Below are positions 1 through 64,000 of a stretch of DNA of 64,000 bases, in pieces (the stretch's first letter is position 1; each line of letters begins with the position of its first letter). The stretch is from Vibrio litoralis DSM 17657 (GTDB lineage Bacteria > Pseudomonadota > Gammaproteobacteria > Enterobacterales > Vibrionaceae). Location of the stretch: positions 310,001 to 374,000 of the forward strand of contig NZ_KE384566.1 of NCBI RefSeq assembly GCF_000426765.1, given 5' to 3'. Position numbers and translations under genes: made by a program. Under the pieces are notes generated by a model. It had not been told where the DNA came from. It saw only the letters and a list, made by a program, of their open reading frames with translations, and searched no databases.

Positions 1-461
1 TGCCAGGTCATATTCATAAGCCAGGTCGCGTAGGTATTGTTTCTCGTTCAGGTACACTAACGTACGAAGCGGTTAAGCAAACGACGGATGCTGGTTTTGG
101 TCAATCGACTTGTGTTGGTATCGGTGGTGACCCAATTCCAGGTACTAACTTTATCGATGTATTGGAAATGTTCCAAAATGATCCAGCGACCGAAGCAATC
201 GTAATGATTGGTGAAATCGGTGGTACGGCAGAAGAAGAAGCGGCGGCTTATATTAAAGCGAATGTGACTAAGCCTGTCGTCTCCTACATTGCGGGTGTAA
301 CGGCTCCTCCGGGTAAACGTATGGGCCATGCTGGTGCGATTATTTCTGGTGGTAAAGGTACTGCGGAAGATAAATTTGCAGCACTTGAAGCAGCAGGTGT
401 AAAAACAACGAAGTCATTGGCAGAAATTGGCGATGCACTAAAAGAAGTGACAGGCTGGTAA
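1..461 (+). CDS. sucD: Succinyl-CoA ligase alpha subunit, C-terminal part
   Basis: The 5' end lies outside the window; the reading frame is open from base 3 and ends in TAA at 459-461. SucD binds CoA and carries the phospho-histidine of succinyl-CoA synthetase, which makes ATP or GTP in the TCA cycle with SucC. The visible part begins [20 protein letters not shown], which is strongly conserved in SucD. It continues through the [11 protein letters not shown] segment and the stretch [10 protein letters not shown], which contains the expected active-site histidine. A terminator hairpin follows at once, so this should be the last gene of the sucABCD operon. Only the missing 5' part limits the call. 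Confidence 0.97.
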
Positions 462-489
462 GCTTTTCGTCATCTACTCTTTAGTATGA

Positions 490-517
490 AAGGTCATCTG
501 CGGATGGCCTTTTTTAT
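490..517 (+). terminator. Terminator after sucD
   Basis: Stem AAGGTCATC (490-498) pairs with GATGGCCTT (503-511, one G-U), with a 4-base loop and a run of T after it. It closes the suc operon. Confidence 0.85.
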
Positions 518-579
518 TGGTTTTTTAAATATAAATAGATACAGTGAAGTGGATACATTATTTATTGAAAGGAATAACT

Positions 580-957
580 ATGTTTAGTCATATTATGTTA
601 GGTGCTAATGATATCAAAGCATCGAAGAAGTTTTATGATGCAATTTTAGGGACGTTAGGCTATGAACCTGGTGTTATTCATGGTGATCGTTGTATGTACA
701 TAACCCCAACGGGTGTGTTTATTTTGACTAAGCCAATTAATGGCGAAGTTGCAACCCATGGTAATGGTTCAACGTTTGGATTCTCGATTGCCAATCCTGA
801 GCTGGTTCATGCGTGGCATGAGGCAGGACTTGCTAATGGCGGTACCGCTTGTGAACAGCCTCCGGGTGAACGTAATGGTCCTGCGGGACGTTTGTACCTA
901 GCTTACCTACGCGATCCTTCAGGTAATAAGTTGTGTGGGACACACCGCTTAGCTTAA
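580..957 (+). CDS. VOC (glyoxalase/bleomycin-resistance fold) family protein
   Basis: A 125-residue single-domain protein of the vicinal oxygen chelate superfamily. These are metal-binding enzymes or binding proteins acting on small molecules, and the substrate here is unknown. The start MFSHIMLGANDIKASKKFYD is the usual first beta-alpha unit. Near the end, YLAYLRDPSGNKLCGTHR matches the typical RDPxGNxL stretch of the second unit. I chose the ATG at 580 because GAAAGGAAT lies just upstream; the frame is open 12 codons further up without a ribosome site. It stands alone between two terminators. The exact function cannot be told from sequence. Confidence 0.85.
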   Translation: MFSHIMLGANDIKASKKFYDAILGTLGYEPGVIHGDRCMYITPTGVFILTKPINGEVATHGNGSTFGFSIANPELVHAWHEAGLANGGTACEQPPGERNGPAGRLYLAYLRDPSGNKLCGTHRLA

Positions 958-970
958 TCGCAATAAATTA

Positions 971-996
971 AAGCCGGATGAAATAACATCCGGCTT
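971..996. terminator. Bidirectional terminator between VOC gene and amylase
   Basis: A perfect 10 bp stem AAGCCGGATG/CATCCGGCTT with a 6-base loop lies between two convergent genes. The T-rich side (TTTAATTTATT) is on the minus strand, so it should work best for the amylase gene. Confidence 0.75.
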
Positions 997-1018
997 GATT
1001 CTAGGATGAAATTTTTAG

Positions 1019-3022
1019 CTACTTACATTTGGATAGCATTATTTTTTTAGGGCTTCCTGAGTCGGAAAATTGTAGACTCCAAACATACTTCCCTGATTCA
1101 GGGATTAGCGCCGCGGTATCTTTACCATAGCCACCATATTTTAATTGGTTCGTTTTACCTGCGCTGACTTCCAGAGTGGCAGAAGTAAACTGAGGCTTCC
1201 AATCTTTGCTGGCATATTGCATACGATAGCTACCAGCTTGTTCGTCTACGATCACTTGATAAACACCTTTCCCTTTATAGTTGAATTGGCGAGCTGCTAC
1301 ATGCTTCCAACCCGAATCGGTAAAATCACCGACAACATAGAGTGGTTTGTCGATAGGACCGGTTTCGTCTAACGTCGGATTATCACACTGCGCCAGAAAA
1401 CCGTTACCCGATAACGATACCTGTGCTTTTTTGACTACTAATTTAGTCGGTTGCTTGATGGATAAAAACTGAGCCGAAAAAGGTAATAGTGTTATTTGGT
1501 AGTCGCCTTGAATCGGGTCAATATTCTCATTACTCCTCATGTCTACGAGTGTTCCTGATGAACCAATTTGTTCGGGTTTTAGTGTGATAGTCTGCGGTTT
1601 GTTAGAGGTACTTAGCACAAAAATCATCGATTGATCTTGATAGCTTTTATGATCGATATACACATCTTGAGTCGCTAGTATTGATAGACGCTCACCTTGC
1701 GACAGCACTGGGTTAGCTGCACGTAAGGCCATAAGTTGGGTGACTTGTTGTTTTAGTTGCGTTTGCTGAGTGGTTAAATTGGCAGTTAAGCCTTCAATTT
1801 TGGCACTAGAACGAGCGACATGGTCATCGCACCAACCTTGCGCGGCACAAATATCATTGGGAACCTTATCTGAAAAATGAGCGACTTCATCACCAATCTC
1901 ATCGCCATAATATAATGTGATCGGTCCTGTATAGGCGGTCATAAAACTTATCGCGGCTAAATGTCGTTGCCAGTAGCTCTCATCTTTAGGTTGAGCGATA
2001 TAGCCACGCTGCAATAAATCACCAAATCGTACTAAGTCGTGATTTCCTAACATTAAATTTGGACGTGCGTGTTTAGGGTAAAGAGAATGTAAGTCCATTC
2101 CTTGAGCCAACCAATCACCACCTCTCTCACCAATACCATTTTCATTGACTGCAAAGGTTTCTACTAAGCGATACCGCATTGGAAAATCAAATGCAGAACA
2201 TAATACAGGGTGCTCCTTTGAGCCATAACCGTGTTCTGTGATGTAGTTTTGGTTGTTCCAAATTTCGGCCACCATGTAACCTAGAGGGTGTACTTGTTGT
2301 CCTTGTTGGTTTTTATACATGACGCTTTTAGAAGCTTGTTGCACTGTATTTTTTAATTTGATCCAATCTTGTGTCGGGACTTGATAAGCTTGATCTAAAC
2401 GCCAGCCATCTATTTTTAATTCTTTTATCCAATAGCTCGCGACTTCTTGATAAAACGGCAAACTTTGAGGGTAGGATACTGGATTGTTAGGACCATGCGG
2501 TGTTAGTCCACTTGGCGAAGGTACAATGTTCGATTTATGGTGGCCAAATACACCATCAAAAAACACATATAACCCTCGTTTATGAGCTTCTTCTACTAAG
2601 GATTTAGCTTGCTCTAACGTGCCAAATTTAGGATCTATTTTGAAGTAGTCGCTGGCGAAGTAGCCGGTAGCATCTAACTTATCATCCCAATGCGATTGAC
2701 CTTCAATAGGAGTAGAAGCAAAAATTGGAGTCAGCCAGATCGCATTGACTCCGAGCGATTGAATATAATCTAAAGAATTGATAATACCTTGCAGGTCACC
2801 ATTATGATGACTTGTACCGTAACCATCCCCATAGTTTGCTTTATTATCACCATCTACAAAGCTTTCCACCATAATTTGATAAGTACGTAGTTCATTGGTT
2901 TGAGCAGCAGAGGGGAACTGGCAAGCGTCGGATGGTATTGCCGGAGATGATTGAGCTTGGCTAGCAAATAAACTTAGCGATAATACGCCAGTAGTAAGAA
3001 GAGAGTAGGTTGGTTTTATCAT
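1019..3022 (-). CDS. Secreted alpha-amylase family glycoside hydrolase (GH13)
   Basis: A 667-residue exported enzyme expected to cut alpha-1,4-glucans outside the cytoplasm. Residues 1-25 form a signal peptide (MIKPTYSLLTTGVLSLSLFA, then SQAQSS). The GH13 barrel follows, with all three catalytic acids visible: nucleophile Asp210 in DGWRLD, acid/base Glu253 in VAEIW, and Asp329 in LGNHD. NAIWLTPIF near 93-101 is conserved region I-like. The last 130 residues or so look like a beta-rich C-terminal domain (VVGDFTDSGWKH, YRMQYASKDW), perhaps starch-binding. It is monocistronic. The exact product (maltose, maltodextrin or pullulan type) cannot be read from sequence. Confidence 0.92.
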   Translation of the reverse strand: MIKPTYSLLTTGVLSLSLFASQAQSSPAIPSDACQFPSAAQTNELRTYQIMVESFVDGDNKANYGDGYGTSHHNGDLQGIINSLDYIQSLGVNAIWLTPIFASTPIEGQSHWDDKLDATGYFASDYFKIDPKFGTLEQAKSLVEEAHKRGLYVFFDGVFGHHKSNIVPSPSGLTPHGPNNPVSYPQSLPFYQEVASYWIKELKIDGWRLDQAYQVPTQDWIKLKNTVQQASKSVMYKNQQGQQVHPLGYMVAEIWNNQNYITEHGYGSKEHPVLCSAFDFPMRYRLVETFAVNENGIGERGGDWLAQGMDLHSLYPKHARPNLMLGNHDLVRFGDLLQRGYIAQPKDESYWQRHLAAISFMTAYTGPITLYYGDEIGDEVAHFSDKVPNDICAAQGWCDDHVARSSAKIEGLTANLTTQQTQLKQQVTQLMALRAANPVLSQGERLSILATQDVYIDHKSYQDQSMIFVLSTSNKPQTITLKPEQIGSSGTLVDMRSNENIDPIQGDYQITLLPFSAQFLSIKQPTKLVVKKAQVSLSGNGFLAQCDNPTLDETGPIDKPLYVVGDFTDSGWKHVAARQFNYKGKGVYQVIVDEQAGSYRMQYASKDWKPQFTSATLEVSAGKTNQLKYGGYGKDTAALIPESGKYVWSLQFSDSGSPKKIMLSKCK

Positions 3023-3170
3023 GATGATCTCTTGTTGTTATTGTAGGATGAGATCATTATTGAATAGCTCAGGGTAATAGAAACCCTCCTTTGAGCTCAT
3101 TTTTTAGGCGTAGCCCTGAGGGCTGAGAGATGGGGATCACACTAGGTACTGTATGGGGTGAAAAGGAAGA

Positions 3171-3206
3171 AAACCAAGAGTGAGGTAGGGACTAAACCCT
3201 TGGTTT
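3171..3206 (-). terminator. Terminator for znuCB
   Basis: Arms AAACCAAG (3171-3178) and CTTGGTTT (3199-3206) pair across a 20-base loop just below the znuB stop. On the minus strand the stem is followed by TTTTCTTCCTTTTC. The loop is long, so this is a moderate call. Confidence 0.6.
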
Positions 3207-3230
3207 TTTAGAGTGTTAACTTTGAGCGAC

Positions 3231-4016
3231 TTAGCTGTTATGAGGTTTCAATTGGCTAAGCATAAACATCGCGGTTGCCGAGATAACCACAGAAGGTCCA
3301 GCTGGCGTATCATAAAACCAAGAAAGCGATAAGCCGCATAGTACCGCGACCATACCAATACAAGAGGCGGCAATCGCCATTTGTTCAGGCGTTCTTGAAA
3401 AGCGTCTTGCCGTCGCCGCAGGAATAATCAATAAAGAAGTAATGATTAACGCGCCAACAAATTTCATTCCCACCGCAATCACAAGCCCGACAAGTAACAT
3501 TAAGACTACTCGCATAAATGGGACATTAATGCCTTCTACACTCGCGAGCTCTTCACTGATTGAAGTGGAAAGTAAAGCGCGCCAAAAGAACACCAATAAT
3601 GCCATGATGACGGCACCGCCAAGATAAATAAAAGTAAGGTCTGATGGGCTAACTGCCAGTAAATCACCAAACAAATAGCTCATTAAATCGACGCGCACAT
3701 TATCCAAAAAGCTCACTGCAACCAAGCCTAAAGATAAAGCACTATGGGCGAGAATACCGAGTAAGGTGTCGGTCGCAATAACCTTTTGTTCTTGAAGCGC
3801 AGCTAGTAATACCGCTAAACCAAGGCAGCATACCACTAAAGCTAGGTACAAGTTTATGTCGAGTAGAAAACCCAGTGCTAAGCCTAATAATGATGCATGA
3901 GCAAGAGTGTCACCAAAGTAAGCCATTTTGCGCCAGACTACTAAAGAGCCGAGTGGTCCTGAAATAATCGCAATGCCTAGACCGGCGAGAATAGAAGGTA
4001 ATAGAATATCAAACAT
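3231..4016 (-). CDS. znuB: Zinc ABC transporter permease ZnuB
   Basis: A 261-residue polytopic inner-membrane protein of the ABC-3 family, forming the channel of the high-affinity Zn2+ importer with ZnuC and ZnuA. It starts MFDILLPSILAGLGIAIISG and has about eight hydrophobic segments. The stretch WRKMAYFGDTLAHASLLG is a hallmark of ZnuB. It starts 3 bases after the znuC stop (4020), so the two genes form one operon. Zinc limitation should induce it through the Zur box at 4846-4866. Confidence 0.96.
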   Translation of the reverse strand: MFDILLPSILAGLGIAIISGPLGSLVVWRKMAYFGDTLAHASLLGLALGFLLDINLYLALVVCCLGLAVLLAALQEQKVIATDTLLGILAHSALSLGLVAVSFLDNVRVDLMSYLFGDLLAVSPSDLTFIYLGGAVIMALLVFFWRALLSTSISEELASVEGINVPFMRVVLMLLVGLVIAVGMKFVGALIITSLLIIPAATARRFSRTPEQMAIAASCIGMVAVLCGLSLSWFYDTPAGPSVVISATAMFMLSQLKPHNS

Positions 4017-4019
4017 CGC

Positions 4020-4823
4020 TTAGTGTCCACGCTTTTGCTGATGAGTAGAATGATGGGCGCAGCTATTATGTGAGCAGGCTTCTGGATCACCTTCGACCGC
4101 TTCACCAGAAAGATCGTGGTGATGGTGGTGATCATGATGATAGAACGCCAATGTATCTTTAGCTGTTTGACCAAACATCGCGATATATGATGGATGTTTA
4201 GTGATCGCCTCTGGAGCGCCTGAGCAGCAAATATGGTGCTGTAGACAGATCACTTCATCGGTTTGGGCCATCACTAAATGTAAGTCATGTGAGACCATAA
4301 AAACCGCGCAGCCGAAACGTTGCCTGAGCGAATTAATTAAAGTGTATAAATCAATTTGCCCTTGAACATCCACCCCTTGAGCTGGCTCATCAAGAACTAA
4401 TAAATCTGGGCGCTGGAGTAATGCGCGAGCAAGCAGTACTCGCTGGTTTTCCCCTCCAGATAGTTTGTGCATGTCGTTTTTGTGCAGGCTTTCAGCGCCG
4501 ACGAGACGTAAGGCCTCCATACGTTCATTGGCACTATAACGGCCTGCAAGTTTAAGAAAGCGATCAACGGTCAACGGTAAACTGTCATTTAAACGCAGTT
4601 TTTGTGGCACATAACCAATGCGAAGCTTAGGACTTCGGCTGATCGAGCCTGAATCGTATTTAATCAGCCCTAACATGATTTTGACTAGGGTTGATTTACC
4701 TGCGCCATTAGGACCAATGAGCGTTGTGATTTCACCTTTTTTGATAGTGAGGTTAATACTATCGAGTACCGACTTTTCGTTAAATTTAACCGAGATATTG
4801 TCGAGTCGAATTAATTCAGACAT
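4020..4823 (-). CDS. znuC: Zinc ABC transporter ATP-binding protein ZnuC
   Basis: A 267-residue cytoplasmic ATPase that powers zinc import. Walker A is GPNGAGKST at residues 37-45, followed by the signature LSGGENQR and Walker B LLVLDEPAQGVD. The C-terminal tail is strongly histidine-rich (about residues 228-265, including HHDHHHHHD and paired histidines near the end), which may bind zinc and sense the cytoplasmic level. First gene of the znuCB operon, divergent from znuA. Confidence 0.96.
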   Translation of the reverse strand: MSELIRLDNISVKFNEKSVLDSINLTIKKGEITTLIGPNGAGKSTLVKIMLGLIKYDSGSISRSPKLRIGYVPQKLRLNDSLPLTVDRFLKLAGRYSANERMEALRLVGAESLHKNDMHKLSGGENQRVLLARALLQRPDLLVLDEPAQGVDVQGQIDLYTLINSLRQRFGCAVFMVSHDLHLVMAQTDEVICLQHHICCSGAPEAITKHPSYIAMFGQTAKDTLAFYHHDHHHHHDLSGEAVEGDPEACSHNSCAHHSTHQQKRGH

Positions 4824-4845
4824 TGCTAACCAACTTGATGATGTG

Positions 4846-4866
4846 TAATGTTATATAGTAACATTA
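4846..4866. promoter_or_regulatory. Zur box between znuC and znuA
   Basis: A near-perfect palindrome centred on TGTTATATAGTAACA lies in the divergent znuC/znuA intergenic region. It matches the known Zur operator pattern (TGTTATANTATAACA). Zinc-loaded Zur should repress both directions from here. Confidence 0.85.
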
Positions 4867-5020
4867 TTGAAAATGATTACTACGATTATCAATTATACCA
4901 ATTCCAATAAATAAGAGGTCTAATGGTATTACATAGTTGATACAAAAATTTTAGCTTCGAGTGAGTGATACCAGAGACTTAATTGATTGGTATGTTATTC
5001 ATTCTAATTTGGAGAAACAC

Positions 5021-5971
5021 ATGCGTCGCATTTTATCACAAGCATGGATCGCGGTTGTAATGATATTTAGCCTCATATCAACCGCCACTTGGGCAAAAAA
5101 TCAGGATGCTTCATTGACGGTGATGACGTCGATTAAACCATTGCAATTGATTACTCAGGAGCTGACCAAAAACGTGACTAATACCGATGTCTTACTGGCG
5201 AATAATACTTCCCCGCACGATTATGCGTTAAAACCTTCTGATGTACGTAAGTTGAAATCGGTCGATTTATTTATTTGGGTTGGACCTGGTTTAGAATCGT
5301 TTTTAGAAGGCGTGTTAGAGGGGAGTAATAACACTCTGCAGTTGGATAAATCTGAGCAAATAGATAAAATTGTTTACGATCAGCATGATGAACACGGCCA
5401 TGCAGAGCACTCTCATGAAGCACATGATCATGATGATGGACACCACCATCACGGTAACTATAATCCGCATTTATGGTTAGGCCCTGTTCAGGCTCAGCAA
5501 ATGGCCAAAGTGATTGTAGATAAATTAAGCGCGATTGATCCTACACATAGTGAACAGTATGCTCAAAACTACGTAGAGTTTACTCAACATCTGGATACCA
5601 CCATTGCGGAAGTGAAGCAAAAAATCGCACCAGTTCAAAAGCATGGCTATTATGTTTTTCATGATGCCTATAGTTACTATGAAAATTACTTTGGTTTAAA
5701 CCACTTGGGTGCCTTTACGGTCTCTCCTGATCGCCGACCTGGAGCAAAAAGCTTAATTGCGATTAGAAACGCTCTTCAGACAAATGAGGTATATTGTGTG
5801 TTTGCTGAACCTCAATTTACGCCTGCGGTCATTGACTCGGTGACTCGTGGTACGGATGTTAATCATGGAGTGTTGGATCCACTGGCAACTGAATATGAAG
5901 CAAAGCCTGGCGCTTATTTCCAATACTTACAGGATCTCGGAACCAGCTTTAGCCAGTGCCTTACTCGTTAA
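5021..5971 (+). CDS. znuA: Periplasmic zinc-binding protein ZnuA
   Basis: A 316-residue solute-binding protein of cluster A-I that captures Zn2+ in the periplasm and hands it to ZnuB. It has a signal peptide ending near TATWA-KNQ. The family landmark NNTSPHDYALKPSD supplies the first metal histidine. A histidine/aspartate-rich loop (HDEHGHAEHSHEAHDHD region, then HHHHG) and NPHLWLGP follow. Later come FHDAYSYYENYFG and the C-terminal disulphide-type cysteines (EVYCVF, FSQC). The ATG at 5021 follows TTTGGAGAAACAC; an upstream in-frame ATG at 4961 would put 20 non-signal residues first, so I rejected it. mepM begins 9 bases later. Confidence 0.96.
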   Translation: MRRILSQAWIAVVMIFSLISTATWAKNQDASLTVMTSIKPLQLITQELTKNVTNTDVLLANNTSPHDYALKPSDVRKLKSVDLFIWVGPGLESFLEGVLEGSNNTLQLDKSEQIDKIVYDQHDEHGHAEHSHEAHDHDDGHHHHGNYNPHLWLGPVQAQQMAKVIVDKLSAIDPTHSEQYAQNYVEFTQHLDTTIAEVKQKIAPVQKHGYYVFHDAYSYYENYFGLNHLGAFTVSPDRRPGAKSLIAIRNALQTNEVYCVFAEPQFTPAVIDSVTRGTDVNHGVLDPLATEYEAKPGAYFQYLQDLGTSFSQCLTR

Positions 5972-5980
5972 GGAATATTT

Positions 5981-7273
5981 TTGTACAACAAGTACCAAAA
6001 GATAAGTTATAAAAAGCAGCTTCGTCTATGGGCGTGGCTGCTTTTGCTATTGCTGCCCGTAGCCGGTGTGCTTAGTTATTATTTTATCTTCTCAACTAGC
6101 TATTCTTCGCTATTTAAGTCCTCACCATTTTCATTAAATCATGCAGACAGTGTTTTTTCAGAAGCGGTATTAGAAAGAAATGATCCTAGTCTGACGCTAG
6201 AAAAAGATGTTATCGATCAACAGCAAACACAACGTAGTTATAGCCACAAAGTTCAGTCTGGTGAAACTCTTGCCGATATTTTTAAGCTTTACGGTTTAAG
6301 TCATGAAGACTTACTGGCGATGATTAAAGTACGCCCTCAAGCGATTACTTTGCTCAACGGTCAGGTAGTTGAGTGGGTGCAGGATGATGCAGGTAGTTTA
6401 CTCTCGGTGCAGATCCACCGAAGTGCCCGATTAAGTAGTGTATATACCAAAGTAAATAACCAGTTTTTATTTAGACCTCTAGTCACTTCGGCTGAAAAAC
6501 AATCCTTGGTTAAAGTTGGGATTGTTGGGCGTAATTTTTATCAAAGCGCACGGGCTATTGGTTTAACTCAAGAGCATATTCAAACCATCGCGACGGCGCT
6601 GTATTGGCAGGTTGATGTGACTTCTCCCATTACGATAGGAGATAAGTTTTCTGTTGAATTAGAACAGAGTGTTATTGGCGAGCAAAGTGTTGGAGCCAGT
6701 AAGGTGATGGCCATTTGGTATCAACATCGAGGAAAAGATATTCAAGTCGTGCGTTTTAATGATGAACAGTTTTATTACCCCGATGGCATAAGTGTTGAGA
6801 AAACGCTGGATAGACTACCTTTACGACGTTCTTATCCGGTGAGTTCAGAGTTTAATCCTCACCGCTTAAACCCCGTTACTCATCAATATGCGCCGCACTA
6901 TGGTACTGATTTAGCGACGCCAATTGGCACTCCAGTATATGCAACAGGAGAGGGGGTCGTTAAAAAAGTTGGGTATCATCCGCTAGCCGGTAAATATGTC
7001 GTGATCAGTAATGGCCGGGTTTACAGCACGCATTTTTTCCACTTGAGCCAAGCGCTTGTCAAAGTAGGGGATAGGGTAAAAAGAGGTCAAAAAATCGCAT
7101 TAACGGGCAATACTGGACGCTCTACTGGGCCGCATTTACATTATGAACTACGCCAAAATGGCCAACCACTTGATGCAATGTTAGCGCCACTACCTAGACA
7201 AAAGAGTATATTACGAGAGCAGCGCGCTGAGTTTACTGAGCAAGTGAAAGCTCGGATATCATTATTACACTAA
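5981..7273 (+). CDS. mepM: Murein DD-endopeptidase MepM (LysM-like + peptidase M23)
   Basis: A 430-residue envelope hydrolase that cuts D-Ala-mDAP cross-links so new peptidoglycan strands can be inserted. There is an N-terminal membrane anchor (about residues 15-35). A LysM/OapA-like segment (HKVQSGETLADIFKLYGLS) follows, then an M23 domain with the zinc ligands in HYGTDLATPIG and GPHLHYELRQ. It uses a TTG start with AAGGAAT upstream. The znuA-mepM order is also seen in enterobacteria; MepM needs zinc, so co-transcription under Zur would supply ion and enzyme together (inference). Confidence 0.92.
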   Translation: MYNKYQKISYKKQLRLWAWLLLLLLPVAGVLSYYFIFSTSYSSLFKSSPFSLNHADSVFSEAVLERNDPSLTLEKDVIDQQQTQRSYSHKVQSGETLADIFKLYGLSHEDLLAMIKVRPQAITLLNGQVVEWVQDDAGSLLSVQIHRSARLSSVYTKVNNQFLFRPLVTSAEKQSLVKVGIVGRNFYQSARAIGLTQEHIQTIATALYWQVDVTSPITIGDKFSVELEQSVIGEQSVGASKVMAIWYQHRGKDIQVVRFNDEQFYYPDGISVEKTLDRLPLRRSYPVSSEFNPHRLNPVTHQYAPHYGTDLATPIGTPVYATGEGVVKKVGYHPLAGKYVVISNGRVYSTHFFHLSQALVKVGDRVKRGQKIALTGNTGRSTGPHLHYELRQNGQPLDAMLAPLPRQKSILREQRAEFTEQVKARISLLH

Positions 7274-7373
7274 TTACTTGGGTATAAGTGCAGTTTTAAA
7301 TTCGAGAGATTGTTCTTATCCTCAAGTGACTTGGATGTATTTCCAGATCTCGTTTTTTCCAACGTCAGTCATT

Positions 7374-7405
7374 ATTAATATGCACTGGATCACCAGCATA
7401 TTAAT
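7374..7405. promoter_or_regulatory. Inverted repeat upstream of the propeller/AraC regulator
   Basis: Perfect 10 bp arms ATTAATATGC (7374-7383) and GCATATTAAT (7396-7405) flank a 12-base centre that is itself partly self-complementary (CTGG/CCAG). No T-run follows, so it is unlikely to be a terminator of mepM. It sits about 80 bases before the next start codon and could be an operator or an mRNA leader hairpin. Confidence 0.45.
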
Positions 7406-7486
7406 TGTCGCAAAATATCTGTTTAAATTGATGGCTAGTGTGCCATAATTTTGCAGTGTTCCGCTTGGTAATCATTAAGGCAGTTT

Positions 7487-10400
7487 GTGACTTTGCGTAT
7501 TTTTCGGTTTTTAGTGTTGCTAGTGGTTTCTTTTTCCGTCAATGCGATAGAAACAGATTCCATTTTTTATTCTTTGCCAAGCCAAGCACAAGGTCATTTC
7601 TTTACGACAAAAAAATTGTTTCCGAACGAAAAAGGTGGCGTTTGGGTTCAAGATACTCAAAATAAAATTTATTACTTTGATGGTCAACACTTCGCACTTC
7701 TTCCGGGGCGAGCATTCAATCATGATACTAACCATGTAACCTACGCAGCAGGATATTTTTGGTATATTGATAGTGGGCGCTTACTTAGGGTTGATAATGC
7801 CGGTAATAAGGAGGTAGTGTTTGAAAATTCAGAAAAACAGATCTTCCAAGCGATAGGGCAATCCGAACAAGTCGTGTGGTTGTATGGTAACCATCGCTTT
7901 CATACCTTTGATACTCACACCGGTGAGCACCGTACCATCCCAGTATCACAAATCACCCAAGGGTCAACCCGAGACAATAGAGGTATTGTTAGTGCCACTT
8001 TAGTTGCCGGGAAGTGGGTGGTGGCGACCAGTCAATCACTTTTCTATTTAGAAAAAACAGGCATTCGACGAGTGCTATTCAAACACTTCTCCAATATTAA
8101 TCAATTAGCTTTTGATAAAAAAAATCTACGTCTACTGGTTGGAACGCAAAGTGGAGCCTTTAGCTTAAATATGGCCACCATCAAACCAGAGGTGGATATG
8201 ATTGCTTCAGGTCAGGTTCAAACTATCTTAATTACCCCAAGCTATTATTGGATTGGTACTAAAAAAGGTTTATTTGTTCATCAATTAGACACTCAATTGA
8301 CGAAGCATATTTATGGCAGTTATCAAGATGATTTAGCCCTATCTAATAATAATATTATGGGGCTGAGTGCGGATAATAAAGGTGGAGTGTGGATTGGCAC
8401 TGCCAAAGGTATCAATTACTACTCACAAACGAGCGGTTTATTTAAACGCGTTCGCTTTGGGCGTGAAAAATATAATCTACCTTACCTACATATTAATGAT
8501 GTAGTCGCTATTAATGATCGAACGGCATGGCTGGCGAGTAACTTAGGCTTATTTAAGGTAACGGCTAACTATGTTGATGATAAAGAAAATAAAGTCGAAA
8601 AGTTATTAGATTACAACGTCTCTCATATCAGCCAGTTCGAGCATATATTATGGCTAAGCCAAGGCGATAAACTGATACGCTATGATACGGGCTCTGGTGC
8701 AGTAAACGTTATTCGCAAACAAAACAAATGGTCTGGAAGCCGTATTTCTCACCTGGTGGTCGATCACCACGGCGATGTCTGGATCTCGAACGAGCGCGGG
8801 CTTTATCGTTATTCACCACAACAGCAAATGACCGATGAATTAGGACTTGAATGGATGGTGGATCAATATGGCCCATCAATGATTACTAGTCTATATCCGG
8901 GGGGCAGTGGAAAGCTCTGGATTGGTACCGATCATGGGGTCTATCAATATAATAACCAAGAGATAATATTTGACTCGAGAAGTGCGGATTATGGCGATGT
9001 GGCTTCTATTACTGAGTCGGTGGGTAAGCAGGTTTGGAGTGCGAGTAGTGACGGCTTATTACATATGCAAGACGAGCTCAATGCGACTAAAGTCCGCTTA
9101 CCTCATTCAAATAGCATCCCTCTTTGTGCTATTGGCTCGGAGCTAGGTACTTGGGTTACTACCACCAAAGGTATCCATTATTATGATCAAAATGCGGCTC
9201 TCTCAGGTTATTTCCCTACGCCATTTGGTATCGTAGCTAATGAATTTCTTCCTAATGGTTGTAGCGTATCACCGAATGGTAAAACCTTAGTACTCACAAC
9301 GCGTCTGGGCCTTATTTTTGCCTCAACAGAAACACTCATTCAAACCGAATTACCCACCAATGATGTTTTGGTCGGTGAGTTTCAGGTCGAGCACTCTGTG
9401 GTCATGGTCGCGCCGCAAACCAATAGTGATATTCACGTTAATTATGGCCGCTCGGTCAGTGTGCTATTTGGGATTTTGCCTAACTTTGAAGTGCCACAAG
9501 TTCAATATCGCTTGCTCGGCAGTGAAAAAGAAAACTGGGTGGATTTTCAAGGCTCACAGTTAACCTTTGAACATTTAGAACCTGGTCGCTACACCTTAGA
9601 GTTAAAGACCATGTCTCAGGTTGGAACCAATCATTCTGGGGCAAGGTATAGCTTCATCGTGAGTAAGCCTTGGTATTTGCTTCCGAGTAGTGTGGCTATT
9701 TTTGCGGTATTGCTTGTTGGTAGCATTGTACTGCTGATCGCATGGCGCTCTAAAATTGTGGTGAAAACTAACTTAAGGTTAAGGCGTTTGATTAATCTGA
9801 AAACTCAGCAATTAAGGCATCAAAGTCAATTATTGGTTAGCAGTAATATGCAGTTAAGAAAGCAAGCTCAAACTCGACGTATACTGGTCGGTGAACGAGT
9901 GATTAAAGCGAAATTAAACCTTGATGGTTTGAAAGACTACCTACATAAGAGTGACCAAAAGAACACCCCCGCTTTAGATTATGCAGAGCAAGCACTAGAG
10001 CCTTTAGAGCAAATCTTATCTTTATATGATAATAAGACACCGGAGTGCACGGTATTTGATGGGCAAGTGGTGTCCTCTGTTGTTAAAGCAGTAGTGAAAG
10101 GTTGGCAACAAGAAGCGGATAAAGTCGGGATCACTTTGCTGGTTGAAGATAGTAGCCAAGGTTGTTTGGTTAAGGTTAAACACTTCAACCTCGATATGAT
10201 TTTAAATACCTTGATGGCGAGTGCTTTGATCCGGTCGGATGCCAATCAAATCATTCATCTCTCCGCTAAACTTGATGATGGTCGTCTCCTTATCGCTATC
10301 GAAGATACGGGGGAAGGTATCTCAGAAGATGAAATACAGGCTTTTGAAGCTCAGGAATTTGGTAGAGTGGGCTATGAATCCCAATTTACGTTATCAGATA

Positions 10401-10939
10401 CCTCTTTATCTGCTATTGCCCAAATGGCGGAGCAGAGTGGAGGGCATTTTGATTTCCATTATAATCAACTGATACATCGAACGCGCTTATCTATCTCATG
10501 GCCAGTTGAAGCGTGCACTCCCTCGACGAATATTGATGAAGGTGCCTACATTGTCGACACACCCGCTTCTCAACAGGAAACTCACAATATAAATAAACAA
10601 GTGAATAATGACGTTCAAAATGATTGGCTTGATAAAGTTTATCAATTGGTTGAGAAGCATTATCCCGACCCTGATTTTAGTACCTGCCATGCTGCAAAGA
10701 TGCTGTTTATCTCGGAGAGAAGCTTGCAAAGAAAGTTTAAATCTTTGTCTGGCGGGTCTTTTATGGACTATGTAACAAAAGTTCGTTTAGAGAAGGCCTG
10801 CGAGTTATTAATTTCAGGTGAGAAAATATCAGATACAGCTTTTGAAACAGGTTTTAATGACCCGTCATACTTCAGCCAAAGGTTTAAGCATTACTTTGGT
10901 TTATCACCGTCTAAATTTATTGAAAATTCAATAGAGTGA
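7487..10939 (+). CDS. Membrane regulator: beta-propeller sensor + Y_Y_Y + ATPase-like + AraC HTH
   Basis: A 1150-residue protein. A signal peptide (FLVLLVVSFSVNA) leads to about 620 residues of propeller repeats of the two-component-regulator type (GLSADNKGGVWIGTAKGI, GKLWIGTDHGVYQY, DHHGDVWISNERGLYRY). A Y_Y_Y domain and one transmembrane helix (about 732-755) follow, then a coiled linker. Next is a GHKL-like module near 890-1010 with a recognisable G1-type box (IEDTGEGIS). The end (about 1045-1148) is an AraC/XylS DNA-binding domain (AAKMLFISERSLQRKF, AFETGFNDPSYFSQRFKHYF). I see no phospho-acceptor histidine box and no receiver domain. It uses a GTG start after TAAGGCAG. It would sense a periplasmic ligand and bind DNA from the membrane; the ligand and targets are unknown. 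Confidence 0.85.
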   Translation: MTLRIFRFLVLLVVSFSVNAIETDSIFYSLPSQAQGHFFTTKKLFPNEKGGVWVQDTQNKIYYFDGQHFALLPGRAFNHDTNHVTYAAGYFWYIDSGRLLRVDNAGNKEVVFENSEKQIFQAIGQSEQVVWLYGNHRFHTFDTHTGEHRTIPVSQITQGSTRDNRGIVSATLVAGKWVVATSQSLFYLEKTGIRRVLFKHFSNINQLAFDKKNLRLLVGTQSGAFSLNMATIKPEVDMIASGQVQTILITPSYYWIGTKKGLFVHQLDTQLTKHIYGSYQDDLALSNNNIMGLSADNKGGVWIGTAKGINYYSQTSGLFKRVRFGREKYNLPYLHINDVVAINDRTAWLASNLGLFKVTANYVDDKENKVEKLLDYNVSHISQFEHILWLSQGDKLIRYDTGSGAVNVIRKQNKWSGSRISHLVVDHHGDVWISNERGLYRYSPQQQMTDELGLEWMVDQYGPSMITSLYPGGSGKLWIGTDHGVYQYNNQEIIFDSRSADYGDVASITESVGKQVWSASSDGLLHMQDELNATKVRLPHSNSIPLCAIGSELGTWVTTTKGIHYYDQNAALSGYFPTPFGIVANEFLPNGCSVSPNGKTLVLTTRLGLIFASTETLIQTELPTNDVLVGEFQVEHSVVMVAPQTNSDIHVNYGRSVSVLFGILPNFEVPQVQYRLLGSEKENWVDFQGSQLTFEHLEPGRYTLELKTMSQVGTNHSGARYSFIVSKPWYLLPSSVAIFAVLLVGSIVLLIAWRSKIVVKTNLRLRRLINLKTQQLRHQSQLLVSSNMQLRKQAQTRRILVGERVIKAKLNLDGLKDYLHKSDQKNTPALDYAEQALEPLEQILSLYDNKTPECTVFDGQVVSSVVKAVVKGWQQEADKVGITLLVEDSSQGCLVKVKHFNLDMILNTLMASALIRSDANQIIHLSAKLDDGRLLIAIEDTGEGISEDEIQAFEAQEFGRVGYESQFTLSDTSLSAIAQMAEQSGGHFDFHYNQLIHRTRLSISWPVEACTPSTNIDEGAYIVDTPASQQETHNINKQVNNDVQNDWLDKVYQLVEKHYPDPDFSTCHAAKMLFISERSLQRKFKSLSGGSFMDYVTKVRLEKACELLISGEKISDTAFETGFNDPSYFSQRFKHYFGLSPSKFIENSIE

Positions 10940-11000
10940 TTTTGGGAACCGAATAGTTCTAACCTCATCAGAGATTGGCTCACCATAAAGTTCAGATCAA

Positions 11001-11040
11001 ATAAGGGCGTGTTGCTTAAAACAACACGCCCTTATTTATG
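11001..11040 (+). terminator. Strong terminator after the propeller/AraC regulator
   Basis: A perfect 14 bp stem, ATAAGGGCGTGTTG (11001-11014) with CAACACGCCCTTAT (11022-11035), followed by TTATG. It ends the 7487-10939 transcript. Confidence 0.8.
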
Positions 11041-11042
11041 AA

Positions 11043-11167
11043 TAAAAAAACGTGACATAACCGGGGGGATCATGTCACGGGTGTAATGACACCTTCGCTT
11101 GCTGCCGGAGTGCATTGAGAACAATACACATCAGGAATAAAAGGGTTAGATAACGTGTGCCGTTATC
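11043..11167 (-). ncRNA. Candidate small RNA on the minus strand upstream of feoA
   Basis: No gene lies in 10940-11530, yet a good minus-strand intrinsic terminator sits at 11044-11079: stem CGTGACAT/ATGTCACG, then seven T on that strand. Reading upstream on the minus strand, a second hairpin (GGTGTAATGACACC, 11080-11093) and a third (GATAACG/CGTTATC, 11149-11167) precede it. A terminator needs a transcript, and no minus-strand reading frame is available to supply one. The 5' end and promoter are not clear, so the upper boundary is a guess. The loop of the terminator shows CCCCCC on the RNA strand. Confidence 0.4.
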
Positions 11168-11494
11168 GATAGATATATTTATACGGGAATGGACTTATTT
11201 TTCGTATAAAAATAACGACAATGATCTATGAGATTAGCGACAAGTTTATATTTTTTATTTTACTCTTTTATTTTCAATGGCTTATTTGTTTGTAGGGAAG
11301 GGCGTTTTTTCTGGGGAATCTTTTAAATTGACGTTTTTGACGTAAACTTAAAAACAGAGCTGACGGTTTTGACATTCAATCCAGATGCCATTTTTCCCAT
11401 AACAGAGAATTTAAGTGACAAATAGCCATTTCATTACAATGTTAAATTGACCTAACGCAAGAAATGAAATGTAATAAAGTGTATTATACATGTA

Positions 11495-11513
11495 AATGCT
11501 AATAGTTCTCATT
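11495..11513. promoter_or_regulatory. Fur box upstream of feoA
   Basis: AATGCTAATAGTTCTCATT closely matches the 19 bp Fur consensus of vibrios (AATGATAATNATTNTCATT type) and ends 17 bases before the feoA ATG. Iron-loaded Fur should repress feoAB. The 200 bases upstream are A+T-rich and hold no other site I can name. Confidence 0.75.
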
Positions 11514-11530
11514 AAAGGTTTTGTTACAGT

Positions 11531-11761
11531 ATGAAATTAAGTGAATTAAAAATGGGTCAAAGTGCCAATATTGTGCACTTAAATGCGCTTCCAAATGACA
11601 TTAGAAAAAAGCTAATGATCATGGGTATGCTACCCAATACTCCAGTGACCTTAATTCGTAAAGCCCCTTTAGGTGATCCATTGCAAGTTGAAGTGCGCGG
11701 AGTGTCTTTAGCAATAAGGGGCAAAGTAGCTGAAGAAATTGAGATTGAGGTGGGCCAATGA
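11531..11761 (+). CDS. feoA: Ferrous iron transport protein FeoA
   Basis: A 76-residue SH3-fold cytoplasmic protein needed for FeoB-dependent Fe2+ uptake. It has the family pattern (MKLSELKMGQSANI, then KLMIMGMLPNTPVTLIRKAPLGDP, and ALRGKVAEEIEIE-like end). Its TGA overlaps the feoB ATG (ATGA at 11758-11761), the classic coupled arrangement. Confidence 0.96.
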   Translation: MKLSELKMGQSANIVHLNALPNDIRKKLMIMGMLPNTPVTLIRKAPLGDPLQVEVRGVSLAIRGKVAEEIEIEVGQ

Positions 11762-14046
11762 GCTTTAATATTTTAACCGTTGGTAACCCAAATAGTGGTA
11801 AAACAACACTATTTAATGGCTTAACCGGTGCTAAGCAGCATGTTGGCAACTGGGCTGGTGTGACTGTTGAGAAAAAGACCGGCTCTTTTAACCATAAGCA
11901 AACGCAATTTAATCTGACCGATTTACCTGGTATTTATTCATTAGATAGTGCCAATGATGCCAATAGTATTGATGAGTCGATTGCCTCTTCAGCGGTTTCG
12001 GCTATGCAAGCTGATCTGATTATTAATGTGGTGGACGCGACTAGCCTTGAACGCAGTTTATATATGACTCTACAATTGCGTGAGTTAGGTCGTCCAATGA
12101 TCGTGGTGCTGAATAAACTGGATGCATTACATCGTGAGCGCCAAGAAATTGATGTTGATGCTTTATCGAAAGAACTCGGTTGCCCTGTTTATATTCTTTC
12201 TGCTATCAATAAGCAGCAAGTCGCCAAATTTAAAGATGACCTCCATAAAATATCCCAAACTCCTATTGAGCTTGCAAGTTTGAACCTTGATTACGGTTCT
12301 CAAATCGAATCCGCTATTGCTGAATTAAACCCTCTATGGCCTGCTGAGCGTATTATTTCTCCTCGTGCCATGTCTATTCGTGCATTAGAGCAAGATGGTT
12401 TAATGCTATCTCACCTTTCAGCAAATGATTTAGAACTGCATAAAGCATTATCAGAAAGATTAGCGGCGGATTTTGATATCGATCTAGCGATCACAAATAC
12501 CAAATATAGCTACTTACATGAGGTATGTAAGCAAGTTCGTATCCTGGATTCCGCTTTAAGTAAAAACTTCACTCAAAAAGTTGATCAGATTGTTTTAAAT
12601 AAATGGTTTGGCATTCCATTTTTCTTTTGCGTTATGTACTTAATGTTTATGTTTTCTATCAATATTGGTAGTGCCTTTATCGATTTTTTCGATATCGGTG
12701 TAGGGGCAATATTGGTTGATGGCGGGCATTACTTACTTGATGGACACTTACCTGTTTGGTTGGTTACGGTTATTGCTGATGGTATTGGTGGTGGTATTCA
12801 AACGGTTGCTACCTTTATTCCTGTTATCGCTTGTTTGTACTTGTTTTTATCGTTACTAGAAAGTTCCGGCTATATGGCGCGAGCAGCTTTTGTACTCGAT
12901 AAAGTGATGCAAAAAATTGGCTTGCCGGGTAAAGCGTTTGTGCCATTGATTTTAGGCTTCGGTTGTAACGTGCCGGCAATTATGGCGACACGTACCATGG
13001 ACCAAGAGCGTGAACGTAAGTTATCGGCAGCAATGGCGCCATTTATGTCATGTGGTGCACGTCTACCGGTATATACACTGTTTGCCGCTGCTTTTTTTCC
13101 GAACAATGGTCAGAACGTTGTATTTGCTTTGTACATACTCGGCATTTTAGCCGCAGTATTTACCGGTATGCTACTTAAGAAGACGCTTTATCCGGGTAAA
13201 AGTAGTAGTTTCATAATGGAAATCCCCGATTATGAAATTCCAACCTTGCGTAATGTTGGATTAAAAACATGGCAAAAACTAAAACGTTTCGTACTTGGTG
13301 CAGGTAAGACGATTGTAATCGTGGTCGCGGTATTAAGCTTCTTTAATTCACTCGGAACAGATGGCTCATTTGGTAATGAAGATAGCCAGAGTTCAGTGCT
13401 TTCTAAAGCCGCACAAGTGGTTACGCCTGTGTTTGAACCAATGGGCGTGGATCAGGATAACTGGCCAGCGACGGTTGGTATTATTACCGGTATTTTTGCT
13501 AAAGAAGCGGTAGTGGGAACATTGAATAACCTTTATTCAGATCCACAAGAAGACGCCGCAGAATTTAATCTAGTTGATAGCCTTAAAGAGGCGCTACAAA
13601 CTATCCCCGATAACCTTGCAGGTTTAAGCTTTAGTGATCCTCTAGGCATTGAAGTTGGCGATCTTGGTGATTCAACTGCGGCAGCAGAGGAACAAGGCGT
13701 AAGTTCAGGGATCTTTGGTAATTTACAAGCCTACTTTGTGACGGGTGGTGCAGCCTTTGCCTACTTATTGTTTATATTGCTATACACACCATGTGTAGCT
13801 GCGATGGGGGCGTATGTTCGTGAATTCGGTCCTAAGTTTGCTCGCTTCATTGGTTTGTGGACCATGTTCTTAGCTTATGCCTCAGCGGTGATTTATTATC
13901 AAGCAACCAGCTTTGCTGCACATCCATTATCGAGCAGCTTATGGATAGGTTTGATGCTGATTGCTTTTGTGATTGTGTATATTCGCTTAAAGCAGATAGG
14001 ACAAAAAGAACAAGCATTACGAATTGATGTGGTCAACATTAACTAG
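11758..14046 (+). CDS. feoB: Ferrous iron transporter FeoB
   Basis: A 762-residue inner-membrane Fe2+ transporter with an N-terminal G-protein domain. G1 is GNPNSGKTTLFN (residues 8-19), G3 is DLPGIYSL and G4 is NKLD. Two Gate motifs follow in the membrane part, around GFGCNVPAIMATRTM and near the C-terminus YTPCVAAMGAYVRE. Its length is normal for the family. No feoC follows: a terminator hairpin starts 20 bases after the stop, unlike the feoABC order usual in Vibrio. Confidence 0.96.
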   Translation: MSFNILTVGNPNSGKTTLFNGLTGAKQHVGNWAGVTVEKKTGSFNHKQTQFNLTDLPGIYSLDSANDANSIDESIASSAVSAMQADLIINVVDATSLERSLYMTLQLRELGRPMIVVLNKLDALHRERQEIDVDALSKELGCPVYILSAINKQQVAKFKDDLHKISQTPIELASLNLDYGSQIESAIAELNPLWPAERIISPRAMSIRALEQDGLMLSHLSANDLELHKALSERLAADFDIDLAITNTKYSYLHEVCKQVRILDSALSKNFTQKVDQIVLNKWFGIPFFFCVMYLMFMFSINIGSAFIDFFDIGVGAILVDGGHYLLDGHLPVWLVTVIADGIGGGIQTVATFIPVIACLYLFLSLLESSGYMARAAFVLDKVMQKIGLPGKAFVPLILGFGCNVPAIMATRTMDQERERKLSAAMAPFMSCGARLPVYTLFAAAFFPNNGQNVVFALYILGILAAVFTGMLLKKTLYPGKSSSFIMEIPDYEIPTLRNVGLKTWQKLKRFVLGAGKTIVIVVAVLSFFNSLGTDGSFGNEDSQSSVLSKAAQVVTPVFEPMGVDQDNWPATVGIITGIFAKEAVVGTLNNLYSDPQEDAAEFNLVDSLKEALQTIPDNLAGLSFSDPLGIEVGDLGDSTAAAEEQGVSSGIFGNLQAYFVTGGAAFAYLLFILLYTPCVAAMGAYVREFGPKFARFIGLWTMFLAYASAVIYYQATSFAAHPLSSSLWIGLMLIAFVIVYIRLKQIGQKEQALRIDVVNIN

Positions 14047-14065
14047 CTGACTGCTGAATAATAAG

Positions 14066-14102
14066 AAAGGCTCAGAATGTGAAAGCTCTGAGCCTTTTTT
14101 AT
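14066..14102 (+). terminator. Terminator after feoB
   Basis: Stem AAAGGCTCAGA (14066-14076) pairs with TCTGAGCCTTT (14087-14097), followed by T. Confidence 0.85.
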
Positions 14103-14150
14103 TGCTGCTAATCTTTTTTATGAGGGCGAATCTTTTTTATTGGTATCAGC

Positions 14151-14579
14151 TTAGCGGCTAAATTGCGGGTATTGACTCTTAAATGCATCCGCAAGAGTTT
14201 GAATCAAGCTTTCGCTCTCTTGTGGTGAGCGTTGTTTCCCTTCTGTATTTCCCCAAACTGGACCCGGCCAAGCGACATCGGTTTCAAAACGCGCAATATG
14301 ATGAATATGCAATTGCGGCACCATGTTTCCAAGTGCGCCTAAATTGAGCTTTTTAGGATTAAATAACTTTTCTAAGTTTTCGAATACCGTTTGAGATTCA
14401 ACTAGGAATTGCTGCTGCTGTTCCATTGGTAAATGATGCAGCTCTTGAAGGTAATTAATTTTAGGTACTAAGATCACCCAAGGGCCGATATTTTCTTTAT
14501 GTAGTAGTGCTAAGCAAAGAGGGAATTCACCGATAACATCGGTATCTTTTTGCAATTGTGGATGCAGTGTAAAGCTCAT
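14151..14579 (-). CDS. HIT-family nucleotide-binding protein
   Basis: A 142-residue protein with a histidine-triad-like fold, expected to hydrolyse or transfer nucleoside phosphates. The core is QLHIHHIARF near residues 89-98. The pattern is H-x-H-x-I rather than the full H-x-H-x-H of Hint, a variant I associate with a proteobacterial subgroup ending DVAWPGPVWG, which is also visible here. The substrate is unknown. It has no close operon partner: argS lies downstream on the same strand after 105 bases. Confidence 0.85.
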   Translation of the reverse strand: MSFTLHPQLQKDTDVIGEFPLCLALLHKENIGPWVILVPKINYLQELHHLPMEQQQQFLVESQTVFENLEKLFNPKKLNLGALGNMVPQLHIHHIARFETDVAWPGPVWGNTEGKQRSPQESESLIQTLADAFKSQYPQFSR

Positions 14580-14633
14580 AATCAGTCCTTTAAAATGGAT
14601 ATTAAAAAATCATATCACCAAATGGATAAAAAA

Positions 14634-14657
14634 ATCCCCTCGATTGCTCAAGGGGAT
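14634..14657 (-). terminator. Terminator of argS
   Basis: Arms ATCCCCT (14634-14640) and AGGGGAT (14651-14657) pair. On the minus strand a T-run follows, below the argS stop. Confidence 0.75.
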
Positions 14658-14684
14658 CATTTATATATTAGTAACGCGTATTGA

Positions 14685-16418
14685 TTACATGCGTTCTAAG
14701 GTTTTAATCCCTAGTAGATCAAGACCTTGTTTGATGGTCTTAGCCGTTAGAGCAGCCAGTTTCAAACGGCTTTGCTTCACAGCTTCATCTTCAGCGCTCA
14801 AGATAGGACAGGCTTCATAGAAACTAGAGAACTGACCTGCTAGCTCAAATAGATAGCTACACATTAGGTGAGGTTGACCTTCACGAGCGACTGATGATAC
14901 TGCTTCATCAAATTGAAGAAGTTTAGAAATAAGTGCTTTTTCTTTGTCATCACCTACCATGATATCACCAGATAGGCTGTTCATGTCGATGCCTGCTTTG
15001 GCAAAGATAGACGCGACACGAGTGTAGGCATATTGCATGTAAGGGGCCGTGTTACCTTCGAACGCTAGCATGTTGTCCCAGTCGAAGATGTAATCGGTGG
15101 TGCGGTGCTTAGAAAGGTCTGAGTATTTCACTGCGGCCATTGCCACTGTGTTAGCGATGTTGGCTTTTTCTTCCGTCGAAAGTTCTGGGTTTTTCTCTTC
15201 AATCAGTTTTTGCGCACGTTCAGTGGCTTCATCAAGAAGATCGGCTAAACGAACTGTACCGCCAGCACGAGTTTTAAATGGGCGGCCATCTTTGCCTAAC
15301 ATCATACCGAAAGCATGGTGTTCGAGAGAAACAGACTCAGGAACATAACCGGCTTTACGCACGATAGTCCAAGCTTGCATTAGATGCTGATGCTGACGTG
15401 AATCAATAAAGTACAGCACGCGATCTGCACCTAGTGTTTCATAACGATACTTCGCACATGCAATGTCGGTTGTGGTGTATAGGTAACCACCATCACGTTT
15501 TTGCACGATAACGCCCATAGGCTCGCCATCTTTGTTTTTGTATTCATCAAGGAAAACGACTTGTGCCCCTTCGCTCTCAACGGCTAGTCCTTTCTCTTTG
15601 AGATCGGCCACGATAATCGATAGCATGTCGTTATACATACTCTCACCCATGACGTCATTACGAGTTAAAGAAACATTTAGGCGGTCATAGTTACGCTGGT
15701 TTTGGATCATGGTGACATCGACCAATTTCTTCCACATTTTCGCGCAATGTTCATCACCGCCTTGTAGTTTTACTACGTAGCCACGAGCACGTTCTGCAAA
15801 TGCTTCATCTTCATCGTATAATTTTTTCGATTCGCGGTAGAAACCTTCAAGATCGGCCAGTTCCATTGAAACTTCGCCTTGTTCTTTTTCGACACGTTCA
15901 AGGTTGGCAATCAACATACCAAATTGAGTGCCCCAGTCACCAATGTGGTTAGCACGAATCACTTTGTGGCCTAAAAACTCAAGCGTACGCACTACCGCAT
16001 CACCGATGATGGTTGAACGTAAGTGACCAACGTGCATTTCTTTTGCAACGTTTGGCGCAGAGTAATCGGCAACGATGGTTTGTTGTGGTTGAGTGGCAAT
16101 GCCTAAACGCTCATCGGCTAGTGCTGCAGACGCTTGTTTAGCTAAGAAAGCAGGGTCTAGGAAAATGTTAATAAAACCCGGGCCAGCAATTTCAGTTTTG
16201 CTCGCGATACCGTCTAGGTCTAAAACATCAATCACTTTTTGTGCAAACTCACGAGGGTTCATACCCAATTTTTTTGCTACACCCATAACACCGTTTGCTT
16301 GGTAATCACCAAATTGTGCTTTGGCTGATTGTCGAACTGCTGCTGGGCTTCCAGCGGGTGCGCCAGCGGCTTCGAGAGCTTTCGATACTTTGTCATTAAT
16401 AAGGGCTGCAATATTCAC
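14685..16418 (-). CDS. argS: Arginyl-tRNA synthetase
   Basis: A 577-residue class I synthetase charging tRNA-Arg. The N-terminal tRNA-binding domain ([15 protein letters not shown]...) is followed by the HIGH-type motif [14 protein letters not shown]. Then come the insert-containing Rossmann fold and [17 protein letters not shown], which stands in for KMSKS in this family. The C-terminal helical domain ends [11 protein letters not shown]; the terminal Met is typical. Divergent from yecM, as in enterobacteria. Confidence 0.98.
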
Positions 16419-16691
16419 GTGTGCTTCCTATGTAGTAGCTGTAAGACTGGTTGTTTTTTCAATCAACAACCAGTCAAAATTTTTAATTAGAAAATGTGAT
16501 CCATGATACCAATATTTACCGGTACATGAAAAACCTAATCTGCAATTTAAAGCGATTTTATTAGCGATAACCCTTAACCCATCGTTTTATACCTACGTCA
16601 CTTGAGTATATTGGCAATTTCAATTGCTTTGGTTGCCGAAATATTTCAGATACACTTCCGCTATAACTTTATATTTTGGATATCCACGATT

Positions 16692-17297
16692 ATGGCTGCT
16701 TCAGCATCAACTTCTTTATCACCTAATTCATTATTTCCGACAGCATTGCTGGCTGATCTACCTCGTTTTTGGGGCGATATTTTAACCTTGGCAGGTGAGT
16801 TGGGTATCGAGACTCAATCGCTTGTGGCTGACCACATTGCGATGCGAATCAATGATCTTGAGGTGGCAAAAAACGCACACCAACAATGGCTAACCCAAGG
16901 CAGACAAATTTCTAATGCGATGATTAACGGTCGCCCAATTATTGTGATTGAGTTTGATAAACCTGTAAAAGTTGAAAATCATAATATTGAGTGTTTAGAG
17001 CTGCCTTATCCCAGTGATAAAACCTATCCGAATGAAGGTTGGGAGCATGTGGAGTTTGTGGTGCCTAGCTTCGCGAAAACCGCACAAGAATTTGTCGAAG
17101 AGGTAAAAGCCGTATTTCCGCAATTAGCAGCCAACTGGGATAGCTTGGCTGAAAAAGGCGTTAAAGTGAAACTATCTAGCCCGCAAGGAGAGGGAGAGCG
17201 ATTGGCCAACCCGACCGTGGCTTTCAAGAAAAATGGCGTGTGTATTAAGCTACATCCACATACGTTAAAAGAAGTTATTGCCAGCGAACAAGCGTAA
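16692..17297 (+). CDS. yecM: YecM family VOC-like protein
   Basis: A 201-residue protein with the glyoxalase/VOC-type fold described for YecM; the function is not established. Landmarks shared with E. coli YecM are ADHIAMR, MINGRPIIVIEF, LPYPSDKTYPNEGWEHVEFV and SPQGEGERLANPT, ending in IKLHPHTLKEVIASEQA. I place the start at ATG 16692 because the 30 codons upstream in the same frame are hydrophobic and not part of YecM. No strong ribosome site is visible, so the start is tentative. Neighbour of argS. Confidence 0.88.
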   Translation: MAASASTSLSPNSLFPTALLADLPRFWGDILTLAGELGIETQSLVADHIAMRINDLEVAKNAHQQWLTQGRQISNAMINGRPIIVIEFDKPVKVENHNIECLELPYPSDKTYPNEGWEHVEFVVPSFAKTAQEFVEEVKAVFPQLAANWDSLAEKGVKVKLSSPQGEGERLANPTVAFKKNGVCIKLHPHTLKEVIASEQA

Positions 17298-17335
17298 TGA
17301 ACTTACCTTTCTAAAATAAATCGCTTAAAACTAAC

Positions 17336-17372
17336 AGGGGCGCTAAGCTAAAAACCGAGCGCCCCTATTTTT
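17336..17372 (+). terminator. Terminator after yecM
   Basis: Perfect stem AGGGGCGCT (17336-17344)/AGCGCCCCT (17358-17366) followed by ATTTTTATT. Confidence 0.85.
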
Positions 17373-17384
17373 ATTATAAATGTA

Positions 17385-17513
17385 TATACCAAAAGTAATT
17401 GGGGTTGCAGTGAGGCGACAAGTGAATGAGGCCCCATGAGCATAGCTTGTCTATGTGATTGGGGAGAATGAACACCGGCAACAAAGCTGCAGCTTCAAGT
17501 ACGATGAGTATAT
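17385..17513. repeat. ERIC-like intergenic repeat, copy 1
   Basis: About 129 bases matching, in reverse orientation, the element at 50424-50551. Shared blocks include AAAGTAATTGG, GTTGCAGTGAGGCGACAAG, ATGAGCATAGCT, GTCTATGTGATTG, and CAAAGCTGCAGCTTCAAGTA. Length, ends (TATACC...GGTAT-like) and the long central inverted repeat resemble the ERIC/IRU family of enterobacteria and vibrios. It fills the gap between the yecM terminator and the purU stop. Confidence 0.85.
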
Positions 17514-17516
17514 TGT

Positions 17517-18359
17517 TTATAAAATCACAGTCTTATTGCCATAAACAAAGACATGGTCATTAACCACTTTATTTAATGCCTTGCTTAGCACATTCTTTTC
17601 GACATCTCGCCCTGCTTGCGCCATATCTGCGGCGCTAAAATTATGATCCACAGGGATCACATCCTGCTTAATAATTGGGCCTTCATCGAGGTCATTCGTT
17701 ACAAAGTGAGCGGTCGCGCCAATGATTTTTACCCCGCGATCAAACGCTTGTTGATAAGGCTTAGCGCCAATAAAAGCCGGTAAAAAGCTATGATGAATAT
17801 TGATAATTTTATGTGGGAACTGCGCCACAAAGTTAGGTGTTAAAACGCGCATGTATTTTGCCAGTACCACGTAACGTGGGTCATAACCTTTGATCACTTC
17901 AAGCATTTTTTCTTCATGCTCTTCACGGCTTAAACCTTCATGAGAAATATGGTGATAAGGAATATCAAAACGCTCGGTTAAGGTTTGCAATTTATCGTAG
18001 TTACCTACTACAGCAGCAATTTCAACATCCAAGCTACCATCGTAGGCTTTCATTAAAATATCACCAAGGCAATGGGCTTCCTTGGTCACCATGATGACGA
18101 TTTTTTTGCGTGATGAGCTGATTAACGAGCGTTTGCTACTTGCTGGTAGAGCTAGATCTAAATCCGCAAGTAACGCTTCATCATTAAATGTCCCTTCAAG
18201 CTCGGTTCTCATGAAAAAGTGACCGCTAGCATTATCTACAAATTCATTGTTGTGAATAATGTTTAGCTGGTGCTTAAAACAGATATTGGTGATTTTAGCA
18301 ATCAATCCACGTTCATCGCTGCAATGAGTCAACAGCGTCTTTTTTTCCAAGTTATTCAT
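17517..18359 (-). CDS. purU: Formyltetrahydrofolate deformylase
   Basis: A 280-residue enzyme that hydrolyses 10-formyl-THF to THF and formate, balancing one-carbon pools and feeding PurT. An N-terminal ACT domain (LTHCSDERGLIAKITNICFKHQL) precedes the formyltransferase domain. Motifs HHSFLPAFIGAKPYQQA and ATAHFVTNDLDEGPIIKQD contain the catalytic Asn-His-Asp set. I start at the ATG at 18359 (MNNLEKKTLL), which aligns with the known N-terminus; a TTG four codons upstream is possible. Confidence 0.95.
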   Translation of the reverse strand: MNNLEKKTLLTHCSDERGLIAKITNICFKHQLNIIHNNEFVDNASGHFFMRTELEGTFNDEALLADLDLALPASSKRSLISSSRKKIVIMVTKEAHCLGDILMKAYDGSLDVEIAAVVGNYDKLQTLTERFDIPYHHISHEGLSREEHEEKMLEVIKGYDPRYVVLAKYMRVLTPNFVAQFPHKIINIHHSFLPAFIGAKPYQQAFDRGVKIIGATAHFVTNDLDEGPIIKQDVIPVDHNFSAADMAQAGRDVEKNVLSKALNKVVNDHVFVYGNKTVIL

Positions 18360-18653
18360 ACCAAAATCCAAAGTGACAAAATCGAATGGCGAAATTGAAA
18401 GCGCCAGTCAATAAACTTACCAAATAATCATGAGTGCTGAGGGGGTAGCAATCAAAAGTGACTGAACAATCTAACGGTCTGTAAATCATTTAGCAAGCGT
18501 ATTTATTACCTGCCATTTTATACAAGTATTAAGTCGTGAGTTTGATAACGTCATTTCACTGTTTACTCAAAACTGCCATAATTGGGCTTTTGTTTTAATT
18601 AGACTCTCGCTTTAATTAGACCTTCGCTTTAACGTTTCAGGAAATGATATCTG

Positions 18654-20615
18654 ATGATTTCAAAAACATTCTCTTCTTCTGGCGCTCTAGGTAAAGCCAT
18701 TCCTGGGTTTCAACCGCGTCAGCCTCAGATAGATATGGCCGAAGCGGTGCATCAAGCGATTAAAAACGATCAGCAGCTGGTGGTTGAAGCGGGAACCGGA
18801 ACCGGTAAAACTTTTGCCTACCTAGTCCCTGCGTTATTGAGTGGCAAAAAAGTCATAATCAGTACCGGTTCGAAAAACCTGCAAGAACAACTATTCCACC
18901 GAGATTTACCATTAATGGTGAATGCACTAGGTTTTACTGGCCATGTCTCGCTATTAAAAGGTCGCTCAAACTACCTATGCTTAGATCGATTAAGTCGTCA
19001 ATTAATTGAAAGCCATACCAATGAAGCGGATCCAGAATTGTTATCGCAACTGGTCAAGGTGCGGTCTTGGTCATCGGAAAGTAAAACCGGCGATTTAGGA
19101 GATTGTGAAGCGATAGCCGAAGACTCACCGATTATCAGCAATATCACCTCAACCAACGATAATTGCCTTGGTAAAGAATGCCCAAGTTATCAAGATTGCT
19201 TTGTGTTGAAAGCACGCAAAAAGGCGATGGATTCCGATCTGGTCGTGGTTAACCATCATTTATTCTTAGCCGATTTAGCCATTAAAGAAACCGGCTTTGG
19301 TGAGCTCATTCCCGATGCTGACGTATTTATTTTCGATGAAGCCCACCAATTACCTGATATTGCCAGCCAATATTTTGGACAATCGATTTCAAGCCGCCAA
19401 ATTCAAGAACTGGCCAAAGATATTGAAATTGGCTATCGCACTGAAGCGAAAGACATGCGTCAGTTGCAAAAAATCGCCACTAAGCTGGTGCAAACCTTTA
19501 TGGATCTCCGGATCATTCTTGGTGATATCAATTATCAAGGCTCCAACTCCTCTGGAAAAAGTATTCGTGGCAATTGGCGAGAAGCGATCAAATCTCAAGC
19601 GGTAATGCGTGAAATTGAACGGTTACACGAAGCGCTAGATTTAGCATTAGAAGTTTTAAAAATCGCACTAGGGCGTAGTGAGTTATTAGATGCGGCCTAT
19701 GAACGTACCCACATGATTAAAAGCCGCCTTACTCGAGTTTGTGATACTTCCATTACCGGTTATTCCTATTGGTTTGAATGTAGCCCACGCCACTTTGTGT
19801 TGCACATTACGCCGCTCTCGGTATCGGATAAATTTAAAGAACAAATCGCCACCAAGCAGGGCAGTTGGATTTTCACTTCGGCAACCCTTGCGGTGCGCGA
19901 TGACTTTAAACATTTTACCGAACGACTAGGTATTGAACCTGCCCAACAATTTACTCTACCTAGTCCGTTTGATTATCAATCTCAAGCGCTATTGTGCGTC
20001 CCTCGATATTTACCAGAACCGAATAGTGTTGGTATGGCAGAAAAGCTGGCTCAAATGCTAGGGCCAGTGATTGAAGCGAATAATGGTCGCTGTTTCTTTT
20101 TATGTACCTCTCACCAAATGATGCGTCGTTTGGCGGATCTATTTCGTGAGCAACTTGATTTACCAGTACTCGTACAAGGTGAAACCAGTAAGCAAAAACT
20201 GCTGAATGAATTTATCGAACATGGTAATGCCGTTTTAGTCGCCACTGGCGCTTTTTGGGAAGGGATAGATGTTAGAGGCGACGCGTTAAGCTGTGTTATC
20301 ATCGACAAACTACCTTTTACTGCCCCAGATGATCCATTGCTCAAAGCGCGAATTGAAGATTGCCGACTCAAACAAGGTGATGCATTTGCGGAAGTACAAT
20401 TGCCTGATGCGGTGATTACCTTAAAGCAAGGGGTAGGTCGTTTGATTCGAGATCAAAAAGACAAAGGTGTGCTAATCATTTGCGATAATCGCTTAGTGAC
20501 ACGTGATTATGGTGGGATCTTCTTACAGAGCCTACCACCAATCCCACGAACTCGGGATTTAAATAAAGTATCGGAATTCTTATCTCAATCATGCTCTATA
20601 GTAAATAAACCCTAG
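18654..20615 (+). CDS. yoaA: ATP-dependent DNA helicase YoaA (DinG/XPD family)
   Basis: A 653-residue superfamily 2 helicase with an Fe-S cluster, linked in E. coli to repair of replication forks together with the chi subunit HolC. Walker A is AGTGTGKT (residues 46-53) and the DEAH box is FDEAHQLPD near residue 228. The four cluster cysteines are plausible at NYLCLD, GDCEAI, NCLGKEC and YQDC. Motif VI is QGVGRLIRD. It heads a run of same-strand genes with tsaB only 34 bases away. The order yoaA-tsaB-slp-fadD-rnd is conserved in enterobacteria. Confidence 0.94.
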   Translation: MISKTFSSSGALGKAIPGFQPRQPQIDMAEAVHQAIKNDQQLVVEAGTGTGKTFAYLVPALLSGKKVIISTGSKNLQEQLFHRDLPLMVNALGFTGHVSLLKGRSNYLCLDRLSRQLIESHTNEADPELLSQLVKVRSWSSESKTGDLGDCEAIAEDSPIISNITSTNDNCLGKECPSYQDCFVLKARKKAMDSDLVVVNHHLFLADLAIKETGFGELIPDADVFIFDEAHQLPDIASQYFGQSISSRQIQELAKDIEIGYRTEAKDMRQLQKIATKLVQTFMDLRIILGDINYQGSNSSGKSIRGNWREAIKSQAVMREIERLHEALDLALEVLKIALGRSELLDAAYERTHMIKSRLTRVCDTSITGYSYWFECSPRHFVLHITPLSVSDKFKEQIATKQGSWIFTSATLAVRDDFKHFTERLGIEPAQQFTLPSPFDYQSQALLCVPRYLPEPNSVGMAEKLAQMLGPVIEANNGRCFFLCTSHQMMRRLADLFREQLDLPVLVQGETSKQKLLNEFIEHGNAVLVATGAFWEGIDVRGDALSCVIIDKLPFTAPDDPLLKARIEDCRLKQGDAFAEVQLPDAVITLKQGVGRLIRDQKDKGVLIICDNRLVTRDYGGIFLQSLPPIPRTRDLNKVSEFLSQSCSIVNKP

Positions 20616-20649
20616 AGTCATGATAGACAACAACTAGCTTGAGGCCTTA

Positions 20650-21366
20650 ATGAGCGCAAAAATCCTAGCCTTAGATACATCAACAGAAAACTGTTCTGTT
20701 GCCTTAATGATTGATGATCGCATCATCGCACGCAGTGAAGTAGCACCTCGTGATCACACTAAAAAAATTCTGCCAATGGTCGATGAAGTCTTAAAAGAAG
20801 GCGGTGTCACATTACAAGATCTCGATGCGCTAGCCTTTGGTCGTGGTCCGGGTAGTTTTACCGGCGTGCGTATTGGTATCGGTATTGCGCAAGGTTTAGC
20901 CTTTGGTGCTGAGTTGCCAATGATTGGCATTTCTACATTAACTGCGATGGCGCAAGCAACCTACCGTACTCAGCAATCTGAGAATGTTGTGGCAGCGATT
21001 GATGCACGCATGAGTGAAATCTATTGGGGTCAATATCAACGTCAAACCAATGGTGAATGGCAAGCTGTTGCAGTATCGGATGGCCAACTAGAATGCGTGA
21101 TTCCACCACAAGAACTGGCTGAACATTTAACATCGCAACAAGGTGAGTGGACTCAAGCCGGCACCGGTTGGGATGCGTATGCTGAATCATTGGCGAGCCT
21201 ACCTTTATCGATGACAAAAGGTGAAGTTTTGTATCCTGAAGCGCAAGACATTGCCGTGTTAGCACAATTTGAATGGCAAAAAGGAAATACGGTTGACGCC
21301 GAACAAGCGAGCCCAACCTATCTACGCGATAAAGTGACATGGAAAAAACTGCCAGGTCGTGAGTAA
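20650..21366 (+). CDS. tsaB: tRNA t6A synthesis protein TsaB
   Basis: A 238-residue ASKHA-fold protein and non-catalytic partner of TsaD and TsaE in making N6-threonylcarbamoyl-adenosine at position 37 of ANN-reading tRNAs. It has the expected [14 protein letters not shown] start, the [15 protein letters not shown] stretch and [12 protein letters not shown]. Its length fits TsaB, not the longer TsaD. It follows yoaA closely and is likely co-transcribed. Confidence 0.96.
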
Positions 21367-21461
21367 GTTCTCATATTTTGCTGCGGAACTTGAGCGGGTT
21401 TATTACGGTCATAGAGAGTATTCGTGATCACACATGCCGATAGTCAATAAGGAATGAAAGC

Positions 21462-22007
21462 ATGAAAAAGTATGGTTTGTTGTTTTTAATGCTTATTGGA
21501 TTATCTGCATGTTCTTCTTTGCCACCTGAGCTAGAAGCGACCTCGGCGCAACCAATTACTGACTATCAACAATGGATTAATTCCGACCCAGATAAATCGG
21601 TTGAAGTTCGCTTAGGCGGCATCATAACCAAAGTCACCAATCTTCCAGATCAAACCCGAATTGAAATTGTAAATTTGCCGATTTCTTCAAATGGTAAGCC
21701 GAGCTTAGAGAGTGAGCCGAAAGGACGCTTTGTCGCTTATGTGGATGGTTTCTTGGAGCCGGTCAATTATAAATCGGGACGCTTGATCACTGTCGTCGGG
21801 CAAAGTACAGTGCCAGAAAAAGGGAAAGTGGGTGAATATTCTTATACTTTCCCTGTATTGAAAGCCAATGGCCAACGTTTATGGACTATCGAAAAATCAA
21901 CGTATATTGAAAATGATGATTGGTGGATGGGTGGTTGCCTACGAGGCTCCGCTTTTTGCCATAAATATGGGCCAACTAGGGCTAGAGTGATCCAAGAAGT
22001 GAAATAG
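21462..22007 (+). CDS. slp: Slp/YeaY family outer-membrane lipoprotein
   Basis: A 181-residue lipoprotein. The signal peptide ends at lipobox LSAC with Cys18. Serine-rich residues after the cysteine favour outer-membrane sorting. The Slp-type body includes VRLGGIITKVTNLPDQTRIEI, a stretch FVAYVDGFLEP, and VVGQSTVPEKGKVGEYSYTFPVL. Slp-family proteins appear in starvation or stationary phase in E. coli. The position between tsaB and fadD matches yeaY. Confidence 0.9.
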   Translation: MKKYGLLFLMLIGLSACSSLPPELEATSAQPITDYQQWINSDPDKSVEVRLGGIITKVTNLPDQTRIEIVNLPISSNGKPSLESEPKGRFVAYVDGFLEPVNYKSGRLITVVGQSTVPEKGKVGEYSYTFPVLKANGQRLWTIEKSTYIENDDWWMGGCLRGSAFCHKYGPTRARVIQEVK

Positions 22008-22021
22008 GGCATAACACAATT

Positions 22022-22894
22022 ATGTTGCAAGAAAGAGAAATTCAGTTATCTCATTTGCGATTATCCGGCCTTGAATTTGGACAAGAGAGTCACGCCAATG
22101 TCACTCTTTTATTTTTGCATGGTTGGTTGGATAACGCAGCCAGTTTTACGCCAATATTGGAAACCTTAATACCAACCGCACAGCAAAAAAATTGGCATTT
22201 ATTGTCTGTTGATTTGGCTGGACATGGACTATCTCAACATAGAAGTTCGGACAATTTTTATCCATTTCACGACTATATCGCCGATATTCATGAGCTATTG
22301 GCGAGCATTGCCCCAAATAAATGCATTTTAATCGGTCATTCTCTTGGTGCTTTAATAGCAAGTTGCTATAGTGCCGCGTTTCCAGACCAAGTGAATGGTC
22401 TTATCCAAATTGAAGGCTTGGGACCGCTGACTGAGCCGGCAGAAAATAGCGCTGAACGCCTCCGTAAAGGAGTATTGAGTAGACAACGAACGCTAGCCAA
22501 ACCGATTCGACGCTATCATTCGCAACATGACGCCTGTTTACACCGGATGCATGCCAATCAGTTAAGTGCAAAGCAGCTAAAGCCTTTAATTGAAAGAGGT
22601 ACTTATCTCCAAGATGGCCATTGGTACTGGCGTTATGATCCCAAGCTAAAGTGCCAATCACTTTTTCGTATGACAGAACAGCAAGGCTTGTCTTATTTAC
22701 AAGCGATAGAATGCCCAAGTTTAGTTATTTTGGGGGAGAATGGTTTTCCACAATTGGCAACGGCAGAATCAAGGAAAGCGGCAATCAAGCATTATCAAGA
22801 AGAGACCGTGCCCGGTGGACATCATTGTCATATTGAGTCTTTTGCCCAAGTTAGCGACATAATTCGTCATTTTGTCGTCAAAAGTGTGATTTAA
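22022..22894 (+). CDS. Alpha/beta hydrolase
   Basis: A 290-residue alpha/beta-fold hydrolase. The oxyanion/HG segment LFLHGWLDNAASF is followed by the nucleophile elbow GHSLGAL and a late histidine in PGGHHCHIE. The substrate is unknown; an esterase or thioesterase role is the broad possibility. It starts 14 bases after the slp stop and so is likely in that operon, upstream of fadD. The weak ribosome site makes the exact start uncertain. Confidence 0.88.
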   Translation: MLQEREIQLSHLRLSGLEFGQESHANVTLLFLHGWLDNAASFTPILETLIPTAQQKNWHLLSVDLAGHGLSQHRSSDNFYPFHDYIADIHELLASIAPNKCILIGHSLGALIASCYSAAFPDQVNGLIQIEGLGPLTEPAENSAERLRKGVLSRQRTLAKPIRRYHSQHDACLHRMHANQLSAKQLKPLIERGTYLQDGHWYWRYDPKLKCQSLFRMTEQQGLSYLQAIECPSLVILGENGFPQLATAESRKAAIKHYQEETVPGGHHCHIESFAQVSDIIRHFVVKSVI

Positions 22895-23030
22895 GCATTT
22901 AACCTGAAAAGTGATTACCGCTACCATGTGGGTCACTTGAACAACAACGAATAATAAAAATACATTGCAGTTGATTCATTGAGTGTGAATTTATCCGAAC
23001 TGAATGTGATACTAATTGAAGGAAAATACC

Positions 23031-24740
23031 GTGGAAAAACCGTGGTTAGAGCGTTACCCAGAAAATGTGCCTGAAACAATCGACCCAGATAAATATTCAT
23101 CACTGGTAGAAATGTTCGAGCAATCAGTACAAAAGTTTGCTGATCAGCCAGCCTTTATGAACATGGGCTCAGTGATGACTTTCCGTAAGTTGGAAGAGCG
23201 CAGCCGTGCTTTTGCCGCCTACTTACAAAATGATTTGAAATTGAAAAAAGGCGACCGCGTTGCCTTAATGATGCCAAACGTATTGCAATATCCAATCGCT
23301 TTATTCGGCATTTTACGTGCGGGTATGATCGCGGTTAACGTAAACCCGCTTTATACCCCACGAGAGTTAGAGCATCAGTTAAATGATGCCGATGCTAAAG
23401 CGATCGTGATCGTATCTAACTTTGCTCATACGCTAGAAAAAGTAGTTGCTAATACCCCAATCAAGCACGTGATTTTAACCAGTCTTGGTCAAATGCTGCC
23501 GAAAGTGAAAGGCACAGCGGTTGATTTCGTCGTGAAATATGTAAAAGGTTTAGTGCCTAAGTATCACTTGCCAGGTGCAATCTCATTCCGTAAAGCATTG
23601 TATAAAGGTCGTCGTCTGCAATACGTTAAACCTTTCCTTGAAGGGGATGATATCGCGTTCTTGCAATATACTGGTGGTACGACTGGTGTGGCCAAAGGTG
23701 CAATTTTATCGCATCGCAATATGGTAGCGAACGTTCTACAAGCCAAAGGTGCTTATGGCTCGTTATTGCGTGAAGGCCGTGAAACAGTGGTGACTGCATT
23801 GCCGCTATACCACGTGTTTGCGTTAACCATTAACTGTTTATTGTTTATGGAAGTCGGTGGCGCGAACTTATTGATCACCAACCCAAGAGATATTCCAACC
23901 TTTGTTAAAGAGCTGCAGAAAGTGCCATTTACTGCCATTACCGGGGTAAATACATTATTTAATGCGCTGGTGAATAATGAAGATTTTAAAGAGTTGAACT
24001 TTAGTCATTTGCGATTATCAGTCGGTGGCGGTATGGCGGTTCAGCGCGCGGTGGCAGAGAAGTGGATTAAAATTACCAAGTGTTATTTATTGGAAGGCTA
24101 TGGTCTAACCGAGTGTTCTCCTCTGGTTGCGGCTTACCCATACGATTTAAAAGAATACAATGGCTCAATTGGTCTTGCGATGCCATCGACCGAAGTCCGT
24201 ATTATTGATGATGAAGGCAATGTGCTTGGTTTCGATCAAACAGGTGAGCTACAAGTACGCGGCCCTCAAGTCATGGAAGGTTACTGGAACCGCGCAGAAG
24301 CGAGCAAAGAAGTGATCACGCAAGATGGTTGGTTATCAACCGGTGATATCGTACGCTTTGATGATGAAGGTTTCATGTACATCGTTGATCGTAAGAAAGA
24401 CATGATATTAGTCTCGGGCTTCAACGTGTATCCGAATGAAATTGAAGATGTTGTTGCTCTGCACAATAAAGTATTAGAAGTCGCAGTGATTGGGCAGCCG
24501 CATGAAACTTCAGGTGAAATCGTTAAGGTTTATGTAGTGAAAAATGATGATAGCTTAACCAAAGAAGAGCTTATCGCCCATTGTCGTGAACACTTAACTG
24601 GCTATAAAATCCCGAAAATCGTTGAGTTTCGTGAAGAACTTCCTAAGAGTAATGTTGGTAAAATCTTACGACGTGAACTAAGAGAAGAAAACATTGCTAA
24701 CTTATCGAAAAGCAAAGCCTCGCCAGAAACAACGGCGTAA
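23031..24740 (+). CDS. fadD: Long-chain fatty acid--CoA ligase
   Basis: A 569-residue AMP-forming ligase that activates imported fatty acids to acyl-CoA at the inner membrane for beta-oxidation. The AMP-binding P-loop is [14 protein letters not shown]. Also visible are [35 protein letters not shown] and the C-terminal catalytic Lys in [14 protein letters not shown] start at GTG 23031 because GAAGGA lies 7 bases before it; a TTG at 23016 would overlap that ribosome site. No clear FadR site was found upstream. Confidence 0.96.
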
Positions 24741-24810
24741 TTTCTTTTGTTTTTGAAATATACTCTAAAATGCCAGACATTAACTTCTGGTATTTCATCT
24801 AAGGATTGAC

Positions 24811-25929
24811 GTGAATTACACCATCATTAAAGACAGTCAACAACTTACTGAGGTGTGCCAAAATGCACGTTTAGCCGATGTTGTGATGCTTGATACCGAA
24901 TTTGTACGAACGCGTACTTATCACCCACAACTTGGGCTTATTCAGCTGTATGACGGCGAGCAACTGGTATTGATTGATCCGCTTGAGATTGATGATATGC
25001 AGGCTTTCTCGGAGTTACTGAACGATACCTCAGTGACCAAGATTTTGCACGCCTGTGGTGAAGATTTAGAAGTTTTTCAACATGCTTTTGGTTGTACGCC
25101 GACCCCAATGATTGACACTCAATTGATGGCCGCCTTTTTAGGTTATGGTCTATCAACGGGTTTTGCCGCGTTAGTGAATGACTACCTAGGCGTGGAACTT
25201 GATAAGAGCGAATCACGCGCCGATTGGTTAGCACGTCCATTAACTGATAAGCAGCTTGATTACGCAGCGGCGGATGTTTTTTACTTGCTGCCACTGTATC
25301 AACAGTTACGAGAGCAAGTAGAAGCCAAAGGCTGGCTAGAAGCGGTTGAGCAAGAATCACAACTACTGGTTGAAAAGCGTTTGAAACAAGTGAAACCTGA
25401 GCAAGCGTATTTATCAGTTAAAGGCTCGTGGATATTAAAGCCGCAACAATTAGCCATCTTAAAAATCATTGCTCAGTGGCGTTTGTTAGAAGCACAAAAT
25501 CGAGATTTAGCGTTAAATTTCATTGTTAAAGAAGCCAATATGGTGGAAGTGTGTCGCAATGAAATGACCAGCTTAAAAGCGATGAATGAAGCGGGCTTTG
25601 ACCATCGTGAAGTTCGTCGTCATGGTAATACTTTGATTGCCATGGTGAAGCAAGGCCAAGCAACACCAGAAAGCGAATGGCCTGCTAAGATCACGCGTTT
25701 AATGGATAATCCAGCCTATAAGCAATTATTCAAAGTGCTAAAAGATGAAGTGAAACTATCTTCAGAGTCATCAGGCCTAGCCACCGAGTTCCTGGCATCG
25801 AAAAAGCAGCTTAACCAATTTATCTCTTGGGTATGGAATAAAGACCGTAACCCAGAGCAGCTACCGGATGTCATGCAAGGCTGGCGTAAGGAGATAGTTG
25901 GTGAGGCGTTGAATAAAAAGATGAATTAA
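24811..25929 (+). CDS. rnd: Ribonuclease D
   Basis: A 372-residue 3'-5' exoribonuclease that trims tRNA and other RNA 3' ends. The DEDD catalytic set is visible: MLDTEFVRTRTY (Exo I), ILHACGEDLEVF (Exo II) and LDYAAADVFYLLPLY (Exo III). Two HRDC-type helical domains follow. GTG start after AAGGATTGAC. Downstream of fadD, as in enterobacteria, and convergent with minE. Confidence 0.96.
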   Translation: MNYTIIKDSQQLTEVCQNARLADVVMLDTEFVRTRTYHPQLGLIQLYDGEQLVLIDPLEIDDMQAFSELLNDTSVTKILHACGEDLEVFQHAFGCTPTPMIDTQLMAAFLGYGLSTGFAALVNDYLGVELDKSESRADWLARPLTDKQLDYAAADVFYLLPLYQQLREQVEAKGWLEAVEQESQLLVEKRLKQVKPEQAYLSVKGSWILKPQQLAILKIIAQWRLLEAQNRDLALNFIVKEANMVEVCRNEMTSLKAMNEAGFDHREVRRHGNTLIAMVKQGQATPESEWPAKITRLMDNPAYKQLFKVLKDEVKLSSESSGLATEFLASKKQLNQFISWVWNKDRNPEQLPDVMQGWRKEIVGEALNKKMN

Positions 25930-25946
25930 TAGAGGTTTCTAGGCTG

Positions 25947-26080
25947 CTAGTTCCTAGTCCCTAGAAAAAGAAATAAACCGGAAAAGAAATCAAAAAAGCT
26001 GAACCATTTTTAAGTGGTTCAGCTTTTTTATGTTTTGGAAGCGTTCAAAGCCTAGGAACTAGGGACTCGTAACTAGGAAC
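25947..26080. repeat. CTAG-rich inverted repeat around a terminator
   Basis: TAGTTCCTAGTCCCTAG (about 25948-25964) is mirrored by CTAGGAACTAGGGACT (26052-26067), and CTAGGAAC recurs at 26073-26080. The tetranucleotide CTAG occurs seven times in about 140 bases, unusually dense. It flanks the rnd/minE terminator, and the final copy runs up to the minE stop. Confidence 0.6.
25992..26029. terminator. Bidirectional terminator between rnd and minE
   Basis: A perfect 15 bp stem AAAAAAGCTGAACCA (25992-26006)/TGGTTCAGCTTTTTT (26015-26029) with an 8-base loop and T-runs on both strands serves the two convergent genes. Confidence 0.9.
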
Positions 26081-26344
26081 TTATTCTTCCTTTTCCGGCA
26101 ACTGAATATTCAACTCTAGCACCGAAAGATCATCATCGCCTTGCTCTAGGCTGACGTTAACCATTGATGGATCAACCGAAACGTATTTGCTCAATACTTG
26201 CAGAATATCTTCTTTTAGCTGAGGAAGGTAAGAAGGATTGGCGCTTCCTTGGTTACGACGCTCAGCAACAATGATCTGTAAACGTTCTTTGGCAAGGTTA
26301 GCGGTATCTTTTTTCTTCGGTCGGAAGAATTGCAGTAATGACAT
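26081..26344 (-). CDS. minE: Cell division topological factor MinE
   Basis: An 87-residue partner of MinD that drives pole-to-pole oscillation and confines MinC inhibition to the poles. The N-terminus [13 protein letters not shown] is the membrane-targeting part and [13 protein letters not shown] the MinD-contact region. I start at ATG 26344, 6 bases after GGAG. A TTG four codons upstream contains that ribosome site and is unlikely. Confidence 0.97.
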
Positions 26345-26345
26345 A

Positions 26346-27158
26346 TTAGCCTCCAAATAAACGTTTAAAGATGCCTTTCTTCTCTTCGGTTAGGAAGCGA
26401 AACTCTTTTTCTTCACCCAGTAGGCGGTCAACTGCGTCGCTATAAGCAAGGCCCGCATCTGACTCATTATCATGAATAACTGGCACACCTTTGTTTGAAG
26501 CATTTAATACCGCTTGGCTTTCAGGAATCACACCAAGTAAAGGGATGTGCAAAATATCTTCTACGTCAGTCACACTCAGCATTTCACCAGAGGTTACACG
26601 AGAAGGATTATAACGAGTTAATAATAGATGCTGTTTTACTGGCTCTAAACCTTGCTCGGCACGTAGTGATTTAGAATCCAGTAAGCCTAGGATACGGTCA
26701 GAGTCACGTACAGAAGATACTTCAGGGTTGGTGGTGATCACCGCTTCATCAGCAAAGTACAAAGACATTAACGCGCCTTGTTCGATGCCCGCAGGAGAGT
26801 CACAGATAATGAAATCAAAGCCCATATCGTGTAATTCAGTCAATACACGTTTCACACCTAGATGCGTCAATGCATCTTTATCACGGGTTTGCGAGGCAGG
26901 GAGAATGTAAAGGTTATCACAACGTTTGTCTTTGATGAGCGCTTGGTTAAGCGTCGCTTCACCATTGATAACGTTGACAAAATCGTAAACCACACGACGC
27001 TCACATCCCATAATAAGGTCGAGGTTACGTAAGCCAATATCAAAATCGATAACAGCGGTTTTCTTTCCTCTTAATGCAAGACCTGAGGCAATCGCTGCGC
27101 TAGATGTAGTTTTGCCTACACCCCCTTTACCAGACGTCACGACGATAGTACGTGCCAT
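26346..27158 (-). CDS. minD: Septum site-determining ATPase MinD
   Basis: A 270-residue deviant Walker ATPase ([15 protein letters not shown] near residues 9-23) that binds the membrane as a dimer through the C-terminal helix [11 protein letters not shown]. It recruits MinC and is released by MinE. The stop lies one base before the minE start codon, giving tight translational spacing in minCDE. Confidence 0.98.
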
Positions 27159-27248
27159 TTCATTTCCCTTTATGTTGAATCTTAGACTGAATGTTTGATG
27201 CTATTTTCACATCAAATGCTTAATTTTTATATAGATAAACAATTATTT

Positions 27249-27911
27249 TTATTTGATTTTATCGAAATTTAATTGTTCATCTTGTAGTGTGACGAGCATT
27301 TTTTGCTGCCAATGTTCCGGAGCGATTTGGTCACTTAAATAATAGTGGCCAGCAATGGAGACTAACTCTGCTTGTAGGTCATCGCATAAAATCATTGCGC
27401 CTTTTTGCCCACTAGCACCAGCAATCACACGGCCTCGACAGGTTCCGTGGATTTGAACACTACCATCAGCAATCACTTCAGCGCCCGCACTGACATGATT
27501 GAGGATCACAAGATCGCCACCTTTTGCGTAGACTTGTTGGCCAGAGCGAATCGGTGTGCGAACCACTTTTGTTGGTACGATTTCAGCAGGTGCTTGATAG
27601 CCAGATTTACTGGTCGACATCACGGCAAAACCTGCATCGGTAACATGCTTTTTAATTAAAGGCGTTTGGCAGCCAGTTACGCCAACGGGAATCATGCCAG
27701 CTTTCACAATGCCCTGACGTAAGCTCGCGAAATCTATGTCAATTTGTGGTGCTTTCTCAATGTCGAGAACCAGAGGAGCATGAGTGAAAAATGCTGGAGC
27801 TTGTTCGACTTTGTTGTGTAAAAATTGCAGGCAATCTTCGACATTATCCTCAGTAAGATGAAGCACGGATAAAGCAAAACTACTGCCTTTTAAATCGGGT
27901 TTGGTAGCCAT
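27249..27911 (-). CDS. minC: Septum formation inhibitor MinC
   Basis: A 220-residue FtsZ antagonist. The N-terminal domain begins DLKGSSFALSVLHL. The C-terminal beta-helix domain includes VRSGQQVYAKGGDLVILNHVSAGAEV-type repeats and GTCRGRVIAGASG, and binds MinD. I use ATG 27911 (MATKPDLKGSS); ten extra upstream codons are open but do not fit the family. First gene of minCDE, divergent from ycgL. Confidence 0.96.
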   Translation of the reverse strand: MATKPDLKGSSFALSVLHLTEDNVEDCLQFLHNKVEQAPAFFTHAPLVLDIEKAPQIDIDFASLRQGIVKAGMIPVGVTGCQTPLIKKHVTDAGFAVMSTSKSGYQAPAEIVPTKVVRTPIRSGQQVYAKGGDLVILNHVSAGAEVIADGSVQIHGTCRGRVIAGASGQKGAMILCDDLQAELVSIAGHYYLSDQIAPEHWQQKMLVTLQDEQLNFDKIK

Positions 27912-28179
27912 AGAGATGATTACTCTGAATGTTGAATGCACGAAAAAATAGTCATTATTGACAATGCTGGAATGAGCATTGGAAACAGTAACAATATCAA
28001 GACTGACAATGTTATAGTCTATTTAAAGCATCATTAGGTTAATTGCCTGTCATAATGATAAAAAATGAGGCTAAATCCAAGTGAAAGTCGTTGTGATATC
28101 GGTGTTTGGCTAGTATATGCTCAAACTCGCACTTTACGTTACTTGGGTATAAATAAATAAGCATTAAAAAGGATCCATT

Positions 28180-28452
28180 ATGTTGTGCTCTGTTTATAAA
28201 AGCAGCAAGAAAGAAGGCATGTACCTCTACATTCCTAAAAAAGACGACTTTTCAGATGTGCCAAGTACGCTACTTGAGATGTTTGGTAAGCCAACTTTTG
28301 TAATGGTAATGAAAATGGAAGGTCGTAAGCTTGCTTTAGTGGATATTGAGAAAGTAAAACAATCACTAAAAGATGATGGTTATTTTTTACAATTGCCACC
28401 ACCGCCAGTGAATTTATTGGATGAATATAAAGCTCGAAAATCAGAGCAGTAA
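28180..28452 (+). CDS. ycgL: YcgL domain protein
   Basis: A 90-residue protein of the YcgL family; the biochemical role is not settled. It shows [18 protein letters not shown], then [14 protein letters not shown] and the proline-rich [11 protein letters not shown] end. Good ribosome site AAAGGATCC upstream. Position next to minC matches enterobacteria. A lytic transglycosylase follows 17 bases later. Confidence 0.95.
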
Positions 28453-28469
28453 AATAAAAAAGGATAGGT

Positions 28470-29498
28470 ATGAATATTAAGCCACTCAGCATTTCCGCAC
28501 TACTGTTAGCCGGTTTAGTGAGCTTTTCGACGATGGCTACCATTGAAGTAGCGGCGACGGTGGATGATACTGCCACGCAAGAAACGAAATTTAATGCTTA
28601 CCTTGAGACATTAAAACGAGAAGCAAAAGAAAAGGGCATTACTGACGCAACGATTCAAGCGGCGTTTAAAGATGTGGTTTTTAAGCCGCATTCAGTGAAA
28701 GCGGATAATAACCAACCTGAGAAAAAATTAACGCTCGATGAGTATATTCCTCGCGCGGTGCCTGCTTGGAAAATCAAACAAGCAAAGCGTTTATATCATG
28801 AGCATTTCGATGATCTGAAACGTATTGGTGAAACTTACGGTGTACAACCTCGCTTTATTGTCGCGTTATGGGGCGTAGAAAGTAATTTCGGTCGGTATAC
28901 CGGTAATCATAATGTGGTCGGCGCTTTATCTACTTTAGCTTTTGATGGTCGTCGTGAGGCGTTATTCCGCAAGCAAACGATGGCAGCCCTACAAATTATC
29001 GATGAAGGCCATATCAGCGCTGAAAATATGAAAGGCTCGTGGGCCGGTGCGATGGGGCAGTGTCAGTTTATGCCAACTTCTTTCTTAAATTATGCTGCTG
29101 ATGGTAATGGTGACGGAAAAAAAGACATCTGGACGACTACGGCCGATGTGTTTGCTTCTACTGCCAACTATCTAAAAACCGAAGGTTGGGATGATAAATA
29201 CACTTGGGGACGTCAAATTCAAGTGCCACATGGGATCGATCCTGAGCTACAAGGCCGTGATGCTGAAAAAGGTAAATACTTACAAGAATGGCAAAAGTTA
29301 GGGGTTACTAACCTAGATGGTTCGCCATTACCTAAGCTCAATGAAGACATCAAAGCCTGGCTTATTATGCCGGATGATGAAGCGGGTCGAAGCTACTTGG
29401 TATACAACAATTACAATGTGTTAATGCATTGGAATCGTTCATATTACTTTGCTTTAGCAGTCAGCACCTTAGCGGATAAAATCGTTGACAAAAACTAA
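28470..29498 (+). CDS. MltB-family lytic murein transglycosylase
   Basis: A 342-residue exported enzyme that cleaves the MurNAc-GlcNAc bond with 1,6-anhydro product formation. It has a signal peptide of about 22 residues (ALLLAGLVSFSTMA). The catalytic glutamate sits in VALWGVESNFGRYTG. Also visible are GSWAGAMGQCQFMPTSF and the C-terminal NNYNVLMHWNRSYYFALAV. No lipobox cysteine is present, so it is likely soluble periplasmic rather than lipid-anchored like MltB itself. Probably co-transcribed with ycgL. Confidence 0.93.
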   Translation: MNIKPLSISALLLAGLVSFSTMATIEVAATVDDTATQETKFNAYLETLKREAKEKGITDATIQAAFKDVVFKPHSVKADNNQPEKKLTLDEYIPRAVPAWKIKQAKRLYHEHFDDLKRIGETYGVQPRFIVALWGVESNFGRYTGNHNVVGALSTLAFDGRREALFRKQTMAALQIIDEGHISAENMKGSWAGAMGQCQFMPTSFLNYAADGNGDGKKDIWTTTADVFASTANYLKTEGWDDKYTWGRQIQVPHGIDPELQGRDAEKGKYLQEWQKLGVTNLDGSPLPKLNEDIKAWLIMPDDEAGRSYLVYNNYNVLMHWNRSYYFALAVSTLADKIVDKN

Positions 29499-29586
29499 GC
29501 TTGCTGCACAGGTGTATAATAAAAAGTAAAGTAATGTAAATTCAGCATTACTTAATATCTTTTTTGCTTAAAACTGGGTATTTTTG

Positions 29587-29620
29587 AAGGCTGTCACATT
29601 TTTTGTGGCAGCCTTTTTGT
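29587..29620 (+). terminator. Terminator after the lytic transglycosylase
   Basis: Stem AAGGCTGTCAC (29587-29597)/GTGGCAGCCTT (29605-29615), one G-U pair, followed by TTTGTTTT. Confidence 0.85.
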
Positions 29621-29647
29621 TTTCAAAATTAATATCGAGACATCAAT

Positions 29648-30796
29648 ATGCGCGCAAACCGTTTTAATGTGGGATTATTGTCAGCGGCTTTGGCTGTAGG
29701 AATTGCAGGGTGTGACTCTCAATCTTCAGAGCCACAACAACAGTCTATGGCACCGCAAGCAACACCTGTTGAAGTTATTACTATGGCGAAAAAACCAACC
29801 ACTATGTACAGCGAACTTCCAGCTCGAGTGGTGGCGACAAGAGTGTCTGAAGTGCGTCCACAGGTGACGGGGATCTTACAAAAACGTTTGTTTGAAGAAG
29901 GACAATTGGTTGAGCAAGGTGACTTGTTGTATCAAATTGATCCTGCGCCTTATCAAGCGAATGTCAACAGCGCTCAGGCTGCATTGGCCAAAGCGAAAGC
30001 AGATGAAGCGGTTCTGAAAAAAACGGCGCTGCGTTACAAAGATCTCGCACAACGTAAATTGATTAGCCAAGATGAATATGACACGGCAGATGGTAATTGG
30101 CAGCAAGCCAAAGCTCAGTCTGCGGTTGCACAAGCAGCGCTTGATAATGCAAAAATCTCTCTGTCATATACCAAAGTTACTGCGCCGATTTCAGGCCATA
30201 TTGATATCTCAAATGTGACGGAAGGGGCGTTGGTGACCGCGAATCAAGAAGTGGCATTAACGACTATTCAGCCGCTTGATCCTATCTACATCAATATGAC
30301 GCAATCTTCTTTGTCGATGGCGAAAATTAAGAAAACTTTAGGCTCCAATGATAATCCTAAAGTAGGTGTGAAGCTGGAAGATGGTACTGAGTACGATCAA
30401 ATGGGCATACTGACTTTCTCTGGTACTAAAGTGGATAGCTCGACCGGTAGCGTTACCTTGCGTGCCAAAGTACCAAACCCTGATTCGATTTTATTACCGG
30501 GCATGTTTGTTCGCGCGGAAATTGTGATTGCCGATCAAAAACCGATGTACACCTTATCGCAAGCATTAGTGAACTTTGGTCAAGGTGGCCAAGCAACTGT
30601 ATTTGTTGTTGAAGACGGTAAAGTGGCCGTTCGTCCGGTCAAAACAGGTTCGACGGTTAATGGAAATGAGTGGGAGATTGAGTCTGGTCTGAAAGATGGC
30701 GATCAAGTCATCGCAAGTAACTTGATGAAAGTTCGTCCTGACGCACCTGTTTCTATCGTGTCTGGTGATAACGATGCGAAAAGCACCCACAAATAG
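29648..30796 (+). CDS. RND efflux periplasmic adaptor (AcrA/VexA type)
   Basis: A 382-residue lipoprotein adaptor that joins an RND pump to an outer-membrane TolC-type channel. Lipobox GIAGC puts the lipid cysteine at about residue 22. The order is lipoyl half ([20 protein letters not shown]), an alpha-hairpin coiled coil (about 95-165), the second lipoyl half ([21 protein letters not shown]) and beta-barrel domains. The pump gene starts 11 bases later. No tolC homologue is present, so a distant TolC is probably shared. Which of the several Vibrio RND systems this is cannot be told here. Confidence 0.93.
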
Positions 30797-30807
30797 GAAG
30801 TAAACTC

Positions 30808-33800
30808 ATGGTGAGATTTTTTATCGATCGCCCAATATTTTCTTGGGTAATCGCAATATTGATCATGTTGGCAGGTGCTCTGTCCGTGATCAGTCTACCG
30901 GTGCAACAATATCCAACGATTGCGCCTCCGGCCGTTGAAATCAACGCAATGTATCCGGGCGCATCGGCCAAAACCGCTGAAGATTCCGTGACTCAGGTTA
31001 TCGAACAAAATATGACGGGTTTAGATAACCTGTTGTATATGTCGTCGTCGAGTAGTTCTTCAGGTTCAGTTTCTGTGACGCTAACCTTTGCGCTAGGCAC
31101 TGATCCCGATATCGCTCAAGTACAGGTACAAAACCAATTACAACAAGCGACGAGTCAACTACCGAGTGAAGTGCAAAAACAAGGTTTGAGTGTTCGTAAA
31201 TCATCGGCATCTTTTATGTCAGTAATGGCGTTTATCTCAACCGATGGCAGCATGACGCAAAGTGATATTCAAGACTACGTAAGCTCTCATATTGCCGATC
31301 CACTTAGCCGTTTAAATGGGGTAGGTGATGTGCAAGTATTCGGCTCTCAATATGCCATGCGCTTATGGCTTGATCCGGCTAAATTGACCAGTTATCAATT
31401 AACTCCGATTGATGTCTACCAAGCGATTGAAGCACAAAATACCGAAGTGACCGTAGGTCAAATTGGTGGCGCTCCAGCCGTTCCCGGTCAACAAATTAAT
31501 GCCACTATTACCGCTCAAAACCGCCTAGAAAGTGTCGATCAATTTAAAAATATCTTATTGAAAGTTCGCCCTGATGGCTCTCAAGTACGTGTGAAAGATG
31601 TCGCGCGCGTTGAGCTTAATGGTGAAGATTTAAGTGTGCTCGCACGGTTTAACGGTGATGGTGCATCAGGTATTGCGATTAAACTCGCGACTGGTGCGAA
31701 TGCGATTGATACCCAGAAATTAGTCGATGACAAAATTGCCGATCTAGCTCAATCGATGCCAGAAGGACTGAAAGTGGTGAAAGCCATGGATACCGTTCCT
31801 TTTGTGAAAATCTCAATTGAAGAAGTCGTTCACACACTTATTGAAGCGGTTGTGTTGGTATTTTTGGTTATGCTGCTGTTCTTACAGAATTTGCGTGCGA
31901 CCCTTATTCCAACCATTGCTGTACCTGTCGTGTTATTGGGTACTTTTGGTGTGATGTCTATCATGGGCTTTAGCGTTAACACCTTGACGATGTTCGGTAT
32001 GGTACTTGCCATCGGCTTGTTGGTGGATGATGCCATCGTAGTGGTAGAAAACGTTGAGCGAGTAATGGCGGAAGATAACCTGCCACCATTGGAAGCCACG
32101 CGTAAAGCGATGAGTGAAATCACCGGTGCCTTGATAGGCGTTGCCATGGTGTTATCTGCGGTATTTGTTCCAATGGCATTTATGAGTGGTTCAACGGGGG
32201 CAATCTACCGACAATTCTCTTTGACTATCGTATCGTCAATGGTGTTATCGGTGATTGTGGCGATGATCTTCACACCGGCATTATGTGCCACTATGTTAAA
32301 ACCGCATCATGGTGAAAAAACAACGGGCTTTTTCGGTTGGTTTAACCGTCACTTCAATCGCTCAAGTGAAAAATACACCAATGGTGTAAAAAAAGCGCTC
32401 AGTCGTCCAAAGCGTCTATTTGTTGTCTACGCCATCATGCTGCCTTTAATTGGCTGGATGTTCACCTCAATTCCGTCAAGCTTCTTGCCTGAGGAAGACC
32501 AAGGTAACTTCATGGTGATGGTGCAACTACCAACAGGGGCGACATTAGAACGTACCGAAAAAGTCATGACTGATGTTCGTGAATACTTTGAAGAAAATGA
32601 AAAAGATACGGTGAAATCATTCTTCCAAGTTTCTGGCTTTAGTTTTGTTGGTCAAAGCCAAAATGCTGGCATGGGTTTCCTTGAGTTAAAAGATTGGTCA
32701 GAGCGTACCGAGTCGGGTCAGGATGTAAATTCGATCATTGGTCGCGCTATGCAGCATTTTAGTCAAAATAATGAGGGTGTGATTTTTGCCATCAACCCAC
32801 CTGCGATTCGTGAGCTAGGCCAAGCAACCGGCTTTGATATGTACCTAGAAGATCGTACTGGTATTGGTCACGATAAACTCATGGAAGCACGTAATACGTT
32901 ATTACAAGCGGCGAACCAAAATCCGGCATTGCAAAAAGTGCGTCCAAATGGCCTTGATGACCAAGCGCAGTTCTTCATTGATCTTGATTATGAAAAAGCC
33001 AAAGCACTCGGCGTGAGCATCAGTGACATTAACCAAACCTTGTCGATGGCATGGGGCTCATCTTATGTGAATGACTTTATCGATCAAGGCCGTATCAAAC
33101 GTGTTTACATTCAAGCCGATGCACCGTATCGAATGACACCCGATGATTTGAATCATTGGTATGTACGCAATAATGAAGACAAAATGGTGCCATTTAACGC
33201 CTTTAGCCATACGCGTTGGGGTATGGGTTCTCCCAACTTACAGCGTTACAATGGTAACTCCGCAGTTGAGATCTTAGGTGAAGCCGCGCCGGGTTACAGT
33301 ACTGGTGATGCCATGACAGCGATGGAAGATATTGCTAAAACCTTGCCAGATGGCGTTGCAGTGAGTTGGACCGGAATGTCATATCAAGAGCGTCAATCTG
33401 GTGACCAAGCACCAATTTTATATGCCTTGTCTATGTTGATCGTATTCTTAAGCCTCGCCGCTTTATATGAAAGCTGGACGATTCCAATGGCGGTTATTCT
33501 AGTCGTACCATTGGGGATACTTGGGGCGTTAGCAGCCACCATGATGCGTGGATTAGAAAACGATGTGTATTTACAAGTAGGCTTATTAACCACCATTGGT
33601 CTATCGGCTAAAAATGCCATCTTGATTGTCGAATTTGCTAAAGACTTGTATGAAAAAGGCATGGGGTTAGTAGAAGCAACATTAGAAGCGTGTCGTATGC
33701 GTTTACGTCCAATTCTGATGACTTCATTCGCCTTTATTCTTGGTGTACTCCCACTCGCCACCAGTACTGGCGCAGGGGCAAACTCTCGTCATGCGATTGG

Positions 33801-33966
33801 TACTTCGGTGATTGGTGGTATGTTGACTGCAACTTTCTTAGCTATCTTCTTTGTTCCGTTATTCTACGTAGCAGTAATGAAGTTGTTTGGTGTGAAAAGA
33901 AAGTCTGCACCGCCTGAAGCTGAAGCACCTTCAGAGCCACAAGCGGCTATTGAGTCGAAAGACTAG
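30808..33966 (+). CDS. RND multidrug efflux pump (HAE-1, AcrB type)
   Basis: A 1052-residue inner-membrane proton-driven exporter, full length for the family. It opens [20 protein letters not shown], the usual first helix. The proton relay aspartates are in [17 protein letters not shown]. The docking-domain stretch [17 protein letters not shown] and the second helical bundle repeat ([19 protein letters not shown]) are both present. It probably exports detergents, dyes and antibiotics. Forms an operon with the adaptor at 29648. Confidence 0.95.
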
Positions 33967-34140
33967 TCTGAAAAACCAGTAATGAACTAGAACCTTAGAA
34001 GGCAGTGAGTATTGAACTTGCTGCTTTTTTTTGTGTCTTTACTCGTCTATATAGATGAATGAGACTGGCTGGTGGATGAGATAGATAGGTAAATGGTATA
34101 GCTGAATAAGCTTTAATGAAATTTGCTTCGCTAGAAAACA

Positions 34141-34180
34141 AAAACATCCCTTACCGATTACTCAATAAGGGATGTTTTTA
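34141..34180. terminator. Bidirectional terminator between pump gene and folD
   Basis: Perfect 13 bp stem AAAACATCCCTTA (34141-34153)/TAAGGGATGTTTT (34166-34178). T-runs on both strands suit the convergent genes. Confidence 0.85.
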
Positions 34181-34196
34181 TTATGGGTGAGAGCAA

Positions 34197-35051
34197 TTAC
34201 TTCGAAAAATTCTCACACGCATACATGGTGTTTTCAATTAGGCTTGCTACCGTCATTGGGCCAACGCCACCCGGAACAGGCGTAATGTGGCTGGCATTGT
34301 CTTTCGCAACATCGTATTCCACATCGCCAATCAGTTTGCCGTTTTCCATGCGGTTAATACCCACATCGATCACAATTGCGCCTTTCTTAATCCAAGCACC
34401 CGGAATAAAGTTTGGTTTACCTACCGCTACAACCAGTAGATCTGCTTGACGTACATGGCCTTCAAGATCTTTAGTAAAGCGGTGACAGGTAGTGGTAGTA
34501 CAACCCGCTAGCAATAACTCTAGTGTCATTGGGCGGCCAACAATATTTGAAGCGCCAACCACGACAGCATGTTTGCCGCGAGTATCGATGTTGTAACGCT
34601 CTAGTAGAGTGATAATACCTTTTGGGGTACATGAACGTAGTTTAGGAATACGTTGAGATAAACGGCCTACGTTGTATGGGTGGAAACCATCGACATCTTT
34701 TTCAGGGTGGATAGTTTCTAAAACTTTAGTGCTATCAATGCCCGCAGGCAGAGGTAGTTGAACTAGGATGCCATCAATTTCAGGATCATTGTTAAGCTGC
34801 TCAACCATCTCAAGCAATTCTGCTTCTGTGGTGGTAGTTGGTAAATCATAAGATTTAGAAACAAAGCCTACTTCTTCACAAGCGCGACGCTTACTTCCAA
34901 CATAAACTTGAGAGGCTGGATCGCTGCCTACTAGTACAACAGCAAGGCCTGGCGCACGTAAACCCGCTTCAACACGAGCCTGAACACGAGCTTTTACTTC
35001 CGAACGAACGGTTTGAGATATTAACTTTCCATCAATAATTTGAGCAGTCAT
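34197..35051 (-). CDS. folD: Bifunctional methylenetetrahydrofolate dehydrogenase/cyclohydrolase
   Basis: A 284-residue cytosolic enzyme interconverting 5,10-methylene-THF and 10-formyl-THF with NADP. The catalytic Tyr/Lys are in [11 protein letters not shown], and [11 protein letters not shown] and [13 protein letters not shown] are signatures. I start at ATG 35051 ([12 protein letters not shown]); 20 more codons upstream are open but unlike the family. Together with purU it makes two one-carbon genes in the window. Confidence 0.97.
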
Positions 35052-35257
35052 GGTTTTCCTTACTATCCTCATTAGACTAGCAGCAGTAGACAACGCGGCG
35101 TATTGTCGCAAATAACGTGATCAATATCTATAACGCAAACGTTTGCCAATAAGGTTTATTTTTCATTTTTAACAAAAAGGAAACCAGCTCTAATAATTGG
35201 CTGAAATGAACAATGCCTTTTTTTTCAGCACTTAAGCCACAATCCACCATAAAGCCA

Positions 35258-35285
35258 TTGACCTAACTCATTCATCTCGTATAAT
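35258..35285 (+). promoter_or_regulatory. Promoter of tRNA-Arg
   Basis: TTGACC (35258-35263) and a perfect TATAAT (35280-35285) are spaced by 16 bases, 12 bases before the tRNA. The C-rich stretch TCCCC after the -10 box resembles a stringent-control discriminator. Confidence 0.75.
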
Positions 35286-35297
35286 TCCCCACTCAAA

Positions 35298-35374
<77 letters not shown>

Positions 35375-35384
35375 TTATTCAAAG

Positions 35385-35422
35385 AAAAGCCTTGTAAATC
35401 ATGTATTTACGAGGCTTTTTCT
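35385..35422 (+). terminator. Terminator after tRNA-Arg at island left end
   Basis: A 15 bp stem AAAAGCCTTGTAAAT (35385-35399)/ATTTACGAGGCTTTT (35405-35419) followed by T. It lies inside the island, so the element supplies a replacement terminator for the tRNA it interrupts. Confidence 0.8.
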
Positions 35423-35426
35423 TTTT

Positions 35427-35470
35427 CTGCCGTGCCTATGCCGTGCCGCTCAAATTAAGTTTCGTTAAAT
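35427..35470 (+). repeat. Left arm-type repeat of the integrase
   Basis: Two TGCCGTGCC units separated by TA, preceded by C and followed by G (35427-35448), are repeated without change at 44871-44892. A second shared block, TTTCGTTAAAT, follows both (35460-35470 and 44924-44934). The pairs have the same orientation at the two island ends, as expected of arm-type binding sites. Confidence 0.7.
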
Positions 35471-35615
35471 AATCATACGAACGTACCCATCCTAAAAAAT
35501 CTTTGTTAATTCCACAATAGCTATAACAAATGAGCACCTTTTCGCAAATTTAGCCTGATCATTACTCAATACCATCATTATTCGGTAATTTGTTGTTATC
35601 ACTTGGAATATAGCA

Positions 35616-36353
35616 ATGATTGATATGGCGAAGTTTTTATCTAAATCTCAACAGCATGAATTGAAAAGTTTAGGTTTGTCCGTTCTTCAGGTTGAAGAGT
35701 GCGAAAGTCTACTAAAACAAGTTCCTGCTATCCCTGAATTAAAATCAATTAAGACCGCAATTCAATTACTCGGTAAAGTTCAAAGCCTACTCGATGACGT
35801 TCAAGACAAAGATCCCCGTTCTTATTTTGAAATGGCCGATCTTCTAAACGATAGCTACCCGTTAGATGACAAACCAGTTGAGAGTATTCAAAAGCAATTA
35901 AAAGCGTTTATTGAACGTCAGAAGGGCGTTTATGTATTCGATAGTGATTTGCATACTGGAAACCAGTCTTTAAACGTGACAACGCCGGAAAGCCGCAATT
36001 ATTATCGTTATGAAGTGCTAACTAAGCTTTGGAAGGATTGGTCGAAAGAGATTAAACTTTCTCGCTCTAGTGAGTTTATTCTATTTCTTACCGTCTGCTT
36101 AGAAGGCAGCTATTCAGAAAAAGCAGCGAATCGGGTTTATACCAACTACAAACGTTATTACCAAGGTAAGTCGATTGCAGTAGAGGATGTATTAGATTCA
36201 AACCAACCATTCAATGACCTTGAATTAAAGATCACTTACAAGTCTGTGAACGGTGAAAAGCCGAGAGTAGAAACTCGAAAAACGACTTTTCCAAATCTCG
36301 AAAAATCAGCTTTAAACGAGCAAATCAATAAGCTTAAAAAACAGCGAAATTAA
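35616..36353 (+). CDS. Island protein of unknown function
   Basis: A 245-residue soluble, mostly helical protein that I do not recognise. The N-terminal third is leucine- and glutamine-rich and could form a coiled coil (SQQHELKSLGLSVLQVEE). The middle has an aromatic, basic part (RNYYRYEVLTKLWKDW), and the end is lysine-rich (NEQINKLKKQRN). There are no membrane segments or clear catalytic motifs. The start could be ATG 35616 or ATG 35625 (MAKFLSKSQQ). It is the first gene inside attL. Its stop codon overlaps that of the convergent next gene (TTAA at 36350-36353). Confidence 0.75.
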   Translation: MIDMAKFLSKSQQHELKSLGLSVLQVEECESLLKQVPAIPELKSIKTAIQLLGKVQSLLDDVQDKDPRSYFEMADLLNDSYPLDDKPVESIQKQLKAFIERQKGVYVFDSDLHTGNQSLNVTTPESRNYYRYEVLTKLWKDWSKEIKLSRSSEFILFLTVCLEGSYSEKAANRVYTNYKRYYQGKSIAVEDVLDSNQPFNDLELKITYKSVNGEKPRVETRKTTFPNLEKSALNEQINKLKKQRN

Positions 36354-37369
36354 CATGTAAGTTTTTCACCTTTGAGTGTGGTGTAATCAAAACTAAATTG
36401 ATGCTCAATTGGGTTGTTACTGCACACACCAATGATTCGTTTATTAAACGGTATCCCTTTTGCTTGGAGATAAATTCGATGTGAGCAAATAGGACATTTA
36501 CCAGTATAAACCCTCACACATAACTTTCTGATTGTACTTATATGTTCACTATTTGGTTCATGCAGTTCATAGCGTAAGGTTGCTGCTTTAAGACGAAGCG
36601 GAAGCATCCAATCAGGCAATAGAGCTATATTGAAATTAATCAGTGAGAATAAGTAATGAAAGCATAGGCAAAATATAGAGCTATAGATAAGTAAGCCTAC
36701 AATGATGCTGGAGTTATAAGGAATGTCATAACTTAAACTAAGCCAGAATAAGATGACTGAAATCATCAGCGCTAATACGGGGCTAATGGTTAAAAGTAAT
36801 ACAGGTAAACGATATCTTTGCATATCGATATCATTAAGCCAACGAGACCAAATAGGTAACTTAGGTGTGGACTCGATATGGTAACTAACTACTGTTGAAT
36901 TTAGCTTATTTTCATCATTTAGAGATAAATCGGGCTTCTTTAATTCTATATCGTCAATAGGCCGAGCTATAAAACGGTATGAGGATTGATTTCCTTTACC
37001 GCCACTTGTTTGCGTTTTCTCTATTGAAGGAATGACGGCTGCGCCTGTATCGTGTGCAATTTCAACTAATCGGCTGTTTACTTCATCAAGACGTTTTGTG
37101 ACTTCATTGTAAAGTCGGTTTATCTCTTTACCTTGATAAAAGTTAGATTGTTTTTGGTTTAATTCACTGAGCTTTTCCGCTAGTTCTTTTGTTGAAAAGA
37201 AGCACTCATCAATTTTCTCAGCTTCTAAGGCTGGGCAGGTTTGAGTTAACTGTAATAAGCCTGTAAATACACTCCAGCAATTATTGCTTTTATCCTTATT
37301 GTTGTATTCATCCCAAAATATTTCAGCGACTTTGATCGCTTCATTTAGTTGTTTAATATCCGTATTCAT
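36350..37369 (-). CDS. Island membrane protein with C-terminal zinc-ribbon-like motif
   Basis: A 339-residue protein that I do not recognise. It begins with a soluble, coiled-coil-prone part (about 1-150, EINRLYNEVTKRLDEVNSRL). Two hydrophobic hairpin helices follow (about 185-250: LLTISPVLALMISVILFWLSL and IIVGLLIYSSIFCLCFHYLF). The C-terminal domain has CPICSHRIYL and a later GVCSNN, possibly a metal-binding ribbon. I start at MNTDIKQ (37369) rather than eight codons upstream. The membrane plus coiled-coil layout could fit an effector of an island-borne defence module, but this is only a guess. Confidence 0.75.
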   Translation of the reverse strand: MNTDIKQLNEAIKVAEIFWDEYNNKDKSNNCWSVFTGLLQLTQTCPALEAEKIDECFFSTKELAEKLSELNQKQSNFYQGKEINRLYNEVTKRLDEVNSRLVEIAHDTGAAVIPSIEKTQTSGGKGNQSSYRFIARPIDDIELKKPDLSLNDENKLNSTVVSYHIESTPKLPIWSRWLNDIDMQRYRLPVLLLTISPVLALMISVILFWLSLSYDIPYNSSIIVGLLIYSSIFCLCFHYLFSLINFNIALLPDWMLPLRLKAATLRYELHEPNSEHISTIRKLCVRVYTGKCPICSHRIYLQAKGIPFNKRIIGVCSNNPIEHQFSFDYTTLKGEKLTC

Positions 37370-37514
37370 TTGTCGAATCCATCCTCCGTCCAAAAGGGAT
37401 AATACAGGGTAATCCCCCTTTATACCCTATATCTATCAGTGTTTTGAGAGCATCTTCAAGTTGACCGCAAAGAATGTGACTTTGCATAAAATCAATCAAC
37501 TTGAGGAAAGCAAA

Positions 37515-38528
37515 ATGAACGAATTAAATACAATGGCATATGGGCTAAAAGATGAAAATGTTGTTTACATTGATGAGGTTCAGAGGGGGCTAGAGTGTGA
37601 AGCAAAATGTATAAGTTGTGGGGGAGCATTAATTGCGAAAAAAGGTGATGTGAAAGTCCATCACTTTGCTCATCATAATGGAGATGGAGAGAGTTGTAAC
37701 GAGTCTGTATTACATCAACTTAGTAAGCAAATTATTGAATGGGAATGCTTAGTTTCGACACCTAACTTAGAGATTAATGTTGAAGGTTATGATATTAGCG
37801 ATCAAGTCCATAAAAAGTCACATATCGAAGAATCGAAAGTGTTAACCGTGGAAAGTGTTTCACTAGAATTAGCTTCTATCGGGTTTATTCCTGATGTGAC
37901 ATGTAATGCATTAGGTAAAAAGTTGTATATAGAAATTGTGGTGAGTAATGATGTCTCAGAGGAAAAGCTAGAGAAAGTAAAGTTAGACGGCACTCCAATG
38001 TTGGTCATTGATATGTCTGACTATTCAGCAATGGATACGCTTGATACTTTAAAGCAAGGAGTCATTTATGATGCCCCAAGATACTGGGCATATCACCCTG
38101 ATCATGAAGCAATGAAAGTACACTTAGAAAATGACCTTAGATTTGAAGTTTCAATACTTGATGAAAAGATTATCTCCGTTGTTTCAAATAAATTAGGGCT
38201 AGTTTCTAAATCAGAATTGCTAAAACCAAAGACAAATAGTGAACTGATTGTTTTAGGGTATAACTCAGCTTATGGCTATTCAAAAAAGAATAATCGAGAT
38301 TTTGATTTTTCGACTTTGTTGGTAGCGAAGCCAATACAATCCACTGGCTCAAGTAATTATACAATTCGTTCTTGTGGAGGCTATGAATTAACCCAAATAG
38401 CATTCAATGAGGAGTTAATACCAGAATTGGAAAAACTCAGATTCCCTTGCTTGCTAGAGCTAGATGTAAGTGGTTCATTTTTAGGTGGGCGAGTTCAGAG
38501 CATGGTGACTAACTTTAAAGTCGTCTAG
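37515..38528 (+). CDS. CoiA-like protein (zinc finger plus nuclease-like core)
   Basis: A 337-residue protein resembling competence protein CoiA. The N-terminal zinc-finger-like part has KCISCGGALIAKKGD (Cys32, Cys35) and VHHFAHH (49-54). It continues with a segment that looks like a PD-(D/E)xK nuclease core: GFIPDVTCNALGKKLYIEIVVSN around residues 118-140. The usual lysine after the glutamate is not evident, so activity is uncertain. CoiA acts in DNA uptake and recombination in Gram-positive bacteria; proteins of this type also occur in mobile islands. The ATG at 37515 follows GAGGAAAGC. A terminator hairpin follows the gene. Confidence 0.7.
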   Translation: MNELNTMAYGLKDENVVYIDEVQRGLECEAKCISCGGALIAKKGDVKVHHFAHHNGDGESCNESVLHQLSKQIIEWECLVSTPNLEINVEGYDISDQVHKKSHIEESKVLTVESVSLELASIGFIPDVTCNALGKKLYIEIVVSNDVSEEKLEKVKLDGTPMLVIDMSDYSAMDTLDTLKQGVIYDAPRYWAYHPDHEAMKVHLENDLRFEVSILDEKIISVVSNKLGLVSKSELLKPKTNSELIVLGYNSAYGYSKKNNRDFDFSTLLVAKPIQSTGSSNYTIRSCGGYELTQIAFNEELIPELEKLRFPCLLELDVSGSFLGGRVQSMVTNFKVV

Positions 38529-38541
38529 AGCGATAATATTC

Positions 38542-38580
38542 AGCTAAAAGCAAACATATTTATGGTTGCTTTTAGCTTTT
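38542..38580 (+). terminator. Terminator after the CoiA-like gene
   Basis: Perfect 12 bp stem AGCTAAAAGCAA (38542-38553)/TTGCTTTTAGCT (38566-38577) followed by TTT. Confidence 0.75.
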
Positions 38581-38758
38581 AGTAAAAGCATAAATTTCCA
38601 TCCGTACCTGATTAAAAATACCATTTTACAATTACTTACGATCCATTGGTTCATCATTACTTTAAAAACCCGTACCCCTCAATTGATTGTCTGTAAGCTC
38701 CATAGATCTTAATTTTGTTTCATCCAATTCGGGATAACACTATTAAGGAAGATTAAAC

Positions 38759-38974
38759 ATGGAAAATACAAACATTAACTTAGGTCGCTTTGGTAACAAA
38801 CTTAACCGTAAAAAGGCGGCGGAATATCTAGGGGTAACAGAAGGCACTTTAGCCGTTTGGGCAAGTACTGGCCGTTATCATTTACCTTTCATCAAAGTCG
38901 GTCGTAAGGTTTATTACACCTTAAAAGATCTCGATACCTTTATTGAAGGTCGAATTTTCACTCATACCGCTTAA
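38759..38974 (+). CDS. AlpA/excisionase-like HTH protein
   Basis: A 71-residue DNA-binding protein with a winged-helix MerR/AlpA-type fold: NRKKAAEYLGVTEGTLAVWASTGRYHLPFIKVGRKVYYTLKDLDTFIEGR. In P4-like islands such proteins control integrase or act as excision factors. It has a good ribosome site (AAGGAAGATTAAAC). vapE follows after 26 bases, so they are likely one operon. Confidence 0.85.
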   Translation: MENTNINLGRFGNKLNRKKAAEYLGVTEGTLAVWASTGRYHLPFIKVGRKVYYTLKDLDTFIEGRIFTHTA

Positions 38975-39000
38975 TTCATGGGTAAAGATGGAGATAAATA

Positions 39001-40269
39001 ATGATGGAAATGAGTGAACAAGTTTTCGAACTGAAACCAAACGTACAGGCGCAATGTTATTTCCCTGATTTAGCGTTGAATGGCAAACCGATCAGCACGC
39101 TTGATAACTTTGCTGTTTTAACCAAATCATTAGGAATAACGCCTTCTGTTAACCAAATGAATAATGAAATTGAGCTATTGAAAGATGGCTCACCTTTAGA
39201 TATCAGTTTTGAAAGAAAGCGCAGTATGCTTTTAAGTGAATGTCTAAAAGCTGGCTTACCTAAATCAACGATTGATGATCATTTAACAGCGTTAGCAGAG
39301 AACAACGAATATCATCCTTTTAAGCAATATTTAAACCGAAGTGAATGGGATGGTATTGAAAGGGTTAAGCCTGTTATTGCCGCAATGAACAGTAAAGATC
39401 CGGAGTTGGCCGAAATAGTGATGACTAAGTTTTTTATTTCGGTTGTCGCTGCGGTTTATGAACCGAGATTTAGCTCAAAATTAGTACCAGTGCTGCAAGG
39501 TGGGCAGTCATTTAGAAAAACCGCCTTTATAAAGCGGTTTGCCGATGTGTTTACAGGTTCGTTTCTCGAAGGGGCAGAGCTTAACCCTGATAATAAAGAT
39601 TCGGTTCTAACCTGCATTCGAAGCGTGATTGTTGAGCTAGGAGAGTTAGAACGAACCTCAAAAAATAACCAAGGTGCATTGAAAGCTTTTTTAACCAGAG
39701 AAGTCGATACGGTTAGGCCGCCTTATGGTCGGTCTGATATCAAAAAGAAAAGGCAAACCGTTTACATTGCAACCGTAAACGGAACCGAATTTTTACGGGA
39801 TGATACAGGTTCAAGCCGATACGCTGTTATTGAGCTTCTAAACCAAATAAACCTAGATGAAATTAACCGAATATTAGGTTGGCAATATAACAACGGACGA
39901 CTAAACCAAATCGAAACCGAAAAGCTTAAGCAGTTTTGGTTAGAGATTCGGTTTAAATATGCGAATGGTGAGTCGTGGGAGCTAACCGATGCCGAAAGAG
40001 TCAGAGTAGCCGAAGTGAACAAAGCGCACGATTTCAAAGGCAATTGGTATGAGCTTTTATACGATAAGTTTATCGATGTAGAAATGGAAAGCCGAGGCTT
40101 TGAATGGATGACGGCAACCGATGTGTGCAGTTATTGCGATATAGGCAAAAACCAAGTGAGAGCCATTGGTAAAGCCCTTAAGAAATTGTTTGAAGATAAC
40201 CTAATCGAAAGCAAGCGGGGTCGGGCAAATAAAACCTTCTATAAAATTCCAACTGTTACACCATTTTGA
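39001..40269 (+). CDS. VapE-type P-loop helicase/ATPase
   Basis: A 422-residue protein with a virulence-associated E domain, the superfamily 3-like ATPase found in phage and satellite replication modules. Walker A is present but unusual (QGGQSFRKTAF, residues 166-176; families usually show GxQGxGKS). Walker B is VIVELGELE (209-217). Typical VapE text follows: KAFLTREVDTVRPPYGRS, KKRQTVYIATVNGTEFLRD. It has no primase domain at the N-terminus, where about 100 residues are of unclear type. It probably drives replication of the excised island. A strong terminator comes straight after. Confidence 0.88.
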   Translation: MMEMSEQVFELKPNVQAQCYFPDLALNGKPISTLDNFAVLTKSLGITPSVNQMNNEIELLKDGSPLDISFERKRSMLLSECLKAGLPKSTIDDHLTALAENNEYHPFKQYLNRSEWDGIERVKPVIAAMNSKDPELAEIVMTKFFISVVAAVYEPRFSSKLVPVLQGGQSFRKTAFIKRFADVFTGSFLEGAELNPDNKDSVLTCIRSVIVELGELERTSKNNQGALKAFLTREVDTVRPPYGRSDIKKKRQTVYIATVNGTEFLRDDTGSSRYAVIELLNQINLDEINRILGWQYNNGRLNQIETEKLKQFWLEIRFKYANGESWELTDAERVRVAEVNKAHDFKGNWYELLYDKFIDVEMESRGFEWMTATDVCSYCDIGKNQVRAIGKALKKLFEDNLIESKRGRANKTFYKIPTVTPF

Positions 40270-40272
40270 ACA

Positions 40273-40302
40273 ACAGCCTTGCCATGTCGCAAGGCTGTTT
40301 TG
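40273..40302 (+). terminator. Terminator after vapE
   Basis: Perfect 10 bp stem ACAGCCTTGC (40273-40282)/GCAAGGCTGT (40289-40298), 6-base loop, then TTTGCTTT. It separates vapE from the RT operon, so the RT genes need their own promoter. Confidence 0.85.
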
Positions 40303-40310
40303 CTTTAAGT

Positions 40311-40356
40311 CATTAACCTGTTTAACCATTTGAGTTATTGGTTAAACAGGTTAATG
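40311..40356. repeat. Perfect 18 bp inverted repeat upstream of the reverse transcriptase
   Basis: Arms CATTAACCTGTTTAACCA (40311-40328) and TGGTTAAACAGGTTAATG (40339-40356) are exact complements around a 10-base loop (TTTGAGTTAT). There is no T-run, and a real vapE terminator already exists just before. It ends 136 bases before the RT start. It could be an operator, a replication origin element near vapE, or part of a structured RNA linked to the RT. Confidence 0.9.
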
Positions 40357-40491
40357 GGGATTTTGTAGATTTAGGAGAATGATTAGTATAAATGTCATTT
40401 TATTTATTACTCAGCATCGTAACACCTTTATTTTATAGAGTAGTTTGGATAAAGTAGATCCTTAGCATCATCGACTTAGATAGGATATCTT

Positions 40492-42144
40492 TTGAATACA
40501 TTCAAAGCAGAACAACTTCTAACATTTCCTATTGATACAAATGCAACATTAAAGCATCTACGACAGGACATGAAAGATGACTGGTTTTATGATGCAATTA
40601 GGTATGAAGATCTACTCTCTAATAAGACTGACTTGCAACGTGTTTTAGCTGAAAATCTTAATATCAACCATGGTAATTATAAATCAGGTGACAAAGCTAT
40701 TTATGATGTGCCAAAACGTGCATTGGGTCTACGCTATACTTTAGAAACAGATTTTTATGACCGCTTTCTATATCAGGCTATATGTACTTTTTTAATGCCT
40801 TATTTCGATCCTCTTTTATCTAATCGAGTTTTTAGCCATCGATATAATAAATATGGTAATTCAAAGTATCTTTTTAAGCATCGTATTGAATTGTGGAATA
40901 CATTTGAAAATATTAGCTATGTTTCACTAATTGATGATAAAACACTTTTAATAACAGACCTTCTCAATTATTTTGAACAAATAAATATTGAATCAATTGA
41001 AAGTTCATTCATTAGAATGATAGCAGACCTTAATGTATCAGGGGCAGAAAAAAACACGATTAGAAGTGCTATTAGCACTTTGAAAGTTTTATTAGAGAAA
41101 TGGTGTTATAACGATAAGCATGGATTGCCTCAAAATCGTGATGCTTCATCATTTATTGCGAATGTCGTTCTTGATTCTGTTGACAAAAAAATGGTAAAGA
41201 AAGGATATGATTATTTTCGTTACGTTGATGATATTAGGATTATATGTAATGATGAAATGGAAGCAAGGAGAGCTTTGAATGACCTGATTTTTGAATTAAG
41301 AAAGTTAGGGTTGAATATAAATTCCAAAAAGACAGAAATACTCAATAAACATAGTGGAAATAAAGAGGATTTTTTTCCTAGTAAAGATGACACTATGACT
41401 TTAATTGATACTATGTGGAGATCTAAAAGTAAGAAAGTTATCGCAAGATCGATTCCAATTCTTTTTGAGTTTTTAAAAAATCAGATCGACGAGGGAAAAA
41501 CTCAAAGTAGACCTTTCCGTTATTGTATAAATAGATTTAAGACCTTGATATCATCTAATTTATTTGAGGCTAAATCAGTTTTAGCTAGAGAGATTGCAGA
41601 TACATTAATTGGGGAGCTAGGGAAACAGCCGGTTTCCACAGATCAATTTTGTAAACTCTTAATGGATTTGGACTTGTCAAATGAGCAAAATAAAGTCATA
41701 TCTAATTATATAGTAAATGAAAATGTAGCGATATATGGTTGGCAAAATTATAATTTAATACTACTTATGGCTCATAATAAATATTTTGATGATAATTTGA
41801 TTGATTTTTGCAAGCTGAAAATTGAAAAGAAAATTAAAAGCCCAGAAACACCAGCATGTTTTATTTATTTGGCATCAATTGGCTTGCAGAATGAGGTTGA
41901 AAAGTTTATTGATTCTTTTGATAACACTTGGCCATATCAACATCAACGATACTTTTTAATAGCACTTCAAGACACATCACCAAAAAAATTACAACCAATG
42001 TTTGGTAAGGTAGGATATCGTCTAAAAGGGACCGTTAAAAGATTAAAGGAAAATAAACTATTTAAAGGCGAGTCAATATACCTTAAGGATTTTAACTCGA
42101 CTTTAATTCAAGAAATATATCATGAGATATCACCATATGAGTAA
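40492..42144 (+). CDS. Reverse transcriptase (UG/Abi-like, defence-associated type)
   Basis: A 550-residue RNA-directed DNA polymerase. RT motifs are in order: A, LLITDLLNYFEQI (Asp156); B, GLPQNRDASSFIANVVL (211-227); C, YFRYVDDIRII (YVDD, 244-247); D, LGLNINSKKTEIL (272-284). Residues from about 300 to 550 carry no maturase or endonuclease motif and look all-helical, like the alpha-repeat C-termini of UG/Abi reverse transcriptases. The downstream gene overlaps by 8 bases. It starts with TTG after AGGATATC; the next Met (residue 27) would cut off conserved N-terminal residues. Very A+T-rich (12 G/C in the 60 bases at 41701). The exact RT class cannot be set without a tree. Confidence 0.9.
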   Translation: MNTFKAEQLLTFPIDTNATLKHLRQDMKDDWFYDAIRYEDLLSNKTDLQRVLAENLNINHGNYKSGDKAIYDVPKRALGLRYTLETDFYDRFLYQAICTFLMPYFDPLLSNRVFSHRYNKYGNSKYLFKHRIELWNTFENISYVSLIDDKTLLITDLLNYFEQINIESIESSFIRMIADLNVSGAEKNTIRSAISTLKVLLEKWCYNDKHGLPQNRDASSFIANVVLDSVDKKMVKKGYDYFRYVDDIRIICNDEMEARRALNDLIFELRKLGLNINSKKTEILNKHSGNKEDFFPSKDDTMTLIDTMWRSKSKKVIARSIPILFEFLKNQIDEGKTQSRPFRYCINRFKTLISSNLFEAKSVLAREIADTLIGELGKQPVSTDQFCKLLMDLDLSNEQNKVISNYIVNENVAIYGWQNYNLILLMAHNKYFDDNLIDFCKLKIEKKIKSPETPACFIYLASIGLQNEVEKFIDSFDNTWPYQHQRYFLIALQDTSPKKLQPMFGKVGYRLKGTVKRLKENKLFKGESIYLKDFNSTLIQEIYHEISPYE

Positions 42145-43687
42145 AGGAAAAGTGGTTTTTCTTGTTTATCAAAAAGACTTTTCAGAAAGTGGAAAAGACC
42201 GATATTTTATATTTGATAATGAAAGTCTTTTTGAGGTAACAGTACAAGAACTCGTTAGTTATAAATGTTTCATTGTTACACATGACTTTTGGTTGATTTC
42301 AAGCTCTATATATAAAAGTGCAAATGTATTACCGAATAAGATTATTGATGTTGTACTTTTAGCAAAGATTGTATCTGGAGTTAAATCTGTTACTAGTGAT
42401 ACTCAACCATGGGATATATCAAAAACTATCAAACCAATATTCTCAAAATCTGAGGACTTTAATTATTATATGGATGTGTATTATAGGAGGAAAAGTTTTG
42501 ATTTTGACATATATCTTCTTTTTGCACATAAGCTCTGTGAATATTTTGAAAGTTTAAGTGAAACTTCCTATCAACAAGAGGAAACGAGTAGGTTTTATAG
42601 TTTAGAATTACCAGTATATAATTTAATGACTTTAGCTGTTTGTAGAGGGATAAAAATAGATAATGAAACTTTTCGAGAGCACAAGGAAAACTTACAATTA
42701 GATTTTTATCGAGAATTAAAAAAGTTTTCTGAGAAGCATGATGTATTGTATGAGTTACCAAAAGAAGGTGATATTCGGGAAAAGTTAATTACATTGAATT
42801 ATCATGTTGATGGCGTGTCTATAGATTTTCTACTTGATTTCATACCCTCCATAGATGGATATACGGATGATCTTCGCCGTTTGCAGAAGATAAATAAAAG
42901 CTATCAAATATTTAATTCAATATCGAGCTCCTCTAATAGATTGCATCCTATAGTTGAATCTCATTGGACATCAACATCTCGAATTTATTATAAATCTCCT
43001 GCAATTCAAAATATTGCTAAAAAGTATAGGGATATTTTTATACCAGATGCAGGTAAGATATTGAGTTACGTCGATTATGATCAATTTGAGATCGGAGTTA
43101 TGGCTTATATTTCAAAAGATCCTATGATGATTGAAATATATACGAGAACAGATGCTTATAGTGATTTTGCTATTAAAGTTTTTAACGATAAAAATAAACG
43201 AAAAAGTGCCAAGGTAATATTTCTTTCATATGTTTATGGTATGTCAATGGATAATATAAAGAAATCTACAATAAGCATGGGAGGGAACTCTGGCAAGCTT
43301 CAAGATTACTTTGAAAAATTTGAGGTTTTTGAAAGTTGGAAACAAAGTGTTTGGAAAGAATTTGAGAGTGAAGGTCGAATTGGTACTATCAAGTCTAACT
43401 ATTTAAAAAGGGCAGGTGAAGGTAAGTTAACAGAAAAAGAAAAAAGAATTTCTGTAAATCACGTTATTCAAGGTACAGCAACTTATATTTTTAAGCTTGC
43501 TCTGTTAGAAGTTTCAAAAGTTGATGATATAGATATATTGATCCCAATGCATGATGCGGCACTTATTCAGCATACTGAAAAAGTAAGTTCTGAAAAATTT
43601 AAAGAAATATTTGAAAATGTTATGACAGAAGTATTACCAGGTATTCAAGGAAAAGCTTCATTAGAAGATTTCTATATTTCAGAATAG
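42137..43687 (+). CDS. Family A DNA polymerase (PolA-like) paired with the RT
   Basis: A 516-residue polymerase with Pol I-type palm and fingers. Visible are LELPVYNLMTLAVCRGIKID (155-174), TSRIYYKSPAIQNI, motif A YVDYDQFEIG (Asp313, steric-gate Glu318), motif B RKSAKVIFLSYVYG (Arg355, Lys359, Tyr367), NHVIQGTATYIFK and motif C MHDAAL (Asp473). Both metal aspartates are kept. The 5' nuclease is absent and the N-terminal 150 residues look like a decayed 3'-5' exonuclease. The residue matching Phe762 of E. coli Pol I is Leu363, and HDE is HDA. I start at ATG 42137, coupled to the RT stop; ATG 42122 is an alternative. The 3' end overlaps the integrase gene by 16 bases. Confidence 0.9.
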   Translation: MSKGKVVFLVYQKDFSESGKDRYFIFDNESLFEVTVQELVSYKCFIVTHDFWLISSSIYKSANVLPNKIIDVVLLAKIVSGVKSVTSDTQPWDISKTIKPIFSKSEDFNYYMDVYYRRKSFDFDIYLLFAHKLCEYFESLSETSYQQEETSRFYSLELPVYNLMTLAVCRGIKIDNETFREHKENLQLDFYRELKKFSEKHDVLYELPKEGDIREKLITLNYHVDGVSIDFLLDFIPSIDGYTDDLRRLQKINKSYQIFNSISSSSNRLHPIVESHWTSTSRIYYKSPAIQNIAKKYRDIFIPDAGKILSYVDYDQFEIGVMAYISKDPMMIEIYTRTDAYSDFAIKVFNDKNKRKSAKVIFLSYVYGMSMDNIKKSTISMGGNSGKLQDYFEKFEVFESWKQSVWKEFESEGRIGTIKSNYLKRAGEGKLTEKEKRISVNHVIQGTATYIFKLALLEVSKVDDIDILIPMHDAALIQHTEKVSSEKFKEIFENVMTEVLPGIQGKASLEDFYISE

Positions 43688-44844
43688 TCAACAGAAAGAT
43701 GCGCATAAACACTAGCGGTAACGCCAATATTTGAGTAGCCTAAAAGTCGGCTTGTTGCTTGAAGTGAACCGCCAGAAGTAACCTGATATGTGGCTAAGGT
43801 TCGCCTTAAATCGTGTACCTGTAGGTTTTTACTCGCATCATTCGGATCATATAAACCGGCCCGTTTGGTTACTCTATTCCAAAATCCGCCCATTCCGCTT
43901 TTATCCGCAATATGACCTGTCGCACTTCGAGTACTAGGGAAAACATATTGTTGGCCTTTTTCCGCTTCGAGTGAGCGTCTTTCTAAGATCTTCATTGCTT
44001 CATGAGAGATGGGAACAACATGCGGTTTCTTGGTTTTGATTTTATGGACAGGAATGATCCACGTTCGAGCATCTTTGTTTATTTCGCTCCATTCCATCGC
44101 TAATACATTGGACTTACGTTGGCCTGTTAATAGCAACAATAATATACAGTCTTGATAAATGGGTTCTTCTTGTTCTAGTGAATCGAGTAGGCGACAAAGT
44201 TCCTCTTTTGATAGGGTACGCTCACGCCTAAAGACACTTTCATCAATTTTCTTTAAGGTTGCAAAAGGGTTTTTCTCAATATCAGCACGGTTGAACATCG
44301 ACTTAAGCAAGGTTAACGAATGGTTGTGCAAGCTATAGCCTTTCGTGGCTAATATTTTTTGAAGGAAGGACTTTGCTTCATCTTTGGCAAAATTATCAAT
44401 GGTACGCTTGCCAAGCTTAGGTTTGATATGAAGTCTGTATAAAGTCTCATGGCCTTTTAGGCTGCTTTCTCTGCGTTTACCTGCTTTGATATCGAGACGA
44501 AATGACGCTTCATAATATTCAAATAGCTGATCAAAAGTTGTGTAATTACGGGCTGTACGTTTTTCTTCATTCGGATTAACGCCTGATGCTATTTTATGAG
44601 CGGCCTCTCTAGCTAACTTCCTTGCTTGTTCAACAGTAATTTCAGGAAATCGGCCTAATGTGATTTGCAGGTTTTTCCCGTTTACCTTTTGAATAAAATT
44701 AAAGGTTTTAGTGCCACTTTTTGTTACTTCTAGCCCTAATCCTTGAACGCTGCTAGAGCCTCCTGAATCTCTATATCTTTTTCTTGTTGATGCTGGCTCG
44801 ATGTTTACGAGTGAATTTTTTGTAAAATTGAAGCTGTAAACCAT
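43672..44844 (-). CDS. int: Tyrosine integrase (P4-like, DUF4102 N-terminus)
   Basis: A 390-residue site-specific recombinase. The N-terminal arm-binding DUF4102 domain (KNLQITLGRFPEITVEQARKLA) is followed by a core-binding domain. The catalytic domain has Arg in LLTGQRKSNVLAMEW, His-x-x-Arg in VHDLRRTLATY, and the nucleophile Tyr in ASVYAHLS. It sits against attR and points into the island. Its start is only about 170 bases from the attR core. It should catalyse integration into tRNA-Arg and, with the AlpA-like protein, excision. Confidence 0.95.
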   Translation of the reverse strand: MVYSFNFTKNSLVNIEPASTRKRYRDSGGSSSVQGLGLEVTKSGTKTFNFIQKVNGKNLQITLGRFPEITVEQARKLAREAAHKIASGVNPNEEKRTARNYTTFDQLFEYYEASFRLDIKAGKRRESSLKGHETLYRLHIKPKLGKRTIDNFAKDEAKSFLQKILATKGYSLHNHSLTLLKSMFNRADIEKNPFATLKKIDESVFRRERTLSKEELCRLLDSLEQEEPIYQDCILLLLLTGQRKSNVLAMEWSEINKDARTWIIPVHKIKTKKPHVVPISHEAMKILERRSLEAEKGQQYVFPSTRSATGHIADKSGMGGFWNRVTKRAGLYDPNDASKNLQVHDLRRTLATYQVTSGGSLQATSRLLGYSNIGVTASVYAHLSVDYSEI

Positions 44845-44870
44845 ATTTGAACTCTCTTAATACTCATTTC

Positions 44871-44934
44871 CTGCCGTGCCTATGCCGTGCCGATGGCGTT
44901 AAAAATAGGCTATTTTGGTCAATTTTCGTTAAAT
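44871..44934 (+). repeat. Right arm-type repeat of the integrase
   Basis: Same CTGCCGTGCC-TATGCCGTGCCG block as at 35427-35448, followed by the shared TTTCGTTAAAT (44924-44934). It lies in the integrase leader, so integrase binding here could also repress its own gene (inference). Confidence 0.7.
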
Positions 44935-45017
44935 CTAAGGTAACGAAGAATACATTGTAACGATATGATTATTAAGATAAATTAATGTGAGTTAAGCCGA
45001 GTTAAAAGAACCCTTAA

Positions 45018-45037
45018 AATCCTGTAGGGCGTGCCAT
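45018..45037 (+). repeat. attR core
   Basis: Exact copy of the last bases of tRNA-Arg (35356-35375). The upstream part of the tRNA is missing, so this marks the right end of the island. Confidence 0.9.
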
Positions 45038-45074
45038 ATACAAAGAAACCCCAGATAACTTAATCAGTTGTCTG
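45030..45074 (+). repeat. 45 bp direct repeat, copy 1 (tRNA-downstream terminator)
   Basis: From CGTGCCATATAC to GTTGTCTG; identical to 47917-47961. It covers the final tRNA bases and most of the terminator that originally followed tRNA-Arg. Confidence 0.9.
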
Positions 45075-45083
45075 GGGTTTTTT
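45047..45083 (+). terminator. Original terminator of tRNA-Arg (copy 1)
   Basis: Stem AACCCCAGATAACT (45047-45060)/AGTTGTCTGGGGTT (45066-45079), one G-U, followed by TTTTG. Confidence 0.8.
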
Positions 45084-45101
45084 GTATTCTATTTATAATC
45101 T

Positions 45102-45653
45102 TTATACTGCTTCGTCAGCCATTTCTATCGCAGCCGGAAAGAGAATTGTATCTTCTACATGTATGTGATTGATTAAATCTTGGCAAAATTCGTCACAGAC
45201 TTTATAGCAACGTTGCCAGGTTTGGCAGGCTTCTTCTGGAGCTTGGAAGTTCTGAGTCACTTGCTGCAAGGCCACTACAATTTGATCAGCTTCATTATGC
45301 TCATGGGTCATGACGCGTATAGGGTTACCAATATGACCAAAGCAGGTTTGTTGAGGTGTTTGTGTGGCAAGACCTCTAATTGCTGGGAATAAAATTTGCT
45401 CTTCTTTGTATAAATGTGGAGTGAGTTCATTCACTAAAGCATGAATTAATGGTGTCAGCTTCTGAATAGTCTCAGATTCTTCTCCATGTACTCGTAGCAG
45501 TTTATCTGCCATTTCAATTAATTGTGGCCCGGTTTCTCGAATATATTGGTGGTGGGTAGATTCAATCAAATCAGCAAGTTGATCTGCTGGCATGGATTCG
45601 AGTTGGCTTAATTGATCTTGAGTTAGGTTTGTTTTTCCACATTGTAAGCTCAT
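45102..45653 (-). CDS. Iron-sulfur centre repair protein (RIC/YtfE-like hemerythrin)
   Basis: A 183-residue di-iron protein of the hemerythrin fold that restores nitrosative- or oxidatively damaged Fe-S centres. Iron ligands are seen in ESTHHQYIRETGP, NELTPHLYKEEQILFPAI, VMTHEHNEAD and NHIHVEDTILFPAA. The short N-terminal ScdA_N domain of full YtfE is absent, except for QCGKTNLTQDQLSQLESM, which may be a remnant. I start at ATG 45653, preceded by GGAG; an ATG four codons earlier lacks a ribosome site. An NsrR-like site lies upstream, so NO should induce it. Confidence 0.87.
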   Translation of the reverse strand: MSLQCGKTNLTQDQLSQLESMPADQLADLIESTHHQYIRETGPQLIEMADKLLRVHGEESETIQKLTPLIHALVNELTPHLYKEEQILFPAIRGLATQTPQQTCFGHIGNPIRVMTHEHNEADQIVVALQQVTQNFQAPEEACQTWQRCYKVCDEFCQDLINHIHVEDTILFPAAIEMADEAV

Positions 45654-45718
45654 AATATGCTCCATTAATCAGTGCAGTGTTCATCATAACGCTTCAATGA
45701 AGTATGGCCATCGGCTTT

Positions 45719-45741
45719 AAGTGGTATTTTAAATGCAACTT
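45719..45741. promoter_or_regulatory. NsrR-like box upstream of the RIC gene
   Basis: A 23-base imperfect palindrome AAGT-GGTATTTTAAATGC-AACTT resembles the NO-sensor NsrR motif (AAGATGYATTT spaced by one base from its mirror). It is about 66 bases before the RIC start on the minus strand. RIC genes are frequent NsrR targets. Agreement is good but not exact. Confidence 0.55.
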
Positions 45742-45911
45742 AATGTTTGTTGATTTAAATCAAAATAAATGGTAACCGCTATTGTTCTTGTTGAGATTAT
45801 TCTTGGTATGTTAGTTATGCTGAGACTAACAGTAGCCTGAAGTCATCTAGCGAATAAATCCACAGTTCTTCGTTATTAGATGGCTTTGGTGAGTGAATTT
45901 AAAGCACGCAC

Positions 45912-45955
45912 ATAACAACGTTTAAGGCAGATTCGTAACGCGTGGCATTTTTACT
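45912..45955 (+). repeat. Partial attC-like (superintegron) sequence
   Basis: ATAACAACGTTTAAGGC, then AGATTCGTAACGCGTGGCAT followed by T-rich DNA, closely resembles the 5' half of Vibrio integron attC repeats (AACAAACTGTTTAAGAGGG, then ATTCGCAACGCGTGGCATTT, from memory). The 3' half is missing and the GNAT gene begins 11 bases later. Confidence 0.6.
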
Positions 45956-45966
45956 AAGGATATAAT

Positions 45967-46464
45967 TTGAAAATAAGACATTTAGAAGAATCGGATCATC
46001 AAGATTTACATGGAATTTATAGTTTCCGAGAAGTGTTAATTAATACTTCTCAGCTCCCTTGTTTGAGTTCTTCGCAAGTATCCAATCTATTTGATTCGCC
46101 AAATCAATATACTCTTGTTGCTGAAGTAGGCGGTAAAGTTGTCGGTCATGTAACGCTATTTCTAACTACTAAGATTAGGGATAAGCATACTGCTGGAATA
46201 GCTATTGCGGTTCATCCTGATAATCATGGGGCAGGGATAGGGAAAACTTTGATGAGTGAGGCAATTGACCAAGCAGATAATTGGTTGAACTTGGTCCGTA
46301 TAGAGCTAGAAGTGCATTCTGATAACCCATCAGCACAAGCTCTATATGAGAAAGTCGGGTTTAGGGTCGAAGGTATAAAGCGCCTCAGTACTTTTAAATA
46401 TGGCAAGTATATCGATATGATTTTGATGTCTAGAATTAACCCAGTATACGATGTAAACACATAA
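45967..46464 (+). CDS. GNAT family N-acetyltransferase
   Basis: A 165-residue acetyl-CoA-dependent acetyltransferase. Motif A is IAIAVHPDNHGAGIGKTLM (the pyrophosphate-binding Q/RxxGxG/A is represented by HGAGIG). The C-terminal half has VRIELEVHSDNPSAQALYEKVGFRVEG, typical of RimI/PhnO-like and antibiotic- or polyamine-acting members. The substrate is unknown. TTG start after AAGGATAT. It sits between attC-like sequences, the setting of integron cassettes, where GNAT genes are common. Confidence 0.88.
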   Translation: MKIRHLEESDHQDLHGIYSFREVLINTSQLPCLSSSQVSNLFDSPNQYTLVAEVGGKVVGHVTLFLTTKIRDKHTAGIAIAVHPDNHGAGIGKTLMSEAIDQADNWLNLVRIELEVHSDNPSAQALYEKVGFRVEGIKRLSTFKYGKYIDMILMSRINPVYDVNT

Positions 46465-46579
46465 TAAATGGCTTAAAAGTGTGGCTAACATTTGTCATTT
46501 CTGGTTCGGTTGAGACCAGTGAATACGGTGGCTTTGTTTAGGTTTCGTAGTTTAGCCGCACTTTAGCAAAACATTAGTT
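46462..46579 (+). repeat. attC-like imperfect hairpin after the GNAT gene
   Basis: AAAAGTGTGGCTAAC (46475-46489) mirrors GTTTAGCCGCACTTT (46550-46564), and the flanks TAATAAATGGCTT and AGC...CATTAGTTA extend the pairing with bulges. The roughly 118-base bulged hairpin directly after a short gene is the architecture of an integron attC site. The consensus end heptamers are not intact, so it may no longer recombine. Confidence 0.5.
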
Positions 46580-46594
46580 ACACAGGGAGGCTTC

Positions 46595-47368
46595 GTGGAA
46601 GAATTATCAGGCGGTAGAGAATCTGCAATATATCGAGATGGTGAAGTCGTCTATCGACCTCTTCAGCCATGGAGCTCTACTATTCATCTTATTTTGAAGC
46701 ATCTTGAGCGAGCAAAGGTAAATGAAAGTCCAAAATTTCTTGGTATAAGTCAAGACCAAGAAATCCTAAGTTTTATGGCAGGTAATACCTATAATTATCC
46801 GCTAGTTGGCGCAATCGCAACAAATGAATCACTTATTTCAGCGGGTCAGTTACTACGAAAAATACATGACTCAACAGCTTCACTCTTGGAGCAAATCGAT
46901 GTCAACGAACACCAATGGATGTTAGACCCGAGAGAACCATTTGAGGTTATCTGTCATGGTGACTTTACCCCGTACAATGTTGCTCTATCGGAGAATACAG
47001 TCGTTGGTGTGTTTGACTTCGATACTGCGCACCCAGCCTCAAGAATATGGGATTTAGCATATTCAGTTTATTGCTGGTCTCCTTTTAAAACTGACAGTCA
47101 TGATAAGCTAGGCACAATCTCAGAACAGGTGACTAGAGCTAAGTTGTTCTGTGACAGTTACGGCGCCACTGAATCAGAAAGAGAGCAATTAGCCGATGCT
47201 ATGGTTCAGCGATTACAGGCTTTAGTATTCTTCATGCGTAGTGAAGCCGAAAATGGCAATGAATCCTTTGTTGAAAACATAGAGCAAGGTCATCTTCAAG
47301 CTTATTTAAATGACATAGAATATATCACTGAAAATAAACAAAAAATTGAGTGCACATTGTGCAACTAA
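46595..47368 (+). CDS. Aminoglycoside phosphotransferase-family kinase-like protein
   Basis: A 257-residue protein of the APH/choline kinase fold. The catalytic loop is VICHGDFTPYNV and the metal-binding DFD motif is VVGVFDFDTAHPASRIWDLAY. The N-lobe is short (ESAIYRDGEVVYRPLQPWS), suggesting a compact ATP site. The true substrate is unknown, and it should not be read as a proven resistance gene. GTG start 4 bases after GGGAGG. The gene lies between attC-like sequence and another cassette-like gene. Confidence 0.82.
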   Translation: MEELSGGRESAIYRDGEVVYRPLQPWSSTIHLILKHLERAKVNESPKFLGISQDQEILSFMAGNTYNYPLVGAIATNESLISAGQLLRKIHDSTASLLEQIDVNEHQWMLDPREPFEVICHGDFTPYNVALSENTVVGVFDFDTAHPASRIWDLAYSVYCWSPFKTDSHDKLGTISEQVTRAKLFCDSYGATESEREQLADAMVQRLQALVFFMRSEAENGNESFVENIEQGHLQAYLNDIEYITENKQKIECTLCN

Positions 47369-47416
47369 CAAAGCGACTGTAGCCTTATAAGCCAATCCAG
47401 CCTAAGAGGGTGAAAA

Positions 47417-47836
47417 ATGGAAATTGAGTACAAAGTAAACCAACCGATATCAGTTGCACAATTTGTGAATTTGCTAAAGAAAACATCGCTTGGTGAACGT
47501 CGGCCACTAGAAAATGAAGCCACAATTAAAGGCATGCTTGAAAACTCGAATCTAATTGTTACTGCATGGATAAAAGATCAGCTTGTTGGTGTGGCACGTT
47601 CTGTAACAGATTTTCATTATTGCTGTTACTTATCAGATCTTGCGGTTGATGAAAGCGTTCAATCTAGTGGTATTGGTCAATATCTTATCTTGGTCACTAA
47701 AGAAGAATTGAGCCCCAGTTGTAAAGTGATTCTGCTGTCAGCTCCTCAGGCTCAAGACTATTATCCAAAAATTGGCTTTGAGCCTCATAATAGTGCTTGG
47801 GTTTTATCCAGTGTTGAACAGTTAAAAATGAGTTAG
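47417..47836 (+). CDS. Small GNAT family acetyltransferase
   Basis: A 139-residue acetyltransferase with motif A LSDLAVDESVQSSGIGQYLIL and a C-terminal YYPKIGFEPHNSAWVL, typical of small GNAT cassette proteins. The substrate is unknown. Ribosome site GAGGGTG. The 48 bases between this and the APH-like gene start with TAACAAAGCGACTG, again like the opening of an attC site but truncated. Confidence 0.85.
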   Translation: MEIEYKVNQPISVAQFVNLLKKTSLGERRPLENEATIKGMLENSNLIVTAWIKDQLVGVARSVTDFHYCCYLSDLAVDESVQSSGIGQYLILVTKEELSPSCKVILLSAPQAQDYYPKIGFEPHNSAWVLSSVEQLKMS

Positions 47837-47895
47837 TTTAAGTCTATCTATTGCCTTAACTTGACCCAAAATAATCCAGCGTAGACTGAAACAAT

Positions 47896-47915
47896 TCGGC
47901 TTGTTGCTTAAAGTG
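47896..47915 (-). pseudogene. Fragment of an integrase 3' region
   Basis: These 20 bases differ at one position from 43747-43766 inside the island integrase gene and would encode the same LQATSR residues on the minus strand. The fragment abuts the repeated tRNA-end sequence at 47917. It is read as the remains of a deleted related integrase. Short length makes this tentative; the position next to the repeat is the main support. Confidence 0.5.
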
Positions 47916-47916
47916 T

Positions 47917-47961
47917 CGTGCCATATACAAAGAAACCCCAGATAACTTAATCAGTTGTCTG
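47917..47961 (+). repeat. 45 bp direct repeat, copy 2
   Basis: Identical to 45030-45074. After it the two copies diverge (AGGTTTTTG against GGGTTTTTTG). It still forms most of the tRNA-Arg terminator and marks the junction with the ordinary chromosome. Confidence 0.9.
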
Positions 47962-48002
47962 AGGTTTTTGTTTTTAAGCTGTATGGAATTAAAACCAGTT
48001 CT

Positions 48003-48701
48003 CTATGTGTTGAATATTTCAGGCATCAGACAAACGGTAACTTTTTCATCTTGATACATTACTGATTCTAATAATTTTCCACCTTCAATTTTAATCGGTG
48101 GAAGTTTCATTGCTTTCATGTCATCTAATGTGTAATACCAACCCAATGTTTGTTTACTTTTTTGGCAGGTATTGAGTTTGGTTTGTCCATAAGTTGTAAT
48201 ATTGATGGCAACATCCATAGTTTGTAAAAATTGATATTCTTTACCTCTTAGTCGTTCCAGGTAAGGGTAGAAATCATCCCACTGGCTATTAGGGATACTC
48301 TGTTTCCATATAGCATTACTTTGTCTTGCCCCTCCATGCCAACCTAGTAGTGTGTCTTTTTTAATAGTGATGCTGCGGGCTGCCGGTAATAAATAGTTGG
48401 CACAGGCAGAAAAGCACAGTTGGGTAATGATTAAATCGAGATTATTTTCTTTGATGAAATAGCCTAACTCTATACCCGGCTCAATCATTCCACCTGGGCT
48501 GGTGATTTGTAATTTAGTGATTTTCGTTGGGCTGTTTCTGGCGATGCGTTGTGCGGTTAATACGCCATCTCCAGAGATTATGCCGTTATAGATAAGCATG
48601 TCATCTTTGAGGCTAATCTGTGGGAAGGGAAATGGTTTAGGAAGTTGGCTCGTACAGGCAGTGAGAAATAGTAAGAGACCGATTAATATTGTCATGCGCA
48701 T
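48003..48701 (-). CDS. Lipoprotein with ClpP/crotonase-like fold signature
   Basis: A 232-residue putative lipoprotein with lipobox FLTAC (Cys16). The pattern ITSPGGMIEPGIELGYFI, followed by CFSACANYLLPAA and GWHGGA, recalls the ClpP/serine dehydrogenase-like fold of periplasmic proteins. There, the GG strand and a Ser in the FSAC turn could form an oxyanion hole and nucleophile. No catalytic role is proven. It stands alone just outside the island relic; the stop is 42 bases past the 45 bp repeat. Confidence 0.75.
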   Translation of the reverse strand: MRMTILIGLLLFLTACTSQLPKPFPFPQISLKDDMLIYNGIISGDGVLTAQRIARNSPTKITKLQITSPGGMIEPGIELGYFIKENNLDLIITQLCFSACANYLLPAARSITIKKDTLLGWHGGARQSNAIWKQSIPNSQWDDFYPYLERLRGKEYQFLQTMDVAINITTYGQTKLNTCQKSKQTLGWYYTLDDMKAMKLPPIKIEGGKLLESVMYQDEKVTVCLMPEIFNT

Positions 48702-48928
48702 AAGAGCTCTCCAGTAAGTCGAAATAAATTAGCTAGATTTATACTATTTCTAGAAACTGGTTAGGTAATAAATTTAAATATCAATTGGTTATGTTTTGTT
48801 TGTTTGAATACAAGTCTTACTGGAATGTAATTGATATTTTTGCTGTTTACCCAAGAGGCGATATTATCTGCGTTCAAATCTTAACCAGATCCTCTGTTAA
48901 TTCACAAAAGTTCGATATTGTATCAGCT

Positions 48929-48963
48929 AACTAGTTTACTAGTCTGGTTGTTATCGCTATGAT
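48929..48963 (+). promoter_or_regulatory. TrpR operator overlapping the mtr promoter
   Basis: AACTAGTTTACTAGT (48929-48943) differs at one base from the core of the E. coli trp operator (AACTAGTTAACTAGT). It overlaps a plausible -35 box TTTACT (48935-48940), with TATGAT as -10 at 48958-48963 and a 17-base spacer. TrpR with tryptophan should block this promoter. The 5' part of this gap (48702-48925) holds nothing else I can name, and the leader up to the gene is about 140 bases. Confidence 0.75.
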
Positions 48964-49107
48964 GAGCGCATACATCAGCACAGAACTTGGTTGCCTTTCT
49001 TTTTGAATACCGTTTTCGGCCAACTTCCTATCTTCTTCGCTTGATGCTTGTTTGTTTTTAAGGGGTACAGGATGTACTTGCTTAATTTAGCGTAAAGAGA
49101 ATCTATT

Positions 49108-50349
49108 ATGACTACCGTTACAACAACGACAACAACGAAACAGCCTTCATTGGTGGGTGGCGCTTGTATTATTGCAAGTGTTTGTGTTGGTGCAGGTATG
49201 CTTGGGCTGCCGAGTGCAGGAGCTGGCGCATGGACGGTTTGGTCTATACTCGCGATTGCTTTAACCATGGTAGTGATGACGGTGTCTGGTTGGTTGTTGC
49301 TAGAAGCATTTAAGCATTACGACTTGAATGTATCGTTTAATACCGTGACATCTGACTTATTGGGTGAAAAGGTAAACGCCTTTAACAACTTAACCGTCTA
49401 TTTTGTTGGTGGGATTTTACTTTATGCCTACACCACATCGTTTGGTTTGATTCTGCAAGGTTCGCTTGGGCTAGAAAGTAAAACGGCATCGGTGTTGTTT
49501 GTGTTTATTGCTTCTAGTGTGGTGTGGCATTCAACTCGCGCGGTTGACCGTATTTCAGTGGTGCTAATTTGTACTATGCTGCTAAGTTTTGTTTTTGGTG
49601 TGTTTGGCTTAACTGTTCATGTCGATTTTTCTTTATTGATGGATGTGACAAACCAGCAAGGTGAATACGCTAAATATGCCATGGCATTGTTACCTATAGC
49701 TTTAACCTCATTTGGTTATCATCACTCTGTTGCCTCAATGCGTGCTTATTATGGCGAAGAACGTAAAGCCAAATATGCGATTCTAGGCGGGACTTCAATT
49801 GCTTTATTCTTATATGTGATTTGGTTGGTGAGTATCTTTGGTCACTTATCTCGTGATTCATTTGGTCCGGTGATCGAGCAAGGCGGTAATGTCGATGTAC
49901 TACTAGGATCACTAGGTACCGTGGTGGCATCCGATAAAGTCTCGCAAGCGATTAATATCTTCTCTGTATCTGCAATTTTATCGTCATTTATTGGGGTTGG
50001 TTTAGGTGTGTTTGATTACATTGCTGACTTATTCCGTTTTGATAACCGTAGTAAATCAGGCCGTACTAAAACTTGGGCAGTAACTTTTATGCCACCGCTA
50101 GTGCTATCGTTATTGTTCCCATTTGGCTTTATTTTAGCGATTGGTTATGCGGGCGCAGCGGCAACGGTTTGGACTTGTATCATTCCAGCACTACTTGTGT
50201 TGAAAGCTCGCCAGCGCAAAGGGGCAGAGCAGGGCTTTGTGGTTGCTGGTGGCAAAGTGATCCCATACGCAGTGTTACTATTTGGTGTGGCGACCGCGGT
50301 GTTCCACTTCTTGACCATGCTAGATATTTTGCCAGTATTCAAAGGCTAA
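49108..50349 (+). CDS. mtr: Tryptophan-specific permease (Mtr/TnaB type)
   Basis: A 413-residue inner-membrane transporter of the aromatic amino acid (HAAAP) family with about 11 hydrophobic segments. The first holds GGACIIASVCVGAGMLGLPS, the family signature for substrate and ion binding. The TrpR operator upstream argues for tryptophan as substrate and for Mtr rather than the tnaA-linked TnaB, since no tryptophanase gene is adjacent. ATG after AAAGAGAATC. A terminator follows. Confidence 0.88.
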   Translation: MTTVTTTTTTKQPSLVGGACIIASVCVGAGMLGLPSAGAGAWTVWSILAIALTMVVMTVSGWLLLEAFKHYDLNVSFNTVTSDLLGEKVNAFNNLTVYFVGGILLYAYTTSFGLILQGSLGLESKTASVLFVFIASSVVWHSTRAVDRISVVLICTMLLSFVFGVFGLTVHVDFSLLMDVTNQQGEYAKYAMALLPIALTSFGYHHSVASMRAYYGEERKAKYAILGGTSIALFLYVIWLVSIFGHLSRDSFGPVIEQGGNVDVLLGSLGTVVASDKVSQAINIFSVSAILSSFIGVGLGVFDYIADLFRFDNRSKSGRTKTWAVTFMPPLVLSLLFPFGFILAIGYAGAAATVWTCIIPALLVLKARQRKGAEQGFVVAGGKVIPYAVLLFGVATAVFHFLTMLDILPVFKG

Positions 50350-50390
50350 TGCTGAAAGGCGAATTGAGCCTAGTTTATAGAAATAATGCT

Positions 50391-50424
50391 AACCCTCAGT
50401 ATGAAAGTGCTGAGGGTTTTATTT
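50391..50424 (+). terminator. Terminator after mtr
   Basis: Perfect stem AACCCTCAG (50391-50399)/CTGAGGGTT (50410-50418) followed by TTATTTT. Confidence 0.85.
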
Positions 50425-50551
50425 TATACCCGTCGTACTTGAAGCTGCAGCTTTGTTGTCAGCGTTCATTCACCTCAATCACATAGACGAGCTATGCTCA
50501 TGAGGCTTCATTCTCTTGTCGCCTCACTGCAACTCCAATTACTTTGGGTGT
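50424..50551. repeat. ERIC-like intergenic repeat, copy 2
   Basis: Inverted relative to 17385-17513 and about nine-tenths identical by eye. It follows the mtr terminator directly, as copy 1 follows the yecM terminator. The ends TTATACC and GGGTGT match ERIC termini. Confidence 0.85.
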
Positions 50552-50622
50552 CTAGCGAAAAGAGATATGTATCTTGCTTGGGTATATACTTTGAATGTAA
50601 TTTTGTTATGAAGGAATAAACA

Positions 50623-51213
50623 ATGGCTCGTATGAGAATGCTAATTCAGGCGGTATTAGCCGCGTCGATTTTTTATCTGGGGTATACCATTTATAGCTTC
50701 ACTTCTACGGTAAATACGGTAGTCGATAAGTACCCAGAGATGCTGACGGAAATTTCAAATACTGCGCAGACATTGAAAATCGATCAGTGGCTTGAGGTAG
50801 CGGATAAGTTTGCCACCATCACGCCGGATGCCGTGAAAACCGCGCAAGATATCAATAAGACTATTGGTGAAGTGAACACTACGGTAGGTGAGGTCAATAA
50901 AACCGCTTCTGCGATCAATACGAATATTCCAAGTGTATTAGCTGAAGTAAAAGCGATTCGGACACAGGCTCTGCCGGATGTTTTGTCTGAATCTAAAGCA
51001 ATCCGAACGCAAACTTTGCCGGGAGTTTTAAGGGAATCTGCACTGTTGCGTCAAGACGTACCACCTATGTTAGCCAAAGTGGATGAGCTGATGGATAAAA
51101 GTGAAGAGTTGTCGAAACAAGCTGCGCAAGGGGCGGTTAAAGGGGTGATTTTGTCTCCGATAGACTTATTAAAAGATGCGGGAAGTGGTTTGAAGTCGAA
51201 AGTATCTCAATAA
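50623..51213 (+). CDS. Membrane-anchored coiled-coil protein of unknown function
   Basis: A 196-residue protein with one N-terminal helix (AVLAASIFYLGYTIYSF, about residues 11-27) and a long helical periplasmic or cytoplasmic part. Internal repeats are clear: DINKTIGEVNTTVGEVNKT, and tandem copies of the pattern (E)(V/S)KAIRTQ(A/T)LP(D/G)VL at about 109-140. I do not recognise the family. The repeats suggest an extended coiled-coil or rod. It stands alone between the ERIC-like repeat and a diguanylate cyclase gene. Confidence 0.75.
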   Translation: MARMRMLIQAVLAASIFYLGYTIYSFTSTVNTVVDKYPEMLTEISNTAQTLKIDQWLEVADKFATITPDAVKTAQDINKTIGEVNTTVGEVNKTASAINTNIPSVLAEVKAIRTQALPDVLSESKAIRTQTLPGVLRESALLRQDVPPMLAKVDELMDKSEELSKQAAQGAVKGVILSPIDLLKDAGSGLKSKVSQ

Positions 51214-51321
51214 TTATTAAGCAATGAAGAGTGTAGTGTCTCAAATTTTAACTCTAAATCTTTGATTTATCTTTTAATACATCAATACTTAGTAAAGATG
51301 ATAACGTTAAGGTAAATAGAA

Positions 51322-52716
51322 ATGATGGCCTCTAGTATAGAAAATATCTTAGATGAAAAGACGCTTTCCCTCGTTTTTGAACATATTGATACTGCGATTC
51401 TTATTGGTAACCTTTCGCGTGAAATTGTTGCTATGAACACTGCTGCAGAGGATTTGTTTGGGTATAAACGAGAGGAGTTAATACATTGTAGTTCTCAAGT
51501 TTTATATGCAAAAGAAGAAGATTATAAGCAACAAGGTAAGTATCGCTTTAATTCACAAGCTGAGCTGGTTAATGATTCTTACGTCGCAACTTATCGCAAT
51601 AAAGCTGGCAAAGTGTTTAGAGGTGAAACGACTGCTGGAGCGATAAAAGATAATTTAGACAATACTTTATTTTTTGTGGTGATGGTTAAAGATGACTCTT
51701 CTCGTCTTTCAGCCGAAGAAACTTTAAACAAGCTCCATATTATTACCTCATCAAGGCAATTGAGCTTTAGTCAGCGCGTATATGAAATTTTAAAGCTGGG
51801 CACAGAGCATTTTGGGTTACCCATTGGCATTTTTAGCCACATTGTTGGTGATGACTATGCTGTTCAGCAAGCTATCCATCCTGATGATGCTTTAGATTCA
51901 GGTATGAAGTTTGATCTTGGGATCACTTATTGCTGGCATGTCTATCAATCTAATGATGTGCAAGGATTTCATCATGTATCGCAAAGTGCTATTTTTTCTC
52001 ACCCCTGCTATGAAAGCTTCAAATTAGAAGCTTACTTAGGTACGCCTATTTTTGTGGATGGTCAACGCTACGGTACGCTTAACTTTTCCAGTCAAGAACC
52101 CACGAGACCGTTTATACGCCAGGATTTTGAGTTGATCCGTTTGTTTGCTGAATGGGTTGGACATGAAATTGCTCGAAATAATGATTTACTTGAGCTTGAA
52201 AATGCTCATCAGCAGATGAGAACTTTAGCGAATACCGATGCATTAACAGGGCTACCTAACCGAGGCTGTACTGAGCGAGTGATGGCTCAATATTTGAATC
52301 TGTCAACAGGAGCTGTTTCTAAAAGAAAGTTGGCGTGTGCTATTTTTGATTTTGATTACTTTAAATCGATTAATGATAATTATGGACATCATATTGGTGA
52401 TGAAGTGCTTCAGTTATTTGCCCAGAGTGTGAAACGGCATTGTCGAGATGATGACCACTATGGTCGCTGGGGGGGCGAAGAGTTTTTAGCGATTTTCCCT
52501 GACAAATCAGCAGCGGATGTGCTACCTATCTTACAAAGGCTTAAGAAAGAGATATACGATAGACCAATGAGTGTTCAAGGGAAAGAGTTGCGACCGACGT
52601 TTAGTGTTGGTTTGACAGACTGTCAAGGAGACTCAATGGATGAGATTTTGAAGCGTGTTGATGGGCTTTTGTATCGAGCTAAAGACAATGGACGAGATAG
52701 AATAGAAGTTGGTTAA
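51322..52716 (+). CDS. Diguanylate cyclase with PAS and GAF domains
   Basis: A 464-residue cytoplasmic sensor that makes cyclic di-GMP. An N-terminal PAS domain (IDTAILIGNLSREIVAMNTAAEDLFGY) is followed by a GAF domain (about 145-285, with YLGTPIFVDGQRYGTLNF). The GGDEF domain has active-site GGEEF at 384-388. The inhibitory I-site RDDD (375-378) sits the usual five residues before it, so product feedback is expected. There are no membrane segments. The input ligand is unknown. It should favour biofilm over motility. Confidence 0.93.
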   Translation: MMASSIENILDEKTLSLVFEHIDTAILIGNLSREIVAMNTAAEDLFGYKREELIHCSSQVLYAKEEDYKQQGKYRFNSQAELVNDSYVATYRNKAGKVFRGETTAGAIKDNLDNTLFFVVMVKDDSSRLSAEETLNKLHIITSSRQLSFSQRVYEILKLGTEHFGLPIGIFSHIVGDDYAVQQAIHPDDALDSGMKFDLGITYCWHVYQSNDVQGFHHVSQSAIFSHPCYESFKLEAYLGTPIFVDGQRYGTLNFSSQEPTRPFIRQDFELIRLFAEWVGHEIARNNDLLELENAHQQMRTLANTDALTGLPNRGCTERVMAQYLNLSTGAVSKRKLACAIFDFDYFKSINDNYGHHIGDEVLQLFAQSVKRHCRDDDHYGRWGGEEFLAIFPDKSAADVLPILQRLKKEIYDRPMSVQGKELRPTFSVGLTDCQGDSMDEILKRVDGLLYRAKDNGRDRIEVG

Positions 52717-52750
52717 TTACCAATTATTGTGAAAAGCATTAGGAGTTTTT

Positions 52751-53371
52751 ATGCTGAAATTGACCAAACCAATCTGGCAAAAGTGGTGTCTTGCTTTATT
52801 TGTTACGTTTGGATTAGTCGCCTGTTCAACAACGCCTTCAACGAGTACTACTTATGTTTATACCGATAGCTGGTGGCATGATGATTTCTGGTTTTATCAA
52901 GATCATGTTTATCCTAATTGCTGCGTTACAGATGATGAGTTTAAGCAAGTTGTCGAGAATTGGTGGCATACGCTTGATCCTGAAAAACAAGCTCAGATTA
53001 AAGATAAGATTGATGGCTGGAAAGAGGGCGATGGCCCAGATATTCCCGCATTGAAAAAAGATTTTAATCAGAAGTTTGAGTCACTGCCGGAAGAGAAGCA
53101 GCAAGCGATAAAGGAAAAGCGTGAAGCGGTACGCCAGAAAGTGTCGGATACTCAGCTCACTAGCGAACAAAAGCAAGCGTTGCAAACCAAATGGCAAAGC
53201 AAGCAAAGACCTACTTTAGATCGTGCGTCAAATCGACCAATTTCCACGAGACCCATTTCCACAAGACCTAGTTCAAGGCCAGCAACCAGACCTGAGTTTA
53301 GACCTAATATGCGAGGTGGTAACCTAGGTGGGCGAATTGGTGGAGGAAGGTTAGGGGGCGCAAGGCGTTAA
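52751..53371 (+). CDS. Lipoprotein with tryptophan-rich start and Arg/Gly-rich tail
   Basis: A 206-residue putative lipoprotein. Lipobox LVAC gives Cys25, and a Ser/Thr-rich linker follows. Next come an aromatic segment (YTDSWWHDDFWFYQDHVYP), a charged helical middle (about 95-155, EKQQAIKEKREAVRQKV) and a basic tail with PISTRPISTRPSSRPATRP and glycine-arginine repeats. No family assigned. It starts 34 bases after the cyclase stop and may share its transcript. Confidence 0.75.
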   Translation: MLKLTKPIWQKWCLALFVTFGLVACSTTPSTSTTYVYTDSWWHDDFWFYQDHVYPNCCVTDDEFKQVVENWWHTLDPEKQAQIKDKIDGWKEGDGPDIPALKKDFNQKFESLPEEKQQAIKEKREAVRQKVSDTQLTSEQKQALQTKWQSKQRPTLDRASNRPISTRPISTRPSSRPATRPEFRPNMRGGNLGGRIGGGRLGGARR

Positions 53372-53512
53372 CCGTATTTCCCTCGACTTAGTTCAAGTTA
53401 TTACAACCTATCTTGAGGAATTTCTCGCCTTGAGAACCAGTTGTTACTATTGTGTTAAAAAATATCTTTGCCAATGGAATATGCAAAGTATAAACACTTA
53501 GGTTGTAGGGAA

Positions 53513-54232
53513 ATGACGCAGAAATATAAGCATATATTAGTCGTGGATGATGATGAGGAGATCCGAGAGTTACTTGATGAGTATTTAAGTAAGATGGGGT
53601 TTGTCGTCTCGACGGTCAATGATGGCGATGAAATGCGTGATTATATTGCGCAGCATAGCTATCCCGATTTATTACTACTCGATGTCATGCTACCTGGCGA
53701 AGATGGCTTTAGCCTATGTCAGCATATCCGTAAGCATTCTAATGTACCAATTATTATGCTGACCGCCGTATCCGATGAAGCCGATCAAATTGTCGGTCTG
53801 GAAATTGGTGCCGATGATTATATCGCCAAGCCGTTTAGCCCTAGGCAGCTTATGGCGAGAATTAAAGCGCTGTTACGTCGTACTCATATTGATGAACAAA
53901 CCAACCCTAGTGTGATCTCATTTGGTGATTGGAAACTAGATACCCTTTCACACACCGCTTATCACACCGAAACACAAGAAAAAATTGAATTGTCAGGCAG
54001 TGATTTTTCGCTCTTGATGCTATTTTTATCTCGCCCTAATGAAGTACTGGATCGCGATACTATTTCCTATGAAATCAAAGGCCGTGAAGCTTTGCCACTT
54101 GAGCGTGGAATTGATGTACAACTAAGCCGCTTACGCCAACGTTTAGGCGATACTGGCAAGCAGCACAAATACATTAAAACCATGCGGGGTAATGGTTATA
54201 TTTTTACCGCAACCGTGCATTATGGTCAGTAA
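53513..54232 (+). CDS. OmpR-family response regulator (GltR-like context)
   Basis: A 239-residue regulator. The receiver has acidic DDDEE, phospho-acceptor Asp57 in LLLLDVMLPGEDG and the conserved Lys in DDYIAKPFSP. A winged-helix DNA-binding domain follows (VQLSRLRQRLGD, IKTMRGNGYIF). I use ATG 53513 (MTQKYKH) after GTAGGG; a TTG 15 codons upstream is unlikely. Paired with the kinase 38 bases downstream. The next operon is a sugar ABC transporter, the arrangement of the Pseudomonas GltR/GtrS glucose system. Confidence 0.92.
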   Translation: MTQKYKHILVVDDDEEIRELLDEYLSKMGFVVSTVNDGDEMRDYIAQHSYPDLLLLDVMLPGEDGFSLCQHIRKHSNVPIIMLTAVSDEADQIVGLEIGADDYIAKPFSPRQLMARIKALLRRTHIDEQTNPSVISFGDWKLDTLSHTAYHTETQEKIELSGSDFSLLMLFLSRPNEVLDRDTISYEIKGREALPLERGIDVQLSRLRQRLGDTGKQHKYIKTMRGNGYIFTATVHYGQ

Positions 54233-54270
54233 TATCATGATGTATTTTCAGCCTAGGGTAGCTTAGTCGT

Positions 54271-55716
54271 ATGCGCTATTTTTGGAAGTCTCAATCCTTA
54301 GTTGCTCGTACACTCATGCTCACGCTATTAACTGTGGTGCTTGCTCAAGGTATTTCGACCGCCATTTGGTATACCAATTCTCGCCAGCAAGAAGAAGCGG
54401 GAATTAAAACCACCACGGTGAGTATGGCGTCATTATTTGCCTCTACCGTGTCTTATTTTCAAGCGCTACCGGTGAACTATCGTCATGTGATCATGGAGCA
54501 ATTACGCAAAATGGGTGGCACGCGCTTTTTTGTGTCGTTTAATCATGAGTACCTTGATATTCAGCCGATTAACGATAGCCGCTTAAAACAAGTGGCAATA
54601 AATTCAATGGCTGAAGCGCTTGGTGATAAGCTAAATAATGTTCGTTCGATTCATGTGGAATTTTCTAAACCGGAACAGCTGAAGATTCTAAAAAATGATA
54701 TTTATTTAAGTGATCTCCCTAAATCCTGGGCGCACTATACTCTGACGTTAGAGCCATTGGATCCGCCGATTATGGTAGTGCAAATTGAGCTTGAATCGGA
54801 TGAATGGATCTATATTGCCGCGCTATTACCACCACCTTACAACACGTTAGAAGACACTATTTTACCGCCATCTCAATGGTTGTATTTGCTTCTTTCTACT
54901 GCCTTATTGCTGCTTTTTAGCTACTTTATGATCCGTCGCCAAGTGCGGCCTTTACGTAACTTGGCCAGAGCAGCTAATCAGATGAGTGTTGATGGAGAAC
55001 AGTCACCTTTACCAGAAGAAGGCGCGAATGAGGTAGTGACCGCGACCCTTGCGTTTAATCGTATGCAGCAACGTATTCATCATTATGTGATGGACCGAGA
55101 GCATCTGTTTTCAGCTATTTCTCACGATCTTAAAACCCCGATTACTCGTTTACGTTTAAGAGCTGAACTGCTAGAAAATGACGTAAAACGAGCCAAGTTT
55201 AATCAAGATTTAGATGAGCTAGAAATGATGGTTAAAGGGGCGCTGCAGTGTGTGCATGACACGGAGTTACATGAGAACTCAAACCTCGTCTATCTCAATG
55301 AATTATTGCTTGCGGCGGCGGAAACCCACAATGTCCATCATACAAAAGTTACCTTACCAAAAGAAACTATCGCACCAGTATTAGGCAAGCCGCTAGCGTT
55401 GAAGCGGGTGATGACTAACTTAGTCGATAATGGCGTCAAATATGGTAATAGTCTCAATATTACTTGCCAGCAAACTCAAGATTATGTGGAACTCAATTTT
55501 GTCGACCAAGGCCCTGGAATCCCAGAAGCACAACTAGTATCGGTATTTGAACCTTATGTTCGGTTGGCCAAAGATAAAGAAGGACACGGTTTAGGTCTTG
55601 GTATTTGCCGTAATATTTTGCATGCTCATGGCGGTACCATCCATATTCGTAATGCTTCCAATGCTGGCTTACATGTTCAAGTGATCTTGCCGTTTAATAC
55701 TCACCGACCTCAATAA
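54271..55716 (+). CDS. Sensor histidine kinase (EnvZ/GtrS-like)
   Basis: A 481-residue inner-membrane kinase with transmembrane helices at about 10-32 and 202-221 enclosing a periplasmic sensor region of about 165 residues. A HAMP domain follows (RRQVRPLRNLARAANQMS). The dimerisation domain has His285 in SAISHDLKTPITRLRLR. The ATPase shows MTNLVDNGVKYG (N box) and VDQGPGIP (G1). The sensor part likely reads a sugar signal or the loaded binding protein (inference from the neighbours). Confidence 0.92.
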   Translation: MRYFWKSQSLVARTLMLTLLTVVLAQGISTAIWYTNSRQQEEAGIKTTTVSMASLFASTVSYFQALPVNYRHVIMEQLRKMGGTRFFVSFNHEYLDIQPINDSRLKQVAINSMAEALGDKLNNVRSIHVEFSKPEQLKILKNDIYLSDLPKSWAHYTLTLEPLDPPIMVVQIELESDEWIYIAALLPPPYNTLEDTILPPSQWLYLLLSTALLLLFSYFMIRRQVRPLRNLARAANQMSVDGEQSPLPEEGANEVVTATLAFNRMQQRIHHYVMDREHLFSAISHDLKTPITRLRLRAELLENDVKRAKFNQDLDELEMMVKGALQCVHDTELHENSNLVYLNELLLAAAETHNVHHTKVTLPKETIAPVLGKPLALKRVMTNLVDNGVKYGNSLNITCQQTQDYVELNFVDQGPGIPEAQLVSVFEPYVRLAKDKEGHGLGLGICRNILHAHGGTIHIRNASNAGLHVQVILPFNTHRPQ

Positions 55717-55746
55717 TACTTGTCGATTTAAGTGATAAAACTCACA

Positions 55747-55774
55747 TGTAACACATTTGTTACAGTGGTGTTAC
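55747..55774. promoter_or_regulatory. Possible response-regulator site before the sugar ABC operon
   Basis: TGTAACACATTTGTTACA is a perfect 6+6 palindrome, and a further GTTAC follows. The three half-sites (48-52 reversed, 59-63, 70-74 of 557xx) are each 11 bases apart, one helical turn, which suits an OmpR-type regulator such as the one encoded at 53513. Located about 140 bases before the binding-protein start. Confidence 0.5.
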
Positions 55775-55912
55775 TTTTCGTGCCAATGCTCCTACCACTC
55801 TTTGCATATAGTGATGTTAAGCCAAACCACTGCTAGGCTAAATAGGATGATTTACGGTGTCTTGGCTCTAATCCAATAAGCAATAACCTACAACCAATAA
55901 CCAACATGGACG

Positions 55913-57169
55913 ATGACGATGAATACAATGAAAAAAAGTCTTCTTACCCTTGCGCTGCTTTCTACCTCACAACTATCTCAAGCGGGGGAAGTCGAAGTAC
56001 TTCACTGGTGGACTTCAGGCGGTGAAGCGAAATCGGTCGCGGTACTTAAAGAGATGATGGAAAAAGATGGTCACTCTTGGAAAGATTTCGCGGTAGCTGG
56101 TGGTGGTGGTGAAAGTGCCATGACAGTACTGAAAACTCGTGCGGTATCGGGTAACCCACCGGCCGCGGCACAAATGAAAGGTCATAACATTCAAGAATGG
56201 GCAGACTTAGGCTTTTTAACCAACCTTGATGATGTGGCTAAGCAAGGTGATTGGGATGGGATTTTACCTAAAGTCGTTGCGGATACAGCGAAATATGAAG
56301 GTCACTATGTGGCGGTACCCGTCAATGTACACCGTGTAAACTGGCTATGGGCGAACAAAGCGATTTTTGATAAAGAAGGCTTGAAAGTACCAGCTTCTTG
56401 GGATGAATTTTTTAAAGTGGGCGATAAGTTAAAAGCCGACGGAATTATTCCTTTAGCACACGGCGGTCAGCCTTGGCAAGATGCGACATTATTCGAAGCA
56501 ATTGCACTTGAGAAACTCGGTAACGCAGATTACAACAAAGCCTTTGTCGAGTTAGACCAAGATGTATTATCGGGCGATAAAATGGTTGAGGCTTTCACTA
56601 CCTTTAAAAAAGTTCGTGACTATATCGATAGCAACTCGCCAGGCCGAGATTGGAACGTTGCCACATCAATGGTGATCAATGGCCAAGCGGCAATGCAAGT
56701 GATGGGCGACTGGGCGAAAGGTGAATTCAGCGCAGCCAATAAACAGCCGGGTACTGATTATACTTGTTCACCGACACCGGGCACTGCTGATTCATTCACT
56801 TTCAACGTGGATAGCTTTGCTTTCTTCCAAATTAAAGACAAAGAGAATCAAAAAGCGCAGCAAGATTTAGCGAAAACCATCCTGTCTAAACCTTTCCAAG
56901 AAGTCTTTAACTTGAACAAAGGCTCGATTCCGGTTCGTCTAGATATGGATATGTCGAAGTTTGATAAATGTGCCTTGGATTCAATGGCGGCATTTAAAGC
57001 AACGGCGGATACCGGTGGTTTAGTACCAAGTATGGCGCATGGCATGTCAACAACCAGCTATGTACAGGGCGCAATGTTTGATGTGATCACTAACTTCTTT
57101 AACGATAAAGATGCGGATCCAAAAGCGGCAGCTGAGAAACTAGCGAAAGCGGTTAAAGCGGCTCAATAA
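55913..57169 (+). CDS. Sugar ABC transporter substrate-binding protein (glucose/mannose type)
   Basis: A 418-residue periplasmic binding protein of the carbohydrate CUT1 class. A signal peptide of about 24 residues ends SQLSQA-GEV. The mature start [15 protein letters not shown] and the body text [18 protein letters not shown] resemble the GtsA/GltB glucose/mannose binders. [18 protein letters not shown] and [18 protein letters not shown] are also conserved. ATGs at 55913, 55919 and 55928 are all possible starts. A hairpin follows the gene, which is the best expressed member of such operons. Confidence 0.9.
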
Positions 57170-57198
57170 CCCTTCTTAAATATAAATCTCACTGAACT

Positions 57199-57226
57199 TA
57201 GGCTGCGTGTGAATTCACGTAGCCTA
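57199..57226 (+). other. Intercistronic hairpin between binding protein and permease genes
   Basis: Arms TAGGCTGCGTG (57199-57209) and CACGTAGCCTA (57216-57226), 10 of 11 paired. No T-run, so a partial stop or 3' mRNA shield is likely. It would keep binding-protein mRNA in excess over permease mRNA. Confidence 0.6.
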
Positions 57227-57290
57227 GATAACCTTTGCCTAAAATTCATTCAATTGGGTTTTGGGTATAGATGTAAACAAAGGATCGGTT

Positions 57291-58265
57291 ATGGACAACG
57301 CTTTCGATTCCACTAAGCATCAACCTCTTGAAAGGGGCGGTGCTCAATCATGCTCAGCCATGCCCACTCGGCGAGCCGCACCAAAACTTAAACTGGCCGA
57401 TAGGCTGCAACATTGGCTGCCTAAAATTGTATTAGCACCTACCTTGGTGATTACCGTGGTGTGCATCTATGGCTACATTATTTGGACGGGGGCTTTATCG
57501 CTCACCAACTCTCGTTTTTTACCTAGCTTTAATTTCACTGGCTTTGGTCAATATGCCAAGTTGATGGAAAACGACCGCTGGATCACCTCGATCACTAACC
57601 TGGGTATTTTCGGGCTGTTATTTCTAGCTATTGTGATTGTACTAGGGGTAGGGCTGGCAATTTTCCTCGATCAAAATATCCGTAATGAAGGGGTAATTCG
57701 TAGTATTTACCTCTACCCAATGGCGCTGTCATTTATTGTCACAGGTACCGCTTGGAAATGGATATTAAATCCAGGTCTTGGCATTGAAAAAATGGTGAGA
57801 GATTGGGGCTTTACTGACTTCAAATTCGACTGGATTGTTGATTCGGATATGGTGGTTTACACCTTAGTCATCGCTGCGGTTTGGCAATCATCCGGCTTTG
57901 TGATGGCGATGTTCTTAGCAGGGCTACGCGGTATCGATTCTTCGATCATCAAAGCGGCGCAAATTGATGGTGCCAGTTTGCCGCGTATTTACTGGAGCAT
58001 TGTGATGCCATGTTTGCGTCCGGTATTTTTTAGCGCGGTGATCATTACGTCACATATCGCGATAAAAAGCTTCGATTTGGTCACAGCACTGACCGCAGGT
58101 GGGCCTGGTTATTCCTCTGATTTACCCGCGCTATTTATGTACGCCTATTCATTTACCCGTGGTCAAACCGCATTAGGCTCGGCGAGTGCCATGATGATGT
58201 TGGCTGGGATATTAGCTATTTTAGTGCCGTACCTGTATTCAGAATTAAGGGAGAAGAAGTCATGA
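57291..58265 (+). CDS. Sugar ABC transporter permease (first)
   Basis: A 324-residue CUT1 permease with about six membrane helices after an extended cytoplasmic N-terminus (about 55 residues). The EAA loop contacting the ATPase is IKAAQIDGASLPRIYWSIVMPCLRP. I use ATG 57291, which has AAAGGATCGG before it. Its stop overlaps the start of the second permease gene (ATGA at 58262-58265). Confidence 0.93.
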   Translation: MDNAFDSTKHQPLERGGAQSCSAMPTRRAAPKLKLADRLQHWLPKIVLAPTLVITVVCIYGYIIWTGALSLTNSRFLPSFNFTGFGQYAKLMENDRWITSITNLGIFGLLFLAIVIVLGVGLAIFLDQNIRNEGVIRSIYLYPMALSFIVTGTAWKWILNPGLGIEKMVRDWGFTDFKFDWIVDSDMVVYTLVIAAVWQSSGFVMAMFLAGLRGIDSSIIKAAQIDGASLPRIYWSIVMPCLRPVFFSAVIITSHIAIKSFDLVTALTAGGPGYSSDLPALFMYAYSFTRGQTALGSASAMMMLAGILAILVPYLYSELREKKS

Positions 58266-59176
58266 TGGCCCAAAATCTGAAACTTCAAAACCGAAAGTCT
58301 CAACCTAATAAAACCAATTATTTTAATTCCAAGCGAGTCGGACGCATCGCGATTTACAGCTTGCTGCTTTTTTTCTGCGTGCTGTATTTGATGCCGCTGT
58401 TTGTCATGGTGATCACTTCATTTAAAAGCTTGGGCGATATTCGTACCGGTAACTTAATGTCGCTGCCGACTGAGTGGGTTTTCGATGCTTGGCATAAAGC
58501 CTGGTCGACATCTTGTACTGGCGTGAAATGTGAAGGGATCAAAAGTTATTTCTGGAACTCCTTTCAAATGGTGATTCCAGCAGTAGCGATTTCAACACTG
58601 ATGGGCGCCTTTAATGGCTATGTGATTAGCAAATGGCAGTTTAGAGGTTCCAACCTACTGTTTAGTTTATTGCTATTTGGCTGCTTTATTCCTTTTCAGG
58701 TGGTGTTACTTCCAATGGCGGCAACGCTAGGTTTCTTTGGTTTAGCGAACACGACAACAGGCTTAGTTTTCGTCCATGTTATTTATGGATTGGCCTTTAC
58801 CACACTATTTTTCCGTAACTTTTATGTTGGGGTTCCAGATGAATTGGTTAAAGCGGCTAAGTTAGATGGTGCTGGGTTCTTTACTATCTTCTTCCGCATC
58901 ATGTTGCCGCTTTCAACACCTATCATCATGGTGACGGTGATCTGGCAATTTACTTCAATCTGGAATGATTTCTTGTTTGGGGTGGTGTATTCCGGCTCGG
59001 AAACTCAGCCGATTACTGTGGCGCTTAACAACTTAGTCAACACCAGTACTGGGGTCAAAGAATATAACGTTGATATGGCTGCCGCCATTATTGCTGCATT
59101 GCCAACCTTGTTGGTCTATGTCGTGGCAGGGAAGTATTTCGTGAGAGGGTTGACTGCTGGCTCCGTTAAAGGATAA
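58262..59176 (+). CDS. Sugar ABC transporter permease (second)
   Basis: A 304-residue CUT1 permease with about six helices. EAA loop: LVKAAKLDGAGFFTIFFRIMLPLSTP. It ends GKYFVRGLTAGSVKG, the typical close of MalG-like permeases. ATG at 58262 or the adjacent ATG at 58265. Translationally coupled to the first permease. Confidence 0.94.
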   Translation: MMAQNLKLQNRKSQPNKTNYFNSKRVGRIAIYSLLLFFCVLYLMPLFVMVITSFKSLGDIRTGNLMSLPTEWVFDAWHKAWSTSCTGVKCEGIKSYFWNSFQMVIPAVAISTLMGAFNGYVISKWQFRGSNLLFSLLLFGCFIPFQVVLLPMAATLGFFGLANTTTGLVFVHVIYGLAFTTLFFRNFYVGVPDELVKAAKLDGAGFFTIFFRIMLPLSTPIIMVTVIWQFTSIWNDFLFGVVYSGSETQPITVALNNLVNTSTGVKEYNVDMAAAIIAALPTLLVYVVAGKYFVRGLTAGSVKG

Positions 59177-59229
59177 CGGAATCACAAAGCCTCAAACAAC
59201 GCCAATTTAGCTTAAAAGGAAAAATAATA

Positions 59230-60336
59230 ATGGCTGCTTTAGAACTAAATCAAATTCGTAAAACCTACCGCAATGCGGACAATGAAACACTGAAGGGGAT
59301 TAATATCCAAATAGAGTCGGGCGAGTTTTTAATTCTCGTCGGTCCGTCAGGTTGTGGCAAATCTACCTTGATGAATACCATCGCAGGGTTGGAATCAATA
59401 AGCTCGGGTGAGATTGTGATCGATGGTGTGGATGTCTCGAATGTCGAACCAAAAGATCGTGATATTGCGATGGTATTCCAATCTTATGCTTTGTACCCAA
59501 ATATGACGGTGCGCGGCAATATCGCGTTTGGTTTGAAGATCCGCAAAATGCCACAAGTCAAAATCGATGCAGAAGTGAATCGCGTGGCGGAAATGCTACA
59601 AATCGATCATTTACTTGATCGAAAACCAGCGCAACTTTCTGGTGGTCAGCGTCAGCGTGTTGCCATGGGCCGGGCTTTGGCTCGTCAGCCTAAATTGTAT
59701 TTATTTGATGAGCCGCTTTCTAACTTAGATGCAAAATTACGCGTTGAAATGCGTACACAAATTAAACGTCTGCACCAACAATTAAATACCACCATCGTGT
59801 ATGTTACTCATGATCAAATTGAGGCGATGACACTCGCTGATCGTATCGCAGTGATGAAAGATGGAGAGTTGCAGCAATTAGGTACGCCGAAAGAAATCTA
59901 TAACCAACCCAATAATATGTTTGTAGCCGGCTTTATGGGCTCGCCATCAATGAACTTTATTAAAGCGAGAGTGGATTTAGATTCAGATGATAAACCACAA
60001 GGTGAAATTTGGACGGCGGATGGTAAAGCGCACAAAATTAATCTGCCTGATCGATTACGTAAATTTGATGGAGAAACCGTGATTATCGGTTTGAGGCCCG
60101 AGTTTATTACTGAACAGCCAAGTGATGAAGAGCGTACCTTTACAGAAGTTTCTATGAAAGTTGACGTATTAGAGCCGACGGGCCCGGATACCATCGCAAT
60201 AGTTGAAATCAATCAAGAACATGTGGCGTGTCGTCTATCGGCTGAATTCGATGCCAAGGTAGGCGAAACCGTGCCATTGTATTTTGATTTATCCAGCGCG
60301 GTGTTTTTTGATGTTCGAACGGAGATGAGAATTTAG
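59230..60336 (+). CDS. Sugar ABC transporter ATP-binding protein
   Basis: A 368-residue MalK/UgpC-type ATPase. Walker A GPSGCGKSTLMN (about 38-49), Q-loop AMVFQSYALYPNMTV, signature LSGGQRQRVAMGRAL and Walker B LYLFDEPLSNLDAKLR. The C-terminal 120 residues form the regulatory OB-type domain (TOBE), including GLRPEFI. Last gene of the operon; a strong terminator follows. Confidence 0.95.
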   Translation: MAALELNQIRKTYRNADNETLKGINIQIESGEFLILVGPSGCGKSTLMNTIAGLESISSGEIVIDGVDVSNVEPKDRDIAMVFQSYALYPNMTVRGNIAFGLKIRKMPQVKIDAEVNRVAEMLQIDHLLDRKPAQLSGGQRQRVAMGRALARQPKLYLFDEPLSNLDAKLRVEMRTQIKRLHQQLNTTIVYVTHDQIEAMTLADRIAVMKDGELQQLGTPKEIYNQPNNMFVAGFMGSPSMNFIKARVDLDSDDKPQGEIWTADGKAHKINLPDRLRKFDGETVIIGLRPEFITEQPSDEERTFTEVSMKVDVLEPTGPDTIAIVEINQEHVACRLSAEFDAKVGETVPLYFDLSSAVFFDVRTEMRI

Positions 60337-60366
60337 TTCGGTATAGCATTGGTCTTTTATAAAATT

Positions 60367-60419
60367 GGTGGTTTTTGACCCATTTAGCTTTTATGCGTAG
60401 GTCAAAAACCGCCATTTTT
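60367..60419 (+). terminator. Terminator after the sugar ABC operon
   Basis: 14 bp stem GGTGGTTTTTGACC (60367-60380)/GGTCAAAAACCGCC (60400-60413), one G-U, followed by ATTTTTT. Confidence 0.85.
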
Positions 60420-60498
60420 TATGTTTATCATTGAAAAAAAGTAAGGAGATTTACTCTAACACGCTGAATGTTAATAAATTGTTATTTTTTTGTTTGGT

Positions 60499-60514
60499 TG
60501 GTATGGCATTTGCT
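60499..60514 (+). promoter_or_regulatory. Sigma-54 promoter of dctPQM
   Basis: TGGTATGGCATTTGCT matches the sigma-54 consensus TGGCACG-N4-TTGCW, with invariant GG and GC ten bases apart. It is 54 bases before the dctP start. A DctD-like sigma-54 activator is encoded at the end of the window, consistent with this control. Confidence 0.8.
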
Positions 60515-60567
60515 TTTATGAAGTACGGCTTAGAAAGGAGTCGATTATCATAATTTAGGAGAATAAA

Positions 60568-61575
60568 ATGTCTAAAAAATCTCTTCTCGCTGTCACCCTG
60601 ACCGCAGCATCTGTACTTGCTAGTTTTAATGCGACAGCATCCGATGCCTGTGACCCTGGTGAATTGGTGATTAAATTTAGCCATGTAACTAATGCAGATA
60701 AACATCCGAAAGGCATCGCCGCTTCTTTATTGGAAGCACGTGTTAATAAGGAAATGGACGGTAAAGCTTGTATGCAGGTTTTCCCCAACTCAACGCTTTA
60801 TGATGATGATAAAGCGCTTGAAGCGTTATTAAATGGTGATGTTCAGCTAGCTGCCCCTTCTTTATCCAAATTTGAAAAGTTCACCAAAAAATTCCGCATT
60901 TTTGACCTGCCTTTTTTGTTTGATGATGTTGAGGCGGTCGACCGCTTTCAAAATTCAGAATCAGGCGATATTTTGAAAAACTCGATGACTCGCCGTGGCT
61001 TAAAAGGTTTGGAGTTTTGGCATAATGGTATGAAACAAATGTCAGCCAATAAACCACTGGTTCACCCTGAAGACGCTGAAGGGTTAAAATTTCGCGTTCA
61101 ACCTTCCGATGTATTAGTTGCTCAATTTGAACAATTAGGTGCTAACCCTCAAAAAATGTCATTTAAAGAAGTGTATGGCGGCTTACAAACCAAAGTTATT
61201 GATGGTCAAGAAAATACATGGTCAAACATTTATGGTCAGAAATTCTTTGAAGTACAAGATGGTGTGACGGAAACAAATCACGGGATTCTGGACTACCTAG
61301 TGGTGACCTCGAACACTTGGTGGAATGATTTACCAGATGATATTCGTAGCCAGCTTGGTCAAATTCTGCATGAAGTGTCGATGGCTCGTAATGCCGAATC
61401 TACCCGTGTCAATAATGAAAGTAAGAGCAACATTTTAGATGCGGGTGGTGTCGTACGGACGCTGACTCCGGAGCAACGTCAAGAATGGGTTACGGTTTTG
61501 AAACCCGTTTGGAAAAAGTTCGAAAAAGATATTGGTTCGGATTTGATTGACGCAGCATTAGCTTCAAACAAATAA
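60568..61575 (+). CDS. dctP: TRAP transporter solute-binding protein DctP
   Basis: A 335-residue periplasmic binding protein that captures an organic acid, probably a C4-dicarboxylate, for the TRAP membrane pair. Signal peptide LTAASVLASFNATA-SDA. Conserved features are IKFSHVTNADKHPKGIAA, the ligand-arginine region GLKFRVQPSDVL and GQENTWSNIY. Ribosome site TTAGGAGAAT. Confidence 0.93.
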   Translation: MSKKSLLAVTLTAASVLASFNATASDACDPGELVIKFSHVTNADKHPKGIAASLLEARVNKEMDGKACMQVFPNSTLYDDDKALEALLNGDVQLAAPSLSKFEKFTKKFRIFDLPFLFDDVEAVDRFQNSESGDILKNSMTRRGLKGLEFWHNGMKQMSANKPLVHPEDAEGLKFRVQPSDVLVAQFEQLGANPQKMSFKEVYGGLQTKVIDGQENTWSNIYGQKFFEVQDGVTETNHGILDYLVVTSNTWWNDLPDDIRSQLGQILHEVSMARNAESTRVNNESKSNILDAGGVVRTLTPEQRQEWVTVLKPVWKKFEKDIGSDLIDAALASNK

Positions 61576-61593
61576 CCTCACGTTTTAGCAAGT

Positions 61594-61632
61594 GGGCATG
61601 GCTGTGTTTGTAATAGAAAGCCATGCCCTTTT
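61594..61632 (+). other. Intercistronic hairpin after dctP
   Basis: Perfect stem GGGCATGGCT (61594-61603)/AGCCATGCCC (61619-61628) followed by TTTTAAT. Probably an attenuating terminator that gives more DctP than DctQM. Confidence 0.7.
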
Positions 61633-61652
61633 AATGATGACAGAGAGGGAAT

Positions 61653-62276
61653 ATGTCTGATTCTTTGATGGATAAACTGGGCCAAATAACCGACTCAATA
61701 GAAGAGTCGTTGATTGCTTTATTTTTGGGCTTAATGACCGTACTTACTTTTACTAATGTGGTGTTTCGTTATGTTCTAAATGACAATATTTTATGGGCGC
61801 TTGAAGCAACAGTATTTTTGTTTGCGTGGTTGATTTTAGTCGGCGCTTCATATGGTGTGAAAAAACAGTTTCATATTGGCGTGGATGTAGTGATTAACCT
61901 TTTGCCTACTCATTGGCGGAAGATTTTTGCTCTCATCGCCGTTAGCTCCTGCCTTGCATTTTCTATTTTGTTATTGATTGGCTCTTGGAATTATTGGTAT
62001 CCATTTGTTACCGAGCGAGCGTGGTATGAAACCGATGATATTCCTATGCCAGACTTTTTACAGTTTTTGTCTACTTGGCTTAATGAAGGCGAACGTTATG
62101 AAAAAATGCCACGTTTTATTCCCTATATGGCGCTGCCTATAGGAATGGTATTACTGACCTTCCGATTTTTTCAAGTGGCTTACTACGTTGTTACGAACCA
62201 AAGGGACCGCATGATTGCGAGCCATGAAGCGGAAAACGATCTCGATATGTTAAAAGACCAGAACAAGGAAGACTAA
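61653..62276 (+). CDS. dctQ: TRAP transporter small permease DctQ
   Basis: A 207-residue inner-membrane protein with four helices (about 18-38, 52-70, 87-110, 155-178). NVVFRYVLNDNILWALEATVFLFAWLILVGASYG is the DctQ landmark. An extra hydrophilic loop (ETDDIPMPDFLQF to RYEKMPRF) is as in larger DctQ proteins. dctM starts 3 bases after the stop. Confidence 0.93.
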   Translation: MSDSLMDKLGQITDSIEESLIALFLGLMTVLTFTNVVFRYVLNDNILWALEATVFLFAWLILVGASYGVKKQFHIGVDVVINLLPTHWRKIFALIAVSSCLAFSILLLIGSWNYWYPFVTERAWYETDDIPMPDFLQFLSTWLNEGERYEKMPRFIPYMALPIGMVLLTFRFFQVAYYVVTNQRDRMIASHEAENDLDMLKDQNKED

Positions 62277-62279
62277 ATC

Positions 62280-63641
62280 ATGGATATTATTTTATTGTTT
62301 GTCATGGTGATTGGCTTCATGGTGTTTGGTGTGCCCATTGCGATTGCACTTGGCTTATCAAGTGTTCTATTTTTACTCGTTCATTCAGATACTTCGCTTG
62401 CCTCGGTGGCTCAAACACTGTTTAACTCATTTTCCGGGCATTATACGTTATTGGCCATTCCATTTTTTATTTTAGCTTCCACTTTCATGTCTACGGGAGG
62501 CGTTGCTCAAAGGATCATTCGCTTTGCTATTGCAATGGTGGGGTGGTTTCGTGGTGGCCTTGCCATGGCGTCGGTTGTGGCGTGCATGATGTTTGCGGCG
62601 TTGTCTGGGTCATCACCTGCGACCGTTGTAGCTATCGGTAGCATTGTTATTGCGGGGATGGTGAAAAATGGTTATTCAAAGGAGTTTGCAGCCGGTGTGA
62701 TTTGTAATGCGGGAACATTAGGTATTCTGATCCCGCCTTCTATTGTTATGGTGGTATATGCTGCCGCGACGGACGTTTCCGTTGGACGCATGTTTTTAGG
62801 TGGGGTGCTCCCTGGGTTATTGGCTGGTGTGATGTTAATGGTGGCCATTTATATTGCTGCTCGCATTAAAAAACTGCCCGCTCAACCCTTTGTCGGCTGG
62901 AAAGAAGCGTTTTTAGCCGCAAAAGGGGCAAGTTGGGGCTTGTTGCTAGTTGTCATCATTTTAGGCGGTATTTATGGCGGCATCTTTACTCCAACGGAAG
63001 CGGCTGCAGTGGCGGCTATTTATGCTTTTTTGATTGCCAATTTTGTGTATAAAGATATGGGACCTTTTGCCGACAAGGAAAGCAAGTTGCCGACGATTGT
63101 AAAAGTCGCTTATGCGTTTGTGCATCCAGATACTAAAAAGTCGTTATTTGAAGCGGGTAAGCTTACTATTATGCTGATGTTTATCATTGCCAGTGCATTG
63201 ATTCTAAAGCATGTGTTAACCGAAGAGCGTATTCCGCAGATGATCACCGAATCGCTGTTATCGGCAGGTCTAGGGCCAATTACGTTTTTGATTATGGTGA
63301 ACATTCTACTGTTGATTGGTGGCCAGTTTATGGAGCCATCAGGCCTGCTCATTATCGTTGCGCCTTTGGTTTTCCCAATTGCTATAGCATTAGGTATTGA
63401 TCCGATTCATTTCGGTATCATGATGGTGGTGAATATGGAGATAGGAATGATCACGCCACCTGTGGGGTTGAATTTATTTGTGACCTCTGGTGTGGCTAAA
63501 ATGTCGATGCTTAATGTGGTAAAAGCCGCGCTTCCTTGGGTCGGTGTGATGTTCTTATTCTTAATTATTATCACTTATGTTCCCGTTATTTCAACGTGGT
63601 TACCAACTTTGTTAATGGGGCCTGAGATCATTATAAAATAA
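62280..63641 (+). CDS. dctM: TRAP transporter large permease DctM
   Basis: A 453-residue inner-membrane transporter with about 11-12 helices, the sodium-coupled core of the TRAP system. Seen are the VPIAIALGLSS start, CMMFAALSGSSPATVVAIGSI, NAGTLGILIPPSIVMVVYA and the mirrored GMITPPVGLNLFV. The stretch ADKESKLPTIVKVAYAFVHPDTKKSL (longer loop) is typical of the C4-dicarboxylate branch. Confidence 0.95.
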   Translation: MDIILLFVMVIGFMVFGVPIAIALGLSSVLFLLVHSDTSLASVAQTLFNSFSGHYTLLAIPFFILASTFMSTGGVAQRIIRFAIAMVGWFRGGLAMASVVACMMFAALSGSSPATVVAIGSIVIAGMVKNGYSKEFAAGVICNAGTLGILIPPSIVMVVYAAATDVSVGRMFLGGVLPGLLAGVMLMVAIYIAARIKKLPAQPFVGWKEAFLAAKGASWGLLLVVIILGGIYGGIFTPTEAAAVAAIYAFLIANFVYKDMGPFADKESKLPTIVKVAYAFVHPDTKKSLFEAGKLTIMLMFIIASALILKHVLTEERIPQMITESLLSAGLGPITFLIMVNILLLIGGQFMEPSGLLIIVAPLVFPIAIALGIDPIHFGIMMVVNMEIGMITPPVGLNLFVTSGVAKMSMLNVVKAALPWVGVMFLFLIIITYVPVISTWLPTLLMGPEIIIK

Positions 63642-63702
63642 TAACGGTGAGTACTTGAGCATGAGACTTCAAGTACTCAACATCATTAATGACAACTTAA
63701 AC

Positions 63703-63760
63703 ACGCCCTAGAGATTCAGGTGACGGTTTTGTCGCCACCACTTGGATCTCGGGGCGTTTT
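63703..63760. terminator. Terminator between dctM and dctD
   Basis: ACGCCC (63703-63708) pairs with GGGCGT (63752-63757), AGAGAT with ATCTC next to it, and an inner GGTGACG/CGCCACC hairpin completes a long stem. TTTT follows on the plus strand. Convergent genes share it. Confidence 0.65.
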
Positions 63761-64000
63761 TATTTGTAATTATCCTTATCTAATTGATAGCGTTGCATCT
63801 TGTCATATAAGGTCTTACGTGGCAGTTTAAGGTTTTCCATTGCCAGTTTTATACTACCATCCACTTCCGCTAAGGTTTGTTCAATGAGCATTTTTTCAAA
63901 CTCTGCAACTTGTTGAACTAAGCCTGTGGTAGGAACGTCGGCTTGGTTGCTTTCTAATATTTTGCCATTAAGATCGTTTAGTTTTCCCAGCAATACAAAA
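63760..64000 (-). CDS. dctD: DctD-like sigma-54 response regulator, C-terminal end
   Basis: Only the last 80 residues are in the window. The end carries a Fis-type helix-turn-helix: EKMLIEQTLAEVDGSIKLAMENLKLPRKTLYDKMQRYQL. The PRKTLYDKM text matches DctD activators. It should bind upstream of dctP and, when phosphorylated by DctB, open the sigma-54 promoter at 60499. The receiver and AAA+ parts lie outside. Confidence 0.88.
   Translation of the reverse strand, partial: FVLLGKLNDLNGKILESNQADVPTTGLVQQVAEFEKMLIEQTLAEVDGSIKLAMENLKLPRKTLYDKMQRYQLDKDNYK

Follow-up and report, generated by a model that had tools for sequence, protein, structure and literature searches.

A UG9-type reverse transcriptase coupled to a family A DNA polymerase on a Vibrio litoralis tRNA island, a candidate RNA-free, protein-primed defence system

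The window, a stretch of 64,000 nucleotides from Vibrio litoralis DSM 17657 (contig NZ_KE384566.1), carries two overlapping genes that encode a reverse transcriptase (RT; 40492-42144, + strand) and a family A DNA polymerase (PolA; 42137-43687, + strand). The pair is interpreted here as a UG9-type candidate DRT (defence-associated RT) in which the RT would use a residue of its own as primer and write a first strand without RNA, PolA would make the second strand, and the product would serve in defence; we give this reading, taken as a whole, a probability of about 0.45. Membership of the RT in the UG9 group of UG/Abi RTs is, on sequence comparison, near certain. The pairing is not new: both the class and its partner are already catalogued in PADLOC and in PMC8934634, and the initial annotation was right to doubt that the RT class was uncatalogued.

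The reverse transcriptase and its partner polymerase

The RT open reading frame starts with TTG and is complete, with 550 amino acids. Comparison with PADLOC-DB 2.0.0 revealed a match to RT_UG9_small of 784.7 bits (E 1.3e-236) over residues 6-550 of 550, followed at a distance by UG9_large (314.4 bits) and UG21 (179.2 bits), which bears out the first assignment to the UG/Abi RTs. The motif A aspartate (Asp156) and YVDD (residues 244-247) are invariant in alignments of seven and of eight sequences, and the C-terminus is helical in the predicted model and matches alpha-solenoids, in agreement with the clean motifs and helical end originally described. Identity as a group II intron RT or as a retron RT was rejected, since the scores stayed below the curated cut-offs (group II intron model, 74.9 bits against 300; St85, 39.1 against 235; retron TIR, 19.3 against 600); the grouping that the initial annotation had named as contrary to its view was therefore not found. 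A CRISPR-type identity was likewise rejected, UG9 being by far the top-scoring PADLOC model.

The predicted RT model is mediocre (pLDDT 67.3), and residues 508-550, which include the tail, score under 50. The ten best Foldseek rows comprised UG15, DRT4, AbiK and DRT6. With VIA-align, the RT aligned to DRT6 (Z 13.8 over 416 residues), DRT4 (12.8 over 431), AbiK (12.7 over 436) and UG15 (11.8 over 435), and also to Abi-P2 (12.2 over 367) and AbiA (11.9 over 334). The seven rows for DRT6, DRT4, AbiK and UG15 spanned 392-436 residues at Z 11.8-13.8, five of them reaching the last residue, and the six rows for DRT9 and DRT2 spanned 180-241 residues of the RT domain, none going past residue 299. Group II intron RTs ranked slightly higher (Z 15.0), over the 231-235 residues of the RT domain alone, and clathrin adaptors, which match just the helical part, reached Z 11. 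Because helical repeats can by themselves give such middling Z values, the likeness to class 1 UG/Abi enzymes, an RT domain joined to an alpha-solenoid over nearly the whole length, is good but not decisive. At that strength, the almost end-to-end alignment of the predicted model with the template-independent AbiK, DRT4 and DRT6 is a new observation. These class 1 systems use no ncRNA, and none was seen for the window pair; they have no partner polymerase.

The start of PolA was placed, according to its homologues, at ATG 42137 and not at 42122, which gives an overlap of 8 bases with the RT gene. The protein matches RTasPolA of PADLOC with 563.1 bits (E 1.3e-169), and its predicted model (pLDDT 72.0) has a Klenow-like fold (Z 27.2 over 378 residues). 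Both catalytic aspartates, D318 in motif A (YVDYDQFE) and D478 in motif C (PMHDA; P0002 numbering), are retained in 10 of 10 aligned sequences, as had been claimed; the motif and codon counts leave out L026 and also L005, where the contig ends within PolA. Motif C thus reads HDA in place of HDE, and the residue at what we take to be the position of Phe762 (E. coli numbering) is Leu. Polymerase activity is therefore an assumption. PolA is too short to include a 5' nuclease, its N-terminal part gave no usable alignment with the exonuclease domain of the host Pol I, and no DxE proofreading motif was seen by eye; to judge by its sequence, the enzyme seems to be without proofreading.

Both window proteins match the UG9 RT and RTasPolA described previously (PADLOC-DB 2.0.0; PMC8934634) over nearly their full length, and no separating difference was found. 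UG9 was assigned in 2014 to a possible Abi lineage (PMC4244168). The 2021 myRT survey gives a co-occurrence of 94% between UG9 and PRK14975, a 3'-5' exonuclease/DNA polymerase model, and names the partner by that model (PMC8934634), whereas no exonuclease motif was seen in the PolA of the window. No published study of UG9 function was found in the literature covered, which does not take in the 2022 UG/Abi classification or most preprints.

Genomic setting, distribution and bounds of the unit

The pair is the cargo of an island of 9.7 kb integrated at a tRNA-Arg gene (35298-35374, + strand; ARAGORN). The mobile tRNA island proposed initially was confirmed by a 20-bp exact direct repeat, which consists of the tRNA 3' end on the left (35356-35375) and a copy on the right (45018-45037), and by a tyrosine integrase (43672-44844, - strand; PF00589 1.4e-25), whose gene overlaps with its 3' end the stop of PolA by 16 bases. 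The island backbone includes an AlpA/excisionase-like regulator (38759-38974, + strand; HTH_17 1.1e-9; TIGR01764 1.4e-5, with a score of 25.4 under the cut-off of 28.8), whose 71-aa open reading frame is also present in L042, and a VapE-like replication protein (39001-40269, + strand; PF05272 2e-45). The last shared part of the backbone (40272-40366) holds a terminator-like hairpin (40272-40299) and an 18-bp perfect inverted repeat (40311-40356). Another genome of the genus holds a sister island that is 87% identical over 35001-40366 and then diverges; as homology stops at 40366, the cargo was taken to start at 40367, with a leader of 125 nt (40367-40491, + strand) in which no conserved RNA element was found. 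The sister island retains the VapE-like gene and is followed by sequence unrelated to that of the window over the 410 bases that remain to the end of its contig, where the comparison ends. The inverted repeat, of which an imperfect copy was seen by eye at the equivalent site of the sister island, was rejected as the RNA of the system because it precedes the cargo start. The pair is A+T-rich, as described: its G+C content of 0.301 is lower than that of the remaining island sequence (0.374) and of the window outside the island (0.420). In an Rfam search of 35000-46000, the tRNA alone, among the six matches listed, reached its gathering score, and the near-DNA relatives of the island as a whole (21 phage and 10 plasmid records) were tRNA-sized pieces in the 20 and 10 listed.

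PolA lies directly downstream of the RT, with the overlap of 8 bases, in 12 of 12 loci read (the window, L001-L005, L017-L021 and L026, of 14 found; two further Dinoroseobacter plasmid records, H3 and H4, stand outside this count). The constancy of pair and overlap is new; it upholds the coupled, co-directional arrangement, and the opposite outcome considered at the outset, homologous RTs never found beside the polymerase, did not occur. In the 12 loci, the PolA ATG sits within the last RT codons, which read ATGAGTAA, ATGATTGA or ATGATTAA. The overlap is old, since two RT clades share it at only about 41% identity to each other (the window compared with five members of the other clade).

The homologous loci came from a species genome collection (five; this search reaches only close relatives), plasmid records at a coverage of at least 80% (five) and viral contigs (two). 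Among 72,556 plasmid records, the same five carry the RT match and the PolA match, each covering 80% or more of the query. UG9 is rare. Outside the window's own genome, and at E 1e-60, the RT was found in none of 368 class-sample, 195 genus and 397 phylum-sample genomes (the samples overlap), and it was present in 3 of 201 genomes of a family sample around one cassette genome, two of them already known. The search of 5,426 E. coli genomes gave no DNA match, that of 50,697 phage records (E 1e-10) no protein match, and a second scan of viral contigs no relative.

The pair forms a complete integron cassette of 3,352 nt in Marinospirillum (L002) and Vreelandella (L003), with a leader of 63 nt, 19 nt from the PolA stop to attC, and ends that are complementary over nine bases. 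The joined attC folded at -22.3 kcal/mol in L002 and -19.7 kcal/mol in L003, compared to -8.7 (sd 2.3) and -9.3 (sd 2.3) for shuffled sequences, of which 0 of 500 and 1 of 500, respectively, matched these energies. In Saccharospirillum (L001), the start of the cassette and the first attC box remain, but no attC is intact. The non-coding space outside attC measures 62-63 nt upstream of the RT and, downstream of PolA, 19 nt, or 39 nt in L001. The genomes of L001, L003 and L004 each encode an integron integrase that scores above the cut-off, and none was found at E 1e-40 in that of L002. The cassette form, a new finding, gives a complete and exactly bounded RT-PolA unit. In the Saccharospirillum locus, a CRISPR-like array of 36 exact repeats with a period of 60 nt begins 267 bases after the pair.

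Search for an RNA component and candidate priming residues

An ncRNA is used by DRT2, DRT3, DRT9 and DRT10 (DRT3, PMC13174585, preprint; DRT9, PMC12483538). No conserved counterpart of the upstream ncRNA of the class 2 systems (DRT2, DRT9 and DRT10) was found in the UG9 loci compared. For this comparison, the 200 nt upstream of the RT were aligned between loci with 200 dinucleotide shuffles per pair; L003, nearly a duplicate of L002, and L017, whose annotated start lies within the gene, were omitted. Only one of the 20 UG9 pairs gave a strong signal, L001-L002, which are copies of the same cassette; two were weak (L019-L020, p 0.010; L020-L021, p 0.050), and no conserved upstream element was detected in the other 17 (p at least 0.095). 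The RTs concerned are 68-79% identical across different contexts of the first clade and 70-90% within the second. In the DRT9 control, with RTs 50-56% identical, 3 of 3 pairs were positive (p 0.005, 0.015 and 0.005) and the signal was located immediately before the gene. The lack, in contrast to this control, of an upstream RNA element shared across contexts is a new finding. The control used the genus copy together with one plasmid and one E. coli locus; DRT9 relatives were found in 2 plasmid records and 44 E. coli records and in no phage record, and among the E. coli records listed, 2 match the RT gene and 18 others only a 125-base upstream piece. Their start codons were chosen by the analyst, the E. 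coli choice giving 499 aa as in the solved chain 9ioa_A, while the record annotates an earlier start.

BLAST of the 300-nt flanks on both sides returned the cassette copies, a match between L017 and L018, which share 58 nt (84%) just 3' of PolA, and a 23-nt out-of-register match between L020 and L021; the rest were short chance-like matches. With pairs within L001-L003 excluded, identity at fourfold-degenerate sites was near random in both genes (0.302 and 0.325), and an RNA hidden in the coding sequence was rejected on these grounds. In windows of 25 codons, the identity ranged over 0.12-0.43 in the RT and 0.12-0.67 in PolA, where the top value of 0.67 comes from 9 comparisons and the next, 0.51, from 41. 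The earlier proposal of cDNA synthesis on a template RNA is thus not borne out by any conserved RNA element in the flanks or coding region; a trans-acting RNA, or one without conserved sequence, may nevertheless take part.

The UG9 RTs end in SPYE, SEYD or SGYD, that is, in Tyr followed by Glu or Asp in 12 of 12 loci read (Tyr549-Glu550 in the window). In DRT9, Tyr496/Tyr498 of the tail NYDYE are the probable priming residues (PMC12483538), and DRT10 probably uses a C-terminal Ser or Tyr (PMC12632851); the DRT9 homologues of the three control loci end in YNY, YDYE and YNYD, with Tyr last or before the acidic residue. The resemblance of all 12 tails to the probable priming tail of DRT9 is new, and the Tyr-acid tail can be taken, by analogy, as a lead only to the priming site. 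Conservation of the terminal Tyr is partly forced, because its codon supplies the PolA start codon, with which Tyr, His, Asn or Asp would be compatible. DRT9 differs, moreover, in requiring its upstream ncRNA and in aligning through the RT domain alone. Towards the N-terminus, Tyr38 and Tyr63 are invariant in the alignments of seven and of eight sequences. AbiK primes from Tyr44 and Abi-P2 needs Tyr61 (PMC9508834), in both cases near the N-terminus.

Proposed mechanism and alternative explanations

In the mechanism that we favour, the RT would start DNA synthesis on a tyrosine of its own, with Tyr549 in the tail and Tyr38 in the fingers as candidates, and, like AbiK and DRT4, would need no dedicated noncoding RNA to write single-stranded DNA. 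PolA, coupled to the RT and seemingly without proofreading, would then copy this strand into duplex DNA, and infection would release or stabilise the product, with arrest of cell growth. Protein priming, second-strand synthesis and the defence role are what we infer for the pair, the last from the family, from mobility and from some neighbours. Strong PADLOC matches to restriction-modification systems lie beside L017 (type IIG) and L021 (type ISP/IIG), and weaker ones came from a protein next to L018 and from an exonuclease next to L021, while the neighbour proteins of L001 and L028 had no PADLOC match (2 of 6 proteins, five loci). From the initial proposal of cDNA synthesis followed by a second strand, the latter part stands as the likeliest role of PolA, and the RNA template is not supported, no conserved RNA element having been found in the flanks or the coding region.

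Two known systems offer partial parallels. DRT3 also has two polymerases and its product is reported to be double-stranded DNA, so that a duplex can be the immune product, but it consists of the RTs Drt3a and Drt3b with an ncRNA (PMC13174585, preprint), whereas the second enzyme of the window pair is of family A and no ncRNA was seen. DRT7/UG10 likewise joins an RT to a second, non-RT polymerase, which according to a review is a fused PrimPol (PMC13213688) and not a separate family A enzyme. An untemplated, protein-primed RT strand made duplex by a proofreading-free PolA might, as a tentative and somewhat doubtful extension, represent a third route to double-stranded DNA beside DRT3 and DRT7, one that would be RNA-free and cassette-borne.

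An RNA template, as initially proposed, is an unlikely alternative, in which the RT would copy an RNA (the mRNA that encodes it, one of the host or phage, or a leader diverged beyond recognition) and PolA would put a second DNA strand in its place. Class 2 DRTs partly work in this way, the Tyr-acid tail resembles that of the class 2 DRT9, UG9 has as its PADLOC neighbours mostly UG groups to which no DRT type is assigned, and the pairs L019-L020 and L020-L021 show weak leader similarity. These points are set against the 17 of 20 leader pairs without a conserved element at 68-90% RT identity, where the DRT9 control was positive at 50-56%, a sole strong pair that is two copies of one cassette, near-random fourfold-degenerate identity (0.302 and 0.325), and a leader of 62-125 nt where the unit is bounded.

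The coupling of PolA to the RT in every one of the 12 loci would also suit a regulator or silencer that converts or masks the RT product until phage inhibition of PolA frees toxic single strands, and host RecBCD and ExoI restrain the DRT3 and DRT9 products (PMC13174585, preprint). The absence of a recognisable exonuclease in PolA, together with polymerase aspartates kept in 10 of 10 aligned sequences, makes such a role rather improbable. Least probable is that the pair helps to replicate or repair its plasmid or island and is not directed against phages: repC is found close to the plasmid copy L017 and PRTRC partition genes close to L019, and the island encodes a VapE-like replication protein, but the integron cassette moves without a replicon, and the sister island keeps the VapE-like gene with unrelated sequence after it over the 410 bases to its contig end.

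Several DRTs have proved to act by making unusual DNA. The find itself is ordinary, the pair being catalogued, and its use is as a case in which the unit has been delimited to its minimal boundaries and the RNA question can be tested directly: the integron copies offer exact boundaries of 3,352 nt to clone and predict that nothing else is needed. If duplex DNA is indeed made without RNA, the RT-PolA pair would be a minimal DNA-writing immune module.

Variation among other loci carrying the UG9 reverse transcriptase-polymerase pair

In the UG9 locus L026 (genome G1130), the family A DNA polymerase (4705-6522) is, as judged by eye, extended in frame by some 90 extra residues between the O-helix and motif C; comparison of this protein with Pfam returned DNA_pol_A as the sole match. 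The leaders of L019 and L020, two loci whose reverse transcriptases are 89.5% identical, showed weak similarity (p 0.010; 200 nt upstream, compared against dinucleotide shuffles), which could represent either a remnant or a function.

In L028 (787-9000), the pair is adjoined by a resolvase-like gene, with RadC-like and relaxase-like ORFs downstream, named by eye. In Saccharospirillum (L001), a CRISPR-like array (7451-9573) adjoins the RT-PolA cassette, and the array's 23-base repeat core occurs in 36 exact copies at a constant 60-base period.

The tRNA-Arg island of V. litoralis and its flank

Within the island, the ORF at 37461-38528 has a CoiA-like N-terminal stretch, scoring slightly below the cut-off, and a C-terminal stretch resembling the RstB protein of CTX phage. 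Downstream of the VapE-like gene lies a perfect 18-bp inverted repeat with a 10-nt loop (40311-40356), of which the sister island L042 carries an imperfect version (by eye).

As judged by eye, the region at about 45038-47969 includes ORFs resembling acetyltransferases and phosphotransferases. At 47893-47969 in the window, the att-plus-terminator stretch recurs (53 nt, 98%), preceded by 23 nt (91%) resembling part of the integrase gene, and because of these two sequence matches we propose that this region may be the remnant of a second, tandem island.
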